NCBI RefSeq assembly: GCF_029688865.1
Contig: NZ_JARUKV010000003.1
Location: 1-64,000 of the forward strand
Reading direction: 5' to 3'
From: Natronococcus sp. A-GB7
Lineage (GTDB): Archaea > Halobacteriota > Halobacteria > Halobacteriales > Natrialbaceae
Length of the DNA stretch: 64,000 nt
Part shown: in pieces, positions 1 through 64,000 of the stretch
How the letters are laid out: the number at the start of each line of letters is the position of its first letter
How positions within the stretch are numbered: position 1 is the first letter of the stretch
Translations under genes and position numbers: made by a program
The notes under the pieces: model-generated
Databases searched by the model: none
What the model saw: the letters and a program-made list of their open reading frames with translations, nothing else
What the model was told of the DNA's origin: nothing

Positions 1-163
1 CTTCGTCGAATTGCCTCTATCCTGTGATGCATTCGCGCGCTGTATTCAGCACGGTTCTATCAACATCACCGATAGCTGATAGAAGTAGCAGCATTACGTT
101 CGCACGCTCTACATAACGCTCGGTCACTTGGGTCCAGATCCGCGGAGAGAATCCGATTGCTAC
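1..163. other. Left-edge stretch without a gene
   Basis: I see no coding region, RNA gene or clear repeat here. It lies downstream of the leftward helicase gene, so it may hold that gene's 3' untranslated region. It is less G+C-rich than the coding sequence beside it. Confidence 0.5.
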
Positions 164-2017
164 CTATCCGTCCGTATCCCAGACGTCCGCCAGCGGACTC
201 GAGCCCGACGAGCGCCGCGAGCGCGAGCTGGAACTACCGCGGCCGCTGCTCGAGTAGCCGCCCGAGCTCCGGCCCGAATCGCTCCGAGATCGACCGGCCG
301 AACTCGAGCCCTTGCGTACTGCCGCACTCGGCTCGAACGCAGGCAGCTCCGGGCGCTCCATGCGTTCGACCTGGGCGGCGAACCAGTCGGGCATATCCGA
401 GCGGGCGCGATCGAACACGTCGAGCAGGCTCGAGTCGGCCAGATAGGTCGCGCCGTAGTCGTCTGGGGCACGGACGACCCGCCCGCAGGCCTGGATGATC
501 GTCCGCAAGGCGGTCCGGTAGTACCACGCCCACTGGCCCTCCTCGAGGCGGTGGGCGACCCTCGAGTCGCCAGTGTTGAGGAAGGGCGCCTTACAGAGCA
601 CCTGCCAGCGACAGAGCTCGCCTTTGAGATCCAGCGCCTCCTCCATCTTCACCGAGAGGAAGACGTCGGGGTCGTCGCTCGCTTTCCACTCCTCTAAGGC
701 GGCGTCGCGGCTGTCCCGGTCGTGGACGCGGATCCGATCGCCGACGCCGAAATCACCCAGGAGGTCGGCCAGCCGCTCCTGGATGTCGTAGGAGTGGGCG
801 TGGACCAGCCCCTTCTCGTCGGGGTGTTCCTGCATGACCCGGACGATCGTTCGAGCGAGTTTCGGCGTGGTCTCCGAGCGGTGCTCGTAGGTCATCTTCC
901 CCTGCGTGACGTCGTACAGCGGGCGGTGCTCGACGGGAAACGTGTGCTCGACGTCGACCAAGGCGACGTCTGCGGGATCGAGCCCGACCTGCCGGCAGAA
1001 GGCGGCCTTGTTCAGGATCGTCGCCGACAGCAGCGCGAACTTGTTCCCGCGGTCCCAGACCGTGTGGCGGAGGTAGCGCTCGGGATCCATCGGCTTGATC
1101 GTCAGCGGCCCGCCGAGCTTCTCACCCTCCCCCTCGGAATCACCGCTGTCGCCCTCGCTTCCGCTGGAGCGCGGATCGGACTGGTCGACCAGCCACGTCG
1201 TCGCGCTCTGTGGATCCCGGTAGTCCGAGACGAACCAGTCGAGTTCGCCGATCAGCTCCTGGAGGCGGTCGCGCTGGCGGACCTCTCGCGGAGTGAGCGA
1301 CTCCTGGGCGAGCAGCTCGTCCTTTCGGCGGGTACAGATCTGGGCGACGTTCTCCGCGTACCGGACCGCTCGATCCAGACCGTCGAGCTCGGGCACCCGG
1401 AGCTCGTCCCAGAACGGCACCGTCCGCGGTCCCAGTTGAATGGTCGCGTACATCTCGGCCCACTCGGCGAGCCCGTGGGCCTCGTCGATCACGACGACGT
1501 CGCGCTTGCGAAAGACCTCGCTGCCCGCCGTCTGCATGAAGTAGGCCAGCGTCATCGCCGCGATCGACCGGTTCGAGGCGATCGCCCGGTCGGAGAAGTA
1601 CGGACAGCGGTGTTTGACCGAGCAGTCGTACCCCCGTTCGCGGACGCAGGGGGCCTGGTTGACCGGCGTGTCACGCTCGTCGGGGAGGATGCAGGTGTAG
1701 TTGGACTTCCCACGGATCACGTTCAGGTCGGCCAGCAGGTCGTCGGCCGCGACGTCGTCGAGCTGGGAGACCTGCGGGGTCGTGTAGTAGGCGCCCGCGG
1801 CCTCGCTGGGCTCCGCCTCCTCGACGGTCCGTGCGCAGCCGGCGACCGCGCGGGCGAGCAGGGACTTGCCGCTGCCCGTCGGCGCGCGCACCAACACGAC
1901 GTCGTTGCCGGCCGCGAACGCGTCGCGAACGTCGCGGAGGGCTTGCTCCTGGGTCCCACGGTAGCTCGGCGCGGGGAAGGCCTCGAAGATCCGCTCGGGG
2001 TTCACCGTTCGATCCAC
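164..2017 (-). CDS. XPD/Rad3-like superfamily 2 DNA helicase with Fe-S cluster
   Basis: This 617-residue protein is predicted to unwind DNA using ATP. The Walker A motif (APTGSGKS) is at about residues 45-52 and the DEAH box at 178-181. Between them lie four cysteines, C109, C124, C132 and C138, spaced like the 4Fe-4S ligands of XPD, DinG and Rad3. The C-terminal helicase domain carries a motif VI-like QACGRVVR. The last ~50 residues are a low-complexity Ser/Arg/Gly tail, which is unusual for the family and probably disordered. Archaeal XPD-type helicases act in DNA repair or recombination; the exact role here is not shown by context. The gene stands alone, with a degenerate tRNA-like element behind its start. 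Confidence 0.9.
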   Translation of the reverse strand: MDRTVNPERIFEAFPAPSYRGTQEQALRDVRDAFAAGNDVVLVRAPTGSGKSLLARAVAGCARTVEEAEPSEAAGAYYTTPQVSQLDDVAADDLLADLNVIRGKSNYTCILPDERDTPVNQAPCVRERGYDCSVKHRCPYFSDRAIASNRSIAAMTLAYFMQTAGSEVFRKRDVVVIDEAHGLAEWAEMYATIQLGPRTVPFWDELRVPELDGLDRAVRYAENVAQICTRRKDELLAQESLTPREVRQRDRLQELIGELDWFVSDYRDPQSATTWLVDQSDPRSSGSEGDSGDSEGEGEKLGGPLTIKPMDPERYLRHTVWDRGNKFALLSATILNKAAFCRQVGLDPADVALVDVEHTFPVEHRPLYDVTQGKMTYEHRSETTPKLARTIVRVMQEHPDEKGLVHAHSYDIQERLADLLGDFGVGDRIRVHDRDSRDAALEEWKASDDPDVFLSVKMEEALDLKGELCRWQVLCKAPFLNTGDSRVAHRLEEGQWAWYYRTALRTIIQACGRVVRAPDDYGATYLADSSLLDVFDRARSDMPDWFAAQVERMERPELPAFEPSAAVRKGSSSAGRSRSDSGRSSGGYSSSGRGSSSSRSRRSSGSSPLADVWDTDG

Positions 2018-2186
2018 GGGGCGGTCGCGTCCTAAAGGCTGCGAACCGTTACGCCCCGTGCAACCGTCGTCGTCCGTTTCGCTCGTCGAAACTCGAGAAG
2101 GCGCCGCCTATCGGGACGTAGGCGGTCGATACGATCGGGGTAGCGGGTCGATTACGAATACGGATCCCGCCCTCAAGTTCGAGTGC

Positions 2187-2273
2187 GGAAGGGTCGCTCA
2201 GCGGTAGAGCACCGCGGTGCCCTCGGCCCGCGGCGGCCATCGTGCCTCGTGGCGTTCAAATCCCACCCCTTCC
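2187..2273 (+). tRNA. tRNA-like sequence, probably degenerate
   Basis: A 7-bp acceptor stem (GGAAGGG at 2187-2193 with CCCTTCC at 2267-2273) encloses a regular D-arm (GCTC, loop AGCGGTA, GAGC). At the other end is a T-arm with the canonical loop TTCAAAT followed by CCCAC directly against the acceptor. The anticodon region is abnormal: a 6-bp CCGCGG/CCGCGG stem closes a 10-nt loop, and about 10 nt extra lie before the T-stem. The T-stem has one extra C (GTGG-C-G). D- and T-arms recall Cys-type archaeal tRNAs, but no GCA anticodon sits in a normal loop. It is most likely a tRNA pseudogene; a tRNA with unusual introns is the alternative. Confidence 0.5.
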
Positions 2274-2360
2274 GCTCGCGGCGCCGGGTCGAACGATCGC
2301 GGTCGTGCTTTCGGTGGTGTGTCACACGCTCGCTCCCTCCACTCGTCCTCCGGCGCCGCC

Positions 2361-2606
2361 TCAACTCGACTCGAGTCGCGACGTCTCCCCGTCGACCTGC
2401 TCCAGCCGGGCGACGTCCGCGTCCGTCGGTTCGTCCGGCAGGGCCGCAATACAGGGGTAACACAGCAGGTGGTCCGAGCCGTTCTCGAACTCCAGGGTCA
2501 TCGCGGAGCCCTGGCTGCCGTCGTCCTCGCCGAACGTCCAGAGGTTGGCGATGCCGCCGGCGACCGTCACCGTTCGGCCGCAGCCGTCGCAGGTGTCCCG
2601 CGCCAT
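2361..2606 (-). CDS. Small CxxC zinc-finger protein
   Basis: An 81-residue acidic protein with two knuckles, C6-x2-C9 near the N-terminus and C49-x2-C52 (LLCYPC), which should bind one zinc. Such small zinc-finger proteins are abundant and conserved in haloarchaea, and most have no assigned function. It starts at ATG 2606, is transcribed divergently from the YkgJ-type gene, and shares a short intergenic promoter region with it. I cannot assign a reaction or partner. The C-terminal third (DEPTDADVARLEQ and onward) has no recognisable motif. Confidence 0.7.
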   Translation of the reverse strand: MARDTCDGCGRTVTVAGGIANLWTFGEDDGSQGSAMTLEFENGSDHLLCYPCIAALPDEPTDADVARLEQVDGETSRLESS

Positions 2607-2686
2607 ACGCGAGTATCCGTCTCGAGCCGTGAAAGTCGTTCCCCCGCGGCACAGCGGTTATGGCCACGCCCGCGGTACCGACGCCC

Positions 2687-3628
2687 ATGGAGGTGAACTG
2701 TCACGGCTGTGCCGGCTGCTGTCTCGACTGGCGGCCGCTGCTCGAGGCCGACGATGGGTCGAATCGACGACGGCGCGCCCGATCGGCACCACACGACGGC
2801 GGCGCCGAACGCGAGCGGGCGTTCTCCGAGCGCGTGCCGCTGGGCGGCAGTTACAACTTCGTCGCGCTGACCCGCGGCGAGATTCGGACTCTCCTCGAGC
2901 GGGGTGCGGCCGCGGCGCTAACCCCGCGGTTCTGGACGGTCGCCGAGGAACGCGAGGGCGTCGAGATCGGCGACCGCCGCGTGGCCGCCGTCGCCGGCCG
3001 TCCGGTCTTCTTCGTCGGCCTGCGGAAACCGCCGAAACCCGTCGCCCCCTTCGGCCGCGAGGAGCCGACGTGGCTGCCGACCTGCGTCTTCCTCGACCCG
3101 ACGACGCTGCAGTGTCGGATCCACGGGAGCGACCGCTTCCCCGACGAGTGCGGAACCTATCCCGAACAGACCCTCGCGCTGGGTGCCGAAACCGAGTGCG
3201 AGCGCGTCGAGACCCGGTTCGGCGGTGAGCGTCTGCTCGAGCGAGACCACGACGATCCCGACGGACTGCTGTTCGGTCCGCAGGCGCTGGGCGCGAAGCT
3301 GTTCTGTCACCCACGTCCCGACGAACTCGAGGGGCTGCTCGACCGGCTCGAGCGTGGCGAGCCGTCGGCGACTGACCGAGCCGAGTGTATCGCCGTCGCC
3401 GCGGCCTCGAGTCCCGGCACCGTCGCCGTCTCGAAGCCCCACTACGAGCGGGCGCTCGAGCGTCTCGAGGGCGACGAGCCGGACGGCGACGCGTGGATCG
3501 CTCCCGCGATCGAGGAGTGGCACCGACGTCGGGATCGAACTCGAGCCGGCGAGGCGATTCCCGATCCTGAACTCGCGGCGAAGATCGAGGATCGACGCGG
3601 CGCTCCCGAAACCCCTGGCTGGGAGTGA
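2687..3628 (+). CDS. YkgJ-family cysteine cluster protein
   Basis: A 313-residue protein opening with C5, C8, C11 and C12 in a CxxCxxCC pattern. A second Cys group follows in the middle (a conserved CVFLDPTTLQC stretch and then DECGTYP). This is the layout of the UPF0153/YkgJ family, putative Fe-S or zinc proteins of unknown activity. The longer reading frame begins at ATG 2660, but ATG 2687 places the Cys cluster at the very N-terminus, as in family members, and is preferred. The C-terminal ~110 residues are acidic and look family-variable. It stands alone, 59 nt before the next gene. Confidence 0.8.
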   Translation: MEVNCHGCAGCCLDWRPLLEADDGSNRRRRARSAPHDGGAERERAFSERVPLGGSYNFVALTRGEIRTLLERGAAAALTPRFWTVAEEREGVEIGDRRVAAVAGRPVFFVGLRKPPKPVAPFGREEPTWLPTCVFLDPTTLQCRIHGSDRFPDECGTYPEQTLALGAETECERVETRFGGERLLERDHDDPDGLLFGPQALGAKLFCHPRPDELEGLLDRLERGEPSATDRAECIAVAAASSPGTVAVSKPHYERALERLEGDEPDGDAWIAPAIEEWHRRRDRTRAGEAIPDPELAAKIEDRRGAPETPGWE

Positions 3629-3687
3629 GTCGAGGACGGAACCGCTGCAACGCGACTCGTTAAGAGCCGATCGTCCGTACCCGTCGT

Positions 3688-4647
3688 ATGAACGTACTCG
3701 TGACGGGTGCGACCGGCTTCGTCGGGAGTCGCCTCGTCGCCGCGCTGCGTGCGATGACCGACCACGACGTGACGGTGCTCGTTCGGGACGCCGACGACTA
3801 CGAGCCGCCCGACGACGGAATCACCGTCGCGGAGGGCGACGTCCTCGAGGAGGGCAGCTTCGAGGACGCTCTGGAGGGGATCGACGTCGCCTACTATCTG
3901 ATCCACACGATGGGCAGCGGCGACAAAGACCTGATCGCGCAGGACCGACGCGCCGCGCGGAACTTCGAGCGGGCGGCGACCGACGCCGGGCTCGAGCGGA
4001 TCGTCTACCTCAGCGGGCTGGGCAACGAAGACGAGCGGCTGTCGGAACACCTGGCCTCGCGCCGGCTCGTCGAGTCCGAGCTGCAGGCCGGCAGCGCCGA
4101 GGTGACGGTGCTGCGGGCGGCGATCATCATTGGCGGGGAGAGCGCGAGCTTCCAGATCGTCCGCCAGCTCGCAAAGCGACTCCCGGTGATGGTGACCCCG
4201 CGGTGGGTCCGCGTCGACTGCCAGCCGATCGCCATCGACGACGTGATCGCGTACCTGCTCGCGGTCCTCGAGCGACCCGAAACCGCGGGCGAGACCTACG
4301 AGATCGGCGGTCCGGACGTGCTCACCTACGGGGAGATGCTCCGGACGACCGCGAGAATCATGAGAGGCTGGGAACCGATGATCGTCCCGGTCCCGGTGCT
4401 GACGCCGACGCTGTCGGCGTACTGGGTCGACCTCGTCACCGACGTCGACCCGCAGGTCGCCCACCGGCTGATCGAGGGGATGGTCAACCCGGTTGTCGTC
4501 GAGGACTATCGCCTGCAGGAGCTCGTCGGCGTCGATCCGACGCCGTTCGAGGACGCCGTCCGCAGCGCGCTCGCCGAAGAAGTGACCCTCGACGGGGACA
4601 CCCTCGAGAGCGGGCTGCCCGACGAGGGGCGCCCGCTCGAGGAATGA
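3688..4647 (+). CDS. Atypical SDR / NmrA-like NAD(P)-binding protein
   Basis: A 319-residue Rossmann-fold protein. The nucleotide-binding motif TGATGFVG is at residues 6-13, with further SDR signatures downstream (YLSGLG, a GGPDVLTY segment). The classical YxxxK active-site pair is not evident, which fits the atypical SDRs (NmrA-like, complex-I NDUFA9-like) that often act as NAD(P)H-sensing or reductase-like proteins. Its stop codon overlaps the start of the next gene in an ATGA, so the two are very likely co-transcribed. A TATA-like element (GTTAAG) about 30 nt before the ATG suggests a leaderless message. The substrate is unknown. Confidence 0.85.
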   Translation: MNVLVTGATGFVGSRLVAALRAMTDHDVTVLVRDADDYEPPDDGITVAEGDVLEEGSFEDALEGIDVAYYLIHTMGSGDKDLIAQDRRAARNFERAATDAGLERIVYLSGLGNEDERLSEHLASRRLVESELQAGSAEVTVLRAAIIIGGESASFQIVRQLAKRLPVMVTPRWVRVDCQPIAIDDVIAYLLAVLERPETAGETYEIGGPDVLTYGEMLRTTARIMRGWEPMIVPVPVLTPTLSAYWVDLVTDVDPQVAHRLIEGMVNPVVVEDYRLQELVGVDPTPFEDAVRSALAEEVTLDGDTLESGLPDEGRPLEE

Positions 4648-5369
4648 CCCGAACTCCGGAGTACGGCGAGACGTGGGTCTACGAGAGCATCGTCGGTGCG
4701 CTGCCGGGGGTCGACCTTTCGGATCGGCTCGCCATCGGGATCCAGTTCGCGGTCTTCGAGGCGGCGCTGCTCGTGGTCGCGGCCGCCTACGGGCTGTGGG
4801 GAGCGGTCGTTCCGGGGACCGTCGCCGTCCTCGTCGCGGCGGTCGGCAGCTGGCTCATGCTCCGGTACAGCCGCTCGGTTCGTGCGCTTCGGTCGCCGGA
4901 GGGGTATCGGCGCGTGCTGTTCGGCTCGAACATCGAGGTCGTCCTCGGGGTGGTGGCGTTCGTCCTCCTGGTCACGTACCTGTTCGTCACCGATCCCCGG
5001 ACCAGCGACGTGCCGTTGCTGACGGAGATCCTCGGTCCGGAACCGCCGGCGCTGGCGGTCGCCCTGTTACTGTTGATCCTCTGGGACGTCGTCTACCGGA
5101 TCGGCACCTGCTGGTGGGCGACCGTCGCCGGGCTCTGGCGGTCGATCGTCTACGAGTTCGAGCCGAAGACGACCCGAGAGTACGCCCGGACTGACGGACT
5201 CAACGTGGCGTTCGCGGGAGTCCAGCTGCTGTTCGTCCCGTTCGTTCTCGGTCATCCGATCCTCGTCGGTGCGCTCGTGGGCCACGTGATCGCCGTCGTC
5301 GCGGTGGCGGCGCTGTCGGTACTGCTACAGCGACGATCCCAGAAAGAATCCGGAGGGACGACCCCCTAA
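4644..5369 (+). CDS. Multi-pass membrane protein, unknown function
   Basis: A 241-residue protein with about six hydrophobic helices (for example around residues 28-50, 52-75, 98-120 and 140-160, with a C-terminal pair at about 195-235) and a short cytoplasmic-looking N-terminus. I do not recognise the family. It begins at ATG 4644, overlapping the SDR stop by 4 nt, so it may anchor or serve that enzyme. Its stop overlaps the convergent small gene at 5366 by 4 nt. A DUF-type haloarchaeal membrane family is the likeliest home. Confidence 0.75.
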   Translation: MTRTPEYGETWVYESIVGALPGVDLSDRLAIGIQFAVFEAALLVVAAAYGLWGAVVPGTVAVLVAAVGSWLMLRYSRSVRALRSPEGYRRVLFGSNIEVVLGVVAFVLLVTYLFVTDPRTSDVPLLTEILGPEPPALAVALLLLILWDVVYRIGTCWWATVAGLWRSIVYEFEPKTTREYARTDGLNVAFAGVQLLFVPFVLGHPILVGALVGHVIAVVAVAALSVLLQRRSQKESGGTTP

Positions 5370-5539
5370 TCCGACTTCATCTCTTCGAACTGGCTCAGCA
5401 GCTCCTCGGCCGACTCGCCGGCGTCGTACTCGACCTTACCGTGGTAGATCGTCCGCTCGTCGTCGAAATCCGCATCCACCCGCGAAGCCTGTGCCTCGCG
5501 CCGCTCGTGTTCGTCTTCGTCATAGGCACCCATTGACAT
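5366..5539 (-). CDS. DUF5786-like small haloarchaeal protein
   Basis: A 57-residue, strongly acidic protein. From the internal ATG at 5533 it reads MGAYDEDEHERRE and onward, matching my memory of the short DUF5786 family of haloarchaea (MGxGSYDESE-type start). Both ATG 5539 and ATG 5533 are possible starts; a TATA-like TGATAAG about 27-34 nt upstream of 5539 supports that start. No function is known. It is divergent from the DUF5784-like gene and convergent, with a 4-nt stop overlap, with the membrane protein gene. Confidence 0.7.
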   Translation of the reverse strand: MSMGAYDEDEHERREAQASRVDADFDDERTIYHGKVEYDAGESAEELLSQFEEMKSD

Positions 5540-5616
5540 GGTAAGTATACACATTGTAGGCAGCTGATGCTTATCAATGTAACGGTGACCCACACCCCCG
5601 TCGTCCCGTCAGCGAA

Positions 5617-5626
5617 CAGTATATAC
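5617..5626 (+). promoter_or_regulatory. TATA box for the DUF5784-like gene
   Basis: The sequence CAGTATATAC lies about 27 nt before the GTG at 5650, the spacing expected for a leaderless archaeal transcript. This supports the GTG start. Confidence 0.6.
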
Positions 5627-5649
5627 CCTCCCGGACACAATCTATCGGC

Positions 5650-6663
5650 GTGGCACGGCCGCTTCGCTTTCGTTACTCGCCCGCCCGCTGGAGCGAGCAA
5701 CGAGTCCGACAGGAGATACTGGGTCCGCTTCGCTCGAACATCGGCGCTCGAGCCGCGGCCCCGCGATTCGATATCGGCGCAGACTGGGAGACGCACCGCT
5801 TCGAGATGCAAAACGGCGACCTCGCACTTTTCGCTCGCAACGGCGAGGAGGCCTACTGGATGGGCAACACGGAGACCCCCTCCTCGCTGTGGAAGACCGA
5901 CAAGTTCGGCTGGAAGGACGTTCCCTACCACGTCGCTCGCTGGAATCAGCGAGAGCTGCTCGCGACGCTGCACGAGACCGATCCCTGGCTCGCGGACTAC
6001 CCCTACCTCTCGTGGTTCTTCCTGCCCGTCTTCATGTCCAAGGACGGACGCGATTCCACACGGGCTTTCTTCCGTGAACACGCCGCGGGGTTTCCCGACG
6101 CCGGTCGCCGCGAGGCAACCCGCTACTTCGAGAACTTCCTCGAGACCGGCGTGCTCGACGACTACCGACCGACCATGGCCGGGAAGCTGGGCACCAGCAA
6201 CCACGTCGACCGCGTCCGGATGAGCGCCGCCATGGGCGAGTTCATCGCCGCGAAGATCCTCACCGACGCAGGCTACGAGGTCACCCCCGAGATCGAGGTG
6301 ACGACCGGACACTCGCTGGACTACCGGGCCGAGGACGAGGAGACGAACCGCCTCGTCGAGGTAACCCGACCCCAGCCGCCGGCCAACCGGGCCGCGGCCG
6401 GCCCCGTCGCTGCCGTTCGGGACACCGCCGAGACCAAGACCGACGGCCAGCTCGCCGAACACGGCGGGGGCGCCGTGTTGTTCGTCGACTGCTCGAGCTT
6501 CCGGGACGACGCCTGGGCTGCAGTACGGGGTGAACAGCCCGACCTGCGACACCGCCCCGCGGTCGTCTACCGCGCTCGTCCCGACGGTTACGTCGAGGGC
6601 TACCGGAAGGGGTCGGTTCCACTCGAGTTCGGCGACGCGATCGAGTTTTTCGATTCCTCGTGA
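5650..6663 (+). CDS. DUF5784-like haloarchaeal protein
   Basis: A 337-residue soluble protein resembling the haloarchaea-specific DUF5784 family, whose activity is unknown to me. The start is GTG, supported by a TATA box 27 nt upstream. The C-terminal half contains an E-rich helix (GEFIAAKIL), then HSLDYRA and LVEVTRP, an order reminiscent of the PD-(D/E)xK nuclease core. The expected Lys is replaced by Thr, so this is only a hint. It is divergent from the DUF5786-like gene and immediately precedes a transposase relic. Confidence 0.7.
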   Translation: MARPLRFRYSPARWSEQRVRQEILGPLRSNIGARAAAPRFDIGADWETHRFEMQNGDLALFARNGEEAYWMGNTETPSSLWKTDKFGWKDVPYHVARWNQRELLATLHETDPWLADYPYLSWFFLPVFMSKDGRDSTRAFFREHAAGFPDAGRREATRYFENFLETGVLDDYRPTMAGKLGTSNHVDRVRMSAAMGEFIAAKILTDAGYEVTPEIEVTTGHSLDYRAEDEETNRLVEVTRPQPPANRAAAGPVAAVRDTAETKTDGQLAEHGGGAVLFVDCSSFRDDAWAAVRGEQPDLRHRPAVVYRARPDGYVEGYRKGSVPLEFGDAIEFFDSS

Positions 6664-6761
6664 AGCAGATCGTTGATCGTGGGAGCTGTAGCTGAAGATC
6701 GGAGAGGACAAGCGACCGCGCCAGCGGTTCCCGATCCGTTCTCGAGCCGCCGCTTCGTGTC

Positions 6762-7000
6762 GGAGCAGCTGTAGCGGACCTGATGCAGCAGGAGTCGCTG
6801 GCCGTCTCCGTCGACGGATTTCGGTCGTATGAGCCACGAGATGTTGGCGACAAGTTCGACCGACAATACGTCGTCCACAGCGACAGTGAAGACGCTGCTG
6901 AAGACGTCATCTCAGCATCTGTGAGAGCCACGACTCGCTGATGTGACCGTGGCTCTCACCCCCTCGAAGTGTCTCAAAAGACAAACTCGCACCCCATTTT
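6762..7000 (+). pseudogene. Decayed IS1595-type transposase, C-terminal fragment
   Basis: The first frame (6762-6941) reads VDGFRSYEP and then FDRQYVVHSDSE before stopping. After a frameshift near 6910-6920, the second frame (from 6920) reads CESHDSLM, an in-frame TGA, then PWLSPPRSVSKDKL. From memory, haloarchaeal IS1595-family transposases carry a 'DGFxxYE ... HSDxEYAD ... CESHxSLxxPWLSPHRGxSKDKL' region near their C-terminus, so order and motifs match. One frameshift, one nonsense codon and the missing N-terminal domain show that it is dead. I could not find terminal inverted repeats or a target duplication. Confidence 0.7.
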
Positions 7001-7066
7001 ATGCTGTTAACTGATCCGCCCCTATTAGCCGACATCATTAACTCTTCTTGTCCGTTGACTTTCCGC

Positions 7067-7555
7067 ATGGAGAAAGTGACCATCGATAACGTGCGAAACG
7101 AGGTCAACCCGATGCAAGTTCACGACGTACGCCGACCGGTCTCGGACGCGCTCGGAACCGACCACTTCGCGATGAACTACTTCGAACTTGCGCCGGGCGA
7201 TTCCTTCTCCGGGGGGCTTCACACGCATCACGACCAGGAAGAAGTCTTCTATATCGAGGAGGGAACGGCTGTATTCGAGGTCGGCGAGGAGCGCGAACGG
7301 GTAACCGTCGAGGAAGGGGAAGTCATCAGATTCGAACCCGGAGAGTTCCAGATGGGCTACGCGAAAAAGGAGACCGGAAACGAGGTTATCGGCTGGGCGA
7401 TGGGTGCACCCGGCTCGACCCACGACTGGGAGGAGCTCGAATCGGTGGTGTCATGCCAGGAGTGTGAGGAGGAAGTTCGACACGCGACGAGGATTAATTC
7501 GGAGGGCCGATTCGAGTTCACCTGCACCGAGTGTGGCAACGAGTTTGCGATGTGA
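7067..7555 (+). CDS. Cupin-domain protein with C-terminal zinc ribbon
   Basis: A 162-residue protein. Residues ~30-110 form a cupin 2 barrel: the GLHTHHDQEEVFYIEEG segment supplies the metal-binding His and Glu of cupin motif 1, and a second motif follows near RFEPGEFQ. The C-terminal ~40 residues hold two CxxC knuckles (CQEC and CTEC), a small zinc ribbon. Start ATG 7067 is preferred over the upstream in-frame ATG 7001, because a TATA-like CATTAAC lies about 30 nt before it and the upstream part is transposase relic. Fusion of a cupin to a zinc ribbon suggests a sensor or storage role; the ligand is unknown. Confidence 0.8.
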   Translation: MEKVTIDNVRNEVNPMQVHDVRRPVSDALGTDHFAMNYFELAPGDSFSGGLHTHHDQEEVFYIEEGTAVFEVGEERERVTVEEGEVIRFEPGEFQMGYAKKETGNEVIGWAMGAPGSTHDWEELESVVSCQECEEEVRHATRINSEGRFEFTCTECGNEFAM

Positions 7556-7908
7556 GCAGAGGTGTTCCGCGACGCGGTCGAGGCCGAAGTGTACTGTCGT
7601 AGAAGTTGAACGTATTTGCAGTACGAACTGCTGGAGCCAGCCCCCATCCGTCGATCTTCGTTATCACTCGGCACCTATGAGCGAGGATTTCCGTGAATTA
7701 CTACAGTTGGGCTGGCAACGGAGGCTTTCCACGCCCTCCCCGGCCGAGTCGTACGCTCACGGGTCGCCGACCGCTCACGTACTCGTCCCTTCCACGGGTC
7801 GATCGATCGCTTCTCACCGTCGTTCGAACTGACCGACAGCGCGCTCCATCGCACCGTGGATCGGCCGGTCCGTAGCGAAGCGCGGTGCAACGAAATCGGA
7901 TCGATCGG
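7556..7908. other. Intergenic stretch, nothing recognised
   Basis: This gap lies between the ends of two convergent genes. The only plus-strand reading frame of note would run from ATG 7677 for about 51 codons; it lacks a promoter-like site and recognisable motifs, so I do not call it. No clear terminal repeats or RNA gene were seen. Confidence 0.5.
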
Positions 7909-8886
7909 TCACGGCTCGGCCAGCCCCGGGAACAGCGCCTCCGCGATCACGATCGTCAGGTAGGCCTCGACAAAGGCCGCCAGCGCGAGCAACAGCCAGC
8001 CGAAGACGACGAGAAGGGTGGTCCGATAGACGTAGGTCTTCGTAAACAGCGAGTCGCGCGAGCCGACGAGCCGCTGGCCGGCCCGATGGAGGAACCGGAA
8101 GCCGACGCCCGCGGCGATAAACAGCGCTGGCAGCTCGAAGATCCCGTGGGGGACGAGCAGGGCGACGATCGGGCCGAACCCGACCTCGAGCCCGGTGACG
8201 ACTGCGATGTTGCCGACGATGATCCCGTTAAAGACCATGATGACCGTCGTCACCAGTCCGAGCGTGAGCGCCCCGAAGATAGCCGCCAGAAACGGCGGCG
8301 TGTTCTGGACGAGGAAGAACGACGCCGAGAGCTCGATCCCACCGCCACCGGCCAGTTCGTCGTCGACGAACTCCTCCTCACCGAACTCCTCGGTCAGGAG
8401 CTCGAGGAACAGCTCCGTGAGGTCGACCCCCGCGGCGACGAGCGCGGCCCCGAGGACGACGCCGCCGCCGAACAGTGCCGTCGCGAACCAGACGTAGAGG
8501 CGGTGTTCCGCCCATCCAGCTGCGAGCGACGCGGCCACACCGGAGCCCTCGGTCAGCGCGACCGCGCCGAGCGCGGCGAACGCAAGCGCGAGCACGGCGG
8601 CACCGGCCGCGGCCGTCGGAAGATCGTGGATCGCGGCCGTCGCCCCCGCCGTCGCGAGCGAGACCAGCGCCAGCGCGAACGCGAGGGCCGCCCAGCCGCG
8701 GTTCGGATCCGCTCCCGGCCCCGGCTCCGTCCCGGTCCGGTCGGGATCCGGCGGCTGGCTCGAGGGAGCCTCTCGACCCGCGGAATCAAGCGGCTCGCGT
8801 CGCTCGCTCGCCGACTCGTCGGCCCGCGCCGACCGATCTGCCTCGGTCGACTCGACCGTTCGGTCGTCGGCCTGTCTATCGTTCAT
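7909..8886 (-). CDS. Stage II sporulation protein M (SpoIIM/DUF95) homologue
   Basis: A 325-residue membrane protein with a long acidic, Pro-rich cytoplasmic N-terminus (residues ~1-65) followed by about seven hydrophobic helices. The segment TVIMVFNGIIVGN followed by PHGIFELPALFIAAGVGF is the typical SpoIIM/DUF95 signature seen in bacterial and archaeal homologues. In non-sporulating archaea the role is unknown. ATG 8886 is chosen over the in-frame start at 8904 because it begins a normal acidic N-terminus. It is the last gene of a short leftward group with the phosphotransferase. Confidence 0.8.
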   Translation of the reverse strand: MNDRQADDRTVESTEADRSARADESASERREPLDSAGREAPSSQPPDPDRTGTEPGPGADPNRGWAALAFALALVSLATAGATAAIHDLPTAAAGAAVLALAFAALGAVALTEGSGVAASLAAGWAEHRLYVWFATALFGGGVVLGAALVAAGVDLTELFLELLTEEFGEEEFVDDELAGGGGIELSASFFLVQNTPPFLAAIFGALTLGLVTTVIMVFNGIIVGNIAVVTGLEVGFGPIVALLVPHGIFELPALFIAAGVGFRFLHRAGQRLVGSRDSLFTKTYVYRTTLLVVFGWLLLALAAFVEAYLTIVIAEALFPGLAEP

Positions 8887-8929
8887 ACCCCTTCCTTCGG
8901 GCAAATCGCGGATAAATCCGCCGACGGAG

Positions 8930-9850
8930 CTACCCCTCGAGCAGCCGACGGCACTGCCGCCACAGCTGTCGGCGACCGCGAGCGCTACCAGCGATCCGCC
9001 CGTAGTTCGCCGCTGACTGGGCGATCCAGAGCAGTTTGTACGCCCGGAGTCGACGAGTGGTCTCGGGCTCGAGCCGAACCGCCCGTGCGTATCCGGATCG
9101 GAACGCCGTCCGAAGCCGAGCGCGCTCTCGCGGATCGAGTTCCCGCACGTGGGCGTCGACGAACCGAGCCTCGGCGCGGGCCAGCGCGTACTCGGCGCGG
9201 GTGACGTGGGCGTTCCCCCAGTCGAGGACGCCCGTGATCGAGCCAGACGTGTCGATCAGCAGGTTCGAGGGCTGGTAGTCGCCGTGAGTGAGCACCGGGC
9301 GGGGGTCCGGGTCGTCGGCCGGCGGTATCGGGAGCGCCTCGAGCGCGGGTCCGAAATCCACCGCGTGCCAGCCCTCGGGCTCGCACAGCCGAAGTGACGA
9401 TCCCTCGCGGGCGAGCCCGGCGACGCGGTCGAACGCGAGCGAATCCGTCGCGTGGAGCCGACCGAGCAGCTCGCCGGCCTCCCGAGCGAGCCGTTCGCGG
9501 ACGGCCGGCTCGAGACCCGGATACTCGGGCCCGGGATTTCGGCCCGACAGATGCTCGTAGAGAGCCCACCGTTCGGGCCCGGCGTTGGACGGGTTCGCGA
9601 GCGAACCCGACGCGAGTACCTCGGGAACCGGAAGGTCGGTCGCCGCGCCGACGAGGTCGACGACCAGCGGTTCGATCACGTCGCCCGTCCAGACGCTAGC
9701 ACCGCCGCGCTTGCAGACCGCCGTCTCCGGGTTGTCGGCCAGCTCGAGGACGAGCGTGTCGGCGACCGAGCCCGGATCAGGGCGGCGAACCGATCGGAGT
9801 TCGGTCCCGAGGGCGGTCTCGACGATCCGTGCGGCCGTCTCGAAGTGCAT
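8930..9850 (-). CDS. Aminoglycoside phosphotransferase-fold kinase
   Basis: A 306-residue protein of the APH/choline-kinase superfamily, which phosphorylates small molecules with ATP. The catalytic loop LTHGDYQPSNLLID supplies H-G-D and the downstream Asn. It is followed by VLDWGNAHVT, the IDW-like metal-binding Asp. The N-terminal lobe is short, as usual. The start at ATG 9850 removes an upstream Ser/Ala-rich extension that has no homology to kinases. It is divergent from PRPP synthetase with 112 nt between. The substrate cannot be read from sequence; resistance is unlikely to be the real function in an archaeon. Confidence 0.85.
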   Translation of the reverse strand: MHFETAARIVETALGTELRSVRRPDPGSVADTLVLELADNPETAVCKRGGASVWTGDVIEPLVVDLVGAATDLPVPEVLASGSLANPSNAGPERWALYEHLSGRNPGPEYPGLEPAVRERLAREAGELLGRLHATDSLAFDRVAGLAREGSSLRLCEPEGWHAVDFGPALEALPIPPADDPDPRPVLTHGDYQPSNLLIDTSGSITGVLDWGNAHVTRAEYALARAEARFVDAHVRELDPRERARLRTAFRSGYARAVRLEPETTRRLRAYKLLWIAQSAANYGRIAGSARGRRQLWRQCRRLLEG

Positions 9851-9962
9851 CCGTCCGCCGGCTACGGTCGGCGCAGCCGTAGCCCTTCCGTCCCGCCGAG
9901 TCGTCGGCAACGCCGGCACCGAGAACGAAAGCGGGTTTACCCGCGGCGCTGTGGCAACGAGT

Positions 9963-10820
9963 ATGATCGTCAGCGGATCCAGCTCCCAGGCCTTCGCCGC
10001 GGCCCTCGCCCGCGACCTCGAGGAACCGCTCGCCGCCGTCGAGTACGACCGATTCCCCGACGGCGAACTGCTCGCGGCCGCTCCCGACGTCGCCGACCGC
10101 GACGTCGACCGGGCGATCGTCGTCGCCTCGACGACCTCGAGCGATGCCCACCTCGAGGTGCTCCAGCTCCAGGATGCCGTCCGGGAGGCCGGCGCCGACG
10201 AGGTCGTGACGGTGTTGCCGTACATGGGGTACGGTCGCCAGGACAAGGCCTTCGAGGCGGGCCACCCGATCTCGGCGCGAGCCGTCGCGCGGGCGATCTC
10301 GACCGGAACGGACCGCGTGCTCACCGTCAACCCTCACGAGGAGTCGATCTGTGGCTTCTTCGAGCCGACCGCGACGGCCGTCGACGCCGCTGACCAACTG
10401 GCCGACCCCCTTCCGGCTGACCTCGAGGAACCCGTCTTCCTCTCGCCCGACGCGGGTGCTGTGGAACTCGCCGAGACGGTTCGGGACGCCTACGGCAGGG
10501 GGGCGACGGACTACTTCGAGAAGACTCGACTCTCGGGGACCGAGGTCGAGATCTCGCCCAGCGACGTCGCCGTCGCGGACCGGGACGTCGTCGTCACCGA
10601 CGACATCATCGCGACGGGGTCGACGATGAGCGAGGCCGTCGGCGTCCTCGGCGAGCGCGGTGTCGGCCGCGTGTTCGTCACCTGCGTCCACCCGCTGCTG
10701 GCCCGCGACGCCGTCACGAAGCTCTCGAGAGCCGGCGTCGAGGCGATCTACGGCACCGACACGATCGAGCGCCAGTACAGTGCGGTGTCGGTTGCCCCGT
10801 CGGTCGCCGACGAACTGTAA
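9963..10820 (+). CDS. prs: Ribose-phosphate pyrophosphokinase (PRPP synthetase)
   Basis: A 285-residue enzyme making PRPP from ribose 5-phosphate and ATP for purine, pyrimidine, His and Trp synthesis. The catalytic flexible-loop region PYMGYGRQDK is followed by the PRPP-binding loop VVVTDDIIATGSTMSEA near residue 210. Its length is that of the short archaeal class. The start ATG 9963 gives MIVSGSSSQAFA, which matches archaeal homologues. His genes and upp elsewhere in the window use its product, though they are not linked in an operon. Confidence 0.95.
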   Translation: MIVSGSSSQAFAAALARDLEEPLAAVEYDRFPDGELLAAAPDVADRDVDRAIVVASTTSSDAHLEVLQLQDAVREAGADEVVTVLPYMGYGRQDKAFEAGHPISARAVARAISTGTDRVLTVNPHEESICGFFEPTATAVDAADQLADPLPADLEEPVFLSPDAGAVELAETVRDAYGRGATDYFEKTRLSGTEVEISPSDVAVADRDVVVTDDIIATGSTMSEAVGVLGERGVGRVFVTCVHPLLARDAVTKLSRAGVEAIYGTDTIERQYSAVSVAPSVADEL

Positions 10821-10911
10821 CAGTAGAGCGGAGCACGGTTTCGGTATTCAGCCTCTCGAGTGGTAATCGCGTTCCCTATAGAGAATAAAGTCAGCAGACG
10901 GGAGATGCCGA

Positions 10912-11139
10912 TTACTCGACTGACTCGCCGCTTCGCCGGGATCGATCACGTCCCATCTCGACGACGTAGCCGTCCTGGGAGATGGAGATAGATGCCCGCG
11001 GGTCGGTCGATTGGTCGCCGAGGTACTGAGCAGACTCGATTCCGACCGCGTCGAACGGGTAGAGGGAACCGTCCGCCGACGTACGGACCCAATCGAAACG
11101 ACTCTTGAAGATTTGTTCGAGCCTCATTCGAGCTTTCAT
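10912..11139 (-). CDS. Small uncharacterised protein
   Basis: A 75-residue protein beginning MKARMRLEQIF, with a central YPFDAVGIESAQYLG segment and a basic C-terminal end (RDRSRRSGESVE). I do not recognise the family and see no cofactor motif. The codon use looks normal for the region apart from an AT-richer start. Upstream A+T-rich sequence (AAATACAAG and further back ACAATTAG) could hold a promoter. It is likely a real gene because the frame is open with sensible composition, but support is modest. Confidence 0.5.
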   Translation of the reverse strand: MKARMRLEQIFKSRFDWVRTSADGSLYPFDAVGIESAQYLGDQSTDPRASISISQDGYVVEMGRDRSRRSGESVE

Positions 11140-11589
11140 GGTTATCTTGTATTTGGCTTCTAATTGTGAAGAGTATTACGAGAAGCATGTGAACACGTGG
11201 TGAACGATCTGCACCCACGGGTGACGACGATTGGAGAACCACTTCATAAAGCACGTTCAGGATGCTTGAAGTTCCACTGAAACTAACACTAGCCGGTTAC
11301 TACCTTTCGTAGGTCCAAGCCAGATGATGTGTAACATTCGCGTTGTGTACAGGCGGAGGCGGTATCACTGCAGTGTGGTTCAAGCACAGCACCCGCGATC
11401 GAGCATCGCGAGTGAGCGGCTTTTTAGCGTAGATTTTTGCGCGAGTGGTTCCGCGCGAAGCGCGGAATCCCGACGCGGAAAAAGGTACGTGTGTAGATCG
11501 ATATAACGAATCAACCGTTCTGAGTTCGACACCGCGACCGAACAAAGAAGGGCGATTGCCAACTGCTAATGAAAAATCCGGTTTTGCGC
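11140..11589. other. Gene-free 450-nt stretch with hairpins
   Basis: This region lies upstream of the small gene ending at 11139 and downstream of ileS. It is A+T-richer than its surroundings and contains two stable inverted repeats, listed separately. On the minus strand a T-run (ATTTTTCATT, about 11569-11578) just after the ileS stop could be its terminator. I see no coding frame of quality. Confidence 0.5.
11394..11467. repeat. Two inverted repeats with T-runs between
   Basis: CGCGAT (11394-11399) pairs with ATCGCG (11405-11410) over a 5-nt loop. TTCCGCGC (11449-11456) pairs perfectly with GCGCGGAA (11460-11467) over a 3-nt loop. Between them are two T-runs (GCTTTTTAG and GATTTTTGC). The arrangement could be a transcription terminator for either strand, or a structured 3' region. 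Confidence 0.5.
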
Positions 11590-14500
11590 TTAGTCCGAGG
11601 CTTCCGCCGCCGCGACGGGCTCGAGGGCGATCTCCATCGCGACCCCGTCGACGTCCCACTCCTTGCGGTGGCCGTCCTCGACCGTCCGCAGTTCGTCGGC
11701 CCGGACCTCCTCGCGGATCAGGTCCTCGCGTTCCTCGACCAGCGAGGCCACGCGGTCGTCGTCGATCTCGACCTCGAGGACGATCCGCTCCTCGACGTCT
11801 AAGTCGAGCTCCTTGCGCATCTCCTGGACTCGACGGATGACCTCGCGGGCGTACCCCTCGCTCTCGATGTCCTCGGTCAGCGAGGCGTCGACGTAGGCGA
11901 CGCCGCGGTCGTCGCCGTCGAGCGAGAAGGCGGTGCCGGCGATGTCGTCGGGGGTCTCGGTGACAAAGGAGACCATCGACTCCTCGATCGATTCGCCGTC
12001 CTCGAGCGCGTCCGAGACGGCCGCTTCGAGGGTCTCGAGGTCCGGTTCGTCGATGCGGGCCTCGTTGAGCGCGTTCATCACCTGCCCGGCGCGGCCGCCG
12101 AAGGCCGGGCCGAGTTCGCTCATATCGGCCTCGGCGCTGTACCGAAGCTCCTCCCAGCGGTTTTCCGCCGAGACGAGTTCGATCTCGCGGGCGTTGAGCC
12201 GGTCCTCGAGCAGGTCGGCGTGGCGCTCGACCGCTTCGGCGACCCGCTCGTCGTCGGCCGCGACGACGACCCGCGGAACGGGCCAGCGCAGCTTGCGGCC
12301 GGCCTGCTGGCGGGCGTTGGCGCCCGCTTCCTCGATCGCCCGCAGGAAGGCGACGTCGGTCTCGAGCTGGTCGTCGACCCAGTACTCCTCGACGGCGGGC
12401 CAGTCGCACATGTGGACGGTGTCGTGTTCGGCCTCGCCCGTGAGCGTGCCGTAGATCTCGTCGCTGACGAACGGCGCGTAGGGAGCGAGCAGGGCGACCG
12501 TCTCGCGCAGGACGCGGTAGATCGTCGCGTAAGCGGCTTCTTTGGAGGCGCTGTCCTCTTCCTCCCACATCCGTTCGCGGACGGCCTGGACGTAGAAGCG
12601 GGAGACGTCCTCGACGACGAACTCGAGCAGCGCATCGAGGGCCTTGTCCTGGCGGTAGTCCTCGAACGCCTCGGTCATCTCGGCTTTCGTCGACTGCAGC
12701 CGGGCGAGCACCCACTCGTCGATCAGCTCGAGGTCCGAATCGACGTCGTCCAGGCTCGTCCCCTGAGGATCGAAGTCGTCCAGCCGCATGTACGGCAGCG
12801 GGAACCGGAAGACGTTCCACAGCGTCCGGAGGTTGTCCTCCATCGTCTGCATACCATCCCAGGAGAAGCGCATGTCGTCGCCCTGGGGGTTGTTCGACAG
12901 CAGGAACAGTCGCATCACGTCCCGGCCGTGGCGGTCGATCGCCTCGTGGGGGTCGATCAGGATGTCCTTGGACTTGCTCATCGCGCGGCCGTCGGGCATC
13001 AGCGCGTGGCCGTGCATCAACACCTCCTGGTAGGGACTCTCGCCGAGCGCCGCGGTCCCCATCCCGAGCTGGGACCAGAACCAGCCGCGAGTCTGGTCGT
13101 GGGCCTCGAGGATGAGGTCGGCGGGCCACAGTTCGTCGAACGTGCTGTCGTCCGAGGGGAAGTTCAGCGTGCCCCAGGAGGCCACCGAGGAGTCGAGCCA
13201 GACGTCGAACACGTCCGGAACGCGGGTGTACGTCTTCCCGTCCTCGGTGATCGTCAGGTCGTCGACGGTGTCCTTGTGGAGGTCGACGCTGTCGTACTCG
13301 ATCTCCTGATCGACCCGCTCGACGAGCTCCTCGCGGTCGGCGACGACGATCATGTCCTCGTCGTCGTCCCGATCCTCGGGCGTCCAGACGGGGAGGGGAA
13401 TGCCCCAGTAGCGCTGGCGGGAGACGTTCCAGTCGGGGGCGTCCTCGACGAAGTCACGGAACCGGTTGTCCCGTGCCCACTGGGGGTGCCACTCGCTGTC
13501 CTCGATGTTGGAAAGCAGCTCCTCCTTGACGTCGGTGATCGTGATGAACCACTGGTCGGTGACGATCTGGACGATCCCCGTGTCACAGCGCCAGCAGTGG
13601 CCGTAGCTGTGGTGGACCGTTCCCGAGGACAGCATCGCCCCGTTGTCCTCGAGGTCGGCGATGAGCTCCTCGTCGGCGTCCTTGACGAACTGGTCCTCGT
13701 ACTTACCAGCCTCCTCGGTGTAGACGCCGTCACCGGCGACCGGACAGAAAATCGGCAGGCCGAGTTCGCGGCCCCGCCGGAAGTCCTCCTCACCGTGGCC
13801 GGGCGCGGAGTGGACGAGTCCGGTGCGGTCGGCCTCGACGTACTCGGCGTCGTAGATCTGGAGGGCGTCGTCGACGTCGACGTGGTCGGGCACCTCCTCG
13901 GCGAGGGGGTGTTCGTACTCCCAGCCGATCATCTCCTCGCCCGTAACGGTCTCGAGGAGCTCGTAGTCGTCGTAGCGGCCCTCCTTGAGGACGCCCTCGA
14001 CACAGTCCTCGGCGACGTAGATGACCTCCTCCTCGCCGTCCTTCTCGGCTCGGACGCCCTGGTAGGTCAGCTCGGGATCGACCGCGACGAACGTGTTCGC
14101 CGGGATCGTCCACGGCGTCGTCGTCCAGATGACGACCGACCCCTCCCGGTCGACGAGATCGAACTTGACGTAGATCGAGGGGTCTTCGACGTCCTCGTAC
14201 TCGACCTCGTTGTTCGCGATGGCGGTCTCACAGCGCGGACACTGCGAGATCGAGCGGTGGCCCTTCTCGACGAGCCCGCGCTCGGCTGCCTTCGAAAAGC
14301 CCCACCAGGCGGCCTCCATGTACTCGGGTTCGACGGTCCGGTAGGGGTCGTCCCAGTCCATCCAGACGCCGAAGTCCTGGAAGTCGGACTGGAGCCCCTC
14401 GAGCTGTTCGTCGGCGTACTCCTTGCACTCCCGGATGAACTCGTCCTCGCCGAACTCCTCGATGTCCTTCTTGTTCTCGAAGCCGAGCCGCTCCTCGACG

Positions 14501-14790
14501 CGGGTCTCGATCGGCAGTCCGTGCATGTCGTAGCCCGGACGGTCGGTGACGTCGTACCCCTGCATCCGCAGGAAGCGGATGTAGACGTCCTTCAGGGACT
14601 TGTTCCAGGTCGTTCCCATGTGTGCCGACCCGGAGGTGTACGGCGGGCCGTCGACGAAGAAGAAGGAGTCGCCGTCGGATCGGTGCTCGACCGTCTGTTC
14701 GTAGGCGTCGACGTCGTCCCAGTAGTCGAAGACCCGTTGCTCTAGGGTGTGGGGGTCGTACTGGTCGTCGACCTCGTCGAACCTGCTCAT
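11590..14790 (-). CDS. ileS: Isoleucyl-tRNA synthetase
   Basis: A 1066-residue class I synthetase that charges tRNA-Ile. The HIGH motif appears as HMGT at residues 57-60, following GPPYTSG, and the KMSKS motif as MSKSK at residues 604-608. Between lie the editing domain (with the typical TTTPWTIPAN segment) and a zinc-binding Cys set (CPRCETAIANNE). The C-terminal anticodon-binding and tail domains are complete, so length is normal for the archaeal type. Start ATG 14790 gives MSRFDEVDDQYDP, preferred over an upstream extension of 51 residues that lacks homology. It is monocistronic. Confidence 0.97.
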   Translation of the reverse strand: MSRFDEVDDQYDPHTLEQRVFDYWDDVDAYEQTVEHRSDGDSFFFVDGPPYTSGSAHMGTTWNKSLKDVYIRFLRMQGYDVTDRPGYDMHGLPIETRVEERLGFENKKDIEEFGEDEFIRECKEYADEQLEGLQSDFQDFGVWMDWDDPYRTVEPEYMEAAWWGFSKAAERGLVEKGHRSISQCPRCETAIANNEVEYEDVEDPSIYVKFDLVDREGSVVIWTTTPWTIPANTFVAVDPELTYQGVRAEKDGEEEVIYVAEDCVEGVLKEGRYDDYELLETVTGEEMIGWEYEHPLAEEVPDHVDVDDALQIYDAEYVEADRTGLVHSAPGHGEEDFRRGRELGLPIFCPVAGDGVYTEEAGKYEDQFVKDADEELIADLEDNGAMLSSGTVHHSYGHCWRCDTGIVQIVTDQWFITITDVKEELLSNIEDSEWHPQWARDNRFRDFVEDAPDWNVSRQRYWGIPLPVWTPEDRDDDEDMIVVADREELVERVDQEIEYDSVDLHKDTVDDLTITEDGKTYTRVPDVFDVWLDSSVASWGTLNFPSDDSTFDELWPADLILEAHDQTRGWFWSQLGMGTAALGESPYQEVLMHGHALMPDGRAMSKSKDILIDPHEAIDRHGRDVMRLFLLSNNPQGDDMRFSWDGMQTMEDNLRTLWNVFRFPLPYMRLDDFDPQGTSLDDVDSDLELIDEWVLARLQSTKAEMTEAFEDYRQDKALDALLEFVVEDVSRFYVQAVRERMWEEEDSASKEAAYATIYRVLRETVALLAPYAPFVSDEIYGTLTGEAEHDTVHMCDWPAVEEYWVDDQLETDVAFLRAIEEAGANARQQAGRKLRWPVPRVVVAADDERVAEAVERHADLLEDRLNAREIELVSAENRWEELRYSAEADMSELGPAFGGRAGQVMNALNEARIDEPDLETLEAAVSDALEDGESIEESMVSFVTETPDDIAGTAFSLDGDDRGVAYVDASLTEDIESEGYAREVIRRVQEMRKELDLDVEERIVLEVEIDDDRVASLVEEREDLIREEVRADELRTVEDGHRKEWDVDGVAMEIALEPVAAAEASD

Positions 14791-14942
14791 ACCGGACGTA
14801 ATTGCACGGGACGGTAAAGAGGAATCGATATTGCAGGTTCGGCTCGACGGGAGTCGACGACCTCCACGGTCGCCGTGTCCCGGAAAACGGCCCGTCCGAG
14901 ACCCGTCGGCTTCGTATTCAATATCCGAACGTAGAACAAGCA

Positions 14943-14949
14943 CTATATG
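14943..14949 (+). promoter_or_regulatory. TATA box before small membrane protein gene
   Basis: CTATATG lies about 25 nt before ATG 14972, the right distance for a leaderless haloarchaeal transcript. It is the main support for that small gene. Confidence 0.5.
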
Positions 14950-14971
14950 TTGGATTATTGTTGTTCCCTAC

Positions 14972-15154
14972 ATGGCGATTAGCAGTCTGATCGGGCTCAC
15001 GTTCGTCTTCGCGTTTCTGACGACGGCATCGTACGTCGGCACCCGGCTGGCGATACGAGACGCCACGCCGCAGGGACCGAGCCGGGAGTACGTACCCGAG
15101 AAGCGGCCGGACGAAGGGCAAACGAGCCGTGACGGGCGCTCGAGGGCGGAGTGA
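14972..15154 (+). CDS. Small single-pass membrane protein
   Basis: A 60-residue protein with one N-terminal transmembrane helix (residues ~3-22) followed by a hydrophilic, mixed-charge cytoplasmic tail rich in Pro, Arg and Glu. I do not recognise the family. The start at ATG 14972 is supported by a TATA box 25 nt upstream. It is divergent from ileS. The next small gene may follow in the same transcript. Confidence 0.55.
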   Translation: MAISSLIGLTFVFAFLTTASYVGTRLAIRDATPQGPSREYVPEKRPDEGQTSRDGRSRAE

Positions 15155-15245
15155 CCGGCGTTCTCTCGAGGCCCGCGGTACAGTCGGAGTCCTGTTCGGC
15201 CGAGAATTTCTGAAACCCCTCGCGGTCGTCGTCGCTGACTGGTTG

Positions 15246-15425
15246 ATGCTCGAGACGGGAGCCGCGATGCCGGCGTTCGTGGAGGTCCGGGCCCTCCTGA
15301 ACGCGCTCTACGAAGGGATCAGGACGCTCACGACGCTCGTCGACGCCGTGCTCTACTACGGCGGTGCGCTCGCGTTGCTGGTCAAGCTCGTTTACGACAC
15401 TGCCGTCCTCGCCGACTCGAGCTAG
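15246..15425 (+). CDS. Small hydrophobic protein, uncertain start
   Basis: About 59 residues from ATG 15246, with amphipathic segments and a hydrophobic C-terminal helix (YYGGALALLVKLVYD). Longer in-frame starts exist (GTG 15129 or TTG 15243), and the preceding FLKPLAVVVADWL stretch is hydrophobic, so the true N-terminus may lie further upstream. No family is recognised. Its TAG stop is embedded in the 16-bp palindrome CTCGAGCTAGCTCGAG (15416-15431) shared with the convergent gene. Confidence 0.4.
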   Translation: MLETGAAMPAFVEVRALLNALYEGIRTLTTLVDAVLYYGGALALLVKLVYDTAVLADSS

Positions 15426-15649
15426 CTCGAGCGAACCGACGCGAGGACCTTCTGGTAGCCGATGCCGTAGATGCCAGCGTAGAGCATGATCGCACCGAGG
15501 CCGGCGAGCCACAGCGCGACGACGGCTTCGCCCGAGCCGAAGTGCTGGAGGCTCGCGTACTCCGCGGCGAGCCCCCCGGCGGTCAGAACGGCCGCTGCGA
15601 GGACGTAGAGTAACAGTGCGAGCGATTCGGCGATGAGTTCGGAGCCCAT
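15422..15649 (-). CDS. Small membrane protein, unknown
   Basis: A 75-residue protein with two transmembrane helices (residues ~8-30 and ~42-64) and short termini. I cannot place it in a family. It starts at ATG 15649 and is divergent from the uracil-DNA glycosylase gene. It ends in a 4-nt stop-codon overlap with the rightward small gene. A role in the membrane is all that can be inferred. Confidence 0.6.
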   Translation of the reverse strand: MGSELIAESLALLLYVLAAAVLTAGGLAAEYASLQHFGSGEAVVALWLAGLGAIMLYAGIYGIGYQKVLASVRSS

Positions 15650-15711
15650 TGTCGTCCGAGAGTCACCCGGTGAAGGTAAACTTGTCCCTCGCTCTACCGA
15701 CGATCCGACCG

Positions 15712-15720
15712 GCCTATACA
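15712..15720 (+). promoter_or_regulatory. TATA box for the uracil-DNA glycosylase gene
   Basis: CCTATACAC lies about 26 nt before the GTG at 15742. It decides the start, since the longer frame has only a TTG at 15649. Confidence 0.55.
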
Positions 15721-15741
15721 CCTCGAGACCCGAACGAGCCC

Positions 15742-16416
15742 GTGCCAGCTTCGAACGACGATGCCACCCCGGAGCCGCCGTTTCCCGACTCGAGGAACGT
15801 CCTCGAGTCCGACTGTCGGCGCTGTCCCGCCCTCGCCGAGGACCGAAACTGCATCTCGTGGGGAACCGGCCCGCTCGACGCCGACGTGCTCGTCGTCGGC
15901 GAGGCGCCCGGCTCCGGGAACCCTGACGCCGACCGCTGGAAGGGGGGCAACTGGACGGGGAAGGCCTACACCTCCCGCCACTCGGGCCGACGGATCCGGG
16001 GGATGCTCGAGCGGGTCGGCCACGACGAACGGTCGTACTACACGAACGCGGTGAAGTGTTTTCCCGCGAGCGAGGAGGATCCGACCAGCAACCGCGAGCC
16101 GACCGACGAGGAGCGGGCGAACTGTCGAGCCCACCTGGCAACGGAGGTCGAGACCCTCGAGCCCGACGTCGTCCTCGCGACGGGTAAGCACGCGACGAAA
16201 TCCGTACTGGCGGCCGAGGGCCGCGGGCTCGACGGGTTCATCGACTCCGTCCTCGAGCCCGTCCGCTGTGAGACCCTCGACACCTGGCTCGTTCCGATTC
16301 TACATCCCTCCTACCAGGACGTCTGGATCGTCCGCATGGGGTACGAACCCGAGGAGTACCTCGCAGAGATCGGCGCAACGCTCGACGAACTCGCCGCGGA
16401 CGGCCCGGACGCCTAA
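15742..16416 (+). CDS. Uracil-DNA glycosylase, Fe-S family 4-like
   Basis: A 224-residue repair enzyme predicted to excise uracil from DNA. Four cysteines, C25, C28, C106 (AVKCFP) and C128 (ANCRAH), match the 4Fe-4S ligands of family 4/5 UDGs. Motif A is GEAPG at residues 53-57 and motif B is HPS near residue 190. The start is taken as GTG 15742 because a TATA box lies 26 nt upstream and the preceding frame is non-conserved. Haloarchaea carry several UDG paralogues; whether this is the main one is not known. Confidence 0.85.
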   Translation: MPASNDDATPEPPFPDSRNVLESDCRRCPALAEDRNCISWGTGPLDADVLVVGEAPGSGNPDADRWKGGNWTGKAYTSRHSGRRIRGMLERVGHDERSYYTNAVKCFPASEEDPTSNREPTDEERANCRAHLATEVETLEPDVVLATGKHATKSVLAAEGRGLDGFIDSVLEPVRCETLDTWLVPILHPSYQDVWIVRMGYEPEEYLAEIGATLDELAADGPDA

Positions 16417-16440
16417 GCCGTTCGACGCCCAACTCGAGGT

Positions 16441-16875
16441 ATGGCGGTTCGACATCGACTGACGAGCGTCGAAACGGTTCTCGAGGAGGGATCCTGGCTG
16501 TTTACGGTTCGGGACGGGCGCGGCGAAGAAAAGGAGGTGATCCTCGTCCCCTGCGACGACGACGAGCGCGCCCCGGTCGAGGCGTGGGTCAACCGGTGTA
16601 CCCACGAGAGCCAGCGGCTCCACCGAGAGGGAATCGGGGCCGTGATCCGCGACGGCGGAATCGTCTGTCCGAAACACGGCTCGATGTTCGAGACCTGCTC
16701 GGGCTACTGCGACAACGGCGAGGCCGCGAACACGACGCTCGTCGACGTCGGGATCGAGGTCGAGGACGGGGAGGTGTACCTGACCGACAACGACGTCAGC
16801 TTCCTTCGGGATGGTGGAACGAACGACGACGAGGACGGGGACGGACCGAGTTCGACGTCCCACATCCAGTTCTGA
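16441..16875 (+). CDS. Rieske 2Fe-2S protein
   Basis: A 144-residue protein with the Rieske pair C53-x-H55 and C76-x2-H79, which coordinate a 2Fe-2S cluster. Two further cysteines (C86 and C90, in ETCSGYC) are unusual for soluble Rieske ferredoxins and might form a disulphide. The C-terminal 25 residues are acidic and disordered. No signal peptide or membrane helix is present, so it is probably a cytoplasmic Rieske ferredoxin or a subunit of an oxygenase system; no oxygenase is nearby. It follows the UDG gene by 24 nt and may share its message. Confidence 0.85.
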   Translation: MAVRHRLTSVETVLEEGSWLFTVRDGRGEEKEVILVPCDDDERAPVEAWVNRCTHESQRLHREGIGAVIRDGGIVCPKHGSMFETCSGYCDNGEAANTTLVDVGIEVEDGEVYLTDNDVSFLRDGGTNDDEDGDGPSSTSHIQF

Positions 16876-16925
16876 GCGCGGATCGCCGGGTAACCTTCTT
16901 ACGGCGAGCCGACACACACTCGCGT

Positions 16926-17345
16926 ATGGGTACGATCTTCACGCAGATCGTCGAGGGAGAGATCCCGGCACGCATCGTCTACGAGGACGAGACCACCGTC
17001 GCCTTCCTCGACGCCAACCCGCTGGCGCCCGGCCACACGCTGGTGATCCCGAAAGACGAGTACGAGCGGCTGAACGACGTTCCCGACGACGTCGCGACGG
17101 ACCTCTACGCGACGATTCACAGACTGGTTCCTGCCGTCGAGGAAGCCGTCGACGCCGACGCCTCGACGGTCGCGTTCAACAACGGCGAGGAAGCCGGCCA
17201 GGAGGTCCCCCACGTTCACTGCCACATCGTTCCCCGGTTCGAGGGCGACGGCGGCGGCCCGATCCACGGCGTCGCGGGTGAGGCGCCCGATCTCGCCGAC
17301 GACGAACTCGACGACATCGCTGCCGACATCGAGTCCCGGATCTGA
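16926..17345 (+). CDS. HIT-family nucleotide hydrolase/transferase
   Basis: A 139-residue histidine-triad protein. The motif HVHCHIVPR (H96, H98, H100) provides the catalytic triad, and the N-terminal IFTQIVEGEIPA and APGHTLVIPK segments are typical of HIT proteins. Members cleave dinucleoside polyphosphates or AMP-lysine-like adducts; the natural substrate here is unknown. The start ATG 16926 cuts off a long non-homologous upstream extension. It is part of a rightward run after UDG and Rieske. Confidence 0.9.
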   Translation: MGTIFTQIVEGEIPARIVYEDETTVAFLDANPLAPGHTLVIPKDEYERLNDVPDDVATDLYATIHRLVPAVEEAVDADASTVAFNNGEEAGQEVPHVHCHIVPRFEGDGGGPIHGVAGEAPDLADDELDDIAADIESRI

Positions 17346-17387
17346 CCCGGCCGTGACAGTTTTGAACCCCTCGTGTGAGAGTCGCGT

Positions 17388-17618
17388 ATGGTAGTTCCCG
17401 ACGTTGGCGCTCGAGTGCGAGCCAACCCCGTCGCGGCGACGATCGAACTCGCGAGCGTCTGCGTCGCCGCGCTGTTGCTCGTCGGGACCGTCTCGCTTCT
17501 CATGGGCGGGCTCCCGATCCGCGCCGAGTGGCCCTGGCTGCTCGTCGTCGGCGTCGGCGCCGCGTTCGTCCTCTTCTGGACGACTCTCGTCCCGGCGTAC
17601 GAACGGACCCTACGGTAG
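17388..17618 (+). CDS. Small two-helix membrane protein
   Basis: A 76-residue protein with two hydrophobic helices (residues ~18-40 and ~48-68) joined by a short loop. It is not assignable to a known function. It lies 42 nt after the HIT gene and ends 9 nt inside the 3' end of the convergent prepilin peptidase gene, so transcripts overlap at their 3' ends. Confidence 0.6.
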   Translation: MVVPDVGARVRANPVAATIELASVCVAALLLVGTVSLLMGGLPIRAEWPWLLVVGVGAAFVLFWTTLVPAYERTLR

Positions 17619-18611
17619 GATCCCGGACAGCACGTCGCCGTAGGTGAGCGCGACGACGAGTCCGAGAAACAGCGGGACGAGGAAGGGCATTCCCGGCGAG
17701 ATCCAGACCCGATCACGGGCCGCCAGCGTCTCGAGCCCGTCCCGGAGTTCCGACGCCGACGTCCCGTACGCCGTGCCCTCGATATCCTCGAGGAACCGTT
17801 CGGCGCCCCAGGGGTCGTCGTACTCGCGTGATCGGTCGCCCCCGTCTCGGACCGGCTCCTCGAGGGCGGGACTCACGTCGTCATCCGATCCGTCGGCGAC
17901 GGCGCCGTCGGTCGGCGGGTTCGGTTCGTCGGGAAGCGTGTCGGGATCCCGGTACCGATCGGGCTGCTCCTGAAGTCGCGCGAGCGTCAGGCCGCGCCAC
18001 CGCAGGTACATCCGGAGGGCGTCGAGGTCGAGCCCGCCACCCCCGTCGTCGCCGGGCGCCGAGAGCAGTTTGCCGTGGGTCGTCGGCACCCGTTCCCAGG
18101 GAACGGGTCGGCCGACGAAGACGAGTCGCGTGAGGCGACCGGCGGCGACGTTGCGGGCCGCCAGGGCGAGCGGAATCGCGAGTGCGACGAGGACGGCGTT
18201 GGTCAGGATCGTAAACGAGAACGTCCCGAGCGGCGACGTCGCGACGGGGGTCGACCAGGGGCCGAGGACGTACTGCGGCGTCGTCGGAAACAGGAGCGCG
18301 AGTACCAGCAGCGCCTTCCCGTCCGCACCGCCGAACGCGCCGAACCACCAGCACAGGTACGCGAAGGGGACAACGAAGCCGAGGCTGATCGCCGCCGGAA
18401 CGAGAAACTCGTACTGCCAGACGGCGGGACCGGCGGTCCGGGCTACGAGGGCGTCCCACAGCAGGAGGACCGCCCCGAGCAGCGCCAGCGGAATCCAGAG
18501 CGCACTCGAGATCCGCCTGGTCCTGACGTCGCGAACGGCGGCCCAGCCGAAGACCGGAACGGCGAGGAGTCTGAGCAGATCCGGAACCGTCGTGACGTCG
18601 AGGGGTGTCAC
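17610..18611 (-). CDS. Prepilin peptidase (A24 family, PibD/FlaK-like)
   Basis: A 333-residue integral membrane aspartic peptidase. The two catalytic aspartates are D28 (AAVRDVRTRRI) and D97 in GGADGK, the GxGD-type motif. These enzymes cleave the class III signals of archaeal pilins and archaellins. There are about six membrane helices plus a large hydrophilic insert (about residues 170-300) before the last helix, typical of haloarchaeal members. No pilin genes are nearby. The start ATG 18611 gives MTPLDVTTVPDLLR. Confidence 0.9.
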   Translation of the reverse strand: MTPLDVTTVPDLLRLLAVPVFGWAAVRDVRTRRISSALWIPLALLGAVLLLWDALVARTAGPAVWQYEFLVPAAISLGFVVPFAYLCWWFGAFGGADGKALLVLALLFPTTPQYVLGPWSTPVATSPLGTFSFTILTNAVLVALAIPLALAARNVAAGRLTRLVFVGRPVPWERVPTTHGKLLSAPGDDGGGGLDLDALRMYLRWRGLTLARLQEQPDRYRDPDTLPDEPNPPTDGAVADGSDDDVSPALEEPVRDGGDRSREYDDPWGAERFLEDIEGTAYGTSASELRDGLETLAARDRVWISPGMPFLVPLFLGLVVALTYGDVLSGILP

Positions 18612-18757
18612 GCCTGGGTACTCTCGAGCGCGACGGCGTTATCTTTTCGGCCACGGAGGTAGTTGCTTCCTCACGAATTTGGATAGATAAGAAGTAGGTG
18701 CAACGGACTGCTCGTACCGAACGAAGCGGTTCGCCACCGAACAGTGCTGCTGTGGGC

Positions 18758-19870
18758 TCAGCCCCTCGTTTCGTTTGCAGCGACGAGACGCTGCCGTTCG
18801 TTTTCGTCGGCGTCGAAGACCGCGATCCGATCCCGTGGGAGTTCGACCGCGACTCGCTCGCCCGCTGTCGGCGGGTCGTCGGTGAGCTCGACGACGAGTT
18901 CGTCACCGGTTTCGGTTCGAACGGTCACGTCGTACCGGCGACCGACGTCCGCGACGGTTACGACCTCGCCCGGGATCGAGAGTCTCGTTCCGCTGGCTCC
19001 GGCGGCTTCAGGGGGAGAGATCGACAGATCCGCCGGACGGACGTGGCACGTGACCGACGCTCCCGTCGGCGGAGAACGGACGCTGCTTTGCAGTTCGAGC
19101 TCCCGGTCGCCCACTGCGACGGTCGGCGGCTCTCGAGCGACGACGGTCGCCGGGAGCGCGTTCGATCGGCCGAGAAACGACGCCACGAACGGGGTCGGCG
19201 GCGATTCGTACAGCACCCGAGGGGTCGCGTTACCGGAGAGCCGACCCTCGTCCATCACGACGAGTCGGTCGGCGAGCGCCATCGCCTCCTCCTGATCGTG
19301 GGTGACGAACAGGGTCGTCACCCCGGTTTCGTCCTGGATACGAGCGATCTCCTCCCGGAGCCGCTCGCGGAGCGTCCGATCGAGCGCCGACAGCGGTTCG
19401 TCGAGCAACAGCACGTCCGGTTGCGGGGCCAGCGCACGAGCCAGTTCGACCCGCCGCTGTTGCCCCCCGCTCAGTTCGGCGGGGTACGCGTCCCGCTGAT
19501 CGCGGAGGGCGACCAGCTCGAGGTACTCCGTCACCAGTTTCTCTCGTTCTCGAGCGCCGATATCGCCGGACGCGAGGCCGTAGGCGACGTTCTCGCCGAC
19601 GGTCATGTGGGGGTACAGCGTCGATTCCTGGAAGACGACGCCGACGCGACGCGCTTCGGGCGGCTCCTCGGTGACGTCGCGGTCGCGAAGGCGGATCCGC
19701 CCCGCGGTCGGTCGGACGTGGCCCGCGATCGCCTGTACGATCGTCGTCTTCCCGCAGCCGCTGGGGCCGAGCAGCGCGACGAGTTCGCCCTCCTCGAGCC
19801 CGAACGAGACGTCGTCGACGGCCAGCTCGTCGCCGTATCGGTGGGTCAGCGACTCGAGCTCGAGAATCAT
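18758..19870 (-). CDS. wtpC: Tungstate/molybdate ABC transporter ATP-binding protein
   Basis: A 370-residue ABC ATPase. Walker A GPSGCGKT is at 35-42, the signature LSGGQ at 133-137 and Walker B LLLDEP at 154-159. A C-terminal TOBE-like domain (about 285-350) is typical of ModC/WtpC, where it binds oxyanion or regulates. It overlaps the permease stop by 4 nt (ATGA) and is last in a three-gene operon. Tungstate versus molybdate cannot be settled by sequence alone, so the symbol is provisional. Confidence 0.85.
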   Translation of the reverse strand: MILELESLTHRYGDELAVDDVSFGLEEGELVALLGPSGCGKTTIVQAIAGHVRPTAGRIRLRDRDVTEEPPEARRVGVVFQESTLYPHMTVGENVAYGLASGDIGAREREKLVTEYLELVALRDQRDAYPAELSGGQQRRVELARALAPQPDVLLLDEPLSALDRTLRERLREEIARIQDETGVTTLFVTHDQEEAMALADRLVVMDEGRLSGNATPRVLYESPPTPFVASFLGRSNALPATVVAREPPTVAVGDRELELQSSVRSPPTGASVTCHVRPADLSISPPEAAGASGTRLSIPGEVVTVADVGRRYDVTVRTETGDELVVELTDDPPTAGERVAVELPRDRIAVFDADENERQRLVAANETRG

Positions 19871-20685
19871 CGGTCGATCACCGTCGGCACGCGGCCGAAC
19901 CGCTGGACCGCCGCGAGGACGGCCAGCGTGATGCCGAGCAGCGCCAGCGCGAGCGGGACGATCGCGTCGATACCGCCGGCGATGAACTCCACCCAGATCC
20001 GTGTCGGCATCGTCCGCGGGTTGTACGCGACCATCATCGTCGCGCCGAACTCGCCGATCGCCCGCGCGAACGTCAGGACGATCCCCGCGACGATCGCGCC
20101 GCGAGCCAGCGGTAGCGAGACGTTCCAGAACGTCGAGAGCGGCCCGTAGCCGAGCGATCGGGAGGCCTGTTCCAGCCGTTCGTCGACCGCGCCGAACCCG
20201 GCACGAGCGGTGATGATCACGAACGGCGCAGCGACGAACGTCTGTGCGAGGATCACGCCGAGCAGGCTATCGGTAAGCGGGATGCCGACCGCCGCGGCGG
20301 CGGCGCCGATGGGGGTGAACCGGCCGACGGCGGTAAGCAGCATCGCGCCGCCGACGACCGGCGGGACGATCAGCGGCAGGATCACCAGCGCCTCGACGAG
20401 CCGCTTTCCGACGAACGACCTGCGGGCGAGGACGTACGCAAGCGGGACCCCGAGGACGGTCGAGATCGCCGTCGAAACGGGAGCGGTAAGCAGCGAGTTG
20501 CGGATCGCCACCCGGGCCTCCGGCGTCGACAGCTCCCCGACGACGTCGACCGCGCCGGTTCGGGCCAGGAACGCGACGAACGGGATCGCGAAGTAGACGA
20601 GGACGAGTCCGCCCAGCAGCGCGGGAACGAGCAGTTCAGGCAGCCGGCTCGAGCCACGGGTCGGGAAGCGCCTGGCGAGGCTCAC
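19867..20685 (-). CDS. wtpB: Tungstate/molybdate ABC transporter permease
   Basis: A 272-residue permease with six membrane helices. The ABC permease EAA-type loop is present near EQASRSLGYGPLSTFWNVSL, which should contact the ATPase. Homology is to WtpB/ModB/CysU-type permeases. It starts at ATG 20685, overlapping the binding-protein gene by 4 nt, and overlaps the ATPase gene likewise, so the three are translationally coupled. Confidence 0.85.
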   Translation of the reverse strand: MSLARRFPTRGSSRLPELLVPALLGGLVLVYFAIPFVAFLARTGAVDVVGELSTPEARVAIRNSLLTAPVSTAISTVLGVPLAYVLARRSFVGKRLVEALVILPLIVPPVVGGAMLLTAVGRFTPIGAAAAAVGIPLTDSLLGVILAQTFVAAPFVIITARAGFGAVDERLEQASRSLGYGPLSTFWNVSLPLARGAIVAGIVLTFARAIGEFGATMMVAYNPRTMPTRIWVEFIAGGIDAIVPLALALLGITLAVLAAVQRFGRVPTVIDR

Positions 20686-21632
20686 GCGTCGATCGCCTCC
20701 GGGAGGTCGCCTTCGGGACGCGGAAGGCTGTCGCCGACGGTCAGCCCGGCCTCGACCAGCGGGTCGGATTCGTCGGCAAGGAACTGGACGAGGTCGCGAC
20801 CCGCGTCCGGTTCGTCGGCCTCGTCGTTCACCGTGGCGTTGTACAACACCGGTCGCCCTTCCGCGGTGTACCCCTCCTCGTCGGTCGTGAACTCGACCGT
20901 CGCGTAGTGGTCGGCCAGCCCGGGCTCCCCGAAGTTGTACGCGTCGGGAAACTCGAGGAAGGGCATGCCGTGGTCGACCGCCATGTTCCGGTAGACGACG
21001 GACGCGGCTCGAGAGCCGCTCTCGACGCCCGCCATCATCTGGGGCTCGTCGGGTTCCTCGGAGACGAGCTCCAGCAACTCGTCGCGAAGCCCCTCGATAC
21101 CGTGCTCGGCTTCGGCCAGCTCGAACGCCTGGACGGCGCGGTAGCCGAGCGGATCGAGGTCGGGGTCACCGATGGAGATGTCGCCTTCCTCGGTCGCGAG
21201 CGCCAGCTCGTACCAGGGCTCGCCGTTCTCGAGTCCGCGTCCGAACGTCGTTTCCTCGTCGTACCCGATGCCGACGCTGTTGGTCGCGAACTCGACGTCC
21301 CAGTCGGTGAACTCGCCGTACAGTCGGTCCCGAAGCAGGGTCGCATCGGCGCTCACGATGACGTCGGGGTGTTTGGTACGATCCTCGACCATCCGCATGA
21401 CCGCGTTCGCCCCGTAGTACTCGCCGTGTACCTCGAACCCGGTTTCGTCCTCGAACGCTGGACCGACGTGGTCCTCGAACGTGTGAGCGAGGCTTCCGGC
21501 CGCCAGCACGCTGACCGACGCGGAGTCGCTGCCGAGACAGCCCGCCACGGCCGTTCCGGCGAGACCGCCCACTGTGGCGAGGACCGAACGACGGGTTCGA
21601 AGACCGCTGCCGCTACTCCCGTCCCGTGTCAT
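20682..21632 (-). CDS. wtpA: Tungstate/molybdate-binding lipoprotein
   Basis: A 316-residue periplasmic-type binding protein. The N-terminus has a Tat-like twin Arg (RTRRSVLATVGGLAG) followed by a lipobox ending AGC, so it is probably Tat-exported and lipid-anchored at about Cys32. The mature part (SVLAAGSLAHTFE, HGEYYGANAVMRM, DVIVSADATLL) matches WtpA/ModA oxyanion binders. It is first in the wtpABC order. Upstream are paired 18-bp dyads that may be operators. A TATA-like TTTCATAC lies about 24-30 nt before the ATG. Confidence 0.9.
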   Translation of the reverse strand: MTRDGSSGSGLRTRRSVLATVGGLAGTAVAGCLGSDSASVSVLAAGSLAHTFEDHVGPAFEDETGFEVHGEYYGANAVMRMVEDRTKHPDVIVSADATLLRDRLYGEFTDWDVEFATNSVGIGYDEETTFGRGLENGEPWYELALATEEGDISIGDPDLDPLGYRAVQAFELAEAEHGIEGLRDELLELVSEEPDEPQMMAGVESGSRAASVVYRNMAVDHGMPFLEFPDAYNFGEPGLADHYATVEFTTDEEGYTAEGRPVLYNATVNDEADEPDAGRDLVQFLADESDPLVEAGLTVGDSLPRPEGDLPEAIDA

Positions 21633-21659
21633 ACACCACTCTCTGTATACGGACAGTAT

Positions 21660-21677
21660 GAAACCTCGTACAGTTTC
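21660..21677. promoter_or_regulatory. Operator-like dyad 1 upstream of wtpA
   Basis: GAAAC at 21660-21664 and GTTTC at 21673-21677 form an inverted repeat separated by 8 nt that includes GTAC. It lies immediately upstream of the probable TATA element of wtpA, where an archaeal activator or repressor could contact the promoter. Confidence 0.5.
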
Positions 21678-21691
21678 CTACTGGCTAAGAA

Positions 21692-21709
21692 GAAACCCGT
21701 ACTGGTTTC
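21692..21709. promoter_or_regulatory. Operator-like dyad 2 upstream of wtpA
   Basis: GAAACC (21692-21697) and GGTTTC (21704-21709) form a near-perfect 18-bp palindrome centred on GTAC. It repeats the pattern of dyad 1 with a start-to-start spacing of 32 bp, about three helical turns, so two dimers could bind on one DNA face. Confidence 0.55.
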
Positions 21710-21966
21710 GTAGACGGTGATAGCAGGCCCGGGAACAGAAACGCGGTCGCTGCTGACCTCGAGCTGTCGCGGCGTTGTTAGGAATCCACGATCGTCGAAA
21801 GCCGTACCTTCGCGGGAACGGAATCGGTATCGATCGATCCACAACTCTCACTGCTACTGATAGTTGAACGCCGGGGACGATCGACCGATAGCCGAGTCGC
21901 TGATGCCGCGTATTTCAGTCTACCCAACAATAAATAAAACCGATATCGTGCGGTCTACGCGGCCGA
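21710..21966. other. Gap upstream of the tungstate operon, no gene
   Basis: Together with the dyads this forms a 334-nt gap between wtpA and the ferredoxin gene. I see no coding frame. An A+T-rich part near 21920-21945 (CAATAAATAAAACC) lies just past the ferredoxin stop; on the minus strand its T-rich run could act as a terminator. Confidence 0.4.
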
Positions 21967-22356
21967 TTAGATGACGCGGTTCTGCAGGTAGTCGAGGTGC
22001 TTCGCGTTGTAGACGATCTGAACCTCGTCGGTCTCGGCGGAACCGATGCAGGTCAGACGGACGTTCTTGTCCTCGACCTCCTCGTCCGAGAGGATCTGCT
22101 GCATGTCCATGTCGATCTCGCCCTCGTAGACGATCGCTGCGCAGTTCGCACAGGCGCCCGCACGGCAGGAGAAGGGCCAGTCGTAGCCCTGCGCCTCGGC
22201 GGCCTCGAGGATGTACTCGCCCTCGGCGACGTCGAGGGTTCCGTAATCCTCCTCGTCGAGGCCGGCGTCGGCGGCTTCGTCGAAGAGGTCGTCGTCGTCC
22301 ATTTCCCAGCCCTGGTCGTCCAGCACTTCGTAGTTGAGGTATTCTACCGTGGGCAT
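21967..22356 (-). CDS. Halophilic plant-type 2Fe-2S ferredoxin
   Basis: A 129-residue ferredoxin. The cluster ligands are C64, C69, C72 ([10 protein letters not shown]) and C103 (LTCIGS). Residues ~10-45 carry the extra acidic insertion typical of halophilic ferredoxins, which stabilises them in high salt. In haloarchaea this protein takes electrons from 2-oxoacid:ferredoxin oxidoreductases. ATG 22356 is preferred over 22359 because homologues start [15 protein letters not shown] box (TATAGC on the plus strand, 22384-22389) lies about 30 nt upstream. Monocistronic. Confidence 0.95.
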
Positions 22357-22382
22357 CACACGACGGTTCGAGTCCCGCCTTG

Positions 22383-22390
22383 GTATAGCT
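22383..22390 (-). promoter_or_regulatory. TATA box for the ferredoxin gene
   Basis: On the minus strand this reads AGCTATAC, about 27-34 nt before ATG 22356, consistent with a leaderless or near-leaderless transcript. Confidence 0.5.
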
Positions 22391-22517
22391 TGCTGTTCGA
22401 TCCGAGGCGCTGCCGGCCACTGCAGGCGTCTACCACTTAATTACGGAACCGGCGAGCAAGTCGGACCGATCGGGGGTCGGACTCGAGTTCGGGCGCGCGG
22501 CCGAACTCGAGGCGCGA

Positions 22518-23699
22518 TCAGAGCCCGAAGATCGGAACGAATCGGAACGTCAGGAACGCGCCGACCGTCGAGATGATGGGGACGACGTTTTGCATCAGGA
22601 CGACGCGGGCCGTCGTCGAGGGATCGAAGAGGTCGGACGCCTGCGGGATGTCTGCGGGTTCCTCCTCGCCGATTTCGGGCGAGCGTTCGCCTTCCTCCTC
22701 GGCGGTCAGGGCGCCGACGGAGACCCTTGTTTCCTCGCCGGCCCTGGCGTCCGAGAGCGTCGTCGTTCTGGTGGCTCGACCCCAGCCGAGCCCGATGATG
22801 CTCATCGTCGCGATGACGACGAAACTCGCGGGAATGCCGATCCACGAGAGTCCGATAACGATCCCCGAACTGATAACCGCGACGACGATCGCGGCGGTCA
22901 GCGGAAGGTTCGTGATATCGTTGCCGAGCGTGTCGAGCGTCCGTCGGGCGATGGTGAAACAGCCGACGGCGACGGCCGCGGAGCCGATCAGGATCAGCGG
23001 AATCATGTCGACGTCGCCGGTGCCGTAGATCGGTGCGATGGCGTTAGCGATGTTGCTCGTCCCCGAGGAAAAGGCCATCAGACAGCCGATCGCGACGACG
23101 ACGAGCGCGCCCGTGATCTCGCGGCGATCGGCGTCGTCCCCGAACCGGAGCTGCGGGGCGAACCCCGATCGGTCGACCGTTATCATCTCGCGTCCCTCCC
23201 GGTTGCCCTCGATGGCGACCCAGGCGTTGATCTGCGGGTAGAAGTAGCGGCCGACGACGCCGGCCACCCAGAACCCGATGATCGGAGCGACGATCCACCA
23301 GATGACGATTTCGCCGAGGACGGCGAAGTCGAGTTCGCCGGTCGCCAACCCGAGCGCGGCGATCGCTCCGACCGCGGTCATCGACGTGGAGGCGGGGACG
23401 CCGGCGTAGTTGCCGATGAACAGCGCACCGCCGATGAAGAAGAGGACGGCGACGTTCGAACGCATCGTAAAGATCGCCGTGTCGGTGACCAGTTCCGCGC
23501 CGAGCGTGTCGACGACGTTCGGGCCGATGGTGATCGCGCCGATGAAGAAGAAGATCGACATCAGCGCGGCAGCCATCAGCTTCGTGATGACGTTCGCTCC
23601 GACCGCCGGTCCGAAGGCGGGGCCGGTCGTTGCACCGCCGATATTGTAGCCGACGAACATCGCAACGAGAAGCCCCACGATAAGCAGTACTTCTGTCAC
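22518..23699 (-). CDS. PiT-family inorganic phosphate permease, copy 1
   Basis: A 393-residue sodium/phosphate-type permease of the PiT family with about ten membrane helices. Two halves each carry the PiT signature region (GANVITKLMAAA near the N-terminus; SSGTSNIANAIAP in the second half). A hydrophilic loop with acidic residues (about 340-365) precedes the last helix. The start is taken as GTG 23699, giving VTEVLLIVGLLVAMFVGYN; the longer frame extends into non-membrane sequence. It is a close paralogue of the gene at 25395-26558 and is divergent from the repeat-protein gene. Confidence 0.88.
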   Translation of the reverse strand: MTEVLLIVGLLVAMFVGYNIGGATTGPAFGPAVGANVITKLMAAALMSIFFFIGAITIGPNVVDTLGAELVTDTAIFTMRSNVAVLFFIGGALFIGNYAGVPASTSMTAVGAIAALGLATGELDFAVLGEIVIWWIVAPIIGFWVAGVVGRYFYPQINAWVAIEGNREGREMITVDRSGFAPQLRFGDDADRREITGALVVVAIGCLMAFSSGTSNIANAIAPIYGTGDVDMIPLILIGSAAVAVGCFTIARRTLDTLGNDITNLPLTAAIVVAVISSGIVIGLSWIGIPASFVVIATMSIIGLGWGRATRTTTLSDARAGEETRVSVGALTAEEEGERSPEIGEEEPADIPQASDLFDPSTTARVVLMQNVVPIISTVGAFLTFRFVPIFGL

Positions 23700-24116
23700 A
23701 GTACTAGCCACAGGATCCGTCCGTAAAAACACGCCTATTTGCGGCGTACCCGGCGACCGTACCCGCCTCGAGTCGATGCTGTCATCAGTGTGTCTCGAAA
23801 CGGTACGGGTTCGTTGCGAAGCCCGTCGGCGTTCCGCACAGAAGCAAAGCGACGCTTCGAGACGGCCGTGATACCGGACGATTCGCTCGATACCGGGGGA
23901 GTTCCCGAACCGCTCCTTCGACGGTTCGTGAGAGGGTTCGATCCTAAAGAACTTCAACAGTCATACCCTGGAATACAGTATCATGTACGCCGATCGGAAA
24001 CTCGTCTCGAGGAATCGTCAGGGAAGGACCGGAACGGGTCCGCAGGGGGACGAAGAGTTCGCTATCGACGAGCGTTCGAAAACCGTCCGATCCACGCGTG
24101 TCGGTGGCGGTCGGCT
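23700..24116. other. Long gap between phosphate permease and repeat-protein genes
   Basis: This 417-nt gap lies between divergent genes. On the minus strand a TATA-like GTTTTTACG lies about 23-31 nt before the permease GTG. An A+T-richer stretch at about 23942-23987 may hold the promoter of the rightward gene, which would leave a leader of about 100 nt. A frame runs open through here (from 23739), but its composition is unlike protein. Confidence 0.45.
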
Positions 24117-24869
24117 ATGCTAAACCCGGTTCGGGTCGACGCGGCCGTCGACCTCGCCTACGGAGCACTGATCGCGCTCTCGATCGTGCTGATCATGGTG
24201 CTCGGAACGAACGTCGGGATCGCGTTCGGAGTCGGCGTGTTCGCCTCGTACGTCGTCCACGTCGTCTGGAAGATGGCGCGCTTCGATCCCGATTGGATGA
24301 CCACAGCCGTTCAGGAATCGGTCGAAGAGAGTGTCGGCGAGACCGTCGAGGAACGGGTCGGCGAGACTGTCGAAGAAACCGTCGGTGAGACCGTCGAGAA
24401 AAGCGTCGAGGAGACCGTCGGCGAAACCGTCGAAGAGACCGTCGGCGAAACCGTCGAGGAGCGGGTCGGTGAGACCGTCGAGAGAAGCGTCGAAGAGAGC
24501 GTCGGTGAAACCGTCGAGGAGCGGGTCGGCGAAACCGTCGAAGAGACTGTCGAGGAGCAGGTCGGCGAAACCGTCGAGAAAAGCGTCGAAGAGACTGTCG
24601 GCGAAACCGTCGAGGAGAAGGTGGGAGAAACCGTCGAGAAGCGGGTCGGTGAGACCGTCGAGGAGGCCGTCGAGCGAACCGTCGGCAAACGCCTCGAGGA
24701 GATACAGGCGGAGGTCAAAGCCGTCGACGAACGAATCGATCGCCGGCCCCGAGAGGACGAGATCGAGGAACTTCTCGAGGACGACGACGGCGAGGGGACG
24801 GAACGCGACGACGGCAAGGAGACGGAGCACACCGACGACGAGCAGGCGGAGCGCACCGACGACGACTGA
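24117..24869 (+). CDS. Membrane-anchored V-x-E-x tetrapeptide-repeat protein
   Basis: A 250-residue protein I cannot assign to a family. Residues ~8-52 form two transmembrane helices. Residues 69-192 are 31 uninterrupted tetrapeptides, each beginning with Val (mostly VGET alternating with VEE[TRSK]), then LEEI. Residues ~193-225 look like a normal charged helix, and the last ~35 residues are an acidic Asp/Glu/Thr tail. The repeat should be a long Glu-rich helix, or an unusual solenoid, projecting from the membrane. Synonymous codon differences between units (GTC GGC/GGT, GAG/GAA) suggest an old repeat held by protein-level selection. It sits between two PiT phosphate permeases and beside a UspA gene. 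Confidence 0.75.
   Translation: MLNPVRVDAAVDLAYGALIALSIVLIMVLGTNVGIAFGVGVFASYVVHVVWKMARFDPDWMTTAVQESVEESVGETVEERVGETVEETVGETVEKSVEETVGETVEETVGETVEERVGETVERSVEESVGETVEERVGETVEETVEEQVGETVEKSVEETVGETVEEKVGETVEKRVGETVEEAVERTVGKRLEEIQAEVKAVDERIDRRPREDEIEELLEDDDGEGTERDDGKETEHTDDEQAERTDDD
24321..24692 (+). repeat. 31 tandem 12-bp units encoding V-x-E-x
   Basis: Every 12 bp begins with a Val codon (GTC, once GTG), with no insertion or deletion across 372 bp. Units usually alternate GTCGGCGAAACC-like and GTCGAGGAGCGG-like versions, giving an apparent 24-bp higher-order period. Departures from alternation (two VEE-type units in a row) occur about five times. Confidence 0.9.
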
Positions 24870-24928
24870 TCGACGTGTGAACGATTACGCTGTCGTTTCC
24901 GCGGCCGTTCGATTCGCTGCGTGAGCGG

Positions 24929-25354
24929 TCACCGAACGACGACCACCGGTACCGGCGACTGGTGGACGACCTTCTTCGCGACGTTGCCGACGTAGAGATT
25001 GTCGGCGATCGTCCCGCCGTGGCTGCCGATAACAACCGTCTCGTAGTCGTCGGCGCGGTTGATTATCGCGCGAACGGGATGGCCCAGCTCGTAGACGGTC
25101 TCGAGGTCTGCGTCACCGTCGGCGTCCGAAACGATCTCGCGCGCCCGTTCGAATATCGACCGCGCGGCTTCCTCCGCCGCTTCCTCGAGGTTGTCGGCGA
25201 GCGCGAGCCCCGTCGCTTTCCCCCACATCGACGACGGTTCGCCGACGACGGTCAGGACGGTTATCTCGGCGTCCGGATACACCTCGAGGGCGTACTCGAG
25301 GGCGTGTTCGCTCATCTCCGAGTCGTCCATCGGAACGAGAACGCGTGAGACCAT
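24929..25354 (-). CDS. Universal stress protein UspA family
   Basis: A 141-residue single-domain Usp. The N-terminal VLVPMDDSEMSEHALEYAL and the C-terminal ATP-binding loop GSHGGTIADNLYVGN, followed by PVPVVVV, are characteristic of the ATP-binding class. These proteins sense or buffer stress and nucleotide state, and in archaea often sit beside transporters. Here it lies 40 nt upstream of the start side of nothing else on its strand but only 40 nt past the PiT copy 2 stop, so it probably has its own promoter. A functional link to phosphate uptake is an inference from position. Confidence 0.9.
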   Translation of the reverse strand: MVSRVLVPMDDSEMSEHALEYALEVYPDAEITVLTVVGEPSSMWGKATGLALADNLEEAAEEAARSIFERAREIVSDADGDADLETVYELGHPVRAIINRADDYETVVIGSHGGTIADNLYVGNVAKKVVHQSPVPVVVVR

Positions 25355-25394
25355 ACGCGATCTACGTCGGGGCCGCGAATAAATCCGGAGGGAG

Positions 25395-26558
25395 TCAGAA
25401 CAGCTCGAGGGTGGTAAAGAAGCCGTAGGCGAGCGCCGTCGACATCGACGGGCCGATGATCCACATCGAGAGGTACTTTACGACCGCTCGCGGGTTGAAC
25501 AGGTCGCTCGCATCGAGAGCCTGTTCTGACTCCTCCTCCCCGATCTGCGTGACTGGCGCGTCCGGCTCCGCCCGCAGTGCCCCCATCGAGAGTTCGGTGT
25601 CGGTGTTGCCGCGAATCGCCTCCCGGGCCGTGATCGGACGGGTCGCTCGTCCCCAGCCGAGACCGACGATCGTCATCACCGACCCCATCACGAGACTGAT
25701 CGGAATGCCAGCCCACGAGAGGAGTGTGGTGATCGTCGAAGCCGTGATCATGACGATCAGCGCCGCGAGCAGCGGAATGTCACTGAGTTCGCCGCCGACC
25801 GACTCCATCGTCCGCCGGGCGATCGTAAAGCCGCCGAACCCGATCGCAACCGTCGCGAGGACGATCGCGGGCTCCTCGGAAAGCGCGCCGCTGCTGACGA
25901 GCGGGGCGACGGCGTTTGGGACGTTGCTCGCACCGGCGCTGAACGCCATATAGCAGCCGACGACGAGGACGACGATCGTTCCGCCGAGTTCCTGGAACGT
26001 CGTGTTCGGGCCGAACGAGGGCAGTGGAACTGAACCGTTACGATCGAGAACCAGCAACGGTCCCGCCGAGTTGCGGATCTCGAATCGCCGGTTGAGCTCC
26101 GGGTACACGTATCGGCCGATCGTCGCGCCGACCCAGAATCCGATCACTGGCGTGACGGCCCACCACGTGATGATCCAGCCGATGACCTCGACGTTGAGCG
26201 TGTCGGTCGCCAACCCGAGCCCTGCGATCGCGCCGACGGTCGTCATCGACGTCGGAACCGGGACACCGAAGACGTTCGCGATGAGGATCCCCAGCCCGAT
26301 GAAAAAGAGGACGGCTACCCCCGCGGTGAGCGATATTTCGATCGCGATGATGTCGCCGGCCAGCGTGTCCATAACGTTCCGGCCGACGGTCCACCCGCCC
26401 AGAAAGACGAAAAACGTCATCAGTGCTGCCGCAGTCGTCTTTCCGAGGATCCCGGCCCCGACCGCGGGACCCCACGCGATCCCCGTCGACGAACCGCCGA
26501 TATTGAACCCGACGAAGAGGGAGGCGACGATCCCGACCAGCAACACGGTTTCGACCAT
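25395..26558 (-). CDS. PiT-family inorganic phosphate permease, copy 2
   Basis: A 387-residue paralogue of copy 1, sharing the opening FVGFNIGGSSTGIAWGPAVG, the central SAGASNVPNAVAP signature, the WGRAT loop and the acidic GEEE...DASDLFNP segment before the final helices. About ten membrane helices. The ATG 26558 start gives MVETVLLVGIVASLFVG. The two copies flank the repeat protein and UspA and are likely an old duplication that has since diverged. Confidence 0.88.
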   Translation of the reverse strand: MVETVLLVGIVASLFVGFNIGGSSTGIAWGPAVGAGILGKTTAAALMTFFVFLGGWTVGRNVMDTLAGDIIAIEISLTAGVAVLFFIGLGILIANVFGVPVPTSMTTVGAIAGLGLATDTLNVEVIGWIITWWAVTPVIGFWVGATIGRYVYPELNRRFEIRNSAGPLLVLDRNGSVPLPSFGPNTTFQELGGTIVVLVVGCYMAFSAGASNVPNAVAPLVSSGALSEEPAIVLATVAIGFGGFTIARRTMESVGGELSDIPLLAALIVMITASTITTLLSWAGIPISLVMGSVMTIVGLGWGRATRPITAREAIRGNTDTELSMGALRAEPDAPVTQIGEEESEQALDASDLFNPRAVVKYLSMWIIGPSMSTALAYGFFTTLELF

Positions 26559-26654
26559 CAGTAGATAGAACGGGCGTATTCGAGGAACAAATAGTGTGTC
26601 GAATCCATCCCGTTTTCGACTGCCGGCATCGCGCCGACGGTACCCCTGGTCGGA

Positions 26655-28511
26655 TCAGACCCCCCAAAAGTAGGCGATCCCGAGCACGGTGACGATCGAC
26701 AGGATCAGCTGCAACGGCGCGCCGACCCGGAAGTAGTCGCTGAAGCGATACCCGCCGGGCCCGTAGACGAACAGGTTCGTCTGGTAGCCGATCGGTCCCA
26801 GAAAGGAGGTGCTGGCGGCGAAGGTCACCGCGAAGACGAACGCGAGCGGGTTCGCGCCGATCCCCGCCGCTGCGGCCGCCCCGACCGGAACCATCAGGAC
26901 GACGCTCGCGTTGTTACTGATGACCTCCGTGATCAGCCCCGTGACGATGTAGAACAGCCAGAGGACGACGATCGTCGGCAGGAAGCCGGCCGTCGAGACG
27001 ACCAGCCACGCGAGGTAGGCCGCGGCGCCCGACCCCTCGAGGGCGATCCCCAGCGGGATCACGCCCGCCAGCAGGAAGATGATGTCCCACTCGACGGCCT
27101 CGTACAGTTCGTGTGGCTCGAGGACGCCCGTGACGACCATCGCGACGACGCCCGCGAGCGCGGACAGCAGGATCGGATAGAGCCCGGCGGCGGCGACGGC
27201 GACGACGCCGATCATGATGGCGACGGCGATCGGTGCCTTGTCGGCGCGGTACTCCGGACGGGGTGGCTCGCGGGCGACGATCACGTCCTCCCGGCGCGAG
27301 AGCCGATCGAGCGTCTCCTGTGGAGCCTGGACGAGCAGCGTGTCACCGACGTCGAGCCGTCGACCGACGATCCGTTCGTTGACGAGTTCGCCCCGGTGCC
27401 GAAGCCCGAGGACTGCCGCGCCGAACTCCTCGCGGAACGACTCCGGGTCGAGCCGTTCGCCGACGAGCCGGGAGTCGAGCGCGACGATCAGTTCGGTCAC
27501 GGTCCCCGTCTCGTCGTTCGTCGAGAGATCCGCAACCGAATCCGGCTTGCCGACGTGTTCGACCCCCTCGAGGTCCTCGAAGGCTGCGATCGCCGACCGT
27601 TCGGTGCGGACGACGAGGACGTCACCTTCCCGCAGCTGGACGTCCTGTCTGGGAGCGACCGAGCGATCCCGATCCCGGACGACCTGAACGATGTCGATGT
27701 CCGACCCGAACCGATCGGTCGCGTCGCCGACGGTCTCGCCGGCCAGGGGAGAGCCGGGAACCACCGCAACCTCGGCGATGTAATCGCTGACCGCGTACTC
27801 CTCCAAGTAGTCCGCCCGTGGGGGCACCCGTTCGGGGATGAGGTAGTGGCCGACGACGATCAGGTACAGCGCCCCCGTGACGACGACGATCGCACCGAGC
27901 TGGGTAAACTCGAACATCGAAAAGGCGTGAAGCTCGGGATACTCCTCGCTCAGTCGGCCGCTGATGTTGCTCGCGAGCAGGTTCGTCGACGTGCCGATCA
28001 GCGTGAGCATCCCACCGACCTGGGAGGCGTACGACAGCGGAATCAGCAGCTTCGAGGGCGACGTGTTCCCCCGGTTCGCGACGTCGGTGACGACCGGGAC
28101 GAGCAGGGCGACGATCGGCGTGTTGTTGAGAAAGCCCGAGGCGGGACTCGTCGCGAGCACGGTCGCGAACAGCTGCTTGTGGATGCTGTCGCCCGCGTAG
28201 GCGGCCATCCGTCGGCCGAGTTCCTGGACGAGACCGGTGCGGGCGACACCCCCGCTCAGGATCAGCATCGCGAGCACCGTGATCGTCGCGTCGTTCGAGA
28301 AGCCCGAGACGCCGGTGCTCGGGTCGACGCCGGTCCAGGGCTCGAGAACGACCAGCACGACGATCAACAGGATCGCGGTGACGTCGATCGGGAGCCGCTC
28401 GGTGAGAAACAGGACGAGCGCGAGGGCGACGACGCCGAGAACGACGAGGATGTCCGTCGTCAGCTCCGGCTGGGTCGTCACGTCCTGGGCGAGCACCAGG
28501 CTCTCCGGCAT
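26655..28511 (-). CDS. SLC13/DASS-family permease with two TrkA-C domains
   Basis: A 618-residue permease. About five helices at the N-terminus are followed by a cytoplasmic pair of TrkA-C (RCK-C) domains at about residues 235-400, and then about six more helices. The transport helices carry SLC13-type motifs (GFLNNTPIVALLVPV, TLIGTSTNLLASN, and a second NNASVVLMVPV). Such proteins move sulfate, phosphate or dicarboxylates with sodium; the RCK-C domains likely bind a regulatory nucleotide. The start ATG 28511 is chosen as the first with a membrane-compatible N-terminus. It follows PiT copy 2 in the same transport cluster. Confidence 0.88.
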   Translation of the reverse strand: MPESLVLAQDVTTQPELTTDILVVLGVVALALVLFLTERLPIDVTAILLIVVLVVLEPWTGVDPSTGVSGFSNDATITVLAMLILSGGVARTGLVQELGRRMAAYAGDSIHKQLFATVLATSPASGFLNNTPIVALLVPVVTDVANRGNTSPSKLLIPLSYASQVGGMLTLIGTSTNLLASNISGRLSEEYPELHAFSMFEFTQLGAIVVVTGALYLIVVGHYLIPERVPPRADYLEEYAVSDYIAEVAVVPGSPLAGETVGDATDRFGSDIDIVQVVRDRDRSVAPRQDVQLREGDVLVVRTERSAIAAFEDLEGVEHVGKPDSVADLSTNDETGTVTELIVALDSRLVGERLDPESFREEFGAAVLGLRHRGELVNERIVGRRLDVGDTLLVQAPQETLDRLSRREDVIVAREPPRPEYRADKAPIAVAIMIGVVAVAAAGLYPILLSALAGVVAMVVTGVLEPHELYEAVEWDIIFLLAGVIPLGIALEGSGAAAYLAWLVVSTAGFLPTIVVLWLFYIVTGLITEVISNNASVVLMVPVGAAAAAGIGANPLAFVFAVTFAASTSFLGPIGYQTNLFVYGPGGYRFSDYFRVGAPLQLILSIVTVLGIAYFWGV

Positions 28512-28629
28512 ACCTCCTTCCGACACGGACCCGACAGGTAACAGTTCCGGACGATCGCCGAACACTCCGCGCCCGATGGCAGTCGTCGAAACCGTCGCCT
28601 TTACTCGCCCCGACCGCGCGCACTCGAGT

Positions 28630-29361
28630 ATGCAACCAAACGGGTTCGAGGTGATCCCCGCGGTGGACGTTCAGAACGGCGAGGTCGTCCAGCTGGTCCA
28701 GGGCGAGCGCGGCACCGAGAAGACGTACGGCGACCCCGTCGAGGCCGCCGAACGGTGGATCGACGCCGGCGCGGAGACGCTGCATCTGGTCGATCTCGAC
28801 GGCGCCTTCGAGGGCGAACGACGAAACGCTGATGCCATCGACGCGGTGATCGACGCCGTCGACGTTCCGACGCAACTGGGTGGCGGGATCCGAACCGCCG
28901 AGGACGCCGTCGACCTGCTCGAGCGCGGCGTCGATCGGGTCATCCTCGGGACGGCGGCGGTCGAGAACCCGGACATCGTCGCCGAGATCAGCGAGACGTA
29001 TCCCGACAGCGTGGTCGTAAGTCTCGACGCGAAAGACGGCGAGGTCGTCGTCGAAGGTTGGACCGAGAGTGCGGGAATCACGCCCGTCGAGGCCGCCGAA
29101 CGGTACGCGGAGCTCGGCGCGGCTGCGATCTTGTTCACGAACGTCGACGTCGAAGGACAGCTCGAGGGCGTCGCCACCGAACCCGTCCGGGAACTCGTCG
29201 GGGCGACCGAGATTCCGGTGATCGCCAGCGGCGGGGTCGCGACCCTCGAGGACGTCCGGGCGCTCGAAGAGGCCGGCGCGGCCGCGGTCGTCGTCGGGAG
29301 CGCGCTGTACGAGGGCAACTTCACGCTCGAGGAGGCGCAGGCGGCCGTCGCCGAGGACTAA
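28630..29361 (+). CDS. hisA: ProFAR isomerase, histidine biosynthesis
   Basis: A 243-residue TIM-barrel isomerase converting ProFAR to PRFAR in histidine synthesis. Typical segments: PAVDVQNGEVVQLVQG with the catalytic Asp near the N-terminus, LHLVDLDGAF, LGGGIRT, VVSLDAKDGEV with the second Asp, and IASGGV as a phosphate-binding loop. Length is normal. It is monocistronic here, separated from hisB by trkH and a small membrane protein gene on the other strand. Confidence 0.95.
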   Translation: MQPNGFEVIPAVDVQNGEVVQLVQGERGTEKTYGDPVEAAERWIDAGAETLHLVDLDGAFEGERRNADAIDAVIDAVDVPTQLGGGIRTAEDAVDLLERGVDRVILGTAAVENPDIVAEISETYPDSVVVSLDAKDGEVVVEGWTESAGITPVEAAERYAELGAAAILFTNVDVEGQLEGVATEPVRELVGATEIPVIASGGVATLEDVRALEEAGAAAVVVGSALYEGNFTLEEAQAAVAED

Positions 29362-29374
29362 TCGCGCCCGTCGG

Positions 29375-30904
29375 CTACGACTTCCAGAACGCCGGCGTGA
29401 GCAACACGAGCACCGGAATGATCTCGATGCGGCCGATCCACATCATGATCACCATCACCGCTCGAGAGGTGACCGAGAAGCCGGCGTAGTTATCGAGCGG
29501 GCCGGCCCGCTCGAACGCGGGACCGATATTGAGGAAGATCGACGCCGAGGCGCCCATTGCCTCGAACTCGCCGACCGGGTCGCTAGTGCGGGCCGCGTCG
29601 ACGACCACGAAGATCGTCAGCAGGAAGAAGATGACGAGCGTGAGCAGGATGTAGGCGTAGATGTCCCGAACGGTCTCCTCGTCGACGACCTCGTCGCCGA
29701 GCCGGAGCGGACGGATCGCTTCGGGGTGGACCGACGTGAAGAGGCTTCTGCGGAACGCCTTCAGCGTCACCAGCCAGCGCAGCGACTTGATCGAGCAGGT
29801 CGTCGACCCGGCCATCCCGCCGATGAACATACAGAGAAACAGGAGGTGTTTCGCGCCGGGGCCCCACAGATCGAAGTCCGTCGAGGCGTAGCCCGTCGTC
29901 GTCACCAGCGAGGCGACGTTGAAGACCCCGTGGCGGATCGTCGGCTCGAAACCCGTGTTGACGTCTGGATCCAGCAGGAGGATCGCCACGACCAGGGCGG
30001 CGAAAAACGCCAGCACGCCGACGTAGAAGCGAAACTCCTGAGACTCGAGGGGTCGACGGTAGTCGCCCTGTGTCACGTAGTACAGCAGGACGAAGTTGGT
30101 CGATCCCAGGATCATGAAGGGGATGATCGCCCACTGGACGACCGGCGAGAAGGCGCCGGCGCTGCCGGGTTCCGGCGAGAAGCCGGCGGTGGCGACGCTG
30201 GTCAGCGCGTGGGCGACGGCGTTGAACGCATCCATGTTGGGACCGAGCCCGACCAGGTGGAGCGTGTAGAACGTCGCCGCCGCCAGCACGGTGACGCCGA
30301 CGTACAGCCCCCAGATGAGCCGAGCGGTGTCGCTGATGTGAGGACGGAGTTTGCGGACGTTTCGGGTCTGGGACTCGGTCTCCATCAACTGGGCGCCACC
30401 GACCATCAGGCTCGAGAGCAGCCCGATCGCAACGATCAGGATCCCGAGGCCGCCGAGCCACTGGATCAGCTGGCGCCAGAGCAAGATCGCCCGCGACTGG
30501 TTCTCGAAGTCCCAGCCGCTCATCACGGTCGCACCCGTCGTCGTGAGTCCGCTCATGCTCTCGAACAGGGCGTTGACAGGGCCGCCGAGCCCGCCGTAGA
30601 ACGCAGACTGTGGGCCGGCCGCGAGCCCGACCAACAGGAAGGGAACGGCGCCGACCGCCGCGACCCCGAGCCAGGTAATCGCAACCATCAAGAACGCCTC
30701 CCGCTGGCCGAGCGAGCGCTCCGCGGAGAGGGTCTCGAGGGCGAGTCCGATCGCCGCCGTGAGGACGATCGCGACCAGAAACGGGATCGGGTCGTCGCCG
30801 TCGAGCATCGCGAGTGCCAGCGGAGCCGCTAACGGAACGGCGAGCCACTTGAGCACCGTCCCGGTGAGGCTACAGCTCGAGCGCCAGTCGACGCGAATTG
30901 TCAC
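29375..30904 (-). CDS. trkH: TrkH-family potassium uptake protein
   Basis: A 509-residue membrane subunit of a Trk-type potassium transporter. It has four pseudo-repeats with selectivity-filter loops: SGLTTTGATV, TSVATAGFS, SLVTTTGYAST and an N-terminal-to-C-terminal series ending SASIFLNIGPAF. The start is GTG 30904 (VTIRVDWRSS). TrkH normally works with a soluble TrkA-type RCK protein; none is adjacent, although RCK-C domains occur in the SLC13 protein nearby. The 3' end lies 13 nt from the hisA stop. Confidence 0.92.
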   Translation of the reverse strand: MTIRVDWRSSCSLTGTVLKWLAVPLAAPLALAMLDGDDPIPFLVAIVLTAAIGLALETLSAERSLGQREAFLMVAITWLGVAAVGAVPFLLVGLAAGPQSAFYGGLGGPVNALFESMSGLTTTGATVMSGWDFENQSRAILLWRQLIQWLGGLGILIVAIGLLSSLMVGGAQLMETESQTRNVRKLRPHISDTARLIWGLYVGVTVLAAATFYTLHLVGLGPNMDAFNAVAHALTSVATAGFSPEPGSAGAFSPVVQWAIIPFMILGSTNFVLLYYVTQGDYRRPLESQEFRFYVGVLAFFAALVVAILLLDPDVNTGFEPTIRHGVFNVASLVTTTGYASTDFDLWGPGAKHLLFLCMFIGGMAGSTTCSIKSLRWLVTLKAFRRSLFTSVHPEAIRPLRLGDEVVDEETVRDIYAYILLTLVIFFLLTIFVVVDAARTSDPVGEFEAMGASASIFLNIGPAFERAGPLDNYAGFSVTSRAVMVIMMWIGRIEIIPVLVLLTPAFWKS

Positions 30905-31009
30905 GCGTACAAGACGGTGCGAGAGGGGGGTAAATAATCGGTTCGAAACGAAAACGAGATTCCGCACAGGAGTCGCTCTCGAGAGGATAGTTCCGGACGG
31001 AAGGACGGC

Positions 31010-31279
31010 TCAGGGCTGGTTGTGTCCGTGTCCGGCGTAGAGCGCGAGGACGTTGATGCCGAGCAACACGGAGAACGCGAGCAGGACGTTCGGATCGCCG
31101 AGACCGCGTGCGAGCAGCGGGAGGTGGACGAATGGGAGGGCGATCGCGGCCCAGAACGAGACGAACTGGGCGGGGGCTTTGACCGATCGAACGAATCGAC
31201 GATGGTATCGCTCGGCCGTAGACGCGTCCGAGTCGGCAGGCGTGATCGATTCGTTCGGAAGTGGGGAGTGGTTCGACAT
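31010..31279 (-). CDS. Small two-helix membrane protein
   Basis: An 89-residue protein with a hydrophilic N-terminal ~40 residues (SxxADSDASTAERYHRRF) and two membrane helices (residues ~40-58 and ~64-83), ending in a His-rich GHGHNQP. It is conserved-looking but unassigned. It lies 105 nt upstream of trkH on the same strand and may be co-transcribed with it. Confidence 0.65.
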   Translation of the reverse strand: MSNHSPLPNESITPADSDASTAERYHRRFVRSVKAPAQFVSFWAAIALPFVHLPLLARGLGDPNVLLAFSVLLGINVLALYAGHGHNQP

Positions 31280-31541
31280 GGCCAGGAACTACCTCTTTGT
31301 ATCTCTTACATTCACCATAATCATCATATAAGCAATCGAATATTAGGTTAAGTTAGTTCTATTTTATCACTGGTACGTACTGGAAGAGACGTTTCGAAAC
31401 CGTTCCAGAACTAGTTAGAAATTTTATAACCGGCTCTGCGGGATCCGATCGTGCGAACCACACGCATCCGGCGGGAGCGATCCTCGACGGTCCCCCGAGC
31501 CGAACGGAACCACCTTGTACCGGCGGCGGCATCGGTCCACC

Positions 31542-32129
31542 ATGAGCGAGCGAACGGCGACGGTAACCCGCGAGACGAGCGAGACGACCATCGACTGCAC
31601 CCTCGCGATCGACGGCAGCGGCGACGCCGACGTCGAGACGGGGATCGGCTTCTTCGATCACATGCTGACCGCGCTCGCCAAACACGGGCTGTTCGACCTC
31701 GCGGTCGACTGCGACGGCGACCTCGAGATCGACGACCACCACACCGTCGAGGACGTCGCGATCGTCGTCGGGACGGCACTCGACGAGGCGCTGGGCGACC
31801 GCACGGGGATCGTCCGGTACGCCGATCGCCGCGTCCCGCTGGACGAGGCCGTCGCAGGCGCCGTCGTCGACGTCAGCGGCCGACCCCGGTTCTACTTCGA
31901 CGGCGAGTTCTCCCAGGACGCGATCGGGGAGTTCACGAGCGACATGGCCCGCCACTTCGGAGAGTCGCTCGCGATGAACGCCGGGCTGACGCTCCACCTC
32001 GAGGTCGACGGCGAGAACGCCCACCACGAGGTCGAGGCGCTGTTCAAGGCACTCGCGCGCACGCTCGACGACGCGACCCGGATCGACGACCGTCGGGAGG
32101 GGACACCGAGCACGAAGGGTGCCCTGTAA
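31542..32129 (+). CDS. hisB: Imidazoleglycerol-phosphate dehydratase
   Basis: A 195-residue manganese enzyme of histidine synthesis. The metal-binding His-rich motifs are present: [29 protein letters not shown] and [16 protein letters not shown]. It starts at ATG 31542 within the longer frame from GTG 31515; a TATA-like element (CCTTGTACC) lies ~25 nt before the ATG. It is followed by the ACT regulator gene on the same strand. Length is typical of the monofunctional enzyme. Confidence 0.95.
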
Positions 32130-32213
32130 CGCGGTCTCAAGACACGCGCCGAGCCGACGGCGCGCGCTGATCACCGACCCTTATACCCCGGCCCGCGTAC
32201 GCCCGATACGGAC

Positions 32214-32717
32214 ATGTTCGACGAGATTATGGAGAAGTTCGAGGGGTCGCCGAGCCAGCAGGCGGTGATCCGCCTGCTGCTCGAGCGAGGGTTCTCCGTC
32301 AACGACGACGGACGGGTCGTCTCCGGCGGCATCGAAATACCGAACACGGGCATCGCACGCGAGATCGGCGTCGACCGGCGAGTCGTCGACTCGACGACCG
32401 ACGTCATTCTCGAGGATCCCGAACTGCGACGGATCTTCCAGAACATCTCGCAGGTTCCCAGTCTGATGGATCTGGCGCCGGTTCTCGATCTGACGGTGCT
32501 GTCGATCGCAGTCGACGACGCCGACCAGGAAGGGATCGTCGCGACGATCACGGGGACCCTGGCCGAGTACGATATCTCGATCCGGCAGACGATCAGCGAG
32601 GACCCCGAGTTCACCGACGAACCCCGGCTCTACCTCGTCACCGATCAGGATCTGCCCGGCGAGGTGATCACCGAGATCCGCGACCTCGAGTTCGTCCGCA
32701 AGATCGAACTGCAGTGA
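32214..32717 (+). CDS. HTH-ACT amino acid regulator
   Basis: A 167-residue protein. Residues ~12-62 look like a winged helix-turn-helix (SQQAVIRLLLERG...TGIAREIGVDRRVV), and residues ~92-165 are an ACT domain (LSIAVDDADQEGIVATITGTL), which binds amino acids. It matches the haloarchaeal family annotated as a regulator of amino acid metabolism, often near his genes. It sits 84 nt after hisB and is probably linked to histidine synthesis; the ligand is inferred, not seen. Confidence 0.85.
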   Translation: MFDEIMEKFEGSPSQQAVIRLLLERGFSVNDDGRVVSGGIEIPNTGIAREIGVDRRVVDSTTDVILEDPELRRIFQNISQVPSLMDLAPVLDLTVLSIAVDDADQEGIVATITGTLAEYDISIRQTISEDPEFTDEPRLYLVTDQDLPGEVITEIRDLEFVRKIELQ

Positions 32718-32719
32718 GG

Positions 32720-33109
32720 TCAGATCGCCGGCTCGTGGTCCTCGAGGACGGCGCTGAGCGCGCTCGTCAGCTCCTCGAAGCGCTCCATCGACATGTTGTC
32801 GGTCGTCACCCAGACGCCGTGTGAGCCCCGAATCACACGGGTCAGGTAGCCGTTCTCGAACATCCGGATCGTCGCCTCGTACTCCCCGAGCTGGGTGTTT
32901 CGGTAGGCCGACTGGGAGTGAAAGCCGCGGCGTTCGTGTTCGGCGAAGCCGACGAGATCGGCGGTTTGGTCGAGATCCGACCGCAGGTACACCTGCTCGA
33001 CGTCGTCCTCGGTGAGGTAAGTGATGCTGCGGAGTTCGTCGCCGACGGTGGTTCGGCAGGCGCTGCGAAGCTCGTCGGCGAACGTCTCGTCGATGACAGT
33101 ATCGTTCAT
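32720..33109 (-). CDS. Conserved haloarchaeal protein, unknown
   Basis: A 129-residue protein starting at ATG 33109 (MNDTVIDETFADELRSACRTTVGDE-like). Mixed alpha/beta character with a conserved-looking YLTEDDVEQVYLRSDLD segment. I recall a haloarchaeal DUF of this kind but not a function. It ends 2 nt from the convergent ACT regulator stop. A longer frame from 33193 is not preferred because the extension is hydrophobic and low-complexity. Confidence 0.7.
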   Translation of the reverse strand: MNDTVIDETFADELRSACRTTVGDELRSITYLTEDDVEQVYLRSDLDQTADLVGFAEHERRGFHSQSAYRNTQLGEYEATIRMFENGYLTRVIRGSHGVWVTTDNMSMERFEELTSALSAVLEDHEPAI

Positions 33110-33261
33110 GGGGTCACAGACCGTACCGAGGACCAATAACGTAGCGGATCCGGCACCGACCGGCGCGGCGACCGACGGGCTCTTTTTGGTCACATGCGTA
33201 CGGCCCCCATGATCGATCCGGGGCAGGGCCAGGGCCGGGAACGGGGACGGAGTGGTCCCGC

Positions 33262-33870
33262 GTGAGCGAGACGTATCGAACCGTCGCCGACGCCGCGACG
33301 GCGACGTTCGTCGTCCAGGGGTCGGAGTTCCTCGGCCACGTCCGCCCCGTCGACTCTGTCGACGCCGCCGAGGCGTTCGTCGACCGCGTCGCCGCGGAGT
33401 ACGACGACGCGACCCACAACGTCCCCGCCTACCGTGTGCGGGCCGACTCCGACGGGGAGTTCCTCCGGGAGTACTCGAGCGACGACGGCGAGCCTTCGGG
33501 ATCGGCCGGCAAGCCGGCCCTGAACGTCCTCGCCCAACAAGAACTCGAGAACTGCGCGGTCGTCGTCACCCGTTACTACGGCGGGACGAACCTCGGCGTC
33601 GGCGGGCTCGTGCGAGCCTACTCCCGGGCGGTGAAAGAGGCCGTCGAGACGGCGGGGATCGTCGAACAGCGGCCACACGAACGGGTGACGGTCACCGTCG
33701 AGTACGACGACTCCGGAACCGTTCGCAGTATCCTCGAGAGCGAGGCCCTCGAGTTCGACGCCGACTACGAGGCCGAGGTCAGCTTCGAGGTTCGGGTTCC
33801 GGTCGCAGAGGCCGAGGCGCTCCGGGACCGACTCCGGAGCGCGACCAGCGGGCGGGTCGCCCTCGAATAG
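33262..33870 (+). CDS. IMPACT/YigZ-family protein
   Basis: A 202-residue protein with an N-terminal IMPACT domain: SEFLGHVRPV, then DDGEPSGSAGKPALNVL and VVTRYYGGTNLGVGGLVRAYSRA, all hallmark motifs. The C-terminal third is a ferredoxin-like EF-G domain IV-type fold. YigZ/IMPACT proteins are tied to translation control or stress, with no settled enzymatic activity. The start is GTG 33262. It is divergent from the 32720 gene. Confidence 0.9.
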   Translation: MSETYRTVADAATATFVVQGSEFLGHVRPVDSVDAAEAFVDRVAAEYDDATHNVPAYRVRADSDGEFLREYSSDDGEPSGSAGKPALNVLAQQELENCAVVVTRYYGGTNLGVGGLVRAYSRAVKEAVETAGIVEQRPHERVTVTVEYDDSGTVRSILESEALEFDADYEAEVSFEVRVPVAEAEALRDRLRSATSGRVALE

Positions 33871-33875
33871 CCGGA

Positions 33876-34748
33876 TTACGGTACGGACCGAGCGTCCGCG
33901 CCCGCGGCTTCGAAGGTTCGCTCGATCGTCTCCCGGACGGCCTCGAGTTCGTCGAGTTCCGAGCGCTCGAGGCGGACGTCGAACAGCCTGCGATCGAGGA
34001 CGAGTTCGTCCTCGTGGAGCCGAACGTGGGCGACCTCGTCCCAGGGGACGAACGTCTTCGTGAACGGGCGATGCTTGACGAACCCGTTCTCGTAGACCCG
34101 GATTTCGGGGTCGGCGCCCCACGGCGTCTGCCACCGGCCCTCGATAGCACCAGCGACGATCCAGCCTGCCGCGATCAGCAGCCAGACCACGGTGGCCGAC
34201 CAGTTTCCGCCGACGGCGTTGATGAACGCGATGGACAGCCAGCCGAGCGCGACGAGCGTATCGACCTTGCCGCCGTTCGGCGGCGTCCACTCCCAGGTAC
34301 CAATCGGCTCGTCACCGGTTACTGCCTCCACGTACTCGGTCCGGGCGATACCGCCGAGGACGTACCCGAGCACGAGAACGGTAAGGGACGACCCGGTCGC
34401 GACGAGTGGCGAGGCGACCGGCGACCACGACGAGGCGACGGCCGCCGCGCCGAGCAGGCCCGGAATCCCGGGCAGGTACAATAGCGCGCGACGGCGCCGG
34501 TTCCGGCCGAGGCGGATCGCGAGGTCGTCGTCGAGTCGCGCGACGACGATTCCCAGGAGTATCCCGGTCACGAGGCCGCCGACGAAAACCCCGACGAGGA
34601 CGGCGTTCGAAACCTGCTGGGTCGCAGCCACCGAGGCCGCGACGCCGCCGACGAGGACGCCGACGTAGAGCCCGAGCGCGATTCGAAACGCGGTGCTCGA
34701 GGAGGTGACGGCGTCCTCGTCGGCGATCGACACGCTCGGGTCGGTCAT
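33876..34748 (-). CDS. Membrane protein with C-terminal PH-like domain
   Basis: A 290-residue protein. About six transmembrane helices span residues ~20-205, and the C-terminal ~80 residues (EIRVYENGFVKHRPFTKTFVPWDEVAHVRL) look like a bacterial/archaeal PH-type domain. It is unassigned. It ends 6 nt from the IMPACT stop. A role in membrane sensing or protein docking is a guess. Confidence 0.7.
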   Translation of the reverse strand: MTDPSVSIADEDAVTSSSTAFRIALGLYVGVLVGGVAASVAATQQVSNAVLVGVFVGGLVTGILLGIVVARLDDDLAIRLGRNRRRRALLYLPGIPGLLGAAAVASSWSPVASPLVATGSSLTVLVLGYVLGGIARTEYVEAVTGDEPIGTWEWTPPNGGKVDTLVALGWLSIAFINAVGGNWSATVVWLLIAAGWIVAGAIEGRWQTPWGADPEIRVYENGFVKHRPFTKTFVPWDEVAHVRLHEDELVLDRRLFDVRLERSELDELEAVRETIERTFEAAGADARSVP

Positions 34749-34797
34749 ACGACGACCTACGTCGGATAGATTAAAATACTGACGGGATCGTCCCGGA

Positions 34798-37539
34798 TCA
34801 GGCGTCGCCGGCTGCCGGCGCGGACGGCGTGGTGTCGGCTTCCTCGAGATCGGCCCGCGAGCGGTTGCGGTAGGTCAACACCGCGAGCATCGCCAGGCCG
34901 ACGCCACGGAGCGAGGCGGTGATCTCGAAGATCGTCAGCGCCGAGGGGATACCCGCAAACGCGAGGACGGCCTCCGTGAGCAACAGCGGGATCTCGGGCA
35001 CCATCAGCAGGATCGACGAGATCGAGTACAGCGCGCGGTTCGTCGAAGTGACCTCGGTGTACTGGTAGCCGATGATCGTCACGCCGAGTGCGTAGACCCC
35101 GACGAACATCCCGAGGACGGGGATCACCACGTCCGGGACGATGTAGCTCACGTCGGTGACGTCCGCCCAGCCCATGACCTCGCCGTCCCGCAGGAGCAAG
35201 ATTCCCGGCGAGAAGACGAAGGCGAACGGCACCAACACCTTGTTCAGCGAGAGCAGGAACGCGGTCACCGCCGTCTGCATCTCCTCGGCTTTCGCGACGC
35301 CGGCGCCGGCGAAGGCGGCGACCGCGACCGGCGGGGTGACGTCGGCCATCAGCCCCCAGTAGAGGACGAACAGGTGCGCGGCCAGCACGATGACGCCGGC
35401 ATCGACCAGCGGTGCCTCGAGCATCGCAACGAGGATGATGTACATCGCGGTCGTCGGCATCCCCATCCCGAAGATGATCGAGGCGATGCCGGTCAGCATC
35501 AACAGGACGAGCATCGAGTCGCCGCTGATGGCGCTGATGAGCGCCGCCAGGTTCGGCCCCAGACCGGAGACGCTGATGACCCCGGGGACGACGCCCGCCG
35601 CGGCGACGGCGACGACGACGGTGGTAGCGGTCCGGGCACCGGAGTCCATCGACTTCAGGACGAACGCGCCGAACCGGTAGGCGTTGTTGCTCGCAAGCGT
35701 CGGTCGGTCGATTTTCTCCGCGGCCCCTCTCGCGGCGTCGTCGACCGCGTCGTCGAACTCCAGCAACGGCGCGTCGCCGCGAGGCTGGAGCAGGATGAAC
35801 ACGACGCTCACGAGGATCGCGATGACGCCAAGGTCGGAAGCCGCGGCGTTGATGGCGGCGGCGGCCGACAGCGGCTCGCCGGTCGCCTCGAGTCCGGCAA
35901 CCGCCTGGATCGCGTCGACGAGACCGGCGCCGACGGCCGCGTACGCACCGGCGTGAGCGGCGAAGAGAGCCGTAATCGTCGCGAGCAGCGGGACGCGGGT
36001 CCGCTCGTTGTAGGCGGCGACGACCGCGAGCAACGCGATCACGGCGACGATCGTGAACCAGCCGGCACGGTTGATCGAGTACCGGGCGATGATGAGGTAG
36101 TACAGCAGCAGGACGATCGGGATCAGGTAGAACCAGCCGCTTCGAAGCGCGCTTCTCACCGCGGGGAGCTCCGAGCGGGGGAGGCCGCCGATCCCGCCTC
36201 TGACGGCCTCGAAGTGGACCATTACCCACATCCCGAAGAAGAATGCGAGCGCTGGCAGGGTTGCAGCGATGATCACGTCGGCGTACGGTGTCCCCGTGAA
36301 CTCGACGATGAGGAAGGCGGCAGCCCCCATTACGGGTGGGAGCATCTGCCCGCCCGAGGACGAGGACGACTCGACGGCGCCGGAGAACTCCGGCGAGTAG
36401 CCCGAGCGCTTCATCAGCGGGATCGTGAACGCCCCGGTCGTCACCGTGTTCGCGATCGACGAGCCCGAAAGCATCCCCATGAAACCGCTGGAGACGACGC
36501 TCGCCTTCGCGGGGCCACCCTGGCGGGTGCCTGTCGCGGAGTAGGCCAGGTCGATAAACCACCTGCCCGCACCGCTCATCTCGAGGAACGCTCCGAACAG
36601 GATGAAGATGTAAATGAACCGGACGCTGACGGAGACGGGCTGGCTGTGGACGCCCGCCTCGACGGTGTACCAGAGGTTGTACATGATGTTCCCCCAGGTG
36701 TCCGGCTGAATGGTCAGCGCGCCGATCGCGGAATCGCGTGGGATGAGGTATCCCCACCGGGCGTAGACGATGAACGTCGCCACGAGCGACGCCAGCAGGA
36801 GCCCGAGGGCGCGTCGGGTCGCCTCGAGAACGAGCAGCATACCGAGGATAGAGAGGACGAACGCGGCCGAGACGTCGGCGAACGGAGCGCCGGCGTCGAC
36901 GAGCGCGGCGCCGATGTCGACGTCGATCCCGGCGACTGCCAGCAGCCACTCGATCGCCTCGAACGGCGGAAACACCTCGTAGAGCGACTGCGTTCCCTCG
37001 AACCGGTGAACCCCGATCGTTCGGATCTCGTCGAAGTGGCTCGCGATGTAGTAGGCGGGCCAGAGCGAAAGCAGTGCCAGGAGAACGTCGACCGGTGCGA
37101 TCCGACGCATGTTCGGGTCGACCGCCGCCCAGCGGGTGAACCCGGCCGCGCGAGCGGTTGCACCGGTGAGTGCGTGATCGTCGCCGAACCGTCGTCTGAC
37201 TGCCGGTTCGACCCGACCGAGACGACGGGCGAGGAATCCCTCGCCGCGGCTCGCCGGGAACAACAGGAAGGCAAGCACCAGTGCGAACGCGACGTGGATC
37301 GCGTTCACCTGGAGCTGCTGGAGCCCGGCGAGTCGGACCTCTCCGACGATCGGTAGCGTCGCGCCGAAAACGTACCCCCGGGCGGCGATCCACATCTGGA
37401 ACGCCGAAAACGAGATCGCGATCAGTCCGACGATGACGACGGCGAGCCCGCGGTGGGTTCGTCGCCGCTCGACCTCCTCCATCAGTTCCTGCTGCTCTTC
37501 CTCGCTTAGCGTCTCGTCGTCTCGAGTGTCGATGCTCAT
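34798..37539 (-). CDS. TRAP transporter permease, 4TM/12TM fusion (TAXI type)
   Basis: A 913-residue fusion of the small (DctQ-like, N-terminal) and large (DctM-like) membrane subunits. It has a long cytoplasmic N-terminal helix rich in Glu, and more than fifteen transmembrane helices. DctM-type motifs include SGMLSGSSIANTVTTGAFTIP and GQMLPPVMGAAAF, and near the C-terminus GMGMPTTAMYII. It uses a sodium or proton gradient to import a carboxylate delivered by the TAXI binding protein. Third gene of the operon binding protein - DUF1850 - permease. Confidence 0.92.
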   Translation of the reverse strand: MSIDTRDDETLSEEEQQELMEEVERRRTHRGLAVVIVGLIAISFSAFQMWIAARGYVFGATLPIVGEVRLAGLQQLQVNAIHVAFALVLAFLLFPASRGEGFLARRLGRVEPAVRRRFGDDHALTGATARAAGFTRWAAVDPNMRRIAPVDVLLALLSLWPAYYIASHFDEIRTIGVHRFEGTQSLYEVFPPFEAIEWLLAVAGIDVDIGAALVDAGAPFADVSAAFVLSILGMLLVLEATRRALGLLLASLVATFIVYARWGYLIPRDSAIGALTIQPDTWGNIMYNLWYTVEAGVHSQPVSVSVRFIYIFILFGAFLEMSGAGRWFIDLAYSATGTRQGGPAKASVVSSGFMGMLSGSSIANTVTTGAFTIPLMKRSGYSPEFSGAVESSSSSGGQMLPPVMGAAAFLIVEFTGTPYADVIIAATLPALAFFFGMWVMVHFEAVRGGIGGLPRSELPAVRSALRSGWFYLIPIVLLLYYLIIARYSINRAGWFTIVAVIALLAVVAAYNERTRVPLLATITALFAAHAGAYAAVGAGLVDAIQAVAGLEATGEPLSAAAAINAAASDLGVIAILVSVVFILLQPRGDAPLLEFDDAVDDAARGAAEKIDRPTLASNNAYRFGAFVLKSMDSGARTATTVVVAVAAAGVVPGVISVSGLGPNLAALISAISGDSMLVLLMLTGIASIIFGMGMPTTAMYIILVAMLEAPLVDAGVIVLAAHLFVLYWGLMADVTPPVAVAAFAGAGVAKAEEMQTAVTAFLLSLNKVLVPFAFVFSPGILLLRDGEVMGWADVTDVSYIVPDVVIPVLGMFVGVYALGVTIIGYQYTEVTSTNRALYSISSILLMVPEIPLLLTEAVLAFAGIPSALTIFEITASLRGVGLAMLAVLTYRNRSRADLEEADTTPSAPAAGDA

Positions 37540-37610
37540 ACGTGCCTCCCGTTCACGCTCCCCTCAGACGTGCGCATACTATCTGTGCTGATACTCCTGT
37601 TCCGGTCGGT

Positions 37611-38174
37611 TTAATCAGTCGATTTGTGCTCGAGCGAACTCCCCCGCGGCTGCGGTGTGACGACCGACGACAGTCGATCGGCCGCGAACGCGTCTCCGGC
37701 CGTCCGATCGGTCAGAAACAGGACAACGCCGCCGTCGGCGATCCCGACGAGATCGTACCGATCGTCGCCGACGACCAGTTCGTGGCCGGCGATCGAACCG
37801 GGAACGACGTACAGCTCGTCGTGGCGACTGGTTCCGTCGACGACGTACCCCTCGTCGGTGCGCGTAACGTCGGTCGGTAACCCCGCCCCGAAGGAGTGAA
37901 ACACCGACTTCACGGCTCGGAGCTCGTCGCCGTCGACAGCGTACACGTCCTCGACCGGCGTTCGCTCGACGCTGTGAGTGTACTCGAGGGTCACTCGCTC
38001 GCCGTCGTCGACCGGGAGCTCGAGCAGTCGCTCCTCGGTAGCGGCGTCGGCAACGACGAGCGTCCGGTCGGCAGTCGCCGACGAAATCGTCACGGCGGAC
38101 GCTCCGAACAGTGCGAAGGCGGACGCGACGAGTCGACGTCTGGTCAGTTTCACGGTAGTCGGGTGGCGGTCCAT
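37611..38174 (-). CDS. DUF1850 protein of the TAXI-TRAP operon
   Basis: A 187-residue protein with a Tat-like N-terminus (KLTRRRLVASAFALFGA), so probably exported. The core LEYTHSVERTPVEDVYAV and the FHSFGAGLPTD region match DUF1850. In many genomes DUF1850 sits between a TAXI binding protein and the fused TRAP permease, exactly as here, so it is probably an accessory to this transport system. Its biochemical role is unknown. 71 nt separate it from the permease gene. Confidence 0.88.
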   Translation of the reverse strand: MDRHPTTVKLTRRRLVASAFALFGASAVTISSATADRTLVVADAATEERLLELPVDDGERVTLEYTHSVERTPVEDVYAVDGDELRAVKSVFHSFGAGLPTDVTRTDEGYVVDGTSRHDELYVVPGSIAGHELVVGDDRYDLVGIADGGVVLFLTDRTAGDAFAADRLSSVVTPQPRGSSLEHKSTD

Positions 38175-38213
38175 CGAGGGATCTCGACGTCGAGACCGAT
38201 CCGCGTCGGTCCC

Positions 38214-39278
38214 TTACTCCTCGGCGTCGCCGAAGTACGCCTCGGCGCCGGGATGGAGATCGATCGGCATCCCGTCCTGGGCGGATTCGACGTCGATGAA
38301 GTCGGCCTGGGTGGTGAACTGATCGGTGTTGTCGAAGATCGCCGTCGTGACGTCCTCGACGATCTCGTCGTCCATCCCGTCGTGGGTGGCGATCATCGCC
38401 TGGACCGAAACCGTCTCCACGTCGTCGTCGACGCCGTCGTACGTTCCGCCGGGGATCGTGTCCTCGGCGAGCCACTCGGCCTCGTTCATGAGGTCCTCGC
38501 GAAGGTCCTCCTCGACCTCGACGAACGCGATATCCTGATTCACCGCGAGGTCCTCGATCGCGCCGAGAGGCCACCCGCCTACGGTGACCGCGGCGTCGAC
38601 GTCGCCGTCGCCGATCTGGTCGGCCGCCGTCCCGAAGTCGGTGTTTTGCTCGTCGAAGTCCTCGACGCCCGCGGTCTCGAGGATCTGCAGGGCGTTGACC
38701 TGCGTCCCGCTGCCGACGTCGCCGGTGTTGACCGAGGCCCCCTCGAGATCCTCGACGGTTTCGATGCCCGAGTCGGCCTGGGTGACGATGTGAATCGTCT
38801 CCGGGTACAGCGAGGCGATCCCGCGGAGGTTCTCGACGGGTTCGCCCTCGAACTCCTCGATGCCGGTGCCGTTGAACGCGAAGTAGGCGATGTCGTTCTG
38901 AATCAGCGCGAAGTCGGCCTCCTCCCGCTGGAGACTGCCGACGTTCTCGACGCTCGCGCCGGTCGACTGCACCTGGATGCCGTGTGGCGAGTGCTCCTCG
39001 ACGATGGACTTCACGTCACCCGACAGCGGGTAGTACGTCCCCTCGGTACCGCCCGCGTGCCAGGAGAGGACCTCCCCACCTTCGTCCGGTTCCGCCTCGC
39101 CGAAGTCTTCCTCCTCGCCGTTGGCGTCGTCGTCGCCGTTGGCGTCGTCGTCGCCATTGGCATCGTCGTCGCCGTTGGCCTCCTCTTCGGCGTCTTCGCC
39201 GATACAACCGGCGAAACCCACGATTCCAGCAGCCCCACCGAGCGCAATGAACTTGCGCCGCTTGATATGTCGAACCAT
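38214..39278 (-). CDS. TAXI-family TRAP solute-binding lipoprotein
   Basis: A 354-residue binding protein. It has a Tat-like N-terminus with a lipobox (GIVGFAGCIGED) and then an acidic linker with NGDDDA repeats (residues ~33-60). The TAXI core follows (SWHAGGTEGTYYPLSGDVKSI, STGASVENV, GDVGSGTQVNAL). TAXI proteins often bind glutamate, glutarate-type dicarboxylates or similar, but the ligand here is unknown. It is first in the operon; a TATA-like CTATTAAC lies 25-32 nt upstream. Confidence 0.92.
   Translation of the reverse strand: MVRHIKRRKFIALGGAAGIVGFAGCIGEDAEEEANGDDDANGDDDANGDDDANGEEEDFGEAEPDEGGEVLSWHAGGTEGTYYPLSGDVKSIVEEHSPHGIQVQSTGASVENVGSLQREEADFALIQNDIAYFAFNGTGIEEFEGEPVENLRGIASLYPETIHIVTQADSGIETVEDLEGASVNTGDVGSGTQVNALQILETAGVEDFDEQNTDFGTAADQIGDGDVDAAVTVGGWPLGAIEDLAVNQDIAFVEVEEDLREDLMNEAEWLAEDTIPGGTYDGVDDDVETVSVQAMIATHDGMDDEIVEDVTTAIFDNTDQFTTQADFIDVESAQDGMPIDLHPGAEAYFGDAEE
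39119..39173 (+). repeat. Three 18-bp tandem units in the binding-protein linker
   Basis: GTTGGCGTCGTCGTCGCC is repeated three times with two or three mismatches, in frame with the minus-strand gene. It encodes the acidic linker NGDDDA behind the lipid anchor. Slippage here would change linker length without frameshifting. Confidence 0.8.
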
Positions 39279-39344
39279 ACGGCACTATATATTGTGTGAT
39301 TCGTTAATAGCTGCTTCGGATTTTTTCCGCTAGTCAGTACGAAA

Positions 39345-39362
39345 ACATATATATTAAAAGGA
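39345..39362. promoter_or_regulatory. A+T-rich element between divergent TAXI and S9 genes
   Basis: AACATATATATTAAAAGG stands out in G+C-rich surroundings. It could be a TATA box on the minus strand for a TAXI transcript with a leader, although both genes also have closer TATA-like sites (about 39303-39310 and 39440-39449). Confidence 0.35.
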
Positions 39363-39475
39363 GTCTTCCCGGCTCATCGAAGTCCGGGCGGGCTGTCGAG
39401 AAATCCAGGCCGGTCGATCGACCGAAGTCGGTTACGAATCGAAATACTTTCACGGATTCCACGGTGCCTGTTGGC

Positions 39476-41659
39476 ATGAACCGGATCGAGGCGGCTGACT
39501 ACCACGACCTCGTACAGCCCGCAGATCCCCGACTCTCGCCGGGGGGAGACCGCGTCGCGTTCGTCCGTCGGACGCCGGAGGACGAGGAGACGACCGAGGC
39601 GACGATTCACGTCGTTCCCGTCGGTGGCGACGAACCGCGACAGTTCACCGCGGCCGACGGCGTCGACGGCCAGCCCCGCTGGAGCCCCGACGGCGACCGA
39701 CTCGCGTTCGTCAGCACGCGCGGCGAGGGCGACCGACAACAGCTGTGGCTCCTGCCGACCGACGGCGGCGAGGCTCGGCGTCTCACGGGTGTCGTCGGCG
39801 GAGTCGGCGACCTCGAGTGGAGCCCCGACGGCTCCCGGTTGCTCTTTGCCCAGCAGGTTAGCGAGGGCGACCGCGAAGAGGGGCGCGACGTCGCGGTCGA
39901 TCCCGACTACGAACCTGAGACACCCGACCCGCGCGTGATCGATCGGATGATCTACCGCGCCGGAACGGAGTACATGGACGGACGCCGGAGCCACGTCTAC
40001 GTCCTCGACGTCGAGGCGGCCCTCGAGGGTGGCGTCGATCACGGAGACGACGACGCGGGCGCGGCGATCACCCGGCTTACCGACGGCGACGCCGACTACG
40101 TCGGCCCGACGTGGGGCGACTCCGAAACCGTCTACTACGCGACGAAAGCGGGCGAACAGCCCGACGATTCGGTGACGTACGACCTCCTCGAGCACGAGCT
40201 CGGAACCGACGAGCGCACCGAATTCACGCAGACGACGGGCTGGATCAGCGGGCTCGAGGCGACGGCCGACGGCCGGGTCGCCTTCGAGTACACCGACGAG
40301 GAACGGCTGACGCTCGGGCAGACCGAACTCCGCGTCCACGACCGCTCGAGCGGGACCGAGACGACGCCGACGGAGCTGCTCGATCGGACGATCGGTCACA
40401 ACTCGGCGTTCGAGTGGGACCCTGAGGGCGAGTCGCTGTACTTCACGACGCCGGACGAGGGGTCGCGGGTGCTCTGGTCGGTTCCCGGCGACGGGAGCGA
40501 GGAGCCGACCCGCGTCTACGGCGAGGGCGTCACCGTCGAGTCGTTCTCGGTTGGGACTGACGCCGTCGCCGTCGCCCAAAGCGAGTGGGACCACCCTGGC
40601 GATCTGTTCCTCACGACCCGCGGCGGCGCCGAGACGGTCAGACTGACCAGGGTCAACCACGAGTACCTCTCGGATCGGGCCGTCCGCCAGCCAGAGGAGG
40701 TGTGGTTCGAGAGCGACGGACACGAGATCCAGGGCTGGCTGCTCACGCCGCCGGAGTTCGGCGGCGAGGGACAGCGCGCCTCGGAAGCGTCGAGCGAGCA
40801 GGGCTCGCGAGGCCCCGACGAGACCTACCCGCTGGTCGTCGAGATCCACGGCGGTCCCCACTCCCAGTGGACGACGTCAGGGACGATGTGGCACGAGTTC
40901 CAGACCCTGGCCGCGCGGGGGTACGTCGTCTTCTGGTCGAACCCGCGAGGGTCGACGGGCTACGGCGAAGCCCACGCGAGCGCCATCGAGCGCGACTGGG
41001 GCGACGTCACGCTGACCGACGTGCTCGCGGGCGTCGACGTCGTCTGCGAGCGCGACTACATCGACGAGGACGAGCTGTACGTCACCGGCGGGAGCTTCGG
41101 CGGGTTCATGACCGCCTGGACGGTCGGACAGAGCGACCGCTTCAGGGCTGCGGTCTCCCAGCGCGGCGTGTACGATCTCTCCAGCTTCTACGGCTCGACG
41201 GACGCGTTCAAGCTCATCGAGGGCGATTTCGGGACGACCCCCTGGGAGGAGCCGGAGTTCCTCTGGGAACGATCACCCGTCGCCCACGTCCCGAACGTCG
41301 AGACCCCGACGCTCGTGCTCCACTCCGATCGGGACTACCGGACCCCCGCGAACACCGCCGAGCTGTTCTATCTCGGCCTGCAGAAACACGGCGTCGACAC
41401 GCGGCTCGTCCGCTACCCCCGCGAGGGCCACGAGCTCTCCCGCAGCGGCGAGCCGGGCCACGTCGTCGACCGCATCGAACGCATCGTCCGCTGGTTCGAC
41501 GGCTACTCCACCTACAGCGAAGCACCGCTGGCCCTCGAGCGCGAGCGCGACGACGGACTCTCGAGCGCGATGGACGAGACCGAAGGCGACGAGAGCGAGG
41601 GGGACGGCAACGATGGCGGCGAGAGCGAGACGGAAGACGCGGGCGGGACCGACGAGTAG
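39476..41659 (+). CDS. S9-family prolyl oligopeptidase-like serine peptidase
   Basis: A 727-residue protein. An N-terminal seven-bladed propeller with TolB-like repeats (PRWSPDGDRLAF, LEWSPDGSRLLF) gates a C-terminal alpha/beta hydrolase peptidase. The catalytic Ser is S540 in GGSFGGFM, with Asp at about 618-620 (HSDRDYRTP) and His at 652 (REGHEL). ATG 39476 is preferred over GTG 39464. The C-terminal ~50 residues are an acidic Glu/Asp/Gly tail not seen in bacterial members. It is a cytoplasmic peptidase of acylaminoacyl/oligopeptidase type with undefined specificity. Confidence 0.93.
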   Translation: MNRIEAADYHDLVQPADPRLSPGGDRVAFVRRTPEDEETTEATIHVVPVGGDEPRQFTAADGVDGQPRWSPDGDRLAFVSTRGEGDRQQLWLLPTDGGEARRLTGVVGGVGDLEWSPDGSRLLFAQQVSEGDREEGRDVAVDPDYEPETPDPRVIDRMIYRAGTEYMDGRRSHVYVLDVEAALEGGVDHGDDDAGAAITRLTDGDADYVGPTWGDSETVYYATKAGEQPDDSVTYDLLEHELGTDERTEFTQTTGWISGLEATADGRVAFEYTDEERLTLGQTELRVHDRSSGTETTPTELLDRTIGHNSAFEWDPEGESLYFTTPDEGSRVLWSVPGDGSEEPTRVYGEGVTVESFSVGTDAVAVAQSEWDHPGDLFLTTRGGAETVRLTRVNHEYLSDRAVRQPEEVWFESDGHEIQGWLLTPPEFGGEGQRASEASSEQGSRGPDETYPLVVEIHGGPHSQWTTSGTMWHEFQTLAARGYVVFWSNPRGSTGYGEAHASAIERDWGDVTLTDVLAGVDVVCERDYIDEDELYVTGGSFGGFMTAWTVGQSDRFRAAVSQRGVYDLSSFYGSTDAFKLIEGDFGTTPWEEPEFLWERSPVAHVPNVETPTLVLHSDRDYRTPANTAELFYLGLQKHGVDTRLVRYPREGHELSRSGEPGHVVDRIERIVRWFDGYSTYSEAPLALERERDDGLSSAMDETEGDESEGDGNDGGESETEDAGGTDE

Positions 41660-41730
41660 CGCTCGAGCGTCGCGCGCTCGAGGTGACAACCGCCGAAACA
41701 GTATTGACGAACAGAGAGAAATGTCGGAAC

Positions 41731-42879
41731 ATGCCGCTCCCGCCCGACCGACGGCTCCAGCTTCGAGTCCTCGGCGCGCTCGCGCTGGTGGTTGCCGTCA
41801 ACGGCGTCGTGCTCGCGGCGCTGGCCTGGATCGGGAGCCGCGCGCTCGCCGTCAGCGGGCGGTCGGTGTCGATCGAGCTCGGCCTCCCGCTTTCGGTCGG
41901 GGCGGTGCTTCTCGGCGCGATCGGACTCGTCGTCACGCAGGCGCGGTACGGCTCGCGGACGGCCGTCGCCGGGCTCGGTCTCGAGGACGTCGACGGCGAC
42001 GGACCGCGAAACGTCGCGAGCAGAGTCCGACGGCTGGCGGTCCAGGCCGACGTCCCGGCTCCATCGGTGGCCGTCGCCGACCGCCCCGAACCGGGCTGTC
42101 TGACCGTTGGCCCCCAGCGCTCGCCGACGATCGTCCTCACGACGGGACTGCTCAAGGAGCTCGACGACGACGAACTCGGGGCCGCGCTGGCCCACGAGGT
42201 CGCCCACGTCGCCAACCGTGACCTCCCGGTCGTCACCGCCGTCGCCGCGACCGTCGCGATCGGCGACCGACTGCTCGAGCGCGAGCGCCTGCTGCGGCGG
42301 GTTCTCGAGAACACGGCGACGATCGCCCTCGTCACCGGGATCGGCGTTATTGTCTTCGCGGTCCCGATTCTCGTGCTCGGCCTGTGTTACCTCGTCGTGA
42401 GCGCGGTCGCACGCGCGGTACTCGGGATGAACGCGATCGCGCTCGGACTCTTCTCGCGGACCCGCGAGTACGCCGCTGACCGCGGAGCGAGTCGGTTGAC
42501 CGGCGATCCGGGGGCGCTGGCGAGCGCGCTCGAGACCCTCGAGGACGACGAGTTGCGTCCCCGGCGGGATGTGCGGGTGCACGCCAGTGCGACCCTCGGG
42601 ATCGTCCCGCAGCCGCTGGGGATCGAGATCGCCGACCCTGACGACGGGGAAGAGAGCTGGGTCGAGCGATACCTCCCGCCGGTCTCGCTCGAGCGAATCG
42701 GCGAACCGGGCCCCTTCGAACGGGCGCTGGCGTGGATCGGCAGGTCGATTTACGCGGGGGCGATCGAGCCGGTACTGCGGGCGGTTCGTCGGCTCCTGGG
42801 CTGGCGGCCCTCGACGCATCCGTCGACCGAGGCGCGGATCGGTCGGCTGCGAACGTTCGAGCGACGACGACGCGAGTAA
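41731..42879 (+). CDS. M48 family HtpX-like membrane metalloprotease
   Basis: A 382-residue protein. Two N-terminal helices (about 12-35 and 50-70) precede the zinc motif HEVAH at 155-159. A second helix pair lies at about 185-230, and the third ligand falls in REYAADRGA. This is the HtpX/Ste24 layout for membrane protein quality control. The start ATG 41731 yields MPLPPDRRLQLR. It follows the S9 peptidase by 71 nt and may be co-transcribed. The C-terminal domain after residue 300 is haloarchaea-like and variable. Confidence 0.9.
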   Translation: MPLPPDRRLQLRVLGALALVVAVNGVVLAALAWIGSRALAVSGRSVSIELGLPLSVGAVLLGAIGLVVTQARYGSRTAVAGLGLEDVDGDGPRNVASRVRRLAVQADVPAPSVAVADRPEPGCLTVGPQRSPTIVLTTGLLKELDDDELGAALAHEVAHVANRDLPVVTAVAATVAIGDRLLERERLLRRVLENTATIALVTGIGVIVFAVPILVLGLCYLVVSAVARAVLGMNAIALGLFSRTREYAADRGASRLTGDPGALASALETLEDDELRPRRDVRVHASATLGIVPQPLGIEIADPDDGEESWVERYLPPVSLERIGEPGPFERALAWIGRSIYAGAIEPVLRAVRRLLGWRPSTHPSTEARIGRLRTFERRRRE

Positions 42880-43045
42880 CAGTCGGTTCAGCCGAATCGA
42901 GCGACGAACAACCGGCGCACCGAGAACACTTCGGGACCGTTTCGACTCGAGATCGACAGCTCGAATCGCCCGACGTAGCGAGGGTTCGACCGGAAACGGA
43001 GGGGTCAGGGGACAGAGTGACGTGCGTGGCGTTCCTTCCCCGCGT

Positions 43046-43240
43046 ATGAATCCGAACGTCGGCGGAGTCGACCGCCTGCTGCGCGTCGTCGTCGGAATCG
43101 CTCTGCTAACTTTCGGTTACCGCAACCGCGACCGAACGCTCGGAACGCTGGCATTCGTCGCCGGTAGCGACGTTTTCGCGACCGCGATCATCCAGCGCTG
43201 TCCCGCCAACGAGCTGCTCGCGCTCGACACCTGTCGCTAG
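43046..43240 (+). CDS. DUF2892/YgaP-like small membrane protein
   Basis: A 64-residue protein, MNPNVGGVDRLLRVVVGIALL-like at the N-terminus with CPANELL near the C-terminus. This is the standard DUF2892 pattern: two short helices, with the conserved N-x-G-x-x-D-R start and a Cys-Pro. It likely sits in the membrane; bacterial YgaP fuses this domain to rhodanese. The gene is monocistronic, 166 nt after the HtpX-like gene. Confidence 0.85.
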   Translation: MNPNVGGVDRLLRVVVGIALLTFGYRNRDRTLGTLAFVAGSDVFATAIIQRCPANELLALDTCR

Positions 43241-43267
43241 CTCGCTCGAGCGCCGCTGCTCGAACGG

Positions 43268-43945
43268 CTACGTCGTCCGGAACGCCCGGTCGCCGGCGTC
43301 GCCCAGCCCGGGGACGATGAAGCCGCGACCGTCGAGTCGGTCGTCGATCGAGACCGTCAGCAGGTCGGCCTCGGGGTGGGTCTCGTCGACCCGAAGCAGG
43401 CCCTCCGGCGCGGAGACCGCAGAGAGGACGATCAGGTTCTCGGGCTCGGGTGAGTTCTCGATAACGTGCTCCAGAACGGTACACATCGTGCTCCCGGTCG
43501 CGAGCATCGGATCGGCGATGATCACCGTGTCCTCCTCGTGGATCTCGGGCAGTTTGACGTAGTCGACCGTGATCGGGAACGAGCCGTCCTCGTCGCGGCC
43601 GGCCTCCTCGTCGCGGCTCGCGCTGATGACGCCCTGACGCGCGCGGGGGAACGCCTTTAGCAGTCCCTCGACGAACGGCGTCGCCGCGCGCAGGACGTTG
43701 ATGATGACGACGTCGTCGAGTCCGCGGACCTGTTCGCCCATCGTCGGCTCCAGGGGCGTCTCGATCTCGACGTACTCGGTCTCCATCCGGCCGTCGATGA
43801 TCTCGTAGCCACAGATCCGGCCGAGTTTGACCAGTCCCTTCCGGAAGCTGACCTGCTCGGTTTCGACGTCCCGAAGCTGCGAGAGCGTGTGTTTCGCGAG
43901 CGCGTGCGTGATCAGGTGTGCGTCCTCCCGGTCTTCGATCGTCAT
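43268..43945 (-). CDS. upp: Uracil phosphoribosyltransferase
   Basis: A 225-residue salvage enzyme joining uracil and PRPP to UMP. The PRPP loop [16 protein letters not shown] and the C-terminal uracil-binding [14 protein letters not shown] are complete. ATG 43945 ([16 protein letters not shown]) is preferred because haloarchaeal homologues start there; an in-frame GTG at 43960 adds five residues. It is divergent from the DUF5828-like gene and depends on PRPP made by the prs product. Confidence 0.95.
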
Positions 43946-44090
43946 TACTCGAACAGGCACGCGCCGGCACTTTCACGGTGTCGGTCCGTCTCGACGGGCG
44001 AGCGCGGCACGTGCCAGCAACTCACGAGAGTGGCGATCTCACGCAGCGACGAAACTTATGTCGGTCCAACGCATAGCAGCGCGCAGCCGA

Positions 44091-44807
44091 ATGGAAGAGA
44101 GCATCTCGGGATTCAAAGTTCGCGGCGATTGGGGAGACGTCGTCGAGCACGGCGAGCGGATCACGCGCGCGCTCCGGAAGGCAGGCGTCCACGACCCCGA
44201 CCACGACTACGGCGCCAGCTTCGCTCGCGCCTTCGAGGAGTGGGACGAGTGGCGCCCGAAGGCTCACGAGACCCTCGAGCGGGACGTCAGCGAGAAGACG
44301 GCCGATCAGGCCAGCGTCGAGGAGGGGAAAGGCGAGCGCGCGGGCAAGGAGCCCGACGAGGACATCAAGACCGCCGGCGAGAAGCTGTCCAAATCGTACG
44401 AACACTTGGAGAAGGACGACGCCGACGCCGCGGTCGACGACTGGAAGGAGTCGATCGACTACGTGGCGCGCGCGGCCGACTCGGCGAGCCGAAAGGCGCT
44501 CCGTCGGGTTGAGGACACGGTCTACCAGAACGTGATGACCCAGCTCGCCCCGTACTACTTCGACAACGAACTCATCAGCGCGAACATCCAGCAGTCGACC
44601 CGCGGCGAGGGCGAGCAGTTCATCTTCGAGGTCAACGTCAACGACGACGTCCTGAAGGAGGACGTCTCCAGCCAGCTCAGCGAGTTCGAGGACGCGATCG
44701 ATCGCTGGCACGTCGAGGTCGAAAAGGACACGGAGGCCGCGGAGGCGATCGAGGGCGCCGAACCGCCGCCGGAGCCCACGGACAACTCGAAGTCCACGAC
44801 GAACTAA
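44091..44807 (+). CDS. DUF5828-like haloarchaeal protein
   Basis: A 238-residue acidic, mostly helical soluble protein that fits my memory of the haloarchaeal DUF5828 family. The N-terminus MEESISGFKVRGDWGDVVEH and a central helical region with Lys/Glu-rich repeats are the visible features; no catalytic motif is seen. A TATA-like AAACTTATG lies about 30-40 nt upstream. The stop overlaps the convergent ABC permease stop by 4 nt. Confidence 0.75.
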   Translation: MEESISGFKVRGDWGDVVEHGERITRALRKAGVHDPDHDYGASFARAFEEWDEWRPKAHETLERDVSEKTADQASVEEGKGERAGKEPDEDIKTAGEKLSKSYEHLEKDDADAAVDDWKESIDYVARAADSASRKALRRVEDTVYQNVMTQLAPYYFDNELISANIQQSTRGEGEQFIFEVNVNDDVLKEDVSSQLSEFEDAIDRWHVEVEKDTEAAEAIEGAEPPPEPTDNSKSTTN

Positions 44808-45799
44808 CCCTGCTGGCGACCCTCCGCCTGTCCGATCCCCGGAACCGCGACCCGGCGTTCGACACGGGTCATCAGATTCGTCGCCGACAACACGATACCG
44901 AGGTAGACCAGCGCCAGCAGCGTGAAGATCGGCGTGTACTCGAACGTCGAGGAAGCGATCCGGCTGGCCCGGTAGTAGAGTTCGGGTACCGTAATGAAAC
45001 CCGCCAGCGAGGAGTACTTGATCAGATAGACCAGTTCGTTCGTCCAGGCCGGGATCGCGTACCGTAGCGTCTGTGGGAGGACGACGTGGCGGATCCCCTC
45101 GAGCTTCGAGAGGCCGATCGCCCGCGCGGCGGTGAGCTGGCCCTCGTCGACGCTCTCGAGTGCCCCGCGGATGTACTCGGCCTGGTAGGCCGAGCCGTTG
45201 ATCGTGAAGCCGATGATCGCGATCCAGAACGCGTAGTCGGGGACGAACCCCTCGCCGACGACGGGAGCGTCGTTGAGCCACAGCGCCAGGTAGGGCGTGT
45301 AGTAGAGCACGAACAGCTGGGCCAACAGCGGCGTTCCCCGAATCAGCTCGGTGTAGGCGAGCGCGAGCCAGCGGAACGGCCCGCCATAGACCCGGAGGAC
45401 GGCCATCGGCACGGCGATGAAGAAGCCGAGCACGATCGCGACCGTCGTCAGGACGATCGTGTACCACGCGCCGGTCGCAAGCGCGGGCGCGATGTCGATC
45501 GCCAGCGCGATCCCGTCGGCGAGGGTCGCGAGCGGATCGACCGGAATCCTGACCGGACCCAGGGCGACGACCGATCCCTCGAGGGCGTCCGCGACCCCCT
45601 CGAGCGGGGCCGGCGAGAGGAAGTTCTCGCCCGCACCGGGACCGATCTCCCAGCGTCCGAGCGTCCAGTCGTAGAGCCAGCGCGTGACCAGCCACCCCCA
45701 GAAGGCGATCCCGACGACGACCATCGCGACCCGCCCGAGGTCGTCGGTCGACTCCCGGAGCCGGCCGGTGTCGATTCCCAGGGCGTCGGCAACGCTCAT
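44804..45799 (-). CDS. Polar amino acid ABC transporter permease 1
   Basis: A 331-residue permease of the HisMQ/GlnP family. The EAA loop ARAIGLSKLEGIRHVVLPQ, which contacts the ATPase, and about seven helices are present. An N-terminal extension of about 100 residues, including an extra helix and a hydrophilic loop, precedes the core; this is longer than bacterial versions. It is last in a leftward operon of binding protein, permease 2, ATPase and this gene, with a 30-nt gap after the ATPase. Confidence 0.9.
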   Translation of the reverse strand: MSVADALGIDTGRLRESTDDLGRVAMVVVGIAFWGWLVTRWLYDWTLGRWEIGPGAGENFLSPAPLEGVADALEGSVVALGPVRIPVDPLATLADGIALAIDIAPALATGAWYTIVLTTVAIVLGFFIAVPMAVLRVYGGPFRWLALAYTELIRGTPLLAQLFVLYYTPYLALWLNDAPVVGEGFVPDYAFWIAIIGFTINGSAYQAEYIRGALESVDEGQLTAARAIGLSKLEGIRHVVLPQTLRYAIPAWTNELVYLIKYSSLAGFITVPELYYRASRIASSTFEYTPIFTLLALVYLGIVLSATNLMTRVERRVAVPGIGQAEGRQQG

Positions 45800-45829
45800 G
45801 GCCGCGCTCGACCCCCGGTGTCGGGTTCG

Positions 45830-46648
45830 CTACTCATGGCGGATGCTCTCGAAGAACCGCTTCGTTCGCTCGCGCTCGGGGTTCTCGAACAGCCGTTCGG
45901 GCGGGCCGCGTTCGACGATCTCGCCTTCCGCGAGGAACGTGATCTCGTCGGCCCCGCCGCGGGCGAAGCGCATCTCGTGGGTGACGACGACCATCGTCAT
46001 CCCCTCGGCGACCAGCCCCTGCATCACCTCGAGCACCTCGTTGCTGAGTTCGGGGTCGAGCGCGCTGGTGGGCTCGTCGAACAGCATCACTTCGGGATCC
46101 ATCGCCAGCGCGCGGGCGATCCCGACGCGCTGTTTCTGGCCGCCCGAGAGCTGTGCGGGATAGGAGTCGGCCTGATCTGCGAGGCCGACCCGGTCGAGTT
46201 CGCTGTCGGCCCGTTGCCGAGCCTCGTTCTTGCTCAGCCCGCGGACCTTCCGAAGTCCGAGCGTGATGTTCTTGCGCGCGGTAAGGTGGGCGAAAAGGTT
46301 GATGTCCTGGAACACCATCCCGATCTGCTGGCGGACGGCATTTGGGTCCGCGTCGGAAGCAGTGATCTCGGTGTCGCCGAGGTAGATGTGACCGCTGTCG
46401 ACCTCGGTTAAGCGATTGAGACACCGCAACAGCGTGGACTTCCCGCTGCCGCTGGGGCCGACCAACACCTCGACGTCCCCGCGGTCGATCTCGAGGTCGA
46501 TCCCCCGGAGCACCTCCTCGTCGCCGTAGGACTTCCGGACGTCCTCGATGCGCAACAGGGGATCCGTTTCGGTCCCGCGGGCCGAACTCGAGGCGTCGGC
46601 GCCGCGCTCCCGTCCAGTACCGTCGGTCGTCTCGGTTCGATCACTCAC
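45830..46648 (-). CDS. Polar amino acid ABC transporter ATPase (GlnQ-like)
   Basis: A 272-residue ATPase with Walker A GPSGSGKST, signature LSGGQKQR and Walker B VMLFDEPTSALD, typical of GlnQ/HisP. The first ~30 residues are a non-conserved acidic, disordered extension. It overlaps the upstream permease gene by 4 nt (ATGA). The substrate is probably a polar amino acid such as glutamine or glutamate, judged by family only. Confidence 0.93.
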   Translation of the reverse strand: MSDRTETTDGTGRERGADASSSARGTETDPLLRIEDVRKSYGDEEVLRGIDLEIDRGDVEVLVGPSGSGKSTLLRCLNRLTEVDSGHIYLGDTEITASDADPNAVRQQIGMVFQDINLFAHLTARKNITLGLRKVRGLSKNEARQRADSELDRVGLADQADSYPAQLSGGQKQRVGIARALAMDPEVMLFDEPTSALDPELSNEVLEVMQGLVAEGMTMVVVTHEMRFARGGADEITFLAEGEIVERGPPERLFENPERERTKRFFESIRHE

Positions 46649-47478
46649 GACGATTCACCTGGGATTGCGAAGCGATTGCTCACGTAGTCGAGCGTGCGGT
46701 TGGTTCCGAAGGTCAACACGAAGTAGATCAAACTGATGAAGAGGATGACTTCGAGTACGGCGGTCGTTTGCTGGGTAAACAGGTCGTGGCTGCGCTTGAG
46801 CAGTTCCCCGAGGCCGATCGCGAAGGCGATCGAGGTGTCCTTGAGGACGATCGTGAACTCGTTTTGAAACCCCGGGACGCTGCGGCGCATCGCCTGGGGG
46901 ACGATCACGTGTCGGATCGCCTCGAGGCGGCTCATGCCGATCGAGCGGGCGGCCTCCATCTGTCCCTCGTCGATGCTCCCGAGTGCGCCACGGAAGATCT
47001 GTGACTGGTAGGCTGCGCTCCGAAAGCCCAGCGCGATCGTCGCGGCGATGAAGGCTTCGGGAACGTCCGTCGGCACGGTAAACGGCGTCGGGCCGAGAAC
47101 GAACTCGATCGAGCGCAGTCCGATCTCGGCGGCGCCGAGGACGATGTCGATGGGCAACACGAAGAACGTGAATATCATGATGACCAGGATCGGCGTCCCG
47201 CGCAACAGGACGCCGAACTTCCGAACGATCGCCCGCGAGTAGCCGCTCCCGTAGGCCTCGATCGCGCCGGCGGGGAAGCCGGCGAGAAAGCCGAGCAGGA
47301 TGCTGGTCAGCGTGAGGAGGATCGTGACGACGGTCCCCCACAGCAGGTAGTCGCTGTTCCGGTAGACGAACTCCCAGTCCTCGCCGAGATACTGGCCGAC
47401 CTGCTCCTCGCTAACGGGCAGAAGTTGCCCCGCCGGTAGCGCCGTCGAGAGCTCGGTCAGCGCGACGATGCCTTCCAT
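46645..47478 (-). CDS. Polar amino acid ABC transporter permease 2
   Basis: A 277-residue HisMQ-type permease with the EAA loop ARSIGMSRLEAIRHVIVPQ. It is about five to six helices after a short N-terminal amphipathic stretch. Paralogous to permease 1, so the transporter probably uses a heterodimeric membrane domain. The start ATG 47478 lies 11 nt after the binding-protein stop. Confidence 0.92.
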   Translation of the reverse strand: MEGIVALTELSTALPAGQLLPVSEEQVGQYLGEDWEFVYRNSDYLLWGTVVTILLTLTSILLGFLAGFPAGAIEAYGSGYSRAIVRKFGVLLRGTPILVIMIFTFFVLPIDIVLGAAEIGLRSIEFVLGPTPFTVPTDVPEAFIAATIALGFRSAAYQSQIFRGALGSIDEGQMEAARSIGMSRLEAIRHVIVPQAMRRSVPGFQNEFTIVLKDTSIAFAIGLGELLKRSHDLFTQQTTAVLEVILFISLIYFVLTFGTNRTLDYVSNRFAIPGESS

Positions 47479-47489
47479 CTCCGATCAGG

Positions 47490-48365
47490 CTACTCGTCGA
47501 ACCACTCCTGGGTGATCTCGTCGTACTCGCTGGATTCCTCGACGGCCGCGATCCCCTCGCTGAGCGCTTCTTGGAGGTCCTCGTCGTCCTGTCGAACCCC
47601 GAAACCGTACTCCTCGCCGGTCTCGAAGGTGAAGGCGATCTCGACGTCCCGGTCGCCCGCGAACGACTCGGCGACCGGTTCGTCGATGACGATCGCGTCC
47701 AAGGTGCCGCGCTCGAGTTCCTCGACGGCGAGGACGTAGTTGTCGTAGGAGGTGTAGTCGACGTCGTCGCCGAGTTCGTCCTCGACGACGCCCTCGCCCG
47801 TGGTTCCGGACTGGGCGCCGACCTCGAGGCCTGCGAGGTCCTCGAGTTCGTCGGGCTCGACGTCCCCGCCGGACTGGACCAGTACGGACTGGTCGGCGCT
47901 GTAGTACGACTCCGTAAAGGCGATCGACTCCTCCCGTTCCTCGGTGATCGTCATCGCCGCGGCGATGACGTCGATGTTCTCGTTCTCGAGGGCGGGGATC
48001 AGCGAGTCGAACTCGAGTTCCTCCCAGTCGCCGAGTTCGTACTCGGTCTCGGCGACGACGGCCTCGAGCAGGTCAATGTCGAAGCCGACGAGTTCGCCGT
48101 CGACGTTCATCTGGAAGGGTTCGAACCCCGGCGCGGTACCGGGAACGATCGTCTCGCCCTCCGTATCGCCGTTGCCGTTCTCGCCGTCGTCGGCGACGTC
48201 TTCGTCGTCTCCGTTTTCGTCGTCCTCGTCGTCCCCGTTTCTGTCGTCCCCGTTCCCCTCGGCGTCCTCGAGACAGCCGGCCAGACCGATCGTCGTGGCA
48301 ACCCCGGCTCCCCCGGCCAGCGTCAGGTACTCCCGCCTGTCGAATCTCCGCTGCTGATCGCGCAT
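47490..48365 (-). CDS. Polar amino acid-binding lipoprotein
   Basis: A 291-residue SBP of the family 3 type. The N-terminus has twin Arg-like basic residues (RRFDRREYLTLAGG) and a lipobox ending LAGC. An acidic Asn/Gly/Asp/Glu linker of about 35 residues follows. The core includes GFEPFQMNVDGELVGFDIDLLEAV and AAMTITEEREESIAFTESYY, which are characteristic. ATG 48365 is preferred over 48401. It is first in the four-gene operon. Confidence 0.92.
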   Translation of the reverse strand: MRDQQRRFDRREYLTLAGGAGVATTIGLAGCLEDAEGNGDDRNGDDEDDENGDDEDVADDGENGNGDTEGETIVPGTAPGFEPFQMNVDGELVGFDIDLLEAVVAETEYELGDWEELEFDSLIPALENENIDVIAAAMTITEEREESIAFTESYYSADQSVLVQSGGDVEPDELEDLAGLEVGAQSGTTGEGVVEDELGDDVDYTSYDNYVLAVEELERGTLDAIVIDEPVAESFAGDRDVEIAFTFETGEEYGFGVRQDDEDLQEALSEGIAAVEESSEYDEITQEWFDE

Positions 48366-48489
48366 AGCTACGCTTCGATAAGCGGGCCCACCACTTAACA
48401 CCTAACGGTATCGACGGCGGCTCTCGGTGGCGAAGACGGCGATTGCAGGTCGGCACACACTTGTAGGGGCCTCCAGTAGTATCAGATAG

Positions 48490-49677
48490 ATGGTCGAACT
48501 CGTGACGGTCGCGACGTTCCTGATCGCCGCAGTTGCCAGTCTCTTTATGGCCTGGGCGATCGGCGCCGGCTCGAGTGGGTCGACCCCGTTCGCCCCCGCG
48601 GTCGGGGCGAACGCGATCTCGGTGATGCGGGCCGGTTTCTTCGTCGGCATTCTCGGGTTCGCTGGCGCGGTGTTGCAGGGAGCGAACGTCTCCGAGGCGG
48701 TCGGGACGGAGCTGATCGGCGGCGTAACCCTGTCGCCGGCGGCCGCGACGATCGCCCTGATCATCGCCGCCGGACTCGTCGCGATCGGCGTCTTCGCGGG
48801 GTATCCAATCGCGACCGCGTTTACCGTCACCGGTGCCGTCGTCGGCGCCGGACTCGCGATGGGCGGCGACCCCGCCTGGTCGAAATACGCCGAGATCGTC
48901 ACCCTCTGGGTTCTGACGCCGTTCGTCGGCGGTGGGATCGCCTACGCGATCGCGCGAACGCTGCGAGCCGAACCGATCGCCGAGGAGTACCTCATCGTCG
49001 CGCTGGCGGCGCTGATCGGAGTCATCGTCGCCAACATCGAGTTCGCCGTCCTCGGGCCGCCCGACGGCGGGGCGTCGATCGCCCGAGCGGCCAGCGGCTG
49101 GATGCCGGGAAGCGATATCGTCGGTATCGTCGCGATGACGGCACTCATCGCGGCCCTCTGGGCGATCGTCATCGGATACGACCTCCGTAACGGGGTCGAA
49201 CGCGGCGAGCGACACTTCCTCCTCCTGCTCGGCGGGCTCGTCGCCTTCTCCGCCGGCGGCAGCCAGGTCGGGCTCGCGATCGGACCGCTGATCCCGCTGT
49301 CGGGCGACGTCGGGCTGCCGCTGTTCGCCCTGCTCGTCGGCGGCGGGTTCGGACTGCTGCTCGGCTCCTGGACCGGCGCGCCGCGGATGATCAAGGCGAT
49401 CTCGCAGGACTACTCCTCGCTCGGTCCCCGGCGGTCGATCGCCGCGCTGATCCCGTCGTTCGCCATCGCGCAGGTCGCCGTACTGTTCGGCATTCCCGTC
49501 TCGTTCAACGAGATTATCGTCAGTTCGATCATCGGTAGCGGCTACGCCGCCGGCTCCGGTGGCGGCGTCAGCGCCAGCAAGATGGGCTACACCGTCCTCG
49601 CCTGGGTGCTCTCGCTTGCCGGGTCGATCGTTATCGCGTTCGGAGGATATCTCGCCATCGAGGCCATCCTGCTCTAG
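48490..49677 (+). CDS. PiT-family inorganic phosphate permease, copy 3
   Basis: A 395-residue permease with about ten helices. The PiT halves are represented by AIGAGSSGSTPFAPAVGANAISVMRAGFF at the N-terminus and GSGYAAGSGGGVSASKMGYT near the C-terminus. It is clearly more divergent than copies 1 and 2 and lacks their acidic pre-C-terminal loop, so it belongs to another branch. It is alone with its own promoter region, divergent from the amino acid operon. Confidence 0.88.
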   Translation: MVELVTVATFLIAAVASLFMAWAIGAGSSGSTPFAPAVGANAISVMRAGFFVGILGFAGAVLQGANVSEAVGTELIGGVTLSPAAATIALIIAAGLVAIGVFAGYPIATAFTVTGAVVGAGLAMGGDPAWSKYAEIVTLWVLTPFVGGGIAYAIARTLRAEPIAEEYLIVALAALIGVIVANIEFAVLGPPDGGASIARAASGWMPGSDIVGIVAMTALIAALWAIVIGYDLRNGVERGERHFLLLLGGLVAFSAGGSQVGLAIGPLIPLSGDVGLPLFALLVGGGFGLLLGSWTGAPRMIKAISQDYSSLGPRRSIAALIPSFAIAQVAVLFGIPVSFNEIIVSSIIGSGYAAGSGGGVSASKMGYTVLAWVLSLAGSIVIAFGGYLAIEAILL

Positions 49678-49725
49678 GCGCCCGACACCGAACAGCCTTT
49701 ACACGACCGGCGGCGAGAGTCGAGT

Positions 49726-50430
49726 ATGGACGCCTCCGAACCGCTCCGGTGGCGACGGGATCCCGACACCTCCCGTACCGTCCGTCTTCTATGGTCGGTC
49801 GGCGTCGGGACCTTCTTCGCCGTGAGCGTCATCATCGTCTTCTGGCGGCTGTTCGATATGGCCAGTCAGGTCGGCGGCGAGTCGATCGTCGTCGCTGCGC
49901 TGGTCGCCGTGTTGGCCACGGCCGTCGCGTTCGCCCTCTCGAGTAACGCCGAACGCCAGTTCGAGCGTCTCGCCGACAGGATACCGACCTCGATCGACCG
50001 GGAGATCTCGCTCGATCGGGCGAGAGACGCGATTCTGGGAACGGTCGGGATGATCGTCGTCATCGGCTCGCTGATGATCGCCGGACGGATCGTCTCCCAG
50101 CAGGGACTGTTAGGCGACGTCGGCGCCGGCCCGTTCACCGGTCTGGCCGCGCTGTCGCTCCCGCTGGCGCTCGTCGCGCTGTTGCTCGCCTCGTTCCTGC
50201 GCTCGGTCGGCGCCTACGATCCCGACGAGCGGACGATCTACCTCTACGATCCGGACCAGGCGATCGATCTCGACGTAATAAAGGGCGCGTCGGTCCGTCG
50301 GATCGGCGACATCGCGATCGTCAACTTCGATTACGCACAGCCCGACGGCCGCTACGTCCAGGGCCCCCGACGAGTCGTTCTGCCGCCGCGGGTCGCAAGC
50401 GAGGTCGTCGCCGCCGTCGACGCTCGTTAG
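49726..50430 (+). CDS. Membrane protein with C-terminal PH-like strand region
   Basis: A 234-residue protein with about four helices (residues ~22-45, ~55-72, ~105-125, ~138-165). The C-terminal ~70 residues are hydrophilic and beta-rich (DERTIYLYDPDQAIDLDVIKGASVRRIGD). It resembles in layout the unrelated-looking protein at 33876-34748. Function unknown. It lies 48 nt after the PiT gene and overlaps the convergent CNNM gene stop by 4 nt. Confidence 0.65.
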   Translation: MDASEPLRWRRDPDTSRTVRLLWSVGVGTFFAVSVIIVFWRLFDMASQVGGESIVVAALVAVLATAVAFALSSNAERQFERLADRIPTSIDREISLDRARDAILGTVGMIVVIGSLMIAGRIVSQQGLLGDVGAGPFTGLAALSLPLALVALLLASFLRSVGAYDPDERTIYLYDPDQAIDLDVIKGASVRRIGDIAIVNFDYAQPDGRYVQGPRRVVLPPRVASEVVAAVDAR

Positions 50431-51833
50431 TTCGCGTCGGTCTCCTCGAGTTCGTTGGCCTCCTCCTCGCTCTCGTCGTGGCGCTCGAGTTTGTGCAGCC
50501 GCGCCTTCATGATGCGGGTGTTCTCGACGGCCTCGACCGTGATACGGACGCCGTCGAACTCGATCTCCTCGCCCTCCTCGACGAGCCGGCCCGCGCGGTT
50601 GAAGATGAAGCCGGCGATCGTTTCGAACTCCTCACCCTCCGGGAGCTCGATCTCGAGAGCCTCGTTGACGTCCTCGATGTTGACCTCGCCCCGGACGAGG
50701 ACAGTGTCGGCGTCGATCTCCTCGATCGGCAGGTCCTCGCCGCCCTCTAAGATCTCGCCGATGATCTCCTCGACCATGTCCTCCATCGTGACCAGCCCCT
50801 CGGTGGTGCCGAACTCGTCGATGACGATCGCCATATGCATCCGATTCTCTCGCATCTCAGTCAGCAGCTCGTCGACGTTCTTCGACTCGGGGACGTGTAG
50901 CGTCGGCTGGATCAGGTCGGCGAGCTCGAGGTCCTCCGCCTCGGCCTCGCCGTAGTTGAGATCCCGAACCAGGTCGCGGATGTGGACGACGCCCTGGACG
51001 TTGTCGAGGCTGCCCTCGTACACCGGGACGCGAGCGTGGCCACTCTGGATACAGGTCTCGATCGCCTCGTCGATCGTCGCGTCTTTCGGAACCGCCGTCA
51101 TGTCGAGGCGCGGCGTCATCACCTCCTTGACGATCGTCTGGTTGAACCGGAAGATCCGGGTGAGCATCTCGTGTTCTTCCTCCTCTAAGACCCCCTCGCG
51201 CTCGCCGGATTCGATCATCTCCTGGATCTCGTCGCGAGTGACGTAGGGCGACTCGATCGCGCCCGTCGAGCCGGTGAGCTTGTTCACCTGCCGAGTCAGA
51301 TAGTCGAAGAGGACGATCAGCGGGAACAGCACGTACTCGGTGGTCTTGAGCGGCTTCGAGATGCGGACCGCCCACGACTCGGTGTTCTCGACCGCGTAGG
51401 ACTTGGGGACGCTCTCGCCGAACAGCAGCACGATCGCCGTAATCCCGAACGTCGCGAGCAACACGCCGACCAGCCCGCCGAAGTGAATCGAGAGGACGGC
51501 CGTTGCGATCGAGGACATCGCGATGTTGACGATGTTGTTTCCGACGAGGATCGTTACGAGCAACCGGTGGGGATCGTCCTTGAGCGCCTTCACCAGCTCG
51601 GCGCCCTCGACGCCGTCCTCAACCATTCCGTCGAGACGGTGTTTCGCGAGGTTGAACATCGCGATCTCGGACGACGAGAAGAATCCCGAGAGCAGAATGA
51701 GCACCGCGACAGCGAGAACGCCGAAGATCGTCACGGTCGACTCGTCGACCTCGAGACCGACGAACGGGACCTCGTAGGCGGCGAGCACGACCTCGAGCAG
51801 CGGAGACAGCGCCATGATGTCCTGACTTAACAC
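50427..51833 (-). CDS. CNNM/CorC (hemolysin-type) membrane protein
   Basis: A 468-residue protein with an N-terminal DUF21 (CNNM) membrane domain of about four helices (FFSSSEIAMFNLAKHRLD). Two CBS domains follow at about residues 220-335, and a C-terminal CorC_HlyC domain at about 355-440 (DTVLVRGEVNIEDVNEALEIELPEGE). Members are linked to magnesium or other divalent cation homeostasis. The start ATG 51833 is at the head of a hydrophobic N-terminus. Divergent from the glutaredoxin-like gene. Confidence 0.92.
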   Translation of the reverse strand: MLSQDIMALSPLLEVVLAAYEVPFVGLEVDESTVTIFGVLAVAVLILLSGFFSSSEIAMFNLAKHRLDGMVEDGVEGAELVKALKDDPHRLLVTILVGNNIVNIAMSSIATAVLSIHFGGLVGVLLATFGITAIVLLFGESVPKSYAVENTESWAVRISKPLKTTEYVLFPLIVLFDYLTRQVNKLTGSTGAIESPYVTRDEIQEMIESGEREGVLEEEEHEMLTRIFRFNQTIVKEVMTPRLDMTAVPKDATIDEAIETCIQSGHARVPVYEGSLDNVQGVVHIRDLVRDLNYGEAEAEDLELADLIQPTLHVPESKNVDELLTEMRENRMHMAIVIDEFGTTEGLVTMEDMVEEIIGEILEGGEDLPIEEIDADTVLVRGEVNIEDVNEALEIELPEGEEFETIAGFIFNRAGRLVEEGEEIEFDGVRITVEAVENTRIMKARLHKLERHDESEEEANELEETDAN

Positions 51834-51910
51834 CCGATCGGTTAACCGTTTACCATTCTTTGCCCCTTCCTGACGACACGTTTACCCCGTCCGTCCCCCA
51901 ACGAACGGCC

Positions 51911-52243
51911 ATGTCCAAGGCCACCAATCGTGACGACGGACCGGCGATCACCTTCTACCGGCTCCAGGCGTGTCCGTACTGCGAGCGCGTCGCTCGCGCG
52001 CTCGGAGAGCTGGGACTCGAGTACCGCTCGCGGTTCGTCGAGCCGCTGCACTCCCGTCGGGACGTCGTCAAGCGCGTCGCCGGCGTCCGCACCGTCCCAG
52101 TCATCGTCGACCACGAGACCGGCGTGACGATGGCCGAGAGCGCCAACATCGTCGACTACCTCGAGTCGACCTACGGCGCCGGCTCGGCGGCCGACTCGAC
52201 GACGGCCGACGGGGCGACCGCCGAAACCGGGGGTGACGACTGA
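51911..52243 (+). CDS. Glutaredoxin/GST-N-like thiol protein with CPYC
   Basis: A 110-residue thioredoxin-fold protein. The redox motif CPYC lies in FYRLQACPYCERV at about residues 22-25. The later VRTVPVIVD (cis-Pro) and AESANIVDYLESTYG match glutaredoxin and GST N-terminal domains. The C-terminal ~20 residues are a Ala/Thr/Asp-rich tail. The start ATG 51911 is used, since the upstream 17 codons do not look conserved. It overlaps the next gene by 1 nt (TGATG), so they are a pair. Confidence 0.88.
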   Translation: MSKATNRDDGPAITFYRLQACPYCERVARALGELGLEYRSRFVEPLHSRRDVVKRVAGVRTVPVIVDHETGVTMAESANIVDYLESTYGAGSAADSTTADGATAETGGDD

Positions 52244-52749
52244 TGCCCGAGTTCGACGTCGTCGAACTCGAGCCGACCGACCACCTCGGGCCCGGCGAGA
52301 CGGCGCCCGACTTCACCAGACCGCTCGTTACCGACGAGTTCTGGGAAGATCGCTCGCTCGCGGAGTTCGTCGACGGCCGGACGATCCTCGTGTTCACCCC
52401 GATGATCGGCTCGTTCGTCGCCAAGTACGTCTGGGACGAGCTGGCCGAGCGGGGCTGGCTCGAGCGCGAGGAGCGGGTCGTCGGGGTCACGGCCTCGACG
52501 CCGTACGGTATCTCCCGGTTCCTCGACGAGAACGACCTGCCCGTCGAAATCTTCGCCGATCCGACCAACGGGATCGCCGCCGACTACGGGATCGCTCACG
52601 ATCTCGACGGGATGACCGGTATCGGCGAACCCCGATTGGCGTTCGTCGCCCTCGAGGCCGACCGATCGATCGAGTCGGTCTGGGTCGCCGACGAGTGGCC
52701 CGAGTTCCCCGACTACGAGGCCCTCGAGGCCGAACTCGGTCTCGACTAA
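52243..52749 (+). CDS. Redoxin-fold protein lacking cysteine
   Basis: A 168-residue peroxiredoxin/AhpE-like fold (GETAPDFTRPLVTDEFW, ILVFTPMIGSFVAKYVWDEL, GVTASTPYGISRFLDEN, YGIAHDLDGMTGIG). The peroxidatic Cys expected in the SFVC-type loop is Ala, and the whole protein contains no cysteine at all. It is therefore not a classical peroxidase; it could be a structural or binding partner of the CPYC protein encoded just before it. This absence is the main oddity. Confidence 0.8.
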   Translation: MPEFDVVELEPTDHLGPGETAPDFTRPLVTDEFWEDRSLAEFVDGRTILVFTPMIGSFVAKYVWDELAERGWLEREERVVGVTASTPYGISRFLDENDLPVEIFADPTNGIAADYGIAHDLDGMTGIGEPRLAFVALEADRSIESVWVADEWPEFPDYEALEAELGLD

Positions 52750-52788
52750 CGCGGTGCGTTTTTGCCGGTTCCGAGCCGATGGACGACT

Positions 52789-53373
52789 ATGAGCGAACTC
52801 GAGTCGGCCGCCACCGCTATCCGAGAGGGCGAGCTAGTCGTCTACCCGACCGAGACCGTCTACGGCCTCGGCGCGAACGCCGTCGACCCCGACGCCGTCG
52901 AGCGAGTGTTCGAGGCGAAGGGACGCGACCGATCGAAGCCGGTCTCGATGGCCCTGCCGTCGGTTCCGTCGGCGCTCGAGTACGTCCGCGCGACCGACCG
53001 CGAGCGCGAATTCATGGCGAAGTTCCTCCCGGGGCCCGTGACCGTTCTCTGTCGGCGACGCGAGATCGTCCCCGACGAGCTAACTGCGGGCGAGGATCGG
53101 GTCGGGGTCAGGGTGCCGGACCACGACCTCGCGCTCCGGCTCTGCGAACGGGCCGGAACGCCGATTACGTCGACGAGCGCAAACGTCAGTGGCCGCGGGA
53201 GCGTCCGCAGTGTCGACGAGCTCGAGCCGGCGATCCGCGAGGCGGTCGCGGTAACGATCGACGGCGGCGAGACGGAAGGTACCGAAAGCACCGTCGTCGA
53301 CGTCTCGAGCGGGACAGTTCACCGTCGCGGTGCGCGTGCCGACGAGATCGAGGCGTGGCTCGACGCCCACTAA
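52789..53373 (+). CDS. tsaC: L-threonylcarbamoyladenylate synthase (Sua5/YrdC)
   Basis: A 194-residue YrdC-domain enzyme, making threonylcarbamoyl-AMP for the t6A37 tRNA modification. Typical segments: GELVVYPTETVYGLGANA, AKGRDRSKPVSM, SNVSGRGS-like TSTSANVSGRGS and TESTVVDV. ATG 52789 is chosen over 52762. Single domain, as in TsaC rather than full Sua5. Its stop overlaps that of the convergent Cas4-like gene by 4 nt. Confidence 0.92.
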   Translation: MSELESAATAIREGELVVYPTETVYGLGANAVDPDAVERVFEAKGRDRSKPVSMALPSVPSALEYVRATDREREFMAKFLPGPVTVLCRRREIVPDELTAGEDRVGVRVPDHDLALRLCERAGTPITSTSANVSGRGSVRSVDELEPAIREAVAVTIDGGETEGTESTVVDVSSGTVHRRGARADEIEAWLDAH

Positions 53374-54050
53374 CCGAATCCGAGCAACGACCGTAGCGTC
53401 CGCGTTCGAACGCCACACTGCTCGGCGAACTCGCAGGCTCCGCACTTCGCTCGGTTGTCGATCCGCGCCGGCGGCCCGTCGAGTTCCCGCACGGCCCGTA
53501 ATGCTCGACGGTACCCCGCCTTCCGTCGGGTCGTGAGATCGATCCGCCGGATCGTGCCGTGGGCGGGGTACTCGAGCCAGGCGCGCTCGATCGAGCGCTC
53601 GTGCTCCCAGGCCAGCGCCTTCGCGGCCGCGACGGCGTGGACCGACTGGGACTCCCAGACGCCGTTCTCGGGGGGTTTTCCGGCCGAGACGAGGACGGGC
53701 TCGACAGGGTCTTCGAGGACCTTGTGGACGATCCCCCGACAGTGGCGCCCCGTCGCGAGGACGGTTCGCCCGTCGGGCTCGCGAAGACGCCCCCAGTGGT
53801 CCGCCTCCGCGAGCCGCCGTCGGGTCTCGGCGAGTCGGTCGCGGTAGGCCGCCGGCGGAAGGGCGATCGGTTCGGATGCGAGGTCGTCGATCGACGCCTC
53901 GAGCAGGGACTCGTAGCGGGGCTCGAGATCCCGAATTTCCGTAACCTCGGGTGGCGGTTCGCGCTCGTCGTCGTCCTGCCGGCGCCGATAGTAACACTTC
54001 CGCGGGCAGTAGGCGGCTGTCCGGAGATCGCTGAAGGCGACGTGTGACAC
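53370..54050 (-). CDS. Orphan Cas4-like Fe-S protein, nuclease residues unclear
   Basis: A 226-residue Cas4/RecB-like protein. The N-terminal AAYCPRKCYY Cys and the C-terminal CGACEFAEQC are the usual four Fe-S ligands. In the middle, where Cas4 has a metal-binding Asp and a (D/E)xK, I read IVHKV and LVSAGKPP, so the acidic and Lys residues look lost or displaced. The late QSVHAVAAAKAL helix is retained. No CRISPR array or cas gene is nearby. The start is taken as GTG 54050 (VSHVAFSDLR), as in related haloarchaeal proteins, over ATG 54077. Confidence 0.75.
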   Translation of the reverse strand: MSHVAFSDLRTAAYCPRKCYYRRRQDDDEREPPPEVTEIRDLEPRYESLLEASIDDLASEPIALPPAAYRDRLAETRRRLAEADHWGRLREPDGRTVLATGRHCRGIVHKVLEDPVEPVLVSAGKPPENGVWESQSVHAVAAAKALAWEHERSIERAWLEYPAHGTIRRIDLTTRRKAGYRRALRAVRELDGPPARIDNRAKCGACEFAEQCGVRTRTLRSLLGFG

Positions 54051-54110
54051 GGGCGGTCTGGCCGCGCCCTCGTACAAAAACTTCGCCTCCGTCGCGACGG
54101 ATTCGTCCCG

Positions 54111-54701
54111 CTAGAAGTCGACGTCGGTCTCCATCCCCTCGGTCGCGTCCTCGAGGCCGTCCTCGCGGACGTCGGTCGCCATGCGTTCGGAGAGGTCGGC
54201 GTCGGCGAGAACGCTGTCGAACTCGTCGCGGTAACGGTCGTTGGCCGCCCGGGACTCGTCCCTGGCCGCGGCGACCCGGCGGTAGCGGCCGATGCGCTCC
54301 TCGCTGACGTCGTACTCCTCGGCGAGTGCGGCGTCGTCCTCCTCGCGCTCGCGGATCGCGGCGAGGTCGACCTCGTCGGCGTCGCTCTCGTCGATCAGGT
54401 GCAGCGACAGCCGGGCCTCGAAGACGTCGTCCTCGTCGACGCCGAGCTCCTCGGCCAGCTCCGCGTCGGAGCGGTCCTCGTAGAACCCCTCCGCGACGCG
54501 GAGGTAGTCGTCGGTCGAGAACGGGCCCTCGAGCCCGTAGCGCTCGTTCATCTGCGTGACGACGCTCTCGAGGCGCTCCCGGTCCGTGCGTTCGTCCTTC
54601 TCGAGGGAGCCCCGGTCGTCCTCCTGGGCCTCCGTGACGGTCTCCTCGCCGTCGGTAACGTCGGTGAAGATGTCGCGGAGTTCTTCGGTTTTCTCGTTCA
54701 T
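54111..54701 (-). CDS. Conditioned medium-induced protein 4 (Cmi4)-like
   Basis: A 196-residue, highly acidic helical protein matching my recollection of the haloarchaeal family annotated Cmi4, first noted as induced by conditioned medium. The visible features are a DDYLRVAEGFYEDRSDAELAEEL segment and a second DDAALAEEYDVSEERIGRYR repeat, both resembling helix-turn-helix-like units with an 'AELAEELGVDEDDV' flavour. A DNA-binding role is thus possible. The start ATG 54701 is used. It is divergent from the Fe-S oxidoreductase gene. Confidence 0.75.
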   Translation of the reverse strand: MNEKTEELRDIFTDVTDGEETVTEAQEDDRGSLEKDERTDRERLESVVTQMNERYGLEGPFSTDDYLRVAEGFYEDRSDAELAEELGVDEDDVFEARLSLHLIDESDADEVDLAAIREREEDDAALAEEYDVSEERIGRYRRVAAARDESRAANDRYRDEFDSVLADADLSERMATDVREDGLEDATEGMETDVDF

Positions 54702-54869
54702 GAGTGGACACTCGCGGGGGGCGGCTATATAAGCCTGTTGGCAGAACGGGTCGGCGACCGGTAGTTCGCAGAAACTCAAAATATCTAGTCAATTTACGCA
54801 AGACGACGGAGGGGTACGTGGGACAATCTCGTGACAAGAATTAAGTCACGGCTCCCCGCCTAATTGAAC

Positions 54870-57068
54870 ATGAACGTCCTCGCGCAGACGGAGGTGACGA
54901 GGGAGACGTACTGGGGGCTCAGCAGCACGGAGTACGCGCTGTTCTATCTCCTGGCGACCGTCACGATCCTCGTCTTCCTCTACGGAGTGTACAGACGATT
55001 TACGCGGTACACGGCCGGCGACGACGACCCGTTCGCCCGCCTCGACGATCTCGGCAGCCGGATCGTCTCGAGTACCAAGATCGTACTCTCGAACGAGAAA
55101 CAGTTCGACAGAGACCTCTACGGCGGGCTGATGCACGCCTTCATCATGTGGGGGTTTCTCACCTTACTAATCGCGACGACGATCCTCTTCGTCGACGGCT
55201 ACTTCTGGGAACCGTTCCAGGGCTCGTTCTGGGTCGGCGACTTCTACCTCGCCTACCAGTTCATGGTCGACGCGATGGGACTACTGTTCGTCGTCGGGAT
55301 CGGGATGGCGATGTATCGGCGCTACTGGGTCCGTAACGAACGCCTCTGGGATCGTCACACGAGCAGCGAGGACGACATCTTCATCTGGACGCTGTTCGCG
55401 CTGGGCGTCGGCGGCTTCCTGCTGGAGGGACTGCGTATCTACGCGACGGGGATGCCAGATCACGAAATCGTCAGCTTCGTCGGCTGGGGGCTCGCCTTGC
55501 TGTTCCAGACGATCGGACTTCCCGTCGTCGAAGGAACTGCCACGGATCCGAACTACACCGCACTCGGCGTTCTCGGCTTCAACGCCGAGACCTTCCACTG
55601 GCTCGCCTGGTGGTCCCACTCGCTGATCGCGTTCTTCTTCATCGCGTGGATTCCCTACGCCAAGCCGTTCCACATGCTTTCGTCCTTTGCGAACGTCGTC
55701 ACCCGCGACGAGAAGGCCGGCAAGCGTCTGCCGAACGTTCCCGCCGATCTGGACGCGACCAACGCCGAGTCGATCGAGGACTTCACCTGGAAGGAGATGC
55801 TCGACCAGGACGCCTGTACCAAGTGTGGACGCTGTTCGTCGGTTTGCCCGGCGAAGGCCTCCGACCGCCCGCTCGACCCGCGCAACGTCATCCTCGATCT
55901 CAAAAAGTACCGCGAACAGCGCGCCGAGGGAGGTGAGGAGCAACCGATCATCGCCGACGGCGGCACGAGCGTGATCGACACCGAGACGATGGAGTCCTGT
56001 ATGGCCTGTATGGCCTGTATGGACGCCTGCCCGGTCGAAATCGAACACCTCCAGTCGTTCACCCGGCTCAACCGCCAGATGACCGACCAGGGCGACATCG
56101 CCCCCAGCATGCAGGACGTCTTCCAGAACGTCATGCAGGACGGCAACACCTTCGGCGACAGCCCCCGCTCTCGTGGAGAGTGGGCCGACGACCTCGAGTT
56201 CGACGTCACCGACGCCCGCGAAGAGGAGGTCGACTACCTCTGGTACGTCGGCGACTACCCCAGCTACGACGACCGCAACAAGAAGGTCGCCCGCTCGCTG
56301 GCGGCCATTCTCCAGGAGGCTGACGTCAGCTTCGGCATCCTCTTCGACGACGAGAAGTACGACGGTAACGACATCCGCCGCGTCGGCGAGGAGTTCCTCT
56401 ACATCGAACTCGCCGGCCACCACGTCGAAACCTGGGAGGACTGCGAGTTCGACAAAATCGTCTGTACCGACCCCCATTCGTACAACACGTTCAAAAACGA
56501 GTACCCGGAGGTCGACTTCGAGGAGTTCGCCGACGACCCGATGATGCCCTTCGACTACGAGGAGCAGTGGAACGCAGACGGCGAGATAGACGTCTACCAC
56601 TGGACCCAGGCCGTCGAGGAACTCGTCGAGGAGGGCAAGCTCGACCTATCGGGTACGGAGCTCGACTACACGGTCACCTACCACGACCCCTGCCACCTCG
56701 GTCGGTACAACGACGAGTACGAGGCCCCCCGCGAGATCATCAAGGCGACGGGCTGCGAACTCGACGAGATGCCCCGCAACCGCGACGATTCCTTCTGCTG
56801 TGGCGGCGGTGGCGGCGGGCTCTGGATGGACTTCGAGGAGGAACCCAAACCCAGCGAGGAACGGCTTCGAGAAGCCCTCGAGGACACCGACGCCGGCTCG
56901 AGTGTCGAGAAGTTCGTCGTCGCCTGTCCGATGTGTATGACGATGTACGAGGACGGCCGCAAGACCGGCGGCTTCGAGGACGACATCGAGGTCGTCGACG
57001 TCGCCGAACTGCTCGTCGAGGCGATCGACGCACAGGAGAAGGCCGGACTCGAGGTCGCGGCGGAGTAG
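54870..57068 (+). CDS. Membrane Fe-S oxidoreductase, HdrDE/GlpC-like fusion
   Basis: A 732-residue protein. Residues ~15-290 form about six helices with NarI/HdrE-like character and conserved His residues (candidate haem ligands). Two 4Fe-4S motifs follow, at about 315-330 (CTKCGRCSSVC then P) and about 372-387 (CMACMACMDAC then P). The C-terminal half is HdrD/GlpC-like, with a CCG-type site (DPCHLGRY ... FCCGGGGGG ... ACPMC). The combination suggests electrons pass between a cytoplasmic donor and the membrane quinone pool; no heterodisulfide is expected in a haloarchaeon, so the partner is unknown. ATG 54870 is preferred over TTG 54864. Confidence 0.9.
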   Translation: MNVLAQTEVTRETYWGLSSTEYALFYLLATVTILVFLYGVYRRFTRYTAGDDDPFARLDDLGSRIVSSTKIVLSNEKQFDRDLYGGLMHAFIMWGFLTLLIATTILFVDGYFWEPFQGSFWVGDFYLAYQFMVDAMGLLFVVGIGMAMYRRYWVRNERLWDRHTSSEDDIFIWTLFALGVGGFLLEGLRIYATGMPDHEIVSFVGWGLALLFQTIGLPVVEGTATDPNYTALGVLGFNAETFHWLAWWSHSLIAFFFIAWIPYAKPFHMLSSFANVVTRDEKAGKRLPNVPADLDATNAESIEDFTWKEMLDQDACTKCGRCSSVCPAKASDRPLDPRNVILDLKKYREQRAEGGEEQPIIADGGTSVIDTETMESCMACMACMDACPVEIEHLQSFTRLNRQMTDQGDIAPSMQDVFQNVMQDGNTFGDSPRSRGEWADDLEFDVTDAREEEVDYLWYVGDYPSYDDRNKKVARSLAAILQEADVSFGILFDDEKYDGNDIRRVGEEFLYIELAGHHVETWEDCEFDKIVCTDPHSYNTFKNEYPEVDFEEFADDPMMPFDYEEQWNADGEIDVYHWTQAVEELVEEGKLDLSGTELDYTVTYHDPCHLGRYNDEYEAPREIIKATGCELDEMPRNRDDSFCCGGGGGGLWMDFEEEPKPSEERLREALEDTDAGSSVEKFVVACPMCMTMYEDGRKTGGFEDDIEVVDVAELLVEAIDAQEKAGLEVAAE

Positions 57069-57242
57069 CCGACTGCCGATTTTCGGTCTGAGGTCGCGAT
57101 GGTGTGCCCGAACGTAGTTTCGCTACCGCTACTCGCTCGCGGTCGTCTCGGGATCGATTCGATTCGGCGGCTCGAAAAATCGGGAGCCGAGGGTGCTGCG
57201 CTCGGCGATCGGCTGCGGCGGTATCAGTTCTGTCTGTAGCGA

Positions 57243-57974
57243 TCAGTCCGAGGATCCGGCCCTCGTCGACGTTGCTCCGCTCGAGGTGGCCTCGGTCGAC
57301 TGCAGTTCGGCGACGTACTCGAGGAAGTTCTCGAAGACGAGCTTCGCCTCACAGGCCTGCTGGTAGTTCTCGTCGGTGATCTCGGCGAGCACCGAGTCGC
57401 GCCGTTCGTCGGACAGCTCCTTGCGGTGGACGAGTTCTCGGGCCGTCCGCTGGTCGTACTCGGGGTGGAACTGGACGCCGAAGACCCGGTCCTTTCGGAA
57501 GCCGTGGTTGGAGTACTCGTTCTCGGCGAGGGGTTCGGCGCCGTCGGGCAGCGCCGAGACCTCGTCGGCGTGGCTCGTGAAGGCGGTGAACTCGCTCGAG
57601 ATCCCCTCGAACAGCCGCGACTCCCCGGAGTGTTCGATCCCGCTGTAGCCGACCTCGTAGGCACCCATGTCCTCGACGGTCCCACCCAGGACGTCCGCGA
57701 GCAGCTGGTGGCCCCAACAGATACCGAGAAACGGCACGTCTCGAGCGACCGCCTCGTCGACCCACTCCTTGGTGGCGGTGATCCAGTCCTCGTCCCAGTA
57801 GACGGACGTTCGTGACCCCGTGACGACGGCGCCGTCGAAGGCATACGTCTCGGGCAGTTCCCCCTGCGTGATATCGAACTCCGCCAGCGAGGCGTCGAGT
57901 TCGCGTCGGAAGTTTCGCGTCGTGTTCGCGTCCTCGTGAGCCGCGTTCAGGACGGCGATGCGTAGCTGACCCAT
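57243..57974 (-). CDS. Class I glutamine amidotransferase-like protein
   Basis: A 243-residue GATase1 protein of the GuaA-like stand-alone type. The nucleophile is C86 in GICWGHQ, with His and Glu in QFHPEYD about 80 residues later, giving an intact triad. Such stand-alone proteins hydrolyse glutamine-like gamma-glutamyl compounds or supply ammonia to an unlinked synthase. ATG 57974 (MGQLRIAVLNAAHED) is preferred over GTG 57980. It is convergent with the Fe-S oxidoreductase gene, 174 nt away. Confidence 0.88.
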   Translation of the reverse strand: MGQLRIAVLNAAHEDANTTRNFRRELDASLAEFDITQGELPETYAFDGAVVTGSRTSVYWDEDWITATKEWVDEAVARDVPFLGICWGHQLLADVLGGTVEDMGAYEVGYSGIEHSGESRLFEGISSEFTAFTSHADEVSALPDGAEPLAENEYSNHGFRKDRVFGVQFHPEYDQRTARELVHRKELSDERRDSVLAEITDENYQQACEAKLVFENFLEYVAELQSTEATSSGATSTRAGSSD

Positions 57975-58079
57975 CACCACTCCCTGGCCGCTCGGAGGAA
58001 AAATGCCTTCTGCTACGGCCGGACGTTGCCGGCACCTCGAATCGCTGTGAAATCGGATCGTCGCGAGCCCTCGACGTCC

Positions 58080-59309
58080 TCACGGCCGGCGGTAGCTGCC
58101 GTCGTCGCTCCGATGGAACCGCTCTCCGGTGTCGAACCAGCCGTCGACGAACCCCGACTCCACCTCGCCGTCGTCGCGGTCGTCGGCAGATGTTGCGTAC
58201 CCGTCGGCGACAACCGGGCCCGAAAGCTGCAACCGTCCCGTCGCCTCTTCCTCGAGGACGACCTCCTCGTCGTCGACCAGCCGCGCGTCGCAGTCGAGGA
58301 CCGGCCTCCCGATCACGTCGCCGTCCGTCGGCCCCGACACCGTCCGAGTCGCCGCCGTGGGACACGCGGGCACGCCGTAGGCTCGCGAGACCGTGACGCC
58401 GTACTCGAGCAGCGTCTCGACGGGCGCCTCGTCGACGGCGTGATCGCAGATCGCGCGCTCGAGGCCCGCGAGCGCGTCGGCGTTCTCGTCGATCGTGAGT
58501 TCGCGGATCGGCGCCCGTCGACCGGAGACGACCGTCACCCCGCTCTCCTCGATCGCCGTCAGCGTGTCGCCGGGATCGAACGCCCGATCGAGCAGGAGCT
58601 GCCCGCCGACGTACAGCACGGGGAGCGCGGTTCGGAACAGTCCGTCGACCGTCGAGAGCGGATCGAGAACGAATCCCGAGTCCTCCCGGGAGAGGTTCCA
58701 CTCGAGGACGGCGTCGATACAGTTCCACTCGACGGTCTCCGACGAAAGGGTGGCCACCGACTCGCCCGATTCGCCGTGGACCGCGAGCAACGGTGCGTCG
58801 TCGGATCGCTCCGTTCCGGCGTCGACGGCGGACACGTCGGTTTCCGCGAGCTCCTCGAGTGTGGCGGTTCGGTCGTGGGGAATCGAGCGCACGAGGTCGC
58901 GCTGGGCCGCCTCGGCGACGACGATCGCGGGCTCGAGCGTCTCGAACGGACGGGTCACCGTCGCGGGCGTCAGCCGGTGTGAAACCGGAGCGAGCGTCGC
59001 TCCGAGCCGACGACACGCGAAGACGAGCGCCAGCGACGCCACCCGGTTTCGGGTGACGAGACAGACGGTGTCGCCGGAGTCGACGCCCCGTTGCTCGAGC
59101 GCGCCGGCGAGGCGACCCGCGATACGGGCCAGCTCCGCGTAGCTGACGCGGTCCTCGTCGACGGTGTCGGCCGGCGCGTGGAGGCGGTCTTCGGCAGCGT
59201 CGACGATCGCCGTCCGGTCCGGGAAGCGCTCGGCGCGACGGGCCAGCGAGAGAGTCACGCCGGTATCTTCGGCGGCCAGCGCCGTAGTAGCACGGGGAGA
59301 CAATCGCAA
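58080..59309 (-). CDS. Truncated, divergent adenylate-forming (AMP-binding) protein
   Basis: A 409-residue protein related to acyl-CoA synthetase/MenE enzymes by its N-terminal core (LARRAERFPDRTAIVD, YAELARIAGRLAGALEQRGV, DTVCLVTRNR, PTDGDVIGRPVLD, WFDTGERFHRSDDGSY). The P-loop-like TSGTTGxPK motif is replaced by GESGESVATL, and the protein ends at the hinge where the C-terminal lid domain should begin. Classic adenylation looks impossible or altered. It lies 15 nt before the start-side gene of a leftward trio (M20 peptidase, hydrolase, this gene), so co-transcription is likely. Confidence 0.75.
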   Translation of the reverse strand: MRLSPRATTALAAEDTGVTLSLARRAERFPDRTAIVDAAEDRLHAPADTVDEDRVSYAELARIAGRLAGALEQRGVDSGDTVCLVTRNRVASLALVFACRRLGATLAPVSHRLTPATVTRPFETLEPAIVVAEAAQRDLVRSIPHDRTATLEELAETDVSAVDAGTERSDDAPLLAVHGESGESVATLSSETVEWNCIDAVLEWNLSREDSGFVLDPLSTVDGLFRTALPVLYVGGQLLLDRAFDPGDTLTAIEESGVTVVSGRRAPIRELTIDENADALAGLERAICDHAVDEAPVETLLEYGVTVSRAYGVPACPTAATRTVSGPTDGDVIGRPVLDCDARLVDDEEVVLEEEATGRLQLSGPVVADGYATSADDRDDGEVESGFVDGWFDTGERFHRSDDGSYRRP

Positions 59310-59324
59310 GCCGGAGTCGATCGT

Positions 59325-60110
59325 TCAGCGGTCGCCGTCCGAGCGCTCCTCGAGAAAGCCCAGCAGCCGATCGTTGACCGTCCGCGAGCGCTCGATCCCG
59401 ACGAGGTGGCCCGCGTCCTCGAGCGGGACGAACTCCCCACGAGGGAGCCCGGCCGCGAGCTCGCGGCCCGCATCGGGCGAGACGAGTTCGTCGGCGGTTC
59501 CGTGGAAAACGCGAGCGGGTTGAGTCACCTCGACGAGCCAGTCACGGGCGTCGAACTCCTCGAGGGCGGCGAGCTGTGCCTCCCACCCCTGCCTCGTGGC
59601 GTCGCCGTCGGCTCGCCAGTCGACGATGCCGTCGACGACGTCGGGCTGGGACTCGCGGAAGTCGGCGGAGAGGCCCGACTCGAGCGAGGTCCGAAGGGCC
59701 GCGCGGTCGTCGGGATCGGCCAGCAGGGGCTCGAGGTCGAACGCCGACGCGCGGGCGGCGGTGCCGAGCAGCGACAGTGTTTCGACCCGCGTCGACTCGC
59801 GGGCTGCGGTGAGCGCGACCGCACCGCCCAGTCCCGCGCCGACGAGGTGGGCGTTCCGGGCGTCGACGGCGCCGAGAACCGCCTCGAGGTCCGCGACGAG
59901 CGTTTCCATCGAGTACGGTCCGGGCGGCACGTCCGATCGACCGGTCCCCCGAAGATCCCAGACGATGGTCTCGTAGGGACCGGTCAGCGCGGCGTGTTGC
60001 CACCCCCACGACCAGCCGCCGAGGCCGGCCTCGGGGACGAAGACGACGGTCGGACCGTCGCCCTCGCGGTGGTAGTACAGCGAGACGCCGTCGTTCGAGG
60101 CGGTGGGCAT
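59325..60110 (-). CDS. Alpha/beta hydrolase fold protein without nucleophile Ser
   Basis: A 261-residue alpha/beta hydrolase. Fold landmarks are all there: VVFVPEAGLGGWSWG (oxyanion region), VWDLRGTGRSD, FHGTADELVS (catalytic Asp) and DAGHLVGIERS (catalytic His). The nucleophile elbow, normally GxSxG, reads G-A-G-L-G at residues 91-95, so Ser is Gly at 93. It is probably a pseudoenzyme or a ligand-binding protein, unless another residue serves. Neighbour of the truncated adenylating protein. Confidence 0.85.
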   Translation of the reverse strand: MPTASNDGVSLYYHREGDGPTVVFVPEAGLGGWSWGWQHAALTGPYETIVWDLRGTGRSDVPPGPYSMETLVADLEAVLGAVDARNAHLVGAGLGGAVALTAARESTRVETLSLLGTAARASAFDLEPLLADPDDRAALRTSLESGLSADFRESQPDVVDGIVDWRADGDATRQGWEAQLAALEEFDARDWLVEVTQPARVFHGTADELVSPDAGRELAAGLPRGEFVPLEDAGHLVGIERSRTVNDRLLGFLEERSDGDR

Positions 60111-60158
60111 ACTCGAGGAGTGGCGTTCGCGGCCCAGGTCGGTTTCGGTTCGCGAGGA

Positions 60159-61397
60159 TCAGTTTGCGAGGTACGACTCGGCGGCCGTTGCCAGCGTCTC
60201 GCTCGCGACGAGCACGTCGTCCCACGCGATCGTCTCCTCGGGGAAGTGTGCCTGCTCGATGTTCCCCGGACCGAACAACACCGTCGGGATTCCGGCCTCG
60301 ACGTAGTGGCGGCTGTCGGCACCGTAGGTTCCGGCCTGCGGGTCCGTCGCCTCGAGCCCCTGGGCCGCCATCGCCGACTGCACCGCCCGGACCACCGGCT
60401 CGTCGGGCTCGATCTCGGCGGGTTCGAACTGGATCGAGAACCGCTCGAACTCGCAGTCGACGTCGGTTTCGGCGACGGCCTCTGCCACCCGCCGGTCGAA
60501 CTCCCGCTCGACCTCGTCGACGGTCTCGCCCGGCGCGACGCCGATGCGGATCTCGGCGACGAGTTCGTCGGCGACCGAGGAGGCCCAGCGTCCCGCCTCG
60601 AGACAGCCGACACAGACCGGCCATGGGATCGGAAACTCCTCGTACAGCGGATGGGTGACGCGTTCGCCGCGTTCGGTCTCGAGTTCCTCGAGCGCCCGTC
60701 GGATTCGCTCGAACGCGGGCAGCACCGACTCGCCGCGCCAGCGCGTCGCCGCGTGGGCGGATCGGCCCTCGAGCCGGAGTCGTTTCATCAGGCTTCCCTC
60801 GGTCGCGACCACCGGTCGGCAGTCGGTCGGCTCGGCGACGATCGCCGCGTCGCGTTCGAACGGGTAGGGGTTCTCCAGGGCCGCGGCGGCCGCACCGATC
60901 CCGCCTTCCTCCTCGCCGGCGACGCTCTCGACGACGAGCCGGCCGTCGATCTCGGGGCTCGAGGCCTCGAGCTGTCGGGCCGCGAACACGCAGGCCGCCA
61001 GCCCGCACTTCATGTCCGCGGCGCCCCGAGCCGTGAGTCGGCCGTCGGTCCACCGGGGCTCGAACGGATCGCCCTCCCAGCCGCTGCCCGCCGGCACCAC
61101 GTCGACGTGGCCGTTCAGCACGAGCGTCCGTCCCGCGTCGGGGTCGCCGAACTCGAGCACGCCGCCGACGCTCGGCCTGTCGGTCGTCTCGATATCGGTA
61201 GGATCGTCGGGAAACGAAGGATGGTCGGCGAGCGTCTCGGCGTCGGCCTCCCACCGGTAGGTTTCGAAGCCGGCAGACTCGAGCGTCCCTTCGATCCACT
61301 GCTGGGCTGGCGCCTCGTTCCCTGCCGTCGTCTCGAACCCACAGAGTTCGTCGGCGAACGCTCGCAGTTCCGCGTCCCACGCCGTCGCGAAGTTCAT
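60159..61397 (-). CDS. M20-family metallopeptidase/deacylase
   Basis: A 412-residue ArgE/DapE/CPG2-like enzyme. Metal and catalytic residues are visible: H97 and D99 in GHVDVVP, D128 in GAADMK, the GEEEGG pair at about 161-166, EPTD, and a late His in HFPEE. A dimerisation domain lies between about 200 and 310. These enzymes hydrolyse amide bonds in small molecules such as N-acyl amino acids; the substrate here is not shown. It is first of the leftward trio, with 48 nt before the hydrolase gene. Confidence 0.9.
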   Translation of the reverse strand: MNFATAWDAELRAFADELCGFETTAGNEAPAQQWIEGTLESAGFETYRWEADAETLADHPSFPDDPTDIETTDRPSVGGVLEFGDPDAGRTLVLNGHVDVVPAGSGWEGDPFEPRWTDGRLTARGAADMKCGLAACVFAARQLEASSPEIDGRLVVESVAGEEEGGIGAAAAALENPYPFERDAAIVAEPTDCRPVVATEGSLMKRLRLEGRSAHAATRWRGESVLPAFERIRRALEELETERGERVTHPLYEEFPIPWPVCVGCLEAGRWASSVADELVAEIRIGVAPGETVDEVEREFDRRVAEAVAETDVDCEFERFSIQFEPAEIEPDEPVVRAVQSAMAAQGLEATDPQAGTYGADSRHYVEAGIPTVLFGPGNIEQAHFPEETIAWDDVLVASETLATAAESYLAN

Positions 61398-61475
61398 ACT
61401 CGGGACAGGAAGCGAGTCCTCAAAATACCGGGTGGCCCGACGCGGTCACGGAGTCGGTCGACGGCGGGAGAGCGG

Positions 61476-62987
61476 TTACGCCGACTGCCAGTCCTCCCAC
61501 CAGCGCTTGATGAACGGGCCGAACAGCAACGCCGCGATCAGGATCGAGAGGAAGAGGGAGATCCACCGACCGTACTCGAGCGGGTTGACGAAGATCATGT
61601 AGGAGCCGTCCGACAGCTGGAGGGCGGTGTAGAGGTTCTCCTCGGCGATGTCCCCGAGGACCACCCCGAGGACGAACGCGATCACCGAGTAGTTGTACCG
61701 CACCATGTAGAAGCCGATCACGCCGAAGACGATCACGGTCAGGATGTCGATCGGGTTGATCCGGAGGGCGTAGGTCCCCAGGAACGAGAGGACGACGACC
61801 ATCGGGATGATGTAGTCCGTGTCGATCTTTGTCAGATATCCCAGCTGGGTCACCGCCGACAGCCCGAAAATGAGGATGACGACGTTGCCGACCAGCAGCG
61901 CCAGCAACATCGTGTACGTGAGCGTCAGCTCGCCGCTGGGGTCGAACATGCTCGGCCCCGGGCGGAGATCGTGCATGAGCAGGCCGCCGATGAGGACGGC
62001 CGTCGACGAACTCCCCGGAATACCGAACGAGATGGCGGGTACGAGCGACCCCGCGACGGTCCCGTTGTTCGACGCTTCGGAGGCGATGACACCGACCTCG
62101 TTGCCCGAGCCGAAGGAGTCGGGATCGTTCGAGGACCGGACCGCCTCGGAGTAGGCGACGAAGTTCGACACCGTCGCGCCTGCGCCGGGGATCGCGCCGA
62201 CGATCATCCCGATGTTCGCGGACTTGAACACCGTGATCGGGTGTTTGAGCGTCGACGTGATCCCCTCGGTGACGCCGGCCCGGTCGATCGTGACCTCGCC
62301 TTTCGCGATGCCGCCCTCCTGGCCGGCGAGTTTCATCATCTCCGCGATCGCGAACAGCCCGATCAGGACGGCGACGAAGTCGATGCCGTCGTAGAGGTAC
62401 ATCGTCTCGCTGTAGCGCTGGTCGAGCGACATCGGCGCGATGCCGACGGTCGTAACCAGCAGTCCAGCCACGCCGGCGAGGATCCCCTTGGCGAACGACC
62501 CCCGCGTGACGACGGTGATCATCGCCAGCCCGAGGATCGCGACGAGGAACCGCTCGGGCGTCCCGACCGCCAGCACCATCTCGATCAGCGCGGGCGAGAA
62601 CAGGATCAGCGCCGTGATCGTAAAGAGGCCGGCGAACGCGGAGGCGGTCGCCGAGATGGCAAGTGCTGTCGCTGCCCGCCCCTGTTGTGACATCGGATAG
62701 CCGTCGAACATCGTCGCCGCCGATGACGACACCCCCGGGGTGTTGATCAGGATCGCGGCGATCGAACCGCCGTACATCGACCCGCTGTAGACGCCGACCA
62801 GCAGGATGATCGCGTTGGCGGGATCGAGCGGTAAGGTTAGCGGCAGGATGATCGCCATCCCCAGCGGCGGTCCGAGTCCGGGGAGCCCCCCGACGATGAT
62901 CCCGACGATGACGCCGGCGAGCAGCCAGAACATCGTCTCGGCGGTCAACAGTGCCTCAACCGCACCGAAGAACGATTCGACGGTCAT
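61476..62987 (-). CDS. tctA: Tripartite tricarboxylate transporter large permease (TctA)
   Basis: A 503-residue permease with about eleven helices. The family signature GLPGLGPPLGMAIILPLTL near the N-terminus, LINTPGVSSSAATMFDGYP and VGAIPGAGATVSNFVAYSEA are all intact. It moves citrate-type or other carboxylates with the tctB product and a periplasmic TctC. ATG 62987 is used; it overlaps the tctB stop by 4 nt. The binding protein gene would be expected upstream, beyond the right edge. Confidence 0.92.
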   Translation of the reverse strand: MTVESFFGAVEALLTAETMFWLLAGVIVGIIVGGLPGLGPPLGMAIILPLTLPLDPANAIILLVGVYSGSMYGGSIAAILINTPGVSSSAATMFDGYPMSQQGRAATALAISATASAFAGLFTITALILFSPALIEMVLAVGTPERFLVAILGLAMITVVTRGSFAKGILAGVAGLLVTTVGIAPMSLDQRYSETMYLYDGIDFVAVLIGLFAIAEMMKLAGQEGGIAKGEVTIDRAGVTEGITSTLKHPITVFKSANIGMIVGAIPGAGATVSNFVAYSEAVRSSNDPDSFGSGNEVGVIASEASNNGTVAGSLVPAISFGIPGSSSTAVLIGGLLMHDLRPGPSMFDPSGELTLTYTMLLALLVGNVVILIFGLSAVTQLGYLTKIDTDYIIPMVVVLSFLGTYALRINPIDILTVIVFGVIGFYMVRYNYSVIAFVLGVVLGDIAEENLYTALQLSDGSYMIFVNPLEYGRWISLFLSILIAALLFGPFIKRWWEDWQSA

Positions 62988-63871
62988 CCGAGCATCACGC
63001 CCCACTGGAGCAGGTCACCGGCGTGGATCCACAGTCCGAGCAGGTCGTCCGGTGCCGGAAGTTCCCAACCGGTGAGCCATCCCTCGGCGATGTCGTCCTG
63101 GATGAGGTCGTAGAACAGGTAGGCGGTGACGAAGCTGAGGACGGTGAGCGCGACGGCCCTGATGACGTTCATCCGAACCCAGAGCGTCCAGGCGATGACG
63201 AAGATCGGGGTCGCGTACAGCATCCCGATCGTGAAGGTCAGCAGCATGTAGCCAACACAGAGCAAGCCGGTGACGACCGGCCCCTTCGGGTCGTCAATCT
63301 CGTAGACGTACATCGCGGCCGACTCGCTCTCCTCGTCGCTCGAGGTCTGATCGGCCGCTGCTTCCGGGTCGGCCTCGTCGGCCGGCGGTTCCTCGCGTTC
63401 GGTTTCGTCAGCCGTCGGTGCCTCCGTCGTCTCCTTGTCGCCCATCACCTGCATCGGCTCGGCGACGAAGGACTCGACGGCCTCGCCGAACCGCTCGCGG
63501 AAGCCGACGACCGCGACCAGCAGTCCAACACCTGCGACGAGCGATACCAGCCCGCCACCGTCGGCGAGGAACGTGGTAGCGCCGTCGTACGCGAGGTACG
63601 CACCAAGCCCGGCGCCGACCAGCGGGGCGACGACGGTCAGGTGGTTGCGAGCGAGCAGGAGGAAGGCGAGAACGGCCGTTCCGCCGGCCATGAGTCGCGG
63701 GAACGTCTGGGCGTCCGGCGCGAACTCGGAGGCGCCCTGATACATGTAGACCCCGACGACGAGAAACAACACCAGCAGGACGTGTTCCATCGTCGGTCGC
63801 TCGCCCAGCACCGTCTCGAGGGGTGCTCGAGCGCGGTCTGCGATCGAGCCTACGGTGTCGTCCTGTTCCAT
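62984..63871 (-). CDS. tctB: Tripartite tricarboxylate transporter small subunit (TctB)
   Basis: A 295-residue protein with two pairs of membrane helices split by an acidic, Glu/Asp/Ala-rich cytoplasmic loop (about residues 145-185). The ends match TctB (EFAPDAQTFPRLMAGG at the N-terminal side, GPVVTGLLCVGYMLLTF and GWLTG at the C-terminal side). The large acidic insertion is unlike bacterial TctB. Overlaps tctA by 4 nt. Confidence 0.85.
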   Translation of the reverse strand: MEQDDTVGSIADRARAPLETVLGERPTMEHVLLVLFLVVGVYMYQGASEFAPDAQTFPRLMAGGTAVLAFLLLARNHLTVVAPLVGAGLGAYLAYDGATTFLADGGGLVSLVAGVGLLVAVVGFRERFGEAVESFVAEPMQVMGDKETTEAPTADETEREEPPADEADPEAAADQTSSDEESESAAMYVYEIDDPKGPVVTGLLCVGYMLLTFTIGMLYATPIFVIAWTLWVRMNVIRAVALTVLSFVTAYLFYDLIQDDIAEGWLTGWELPAPDDLLGLWIHAGDLLQWGVMLG

Positions 63872-64000
63872 GGCTGGTCACGGTTGACGGCGTGGGCTTG
63901 GATCGCGTTCCGGTCGGCGCCGGTCCCGATACGACGTCGGCTTCGAGATCCGCGAGTAGTTCCGGCAGCGATAGATTTGTTCTTTGACATCTCTCTTTTT
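63872..64000. other. Right-edge stretch upstream of tctB
   Basis: On the minus strand this precedes the tctB start. A short frame from ATG at about 63990 is open but basic and unlike a protein. A tctC-type gene may lie beyond the edge; its end is not recognisable here. Confidence 0.3.

Follow-up and report, generated by a model that had tools for sequence, protein, structure and literature searches.

DUF485 (YjcH), a small membrane protein with two helices, is encoded immediately before the secondary transporter ActP. DUF4212 is a small two-helix subunit that partners sodium/solute symporters, and it is present in haloarchaea. In other prokaryotes, genes for PhoU-like DUF47 accessory proteins lie next to pit genes. 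Glycophorin-type (small-xxx-small) right-handed transmembrane helix pairs are short and membrane-embedded, use i/i+4 residues with beta-branched neighbors, and cross at 40 degrees. Alpha-helical coiled coils, including the right-handed hendecad (11/3) and pentadecad (15/4) forms, are built on regular hydrophobic anchors. Their accessible period ranges from 3.33 to about 3.9, the most extreme known value being 3.8, in YadA, and a period of 4.0 is named as outside the range (PMC4786415).

The window analyzed here, a 64,000-nucleotide stretch of DNA from Natronococcus sp. A-GB7, encodes a protein that joins a predicted two-helix membrane hairpin to a long array of Val-anchored tetrads. The gene, its parts, and its neighbors are as follows.

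24117..24866, + strand: protein with hairpin and Val-tetrad tail, CDS of 250 aa, stop codon at 24867-24869
24117..24299, + strand: conserved two-helix membrane hairpin, residues 1-61, ending in WKMARFDPDWM (conservation, hydropathy, AF2)
24309..24692, + strand: Val-x-E-x tetrads, 32 in succession, residues 65-192 (sequence; register conserved in the family)
24693..24776, + strand: heptad-spaced block LEEIQAEVKAVDERID, then RRPREDEIEELL, residues 193-220 (conserved in two alignments)
24777..24866, + strand: Asp-rich C-terminal tail, residues 221-250, no regular structure predicted (sequence, AF2)
22518..23684, - strand: PiT phosphate permease 1 (PHO4 family), divergent neighbor (Pfam PF01384, E 3e-38)
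24929..25354, - strand: UspA-like universal stress protein, convergent neighbor (Pfam PF00582, E 8e-22)
25395..26558, - strand: PiT phosphate permease 2 (Pfam PF01384, E 3e-38)

The open reading frame, its frame and its end agree with the initial annotation, as do the N-terminal membrane anchor and, by their Pfam matches, the two PiT permeases and UspA gene around it. The start at 24117 is backed by homology, with relatives beginning at the same Met or one residue later; the same frame stays open 5′ of 24117 as far as 23739. Another PiT (PHO4) permease gene lies at 48577-49638 (+) of the window, and the genome has seven. No RNA families were detected in positions 20000-29500. With a probability of about one half, the product is a small PiT accessory membrane protein that carries a helical cytosolic stalk of variable length and works with the adjacent permease.

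The protein belongs to a real, haloarchaea-specific family that is so far unnamed. Searched with the 66-residue hairpin, 45 of 61 related genomes contained a relative, and a family profile built from 38 relatives of the hairpin matched 41 of the 53 Halobacteriales genomes sampled and none of 242 other genomes of the phylum. A GTDB genome scan yielded 178 stretches encoding a relative; among the matches listed (80 of 178), all are haloarchaeal, and their genera include Natronorubrum, Natrialba, Natrinema, Halorubrum, Haloferax, Halobaculum, and Halorientalis. All matches of a tail search at E 1e-6 fell on family loci (some of them antisense), except one in genome G044. This gene (L179, 942-1778, +) was missed by the family profile and turned out to belong to the family as a distant member, with a divergent hairpin (IDVIYG...GYGLNVWGKMEF) and V/A tetrads. 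One genome (G020) has two copies on L043, around 7001 and ~4.7 kb downstream, each with its own PiT permease. On annotated plasmids the gene is either unannotated or labeled 'hypothetical protein'. Viral contigs held no relative, and a viral origin of the gene was rejected on that ground.

No Pfam or NCBIfam model reached its cut-off for the whole protein or the hairpin. Whole-protein matches to DUF2884, DUF445, ser_rich_anae_1, MarP, GvpQ, and others were rejected; as they lie below the curated cut-offs and mostly on the repeat, they are read as low-complexity noise. Hairpin matches to VirB3, TrbD, or DUF485 (E 0.02-0.3) were set aside as generic two-helix similarity. PDB sequence searches with the hairpin or the tail as query gave no significant match, and no literature on the family was found among open-licence papers.

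The layout of the locus resembles that of DUF485 and ActP, and the WKMARFDP of the hairpin resembles the WRANGEFD end of YjcH. ActP, however, is of another transporter family, and DUF485 lacks a long tetrad tail. Homology to DUF485 (PF04341) was rejected, with an hhalign probability of 3.5%, a best E of 0.05 among 38 members, and 10.2 bits for the window protein against a cut-off of 28. The likeness would be one of similar working, not of membership. DUF4212 (PF13937) was likewise rejected as a homolog (hhalign probability 1% over 9 columns). The PhoU-like DUF47 proteins are soluble helical bundles, unlike the membrane hairpin, and no PhoU/DUF47 Pfam match was found at E 0.1 with the whole protein or at E 1 with the hairpin.

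The hairpin is the conserved part of the family. Seventeen of its positions are invariant in 38 sequences: P4, D8, D12, Y15, G16, G40, Y45, H48, W51, K52, M53, R55, F56, D57, P58, W60, and M61. Hydropathy indicates two membrane helices, which AF2 places at residues 4-29 and 31-55 of the window protein, with pLDDT near 77-80 from residue 11 to 50. Helix 2 is followed by a basic WKMAR, suggesting by the positive-inside rule that both ends are cytosolic. In the proposed arrangement the hairpin would lie beside the permease in the membrane, its N and C termini both cytosolic, and the acidic tail of Val tetrads would form an alpha-helical stalk that associates with itself or binds a partner. Such a stalk would cluster or stabilize the permease, or present it to cytosolic partners. 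An accessory subunit is the simplest reading of the conserved hairpin, its membrane-proximal acidic residues and His, the length-tolerant stalk, and the symporter neighbor.

The tail is regular to an unusual degree. Residues 65-192 are 32 Val-anchored units in a row, followed by LEEI, and the longest Val-every-4 run in 5000 shuffles of the tail was 7. The exact period of four in the initial annotation stands and its count of 31 does not; Glu, described there as almost always present at position 3, occupies it in 27 of 33 units, the other 6 having Lys or Arg. Position 2 holds Glu in 19 units and Gly in 13, and position 4 is Thr or Ser in most units. The 33 units comprise 14 distinct tetrapeptides and 24 distinct 12-mers, so the units differ by synonymous changes; VGET is spelled by six different codings. 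The array is therefore no fresh DNA duplication, and the synonymous differences, together with the register kept among relatives, bear out the proposed selection at the protein level.

Across relatives, the longest in-register run of hydrophobic anchors spans ~6 to 57 units, and unit number differs widely even between close species. This comparison of repeat number, which had been put forward as a check, gave variable length, retained register, and rare out-of-phase indels. Because unit number is not conserved, an exact counting role, one of the functions first suggested, is unlikely, while the scaffolding or tethering proposed alongside it is possible; stalk length would be tolerated rather than serve as a ruler. 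Of 3514 hydrophobic-to-hydrophobic steps in 105 proteins, 3246 (92%) are exactly four and 200 are three. Among 199 three-steps in 104 proteins, 108 lie just before RRP, in the heptad-spaced block, and 79 sit in V-x-x-V-Q cassettes, two sets that may overlap; 20 tails have no three-step. Some relatives, such as that on L038, have 4-4-4-3 spacing. In the window protein, heptad spacing is present at residues 193-207 of the C-terminal block 193-220, which carries RRPRED and is missing from many co-directional and Halorubrum members. Judged by these spacings, the tail obeys helical logic, though many members have almost no three-steps.

A somewhat unlikely alternative is that only the hairpin is functional and the tail is a disordered acidic brush or a low-complexity array that repeat expansion and composition maintain. 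The wide variation in length among close relatives agrees with it, as do the DNA periods of 12, 24, 36, and 60 in the array (TRF), the net charge of -32 across its 128 residues, and the low AF2 confidence in the tail. A brush, however, needs no exact register, and here 92% of steps are four, out-of-phase indels are rare, and the anchors are nearly always Val. The in-register runs consist of Glu (31%), Val (25%), Thr (17%), Gly (7%), Asp (2.8%), and Pro (0.1%); in their scarcity of Pro and Asp they differ from the last 30 residues of the window protein. Such a bias, rich in Glu and poor in Asp and Pro, is more in keeping with a helix than with disordered acidic sequence. The Asp-rich end at 24785-24865 is a 24-bp tandem repeat of 3.4 copies, and similar short acidic repeats also terminate several relatives.

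Predicted structure favors a helical stalk in part. AF2 was run on monomers only, from shallow alignments of 22 and 18 sequences; both models are helical. The tail helices of the window protein are mostly below pLDDT 50, with no strands, so the structure prediction advised earlier returned a helix of low confidence and no solenoid. A short relative is modeled with helices at residues 4-28, 31-55, 59-99, and 105-121 and a break at RRPRE; a PDB fold search with this model found no match. Helix propensity of the tail is poor because of its Gly, Val, and Thr, at a cost of 0.54 kcal/mol per residue versus 0.38 for GCN4.

The spacing lies outside published coiled-coil geometry. Regular hydrophobic anchors are shared with coiled coils, the tetrad tail adjoins a heptad block, and the 4-4-4-3 of some relatives is pentadecad spacing. 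In contrast to coiled coils, most tetrad tails keep an unbroken period of 4.0, and their anchors are Val rather than Leu or Ile. The 32 unbroken four-steps in the window, and up to 57 in-register anchors elsewhere, exceed the published period range, which upholds the initial view that a four-residue period is abnormal for a coiled coil. Either the tail is no conventional coiled coil or the published limit needs revision. A true 4.0 period would require a right-handed supercoil with a pitch of ~57 Å and, at a radius of 3.3 Å, a computed crossing angle of 40 degrees. It is unlikely that the tail is a long right-handed helical assembly of this kind, used by an accessory subunit of a transporter as a stalk of variable length. 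As in glycophorin-type pairs, the i/i+4 residues have beta-branched neighbors, but those pairs are short and membrane-embedded and the tetrad array is 128 residues long, acidic, and presumably cytosolic. That their steep close packing extends into a soluble acidic array, beyond the coiled-coil limit, is tentatively suggested and rather doubtful.

The accessory role draws on linkage to PiT permeases. A PiT permease lies within 2 kb of the gene in 75 of 112 distinct loci, whose sequences are related and hence not independent; a rough calculation puts the chance of such closeness at ~1% or less for a random gene in a genome of 4 Mb. PiT-linked arrangements are divergent (39), co-directional (23), or convergent (11), and the subfamily of PiT 1 is the usual partner. 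Gaps in co-directional pairs are mostly short, with PiT 8-36 bp downstream at ~15 loci, and the stop codon of the divergent G044 member overlaps the PiT start at 1775. Several changes in the orientation of gene and PiT are needed on the hairpin tree, and each of the six plasmid copies examined (of eight) lies no more than 2 kb from a PiT, in differing surroundings. These orientation changes and plasmid copies are stronger evidence of linkage than the raw counts. Co-occurrence is uninformative because PiT genes occur in nearly every genome (59 of 61, mostly three to seven per genome). The link proposed from the two flanking permeases is supported and is far more general than the window locus.

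Conserved linkage, as expected of a transporter accessory subunit, is absent in one part of the family. Of 37 unlinked loci, 25 are of one Halorubrum clade, in which the gene is distant from any PiT, and the partnership is thus not universal. A few of the remaining unlinked genes sit on short or cut contigs. In this clade (L089, L098, L119, L056, and others) the gene is kept beside genes that read as tRNA methyltransferase-like, BrkB-like, and PAP2-like, and Usp-like in some. The hairpin protein could accordingly be a general membrane or stress factor with no phosphate role and a merely historical PiT linkage, to which the methyltransferase-like and membrane-enzyme neighbors of the clade and the frequent UspA neighbor would lend themselves. 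This is quite improbable, since the linkage persists through changes of orientation and moves to plasmids with other surroundings, and the G044 gene runs into the PiT start codon.

No PiT is near the L060 copy, which instead follows, at a distance of ~2 kb downstream, a set of genes reading as pstC, pstA, and pstB (the high-affinity phosphate transporter), and a PhoU-like gene is 3.7 kb from the hairpin-tetrad gene on L098; all these names were read off sequence. Both placements are only suggestive.

A new beta-solenoid or beta-helix with four-residue sides and inward Val, as also raised in the initial annotation, would suit the strict short period, the nearly invariant hydrophobic anchor, and the many beta-branched residues and Gly, but it was rejected as highly improbable because the AF2 models have no strand and a weakly helical tail, the best E in the PDB fold search was 5.3, a strand would turn the Val and Glu of a tetrad to one and the same side, and the heptad and 4-4-4-3 spacings mixed in among relatives follow helical logic.

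If the PiT accessory role is true, the PiT system gains an accessory subunit from a widespread haloarchaeal family that is unnamed in the libraries searched. Coiled-coil theory finds a natural test in the tail, with dozens of in-register four-residue repeats, order-wide, at an 'inaccessible' period. Its structure could reveal a wrong limit, another helix packing in high-salt soluble proteins, or a selected periodicity without a fold. Further short tandem repeats (periods 9-36 bp) occur in the window at 39097-39189, 41563-41638, 48197-48253, and 55996-56022.
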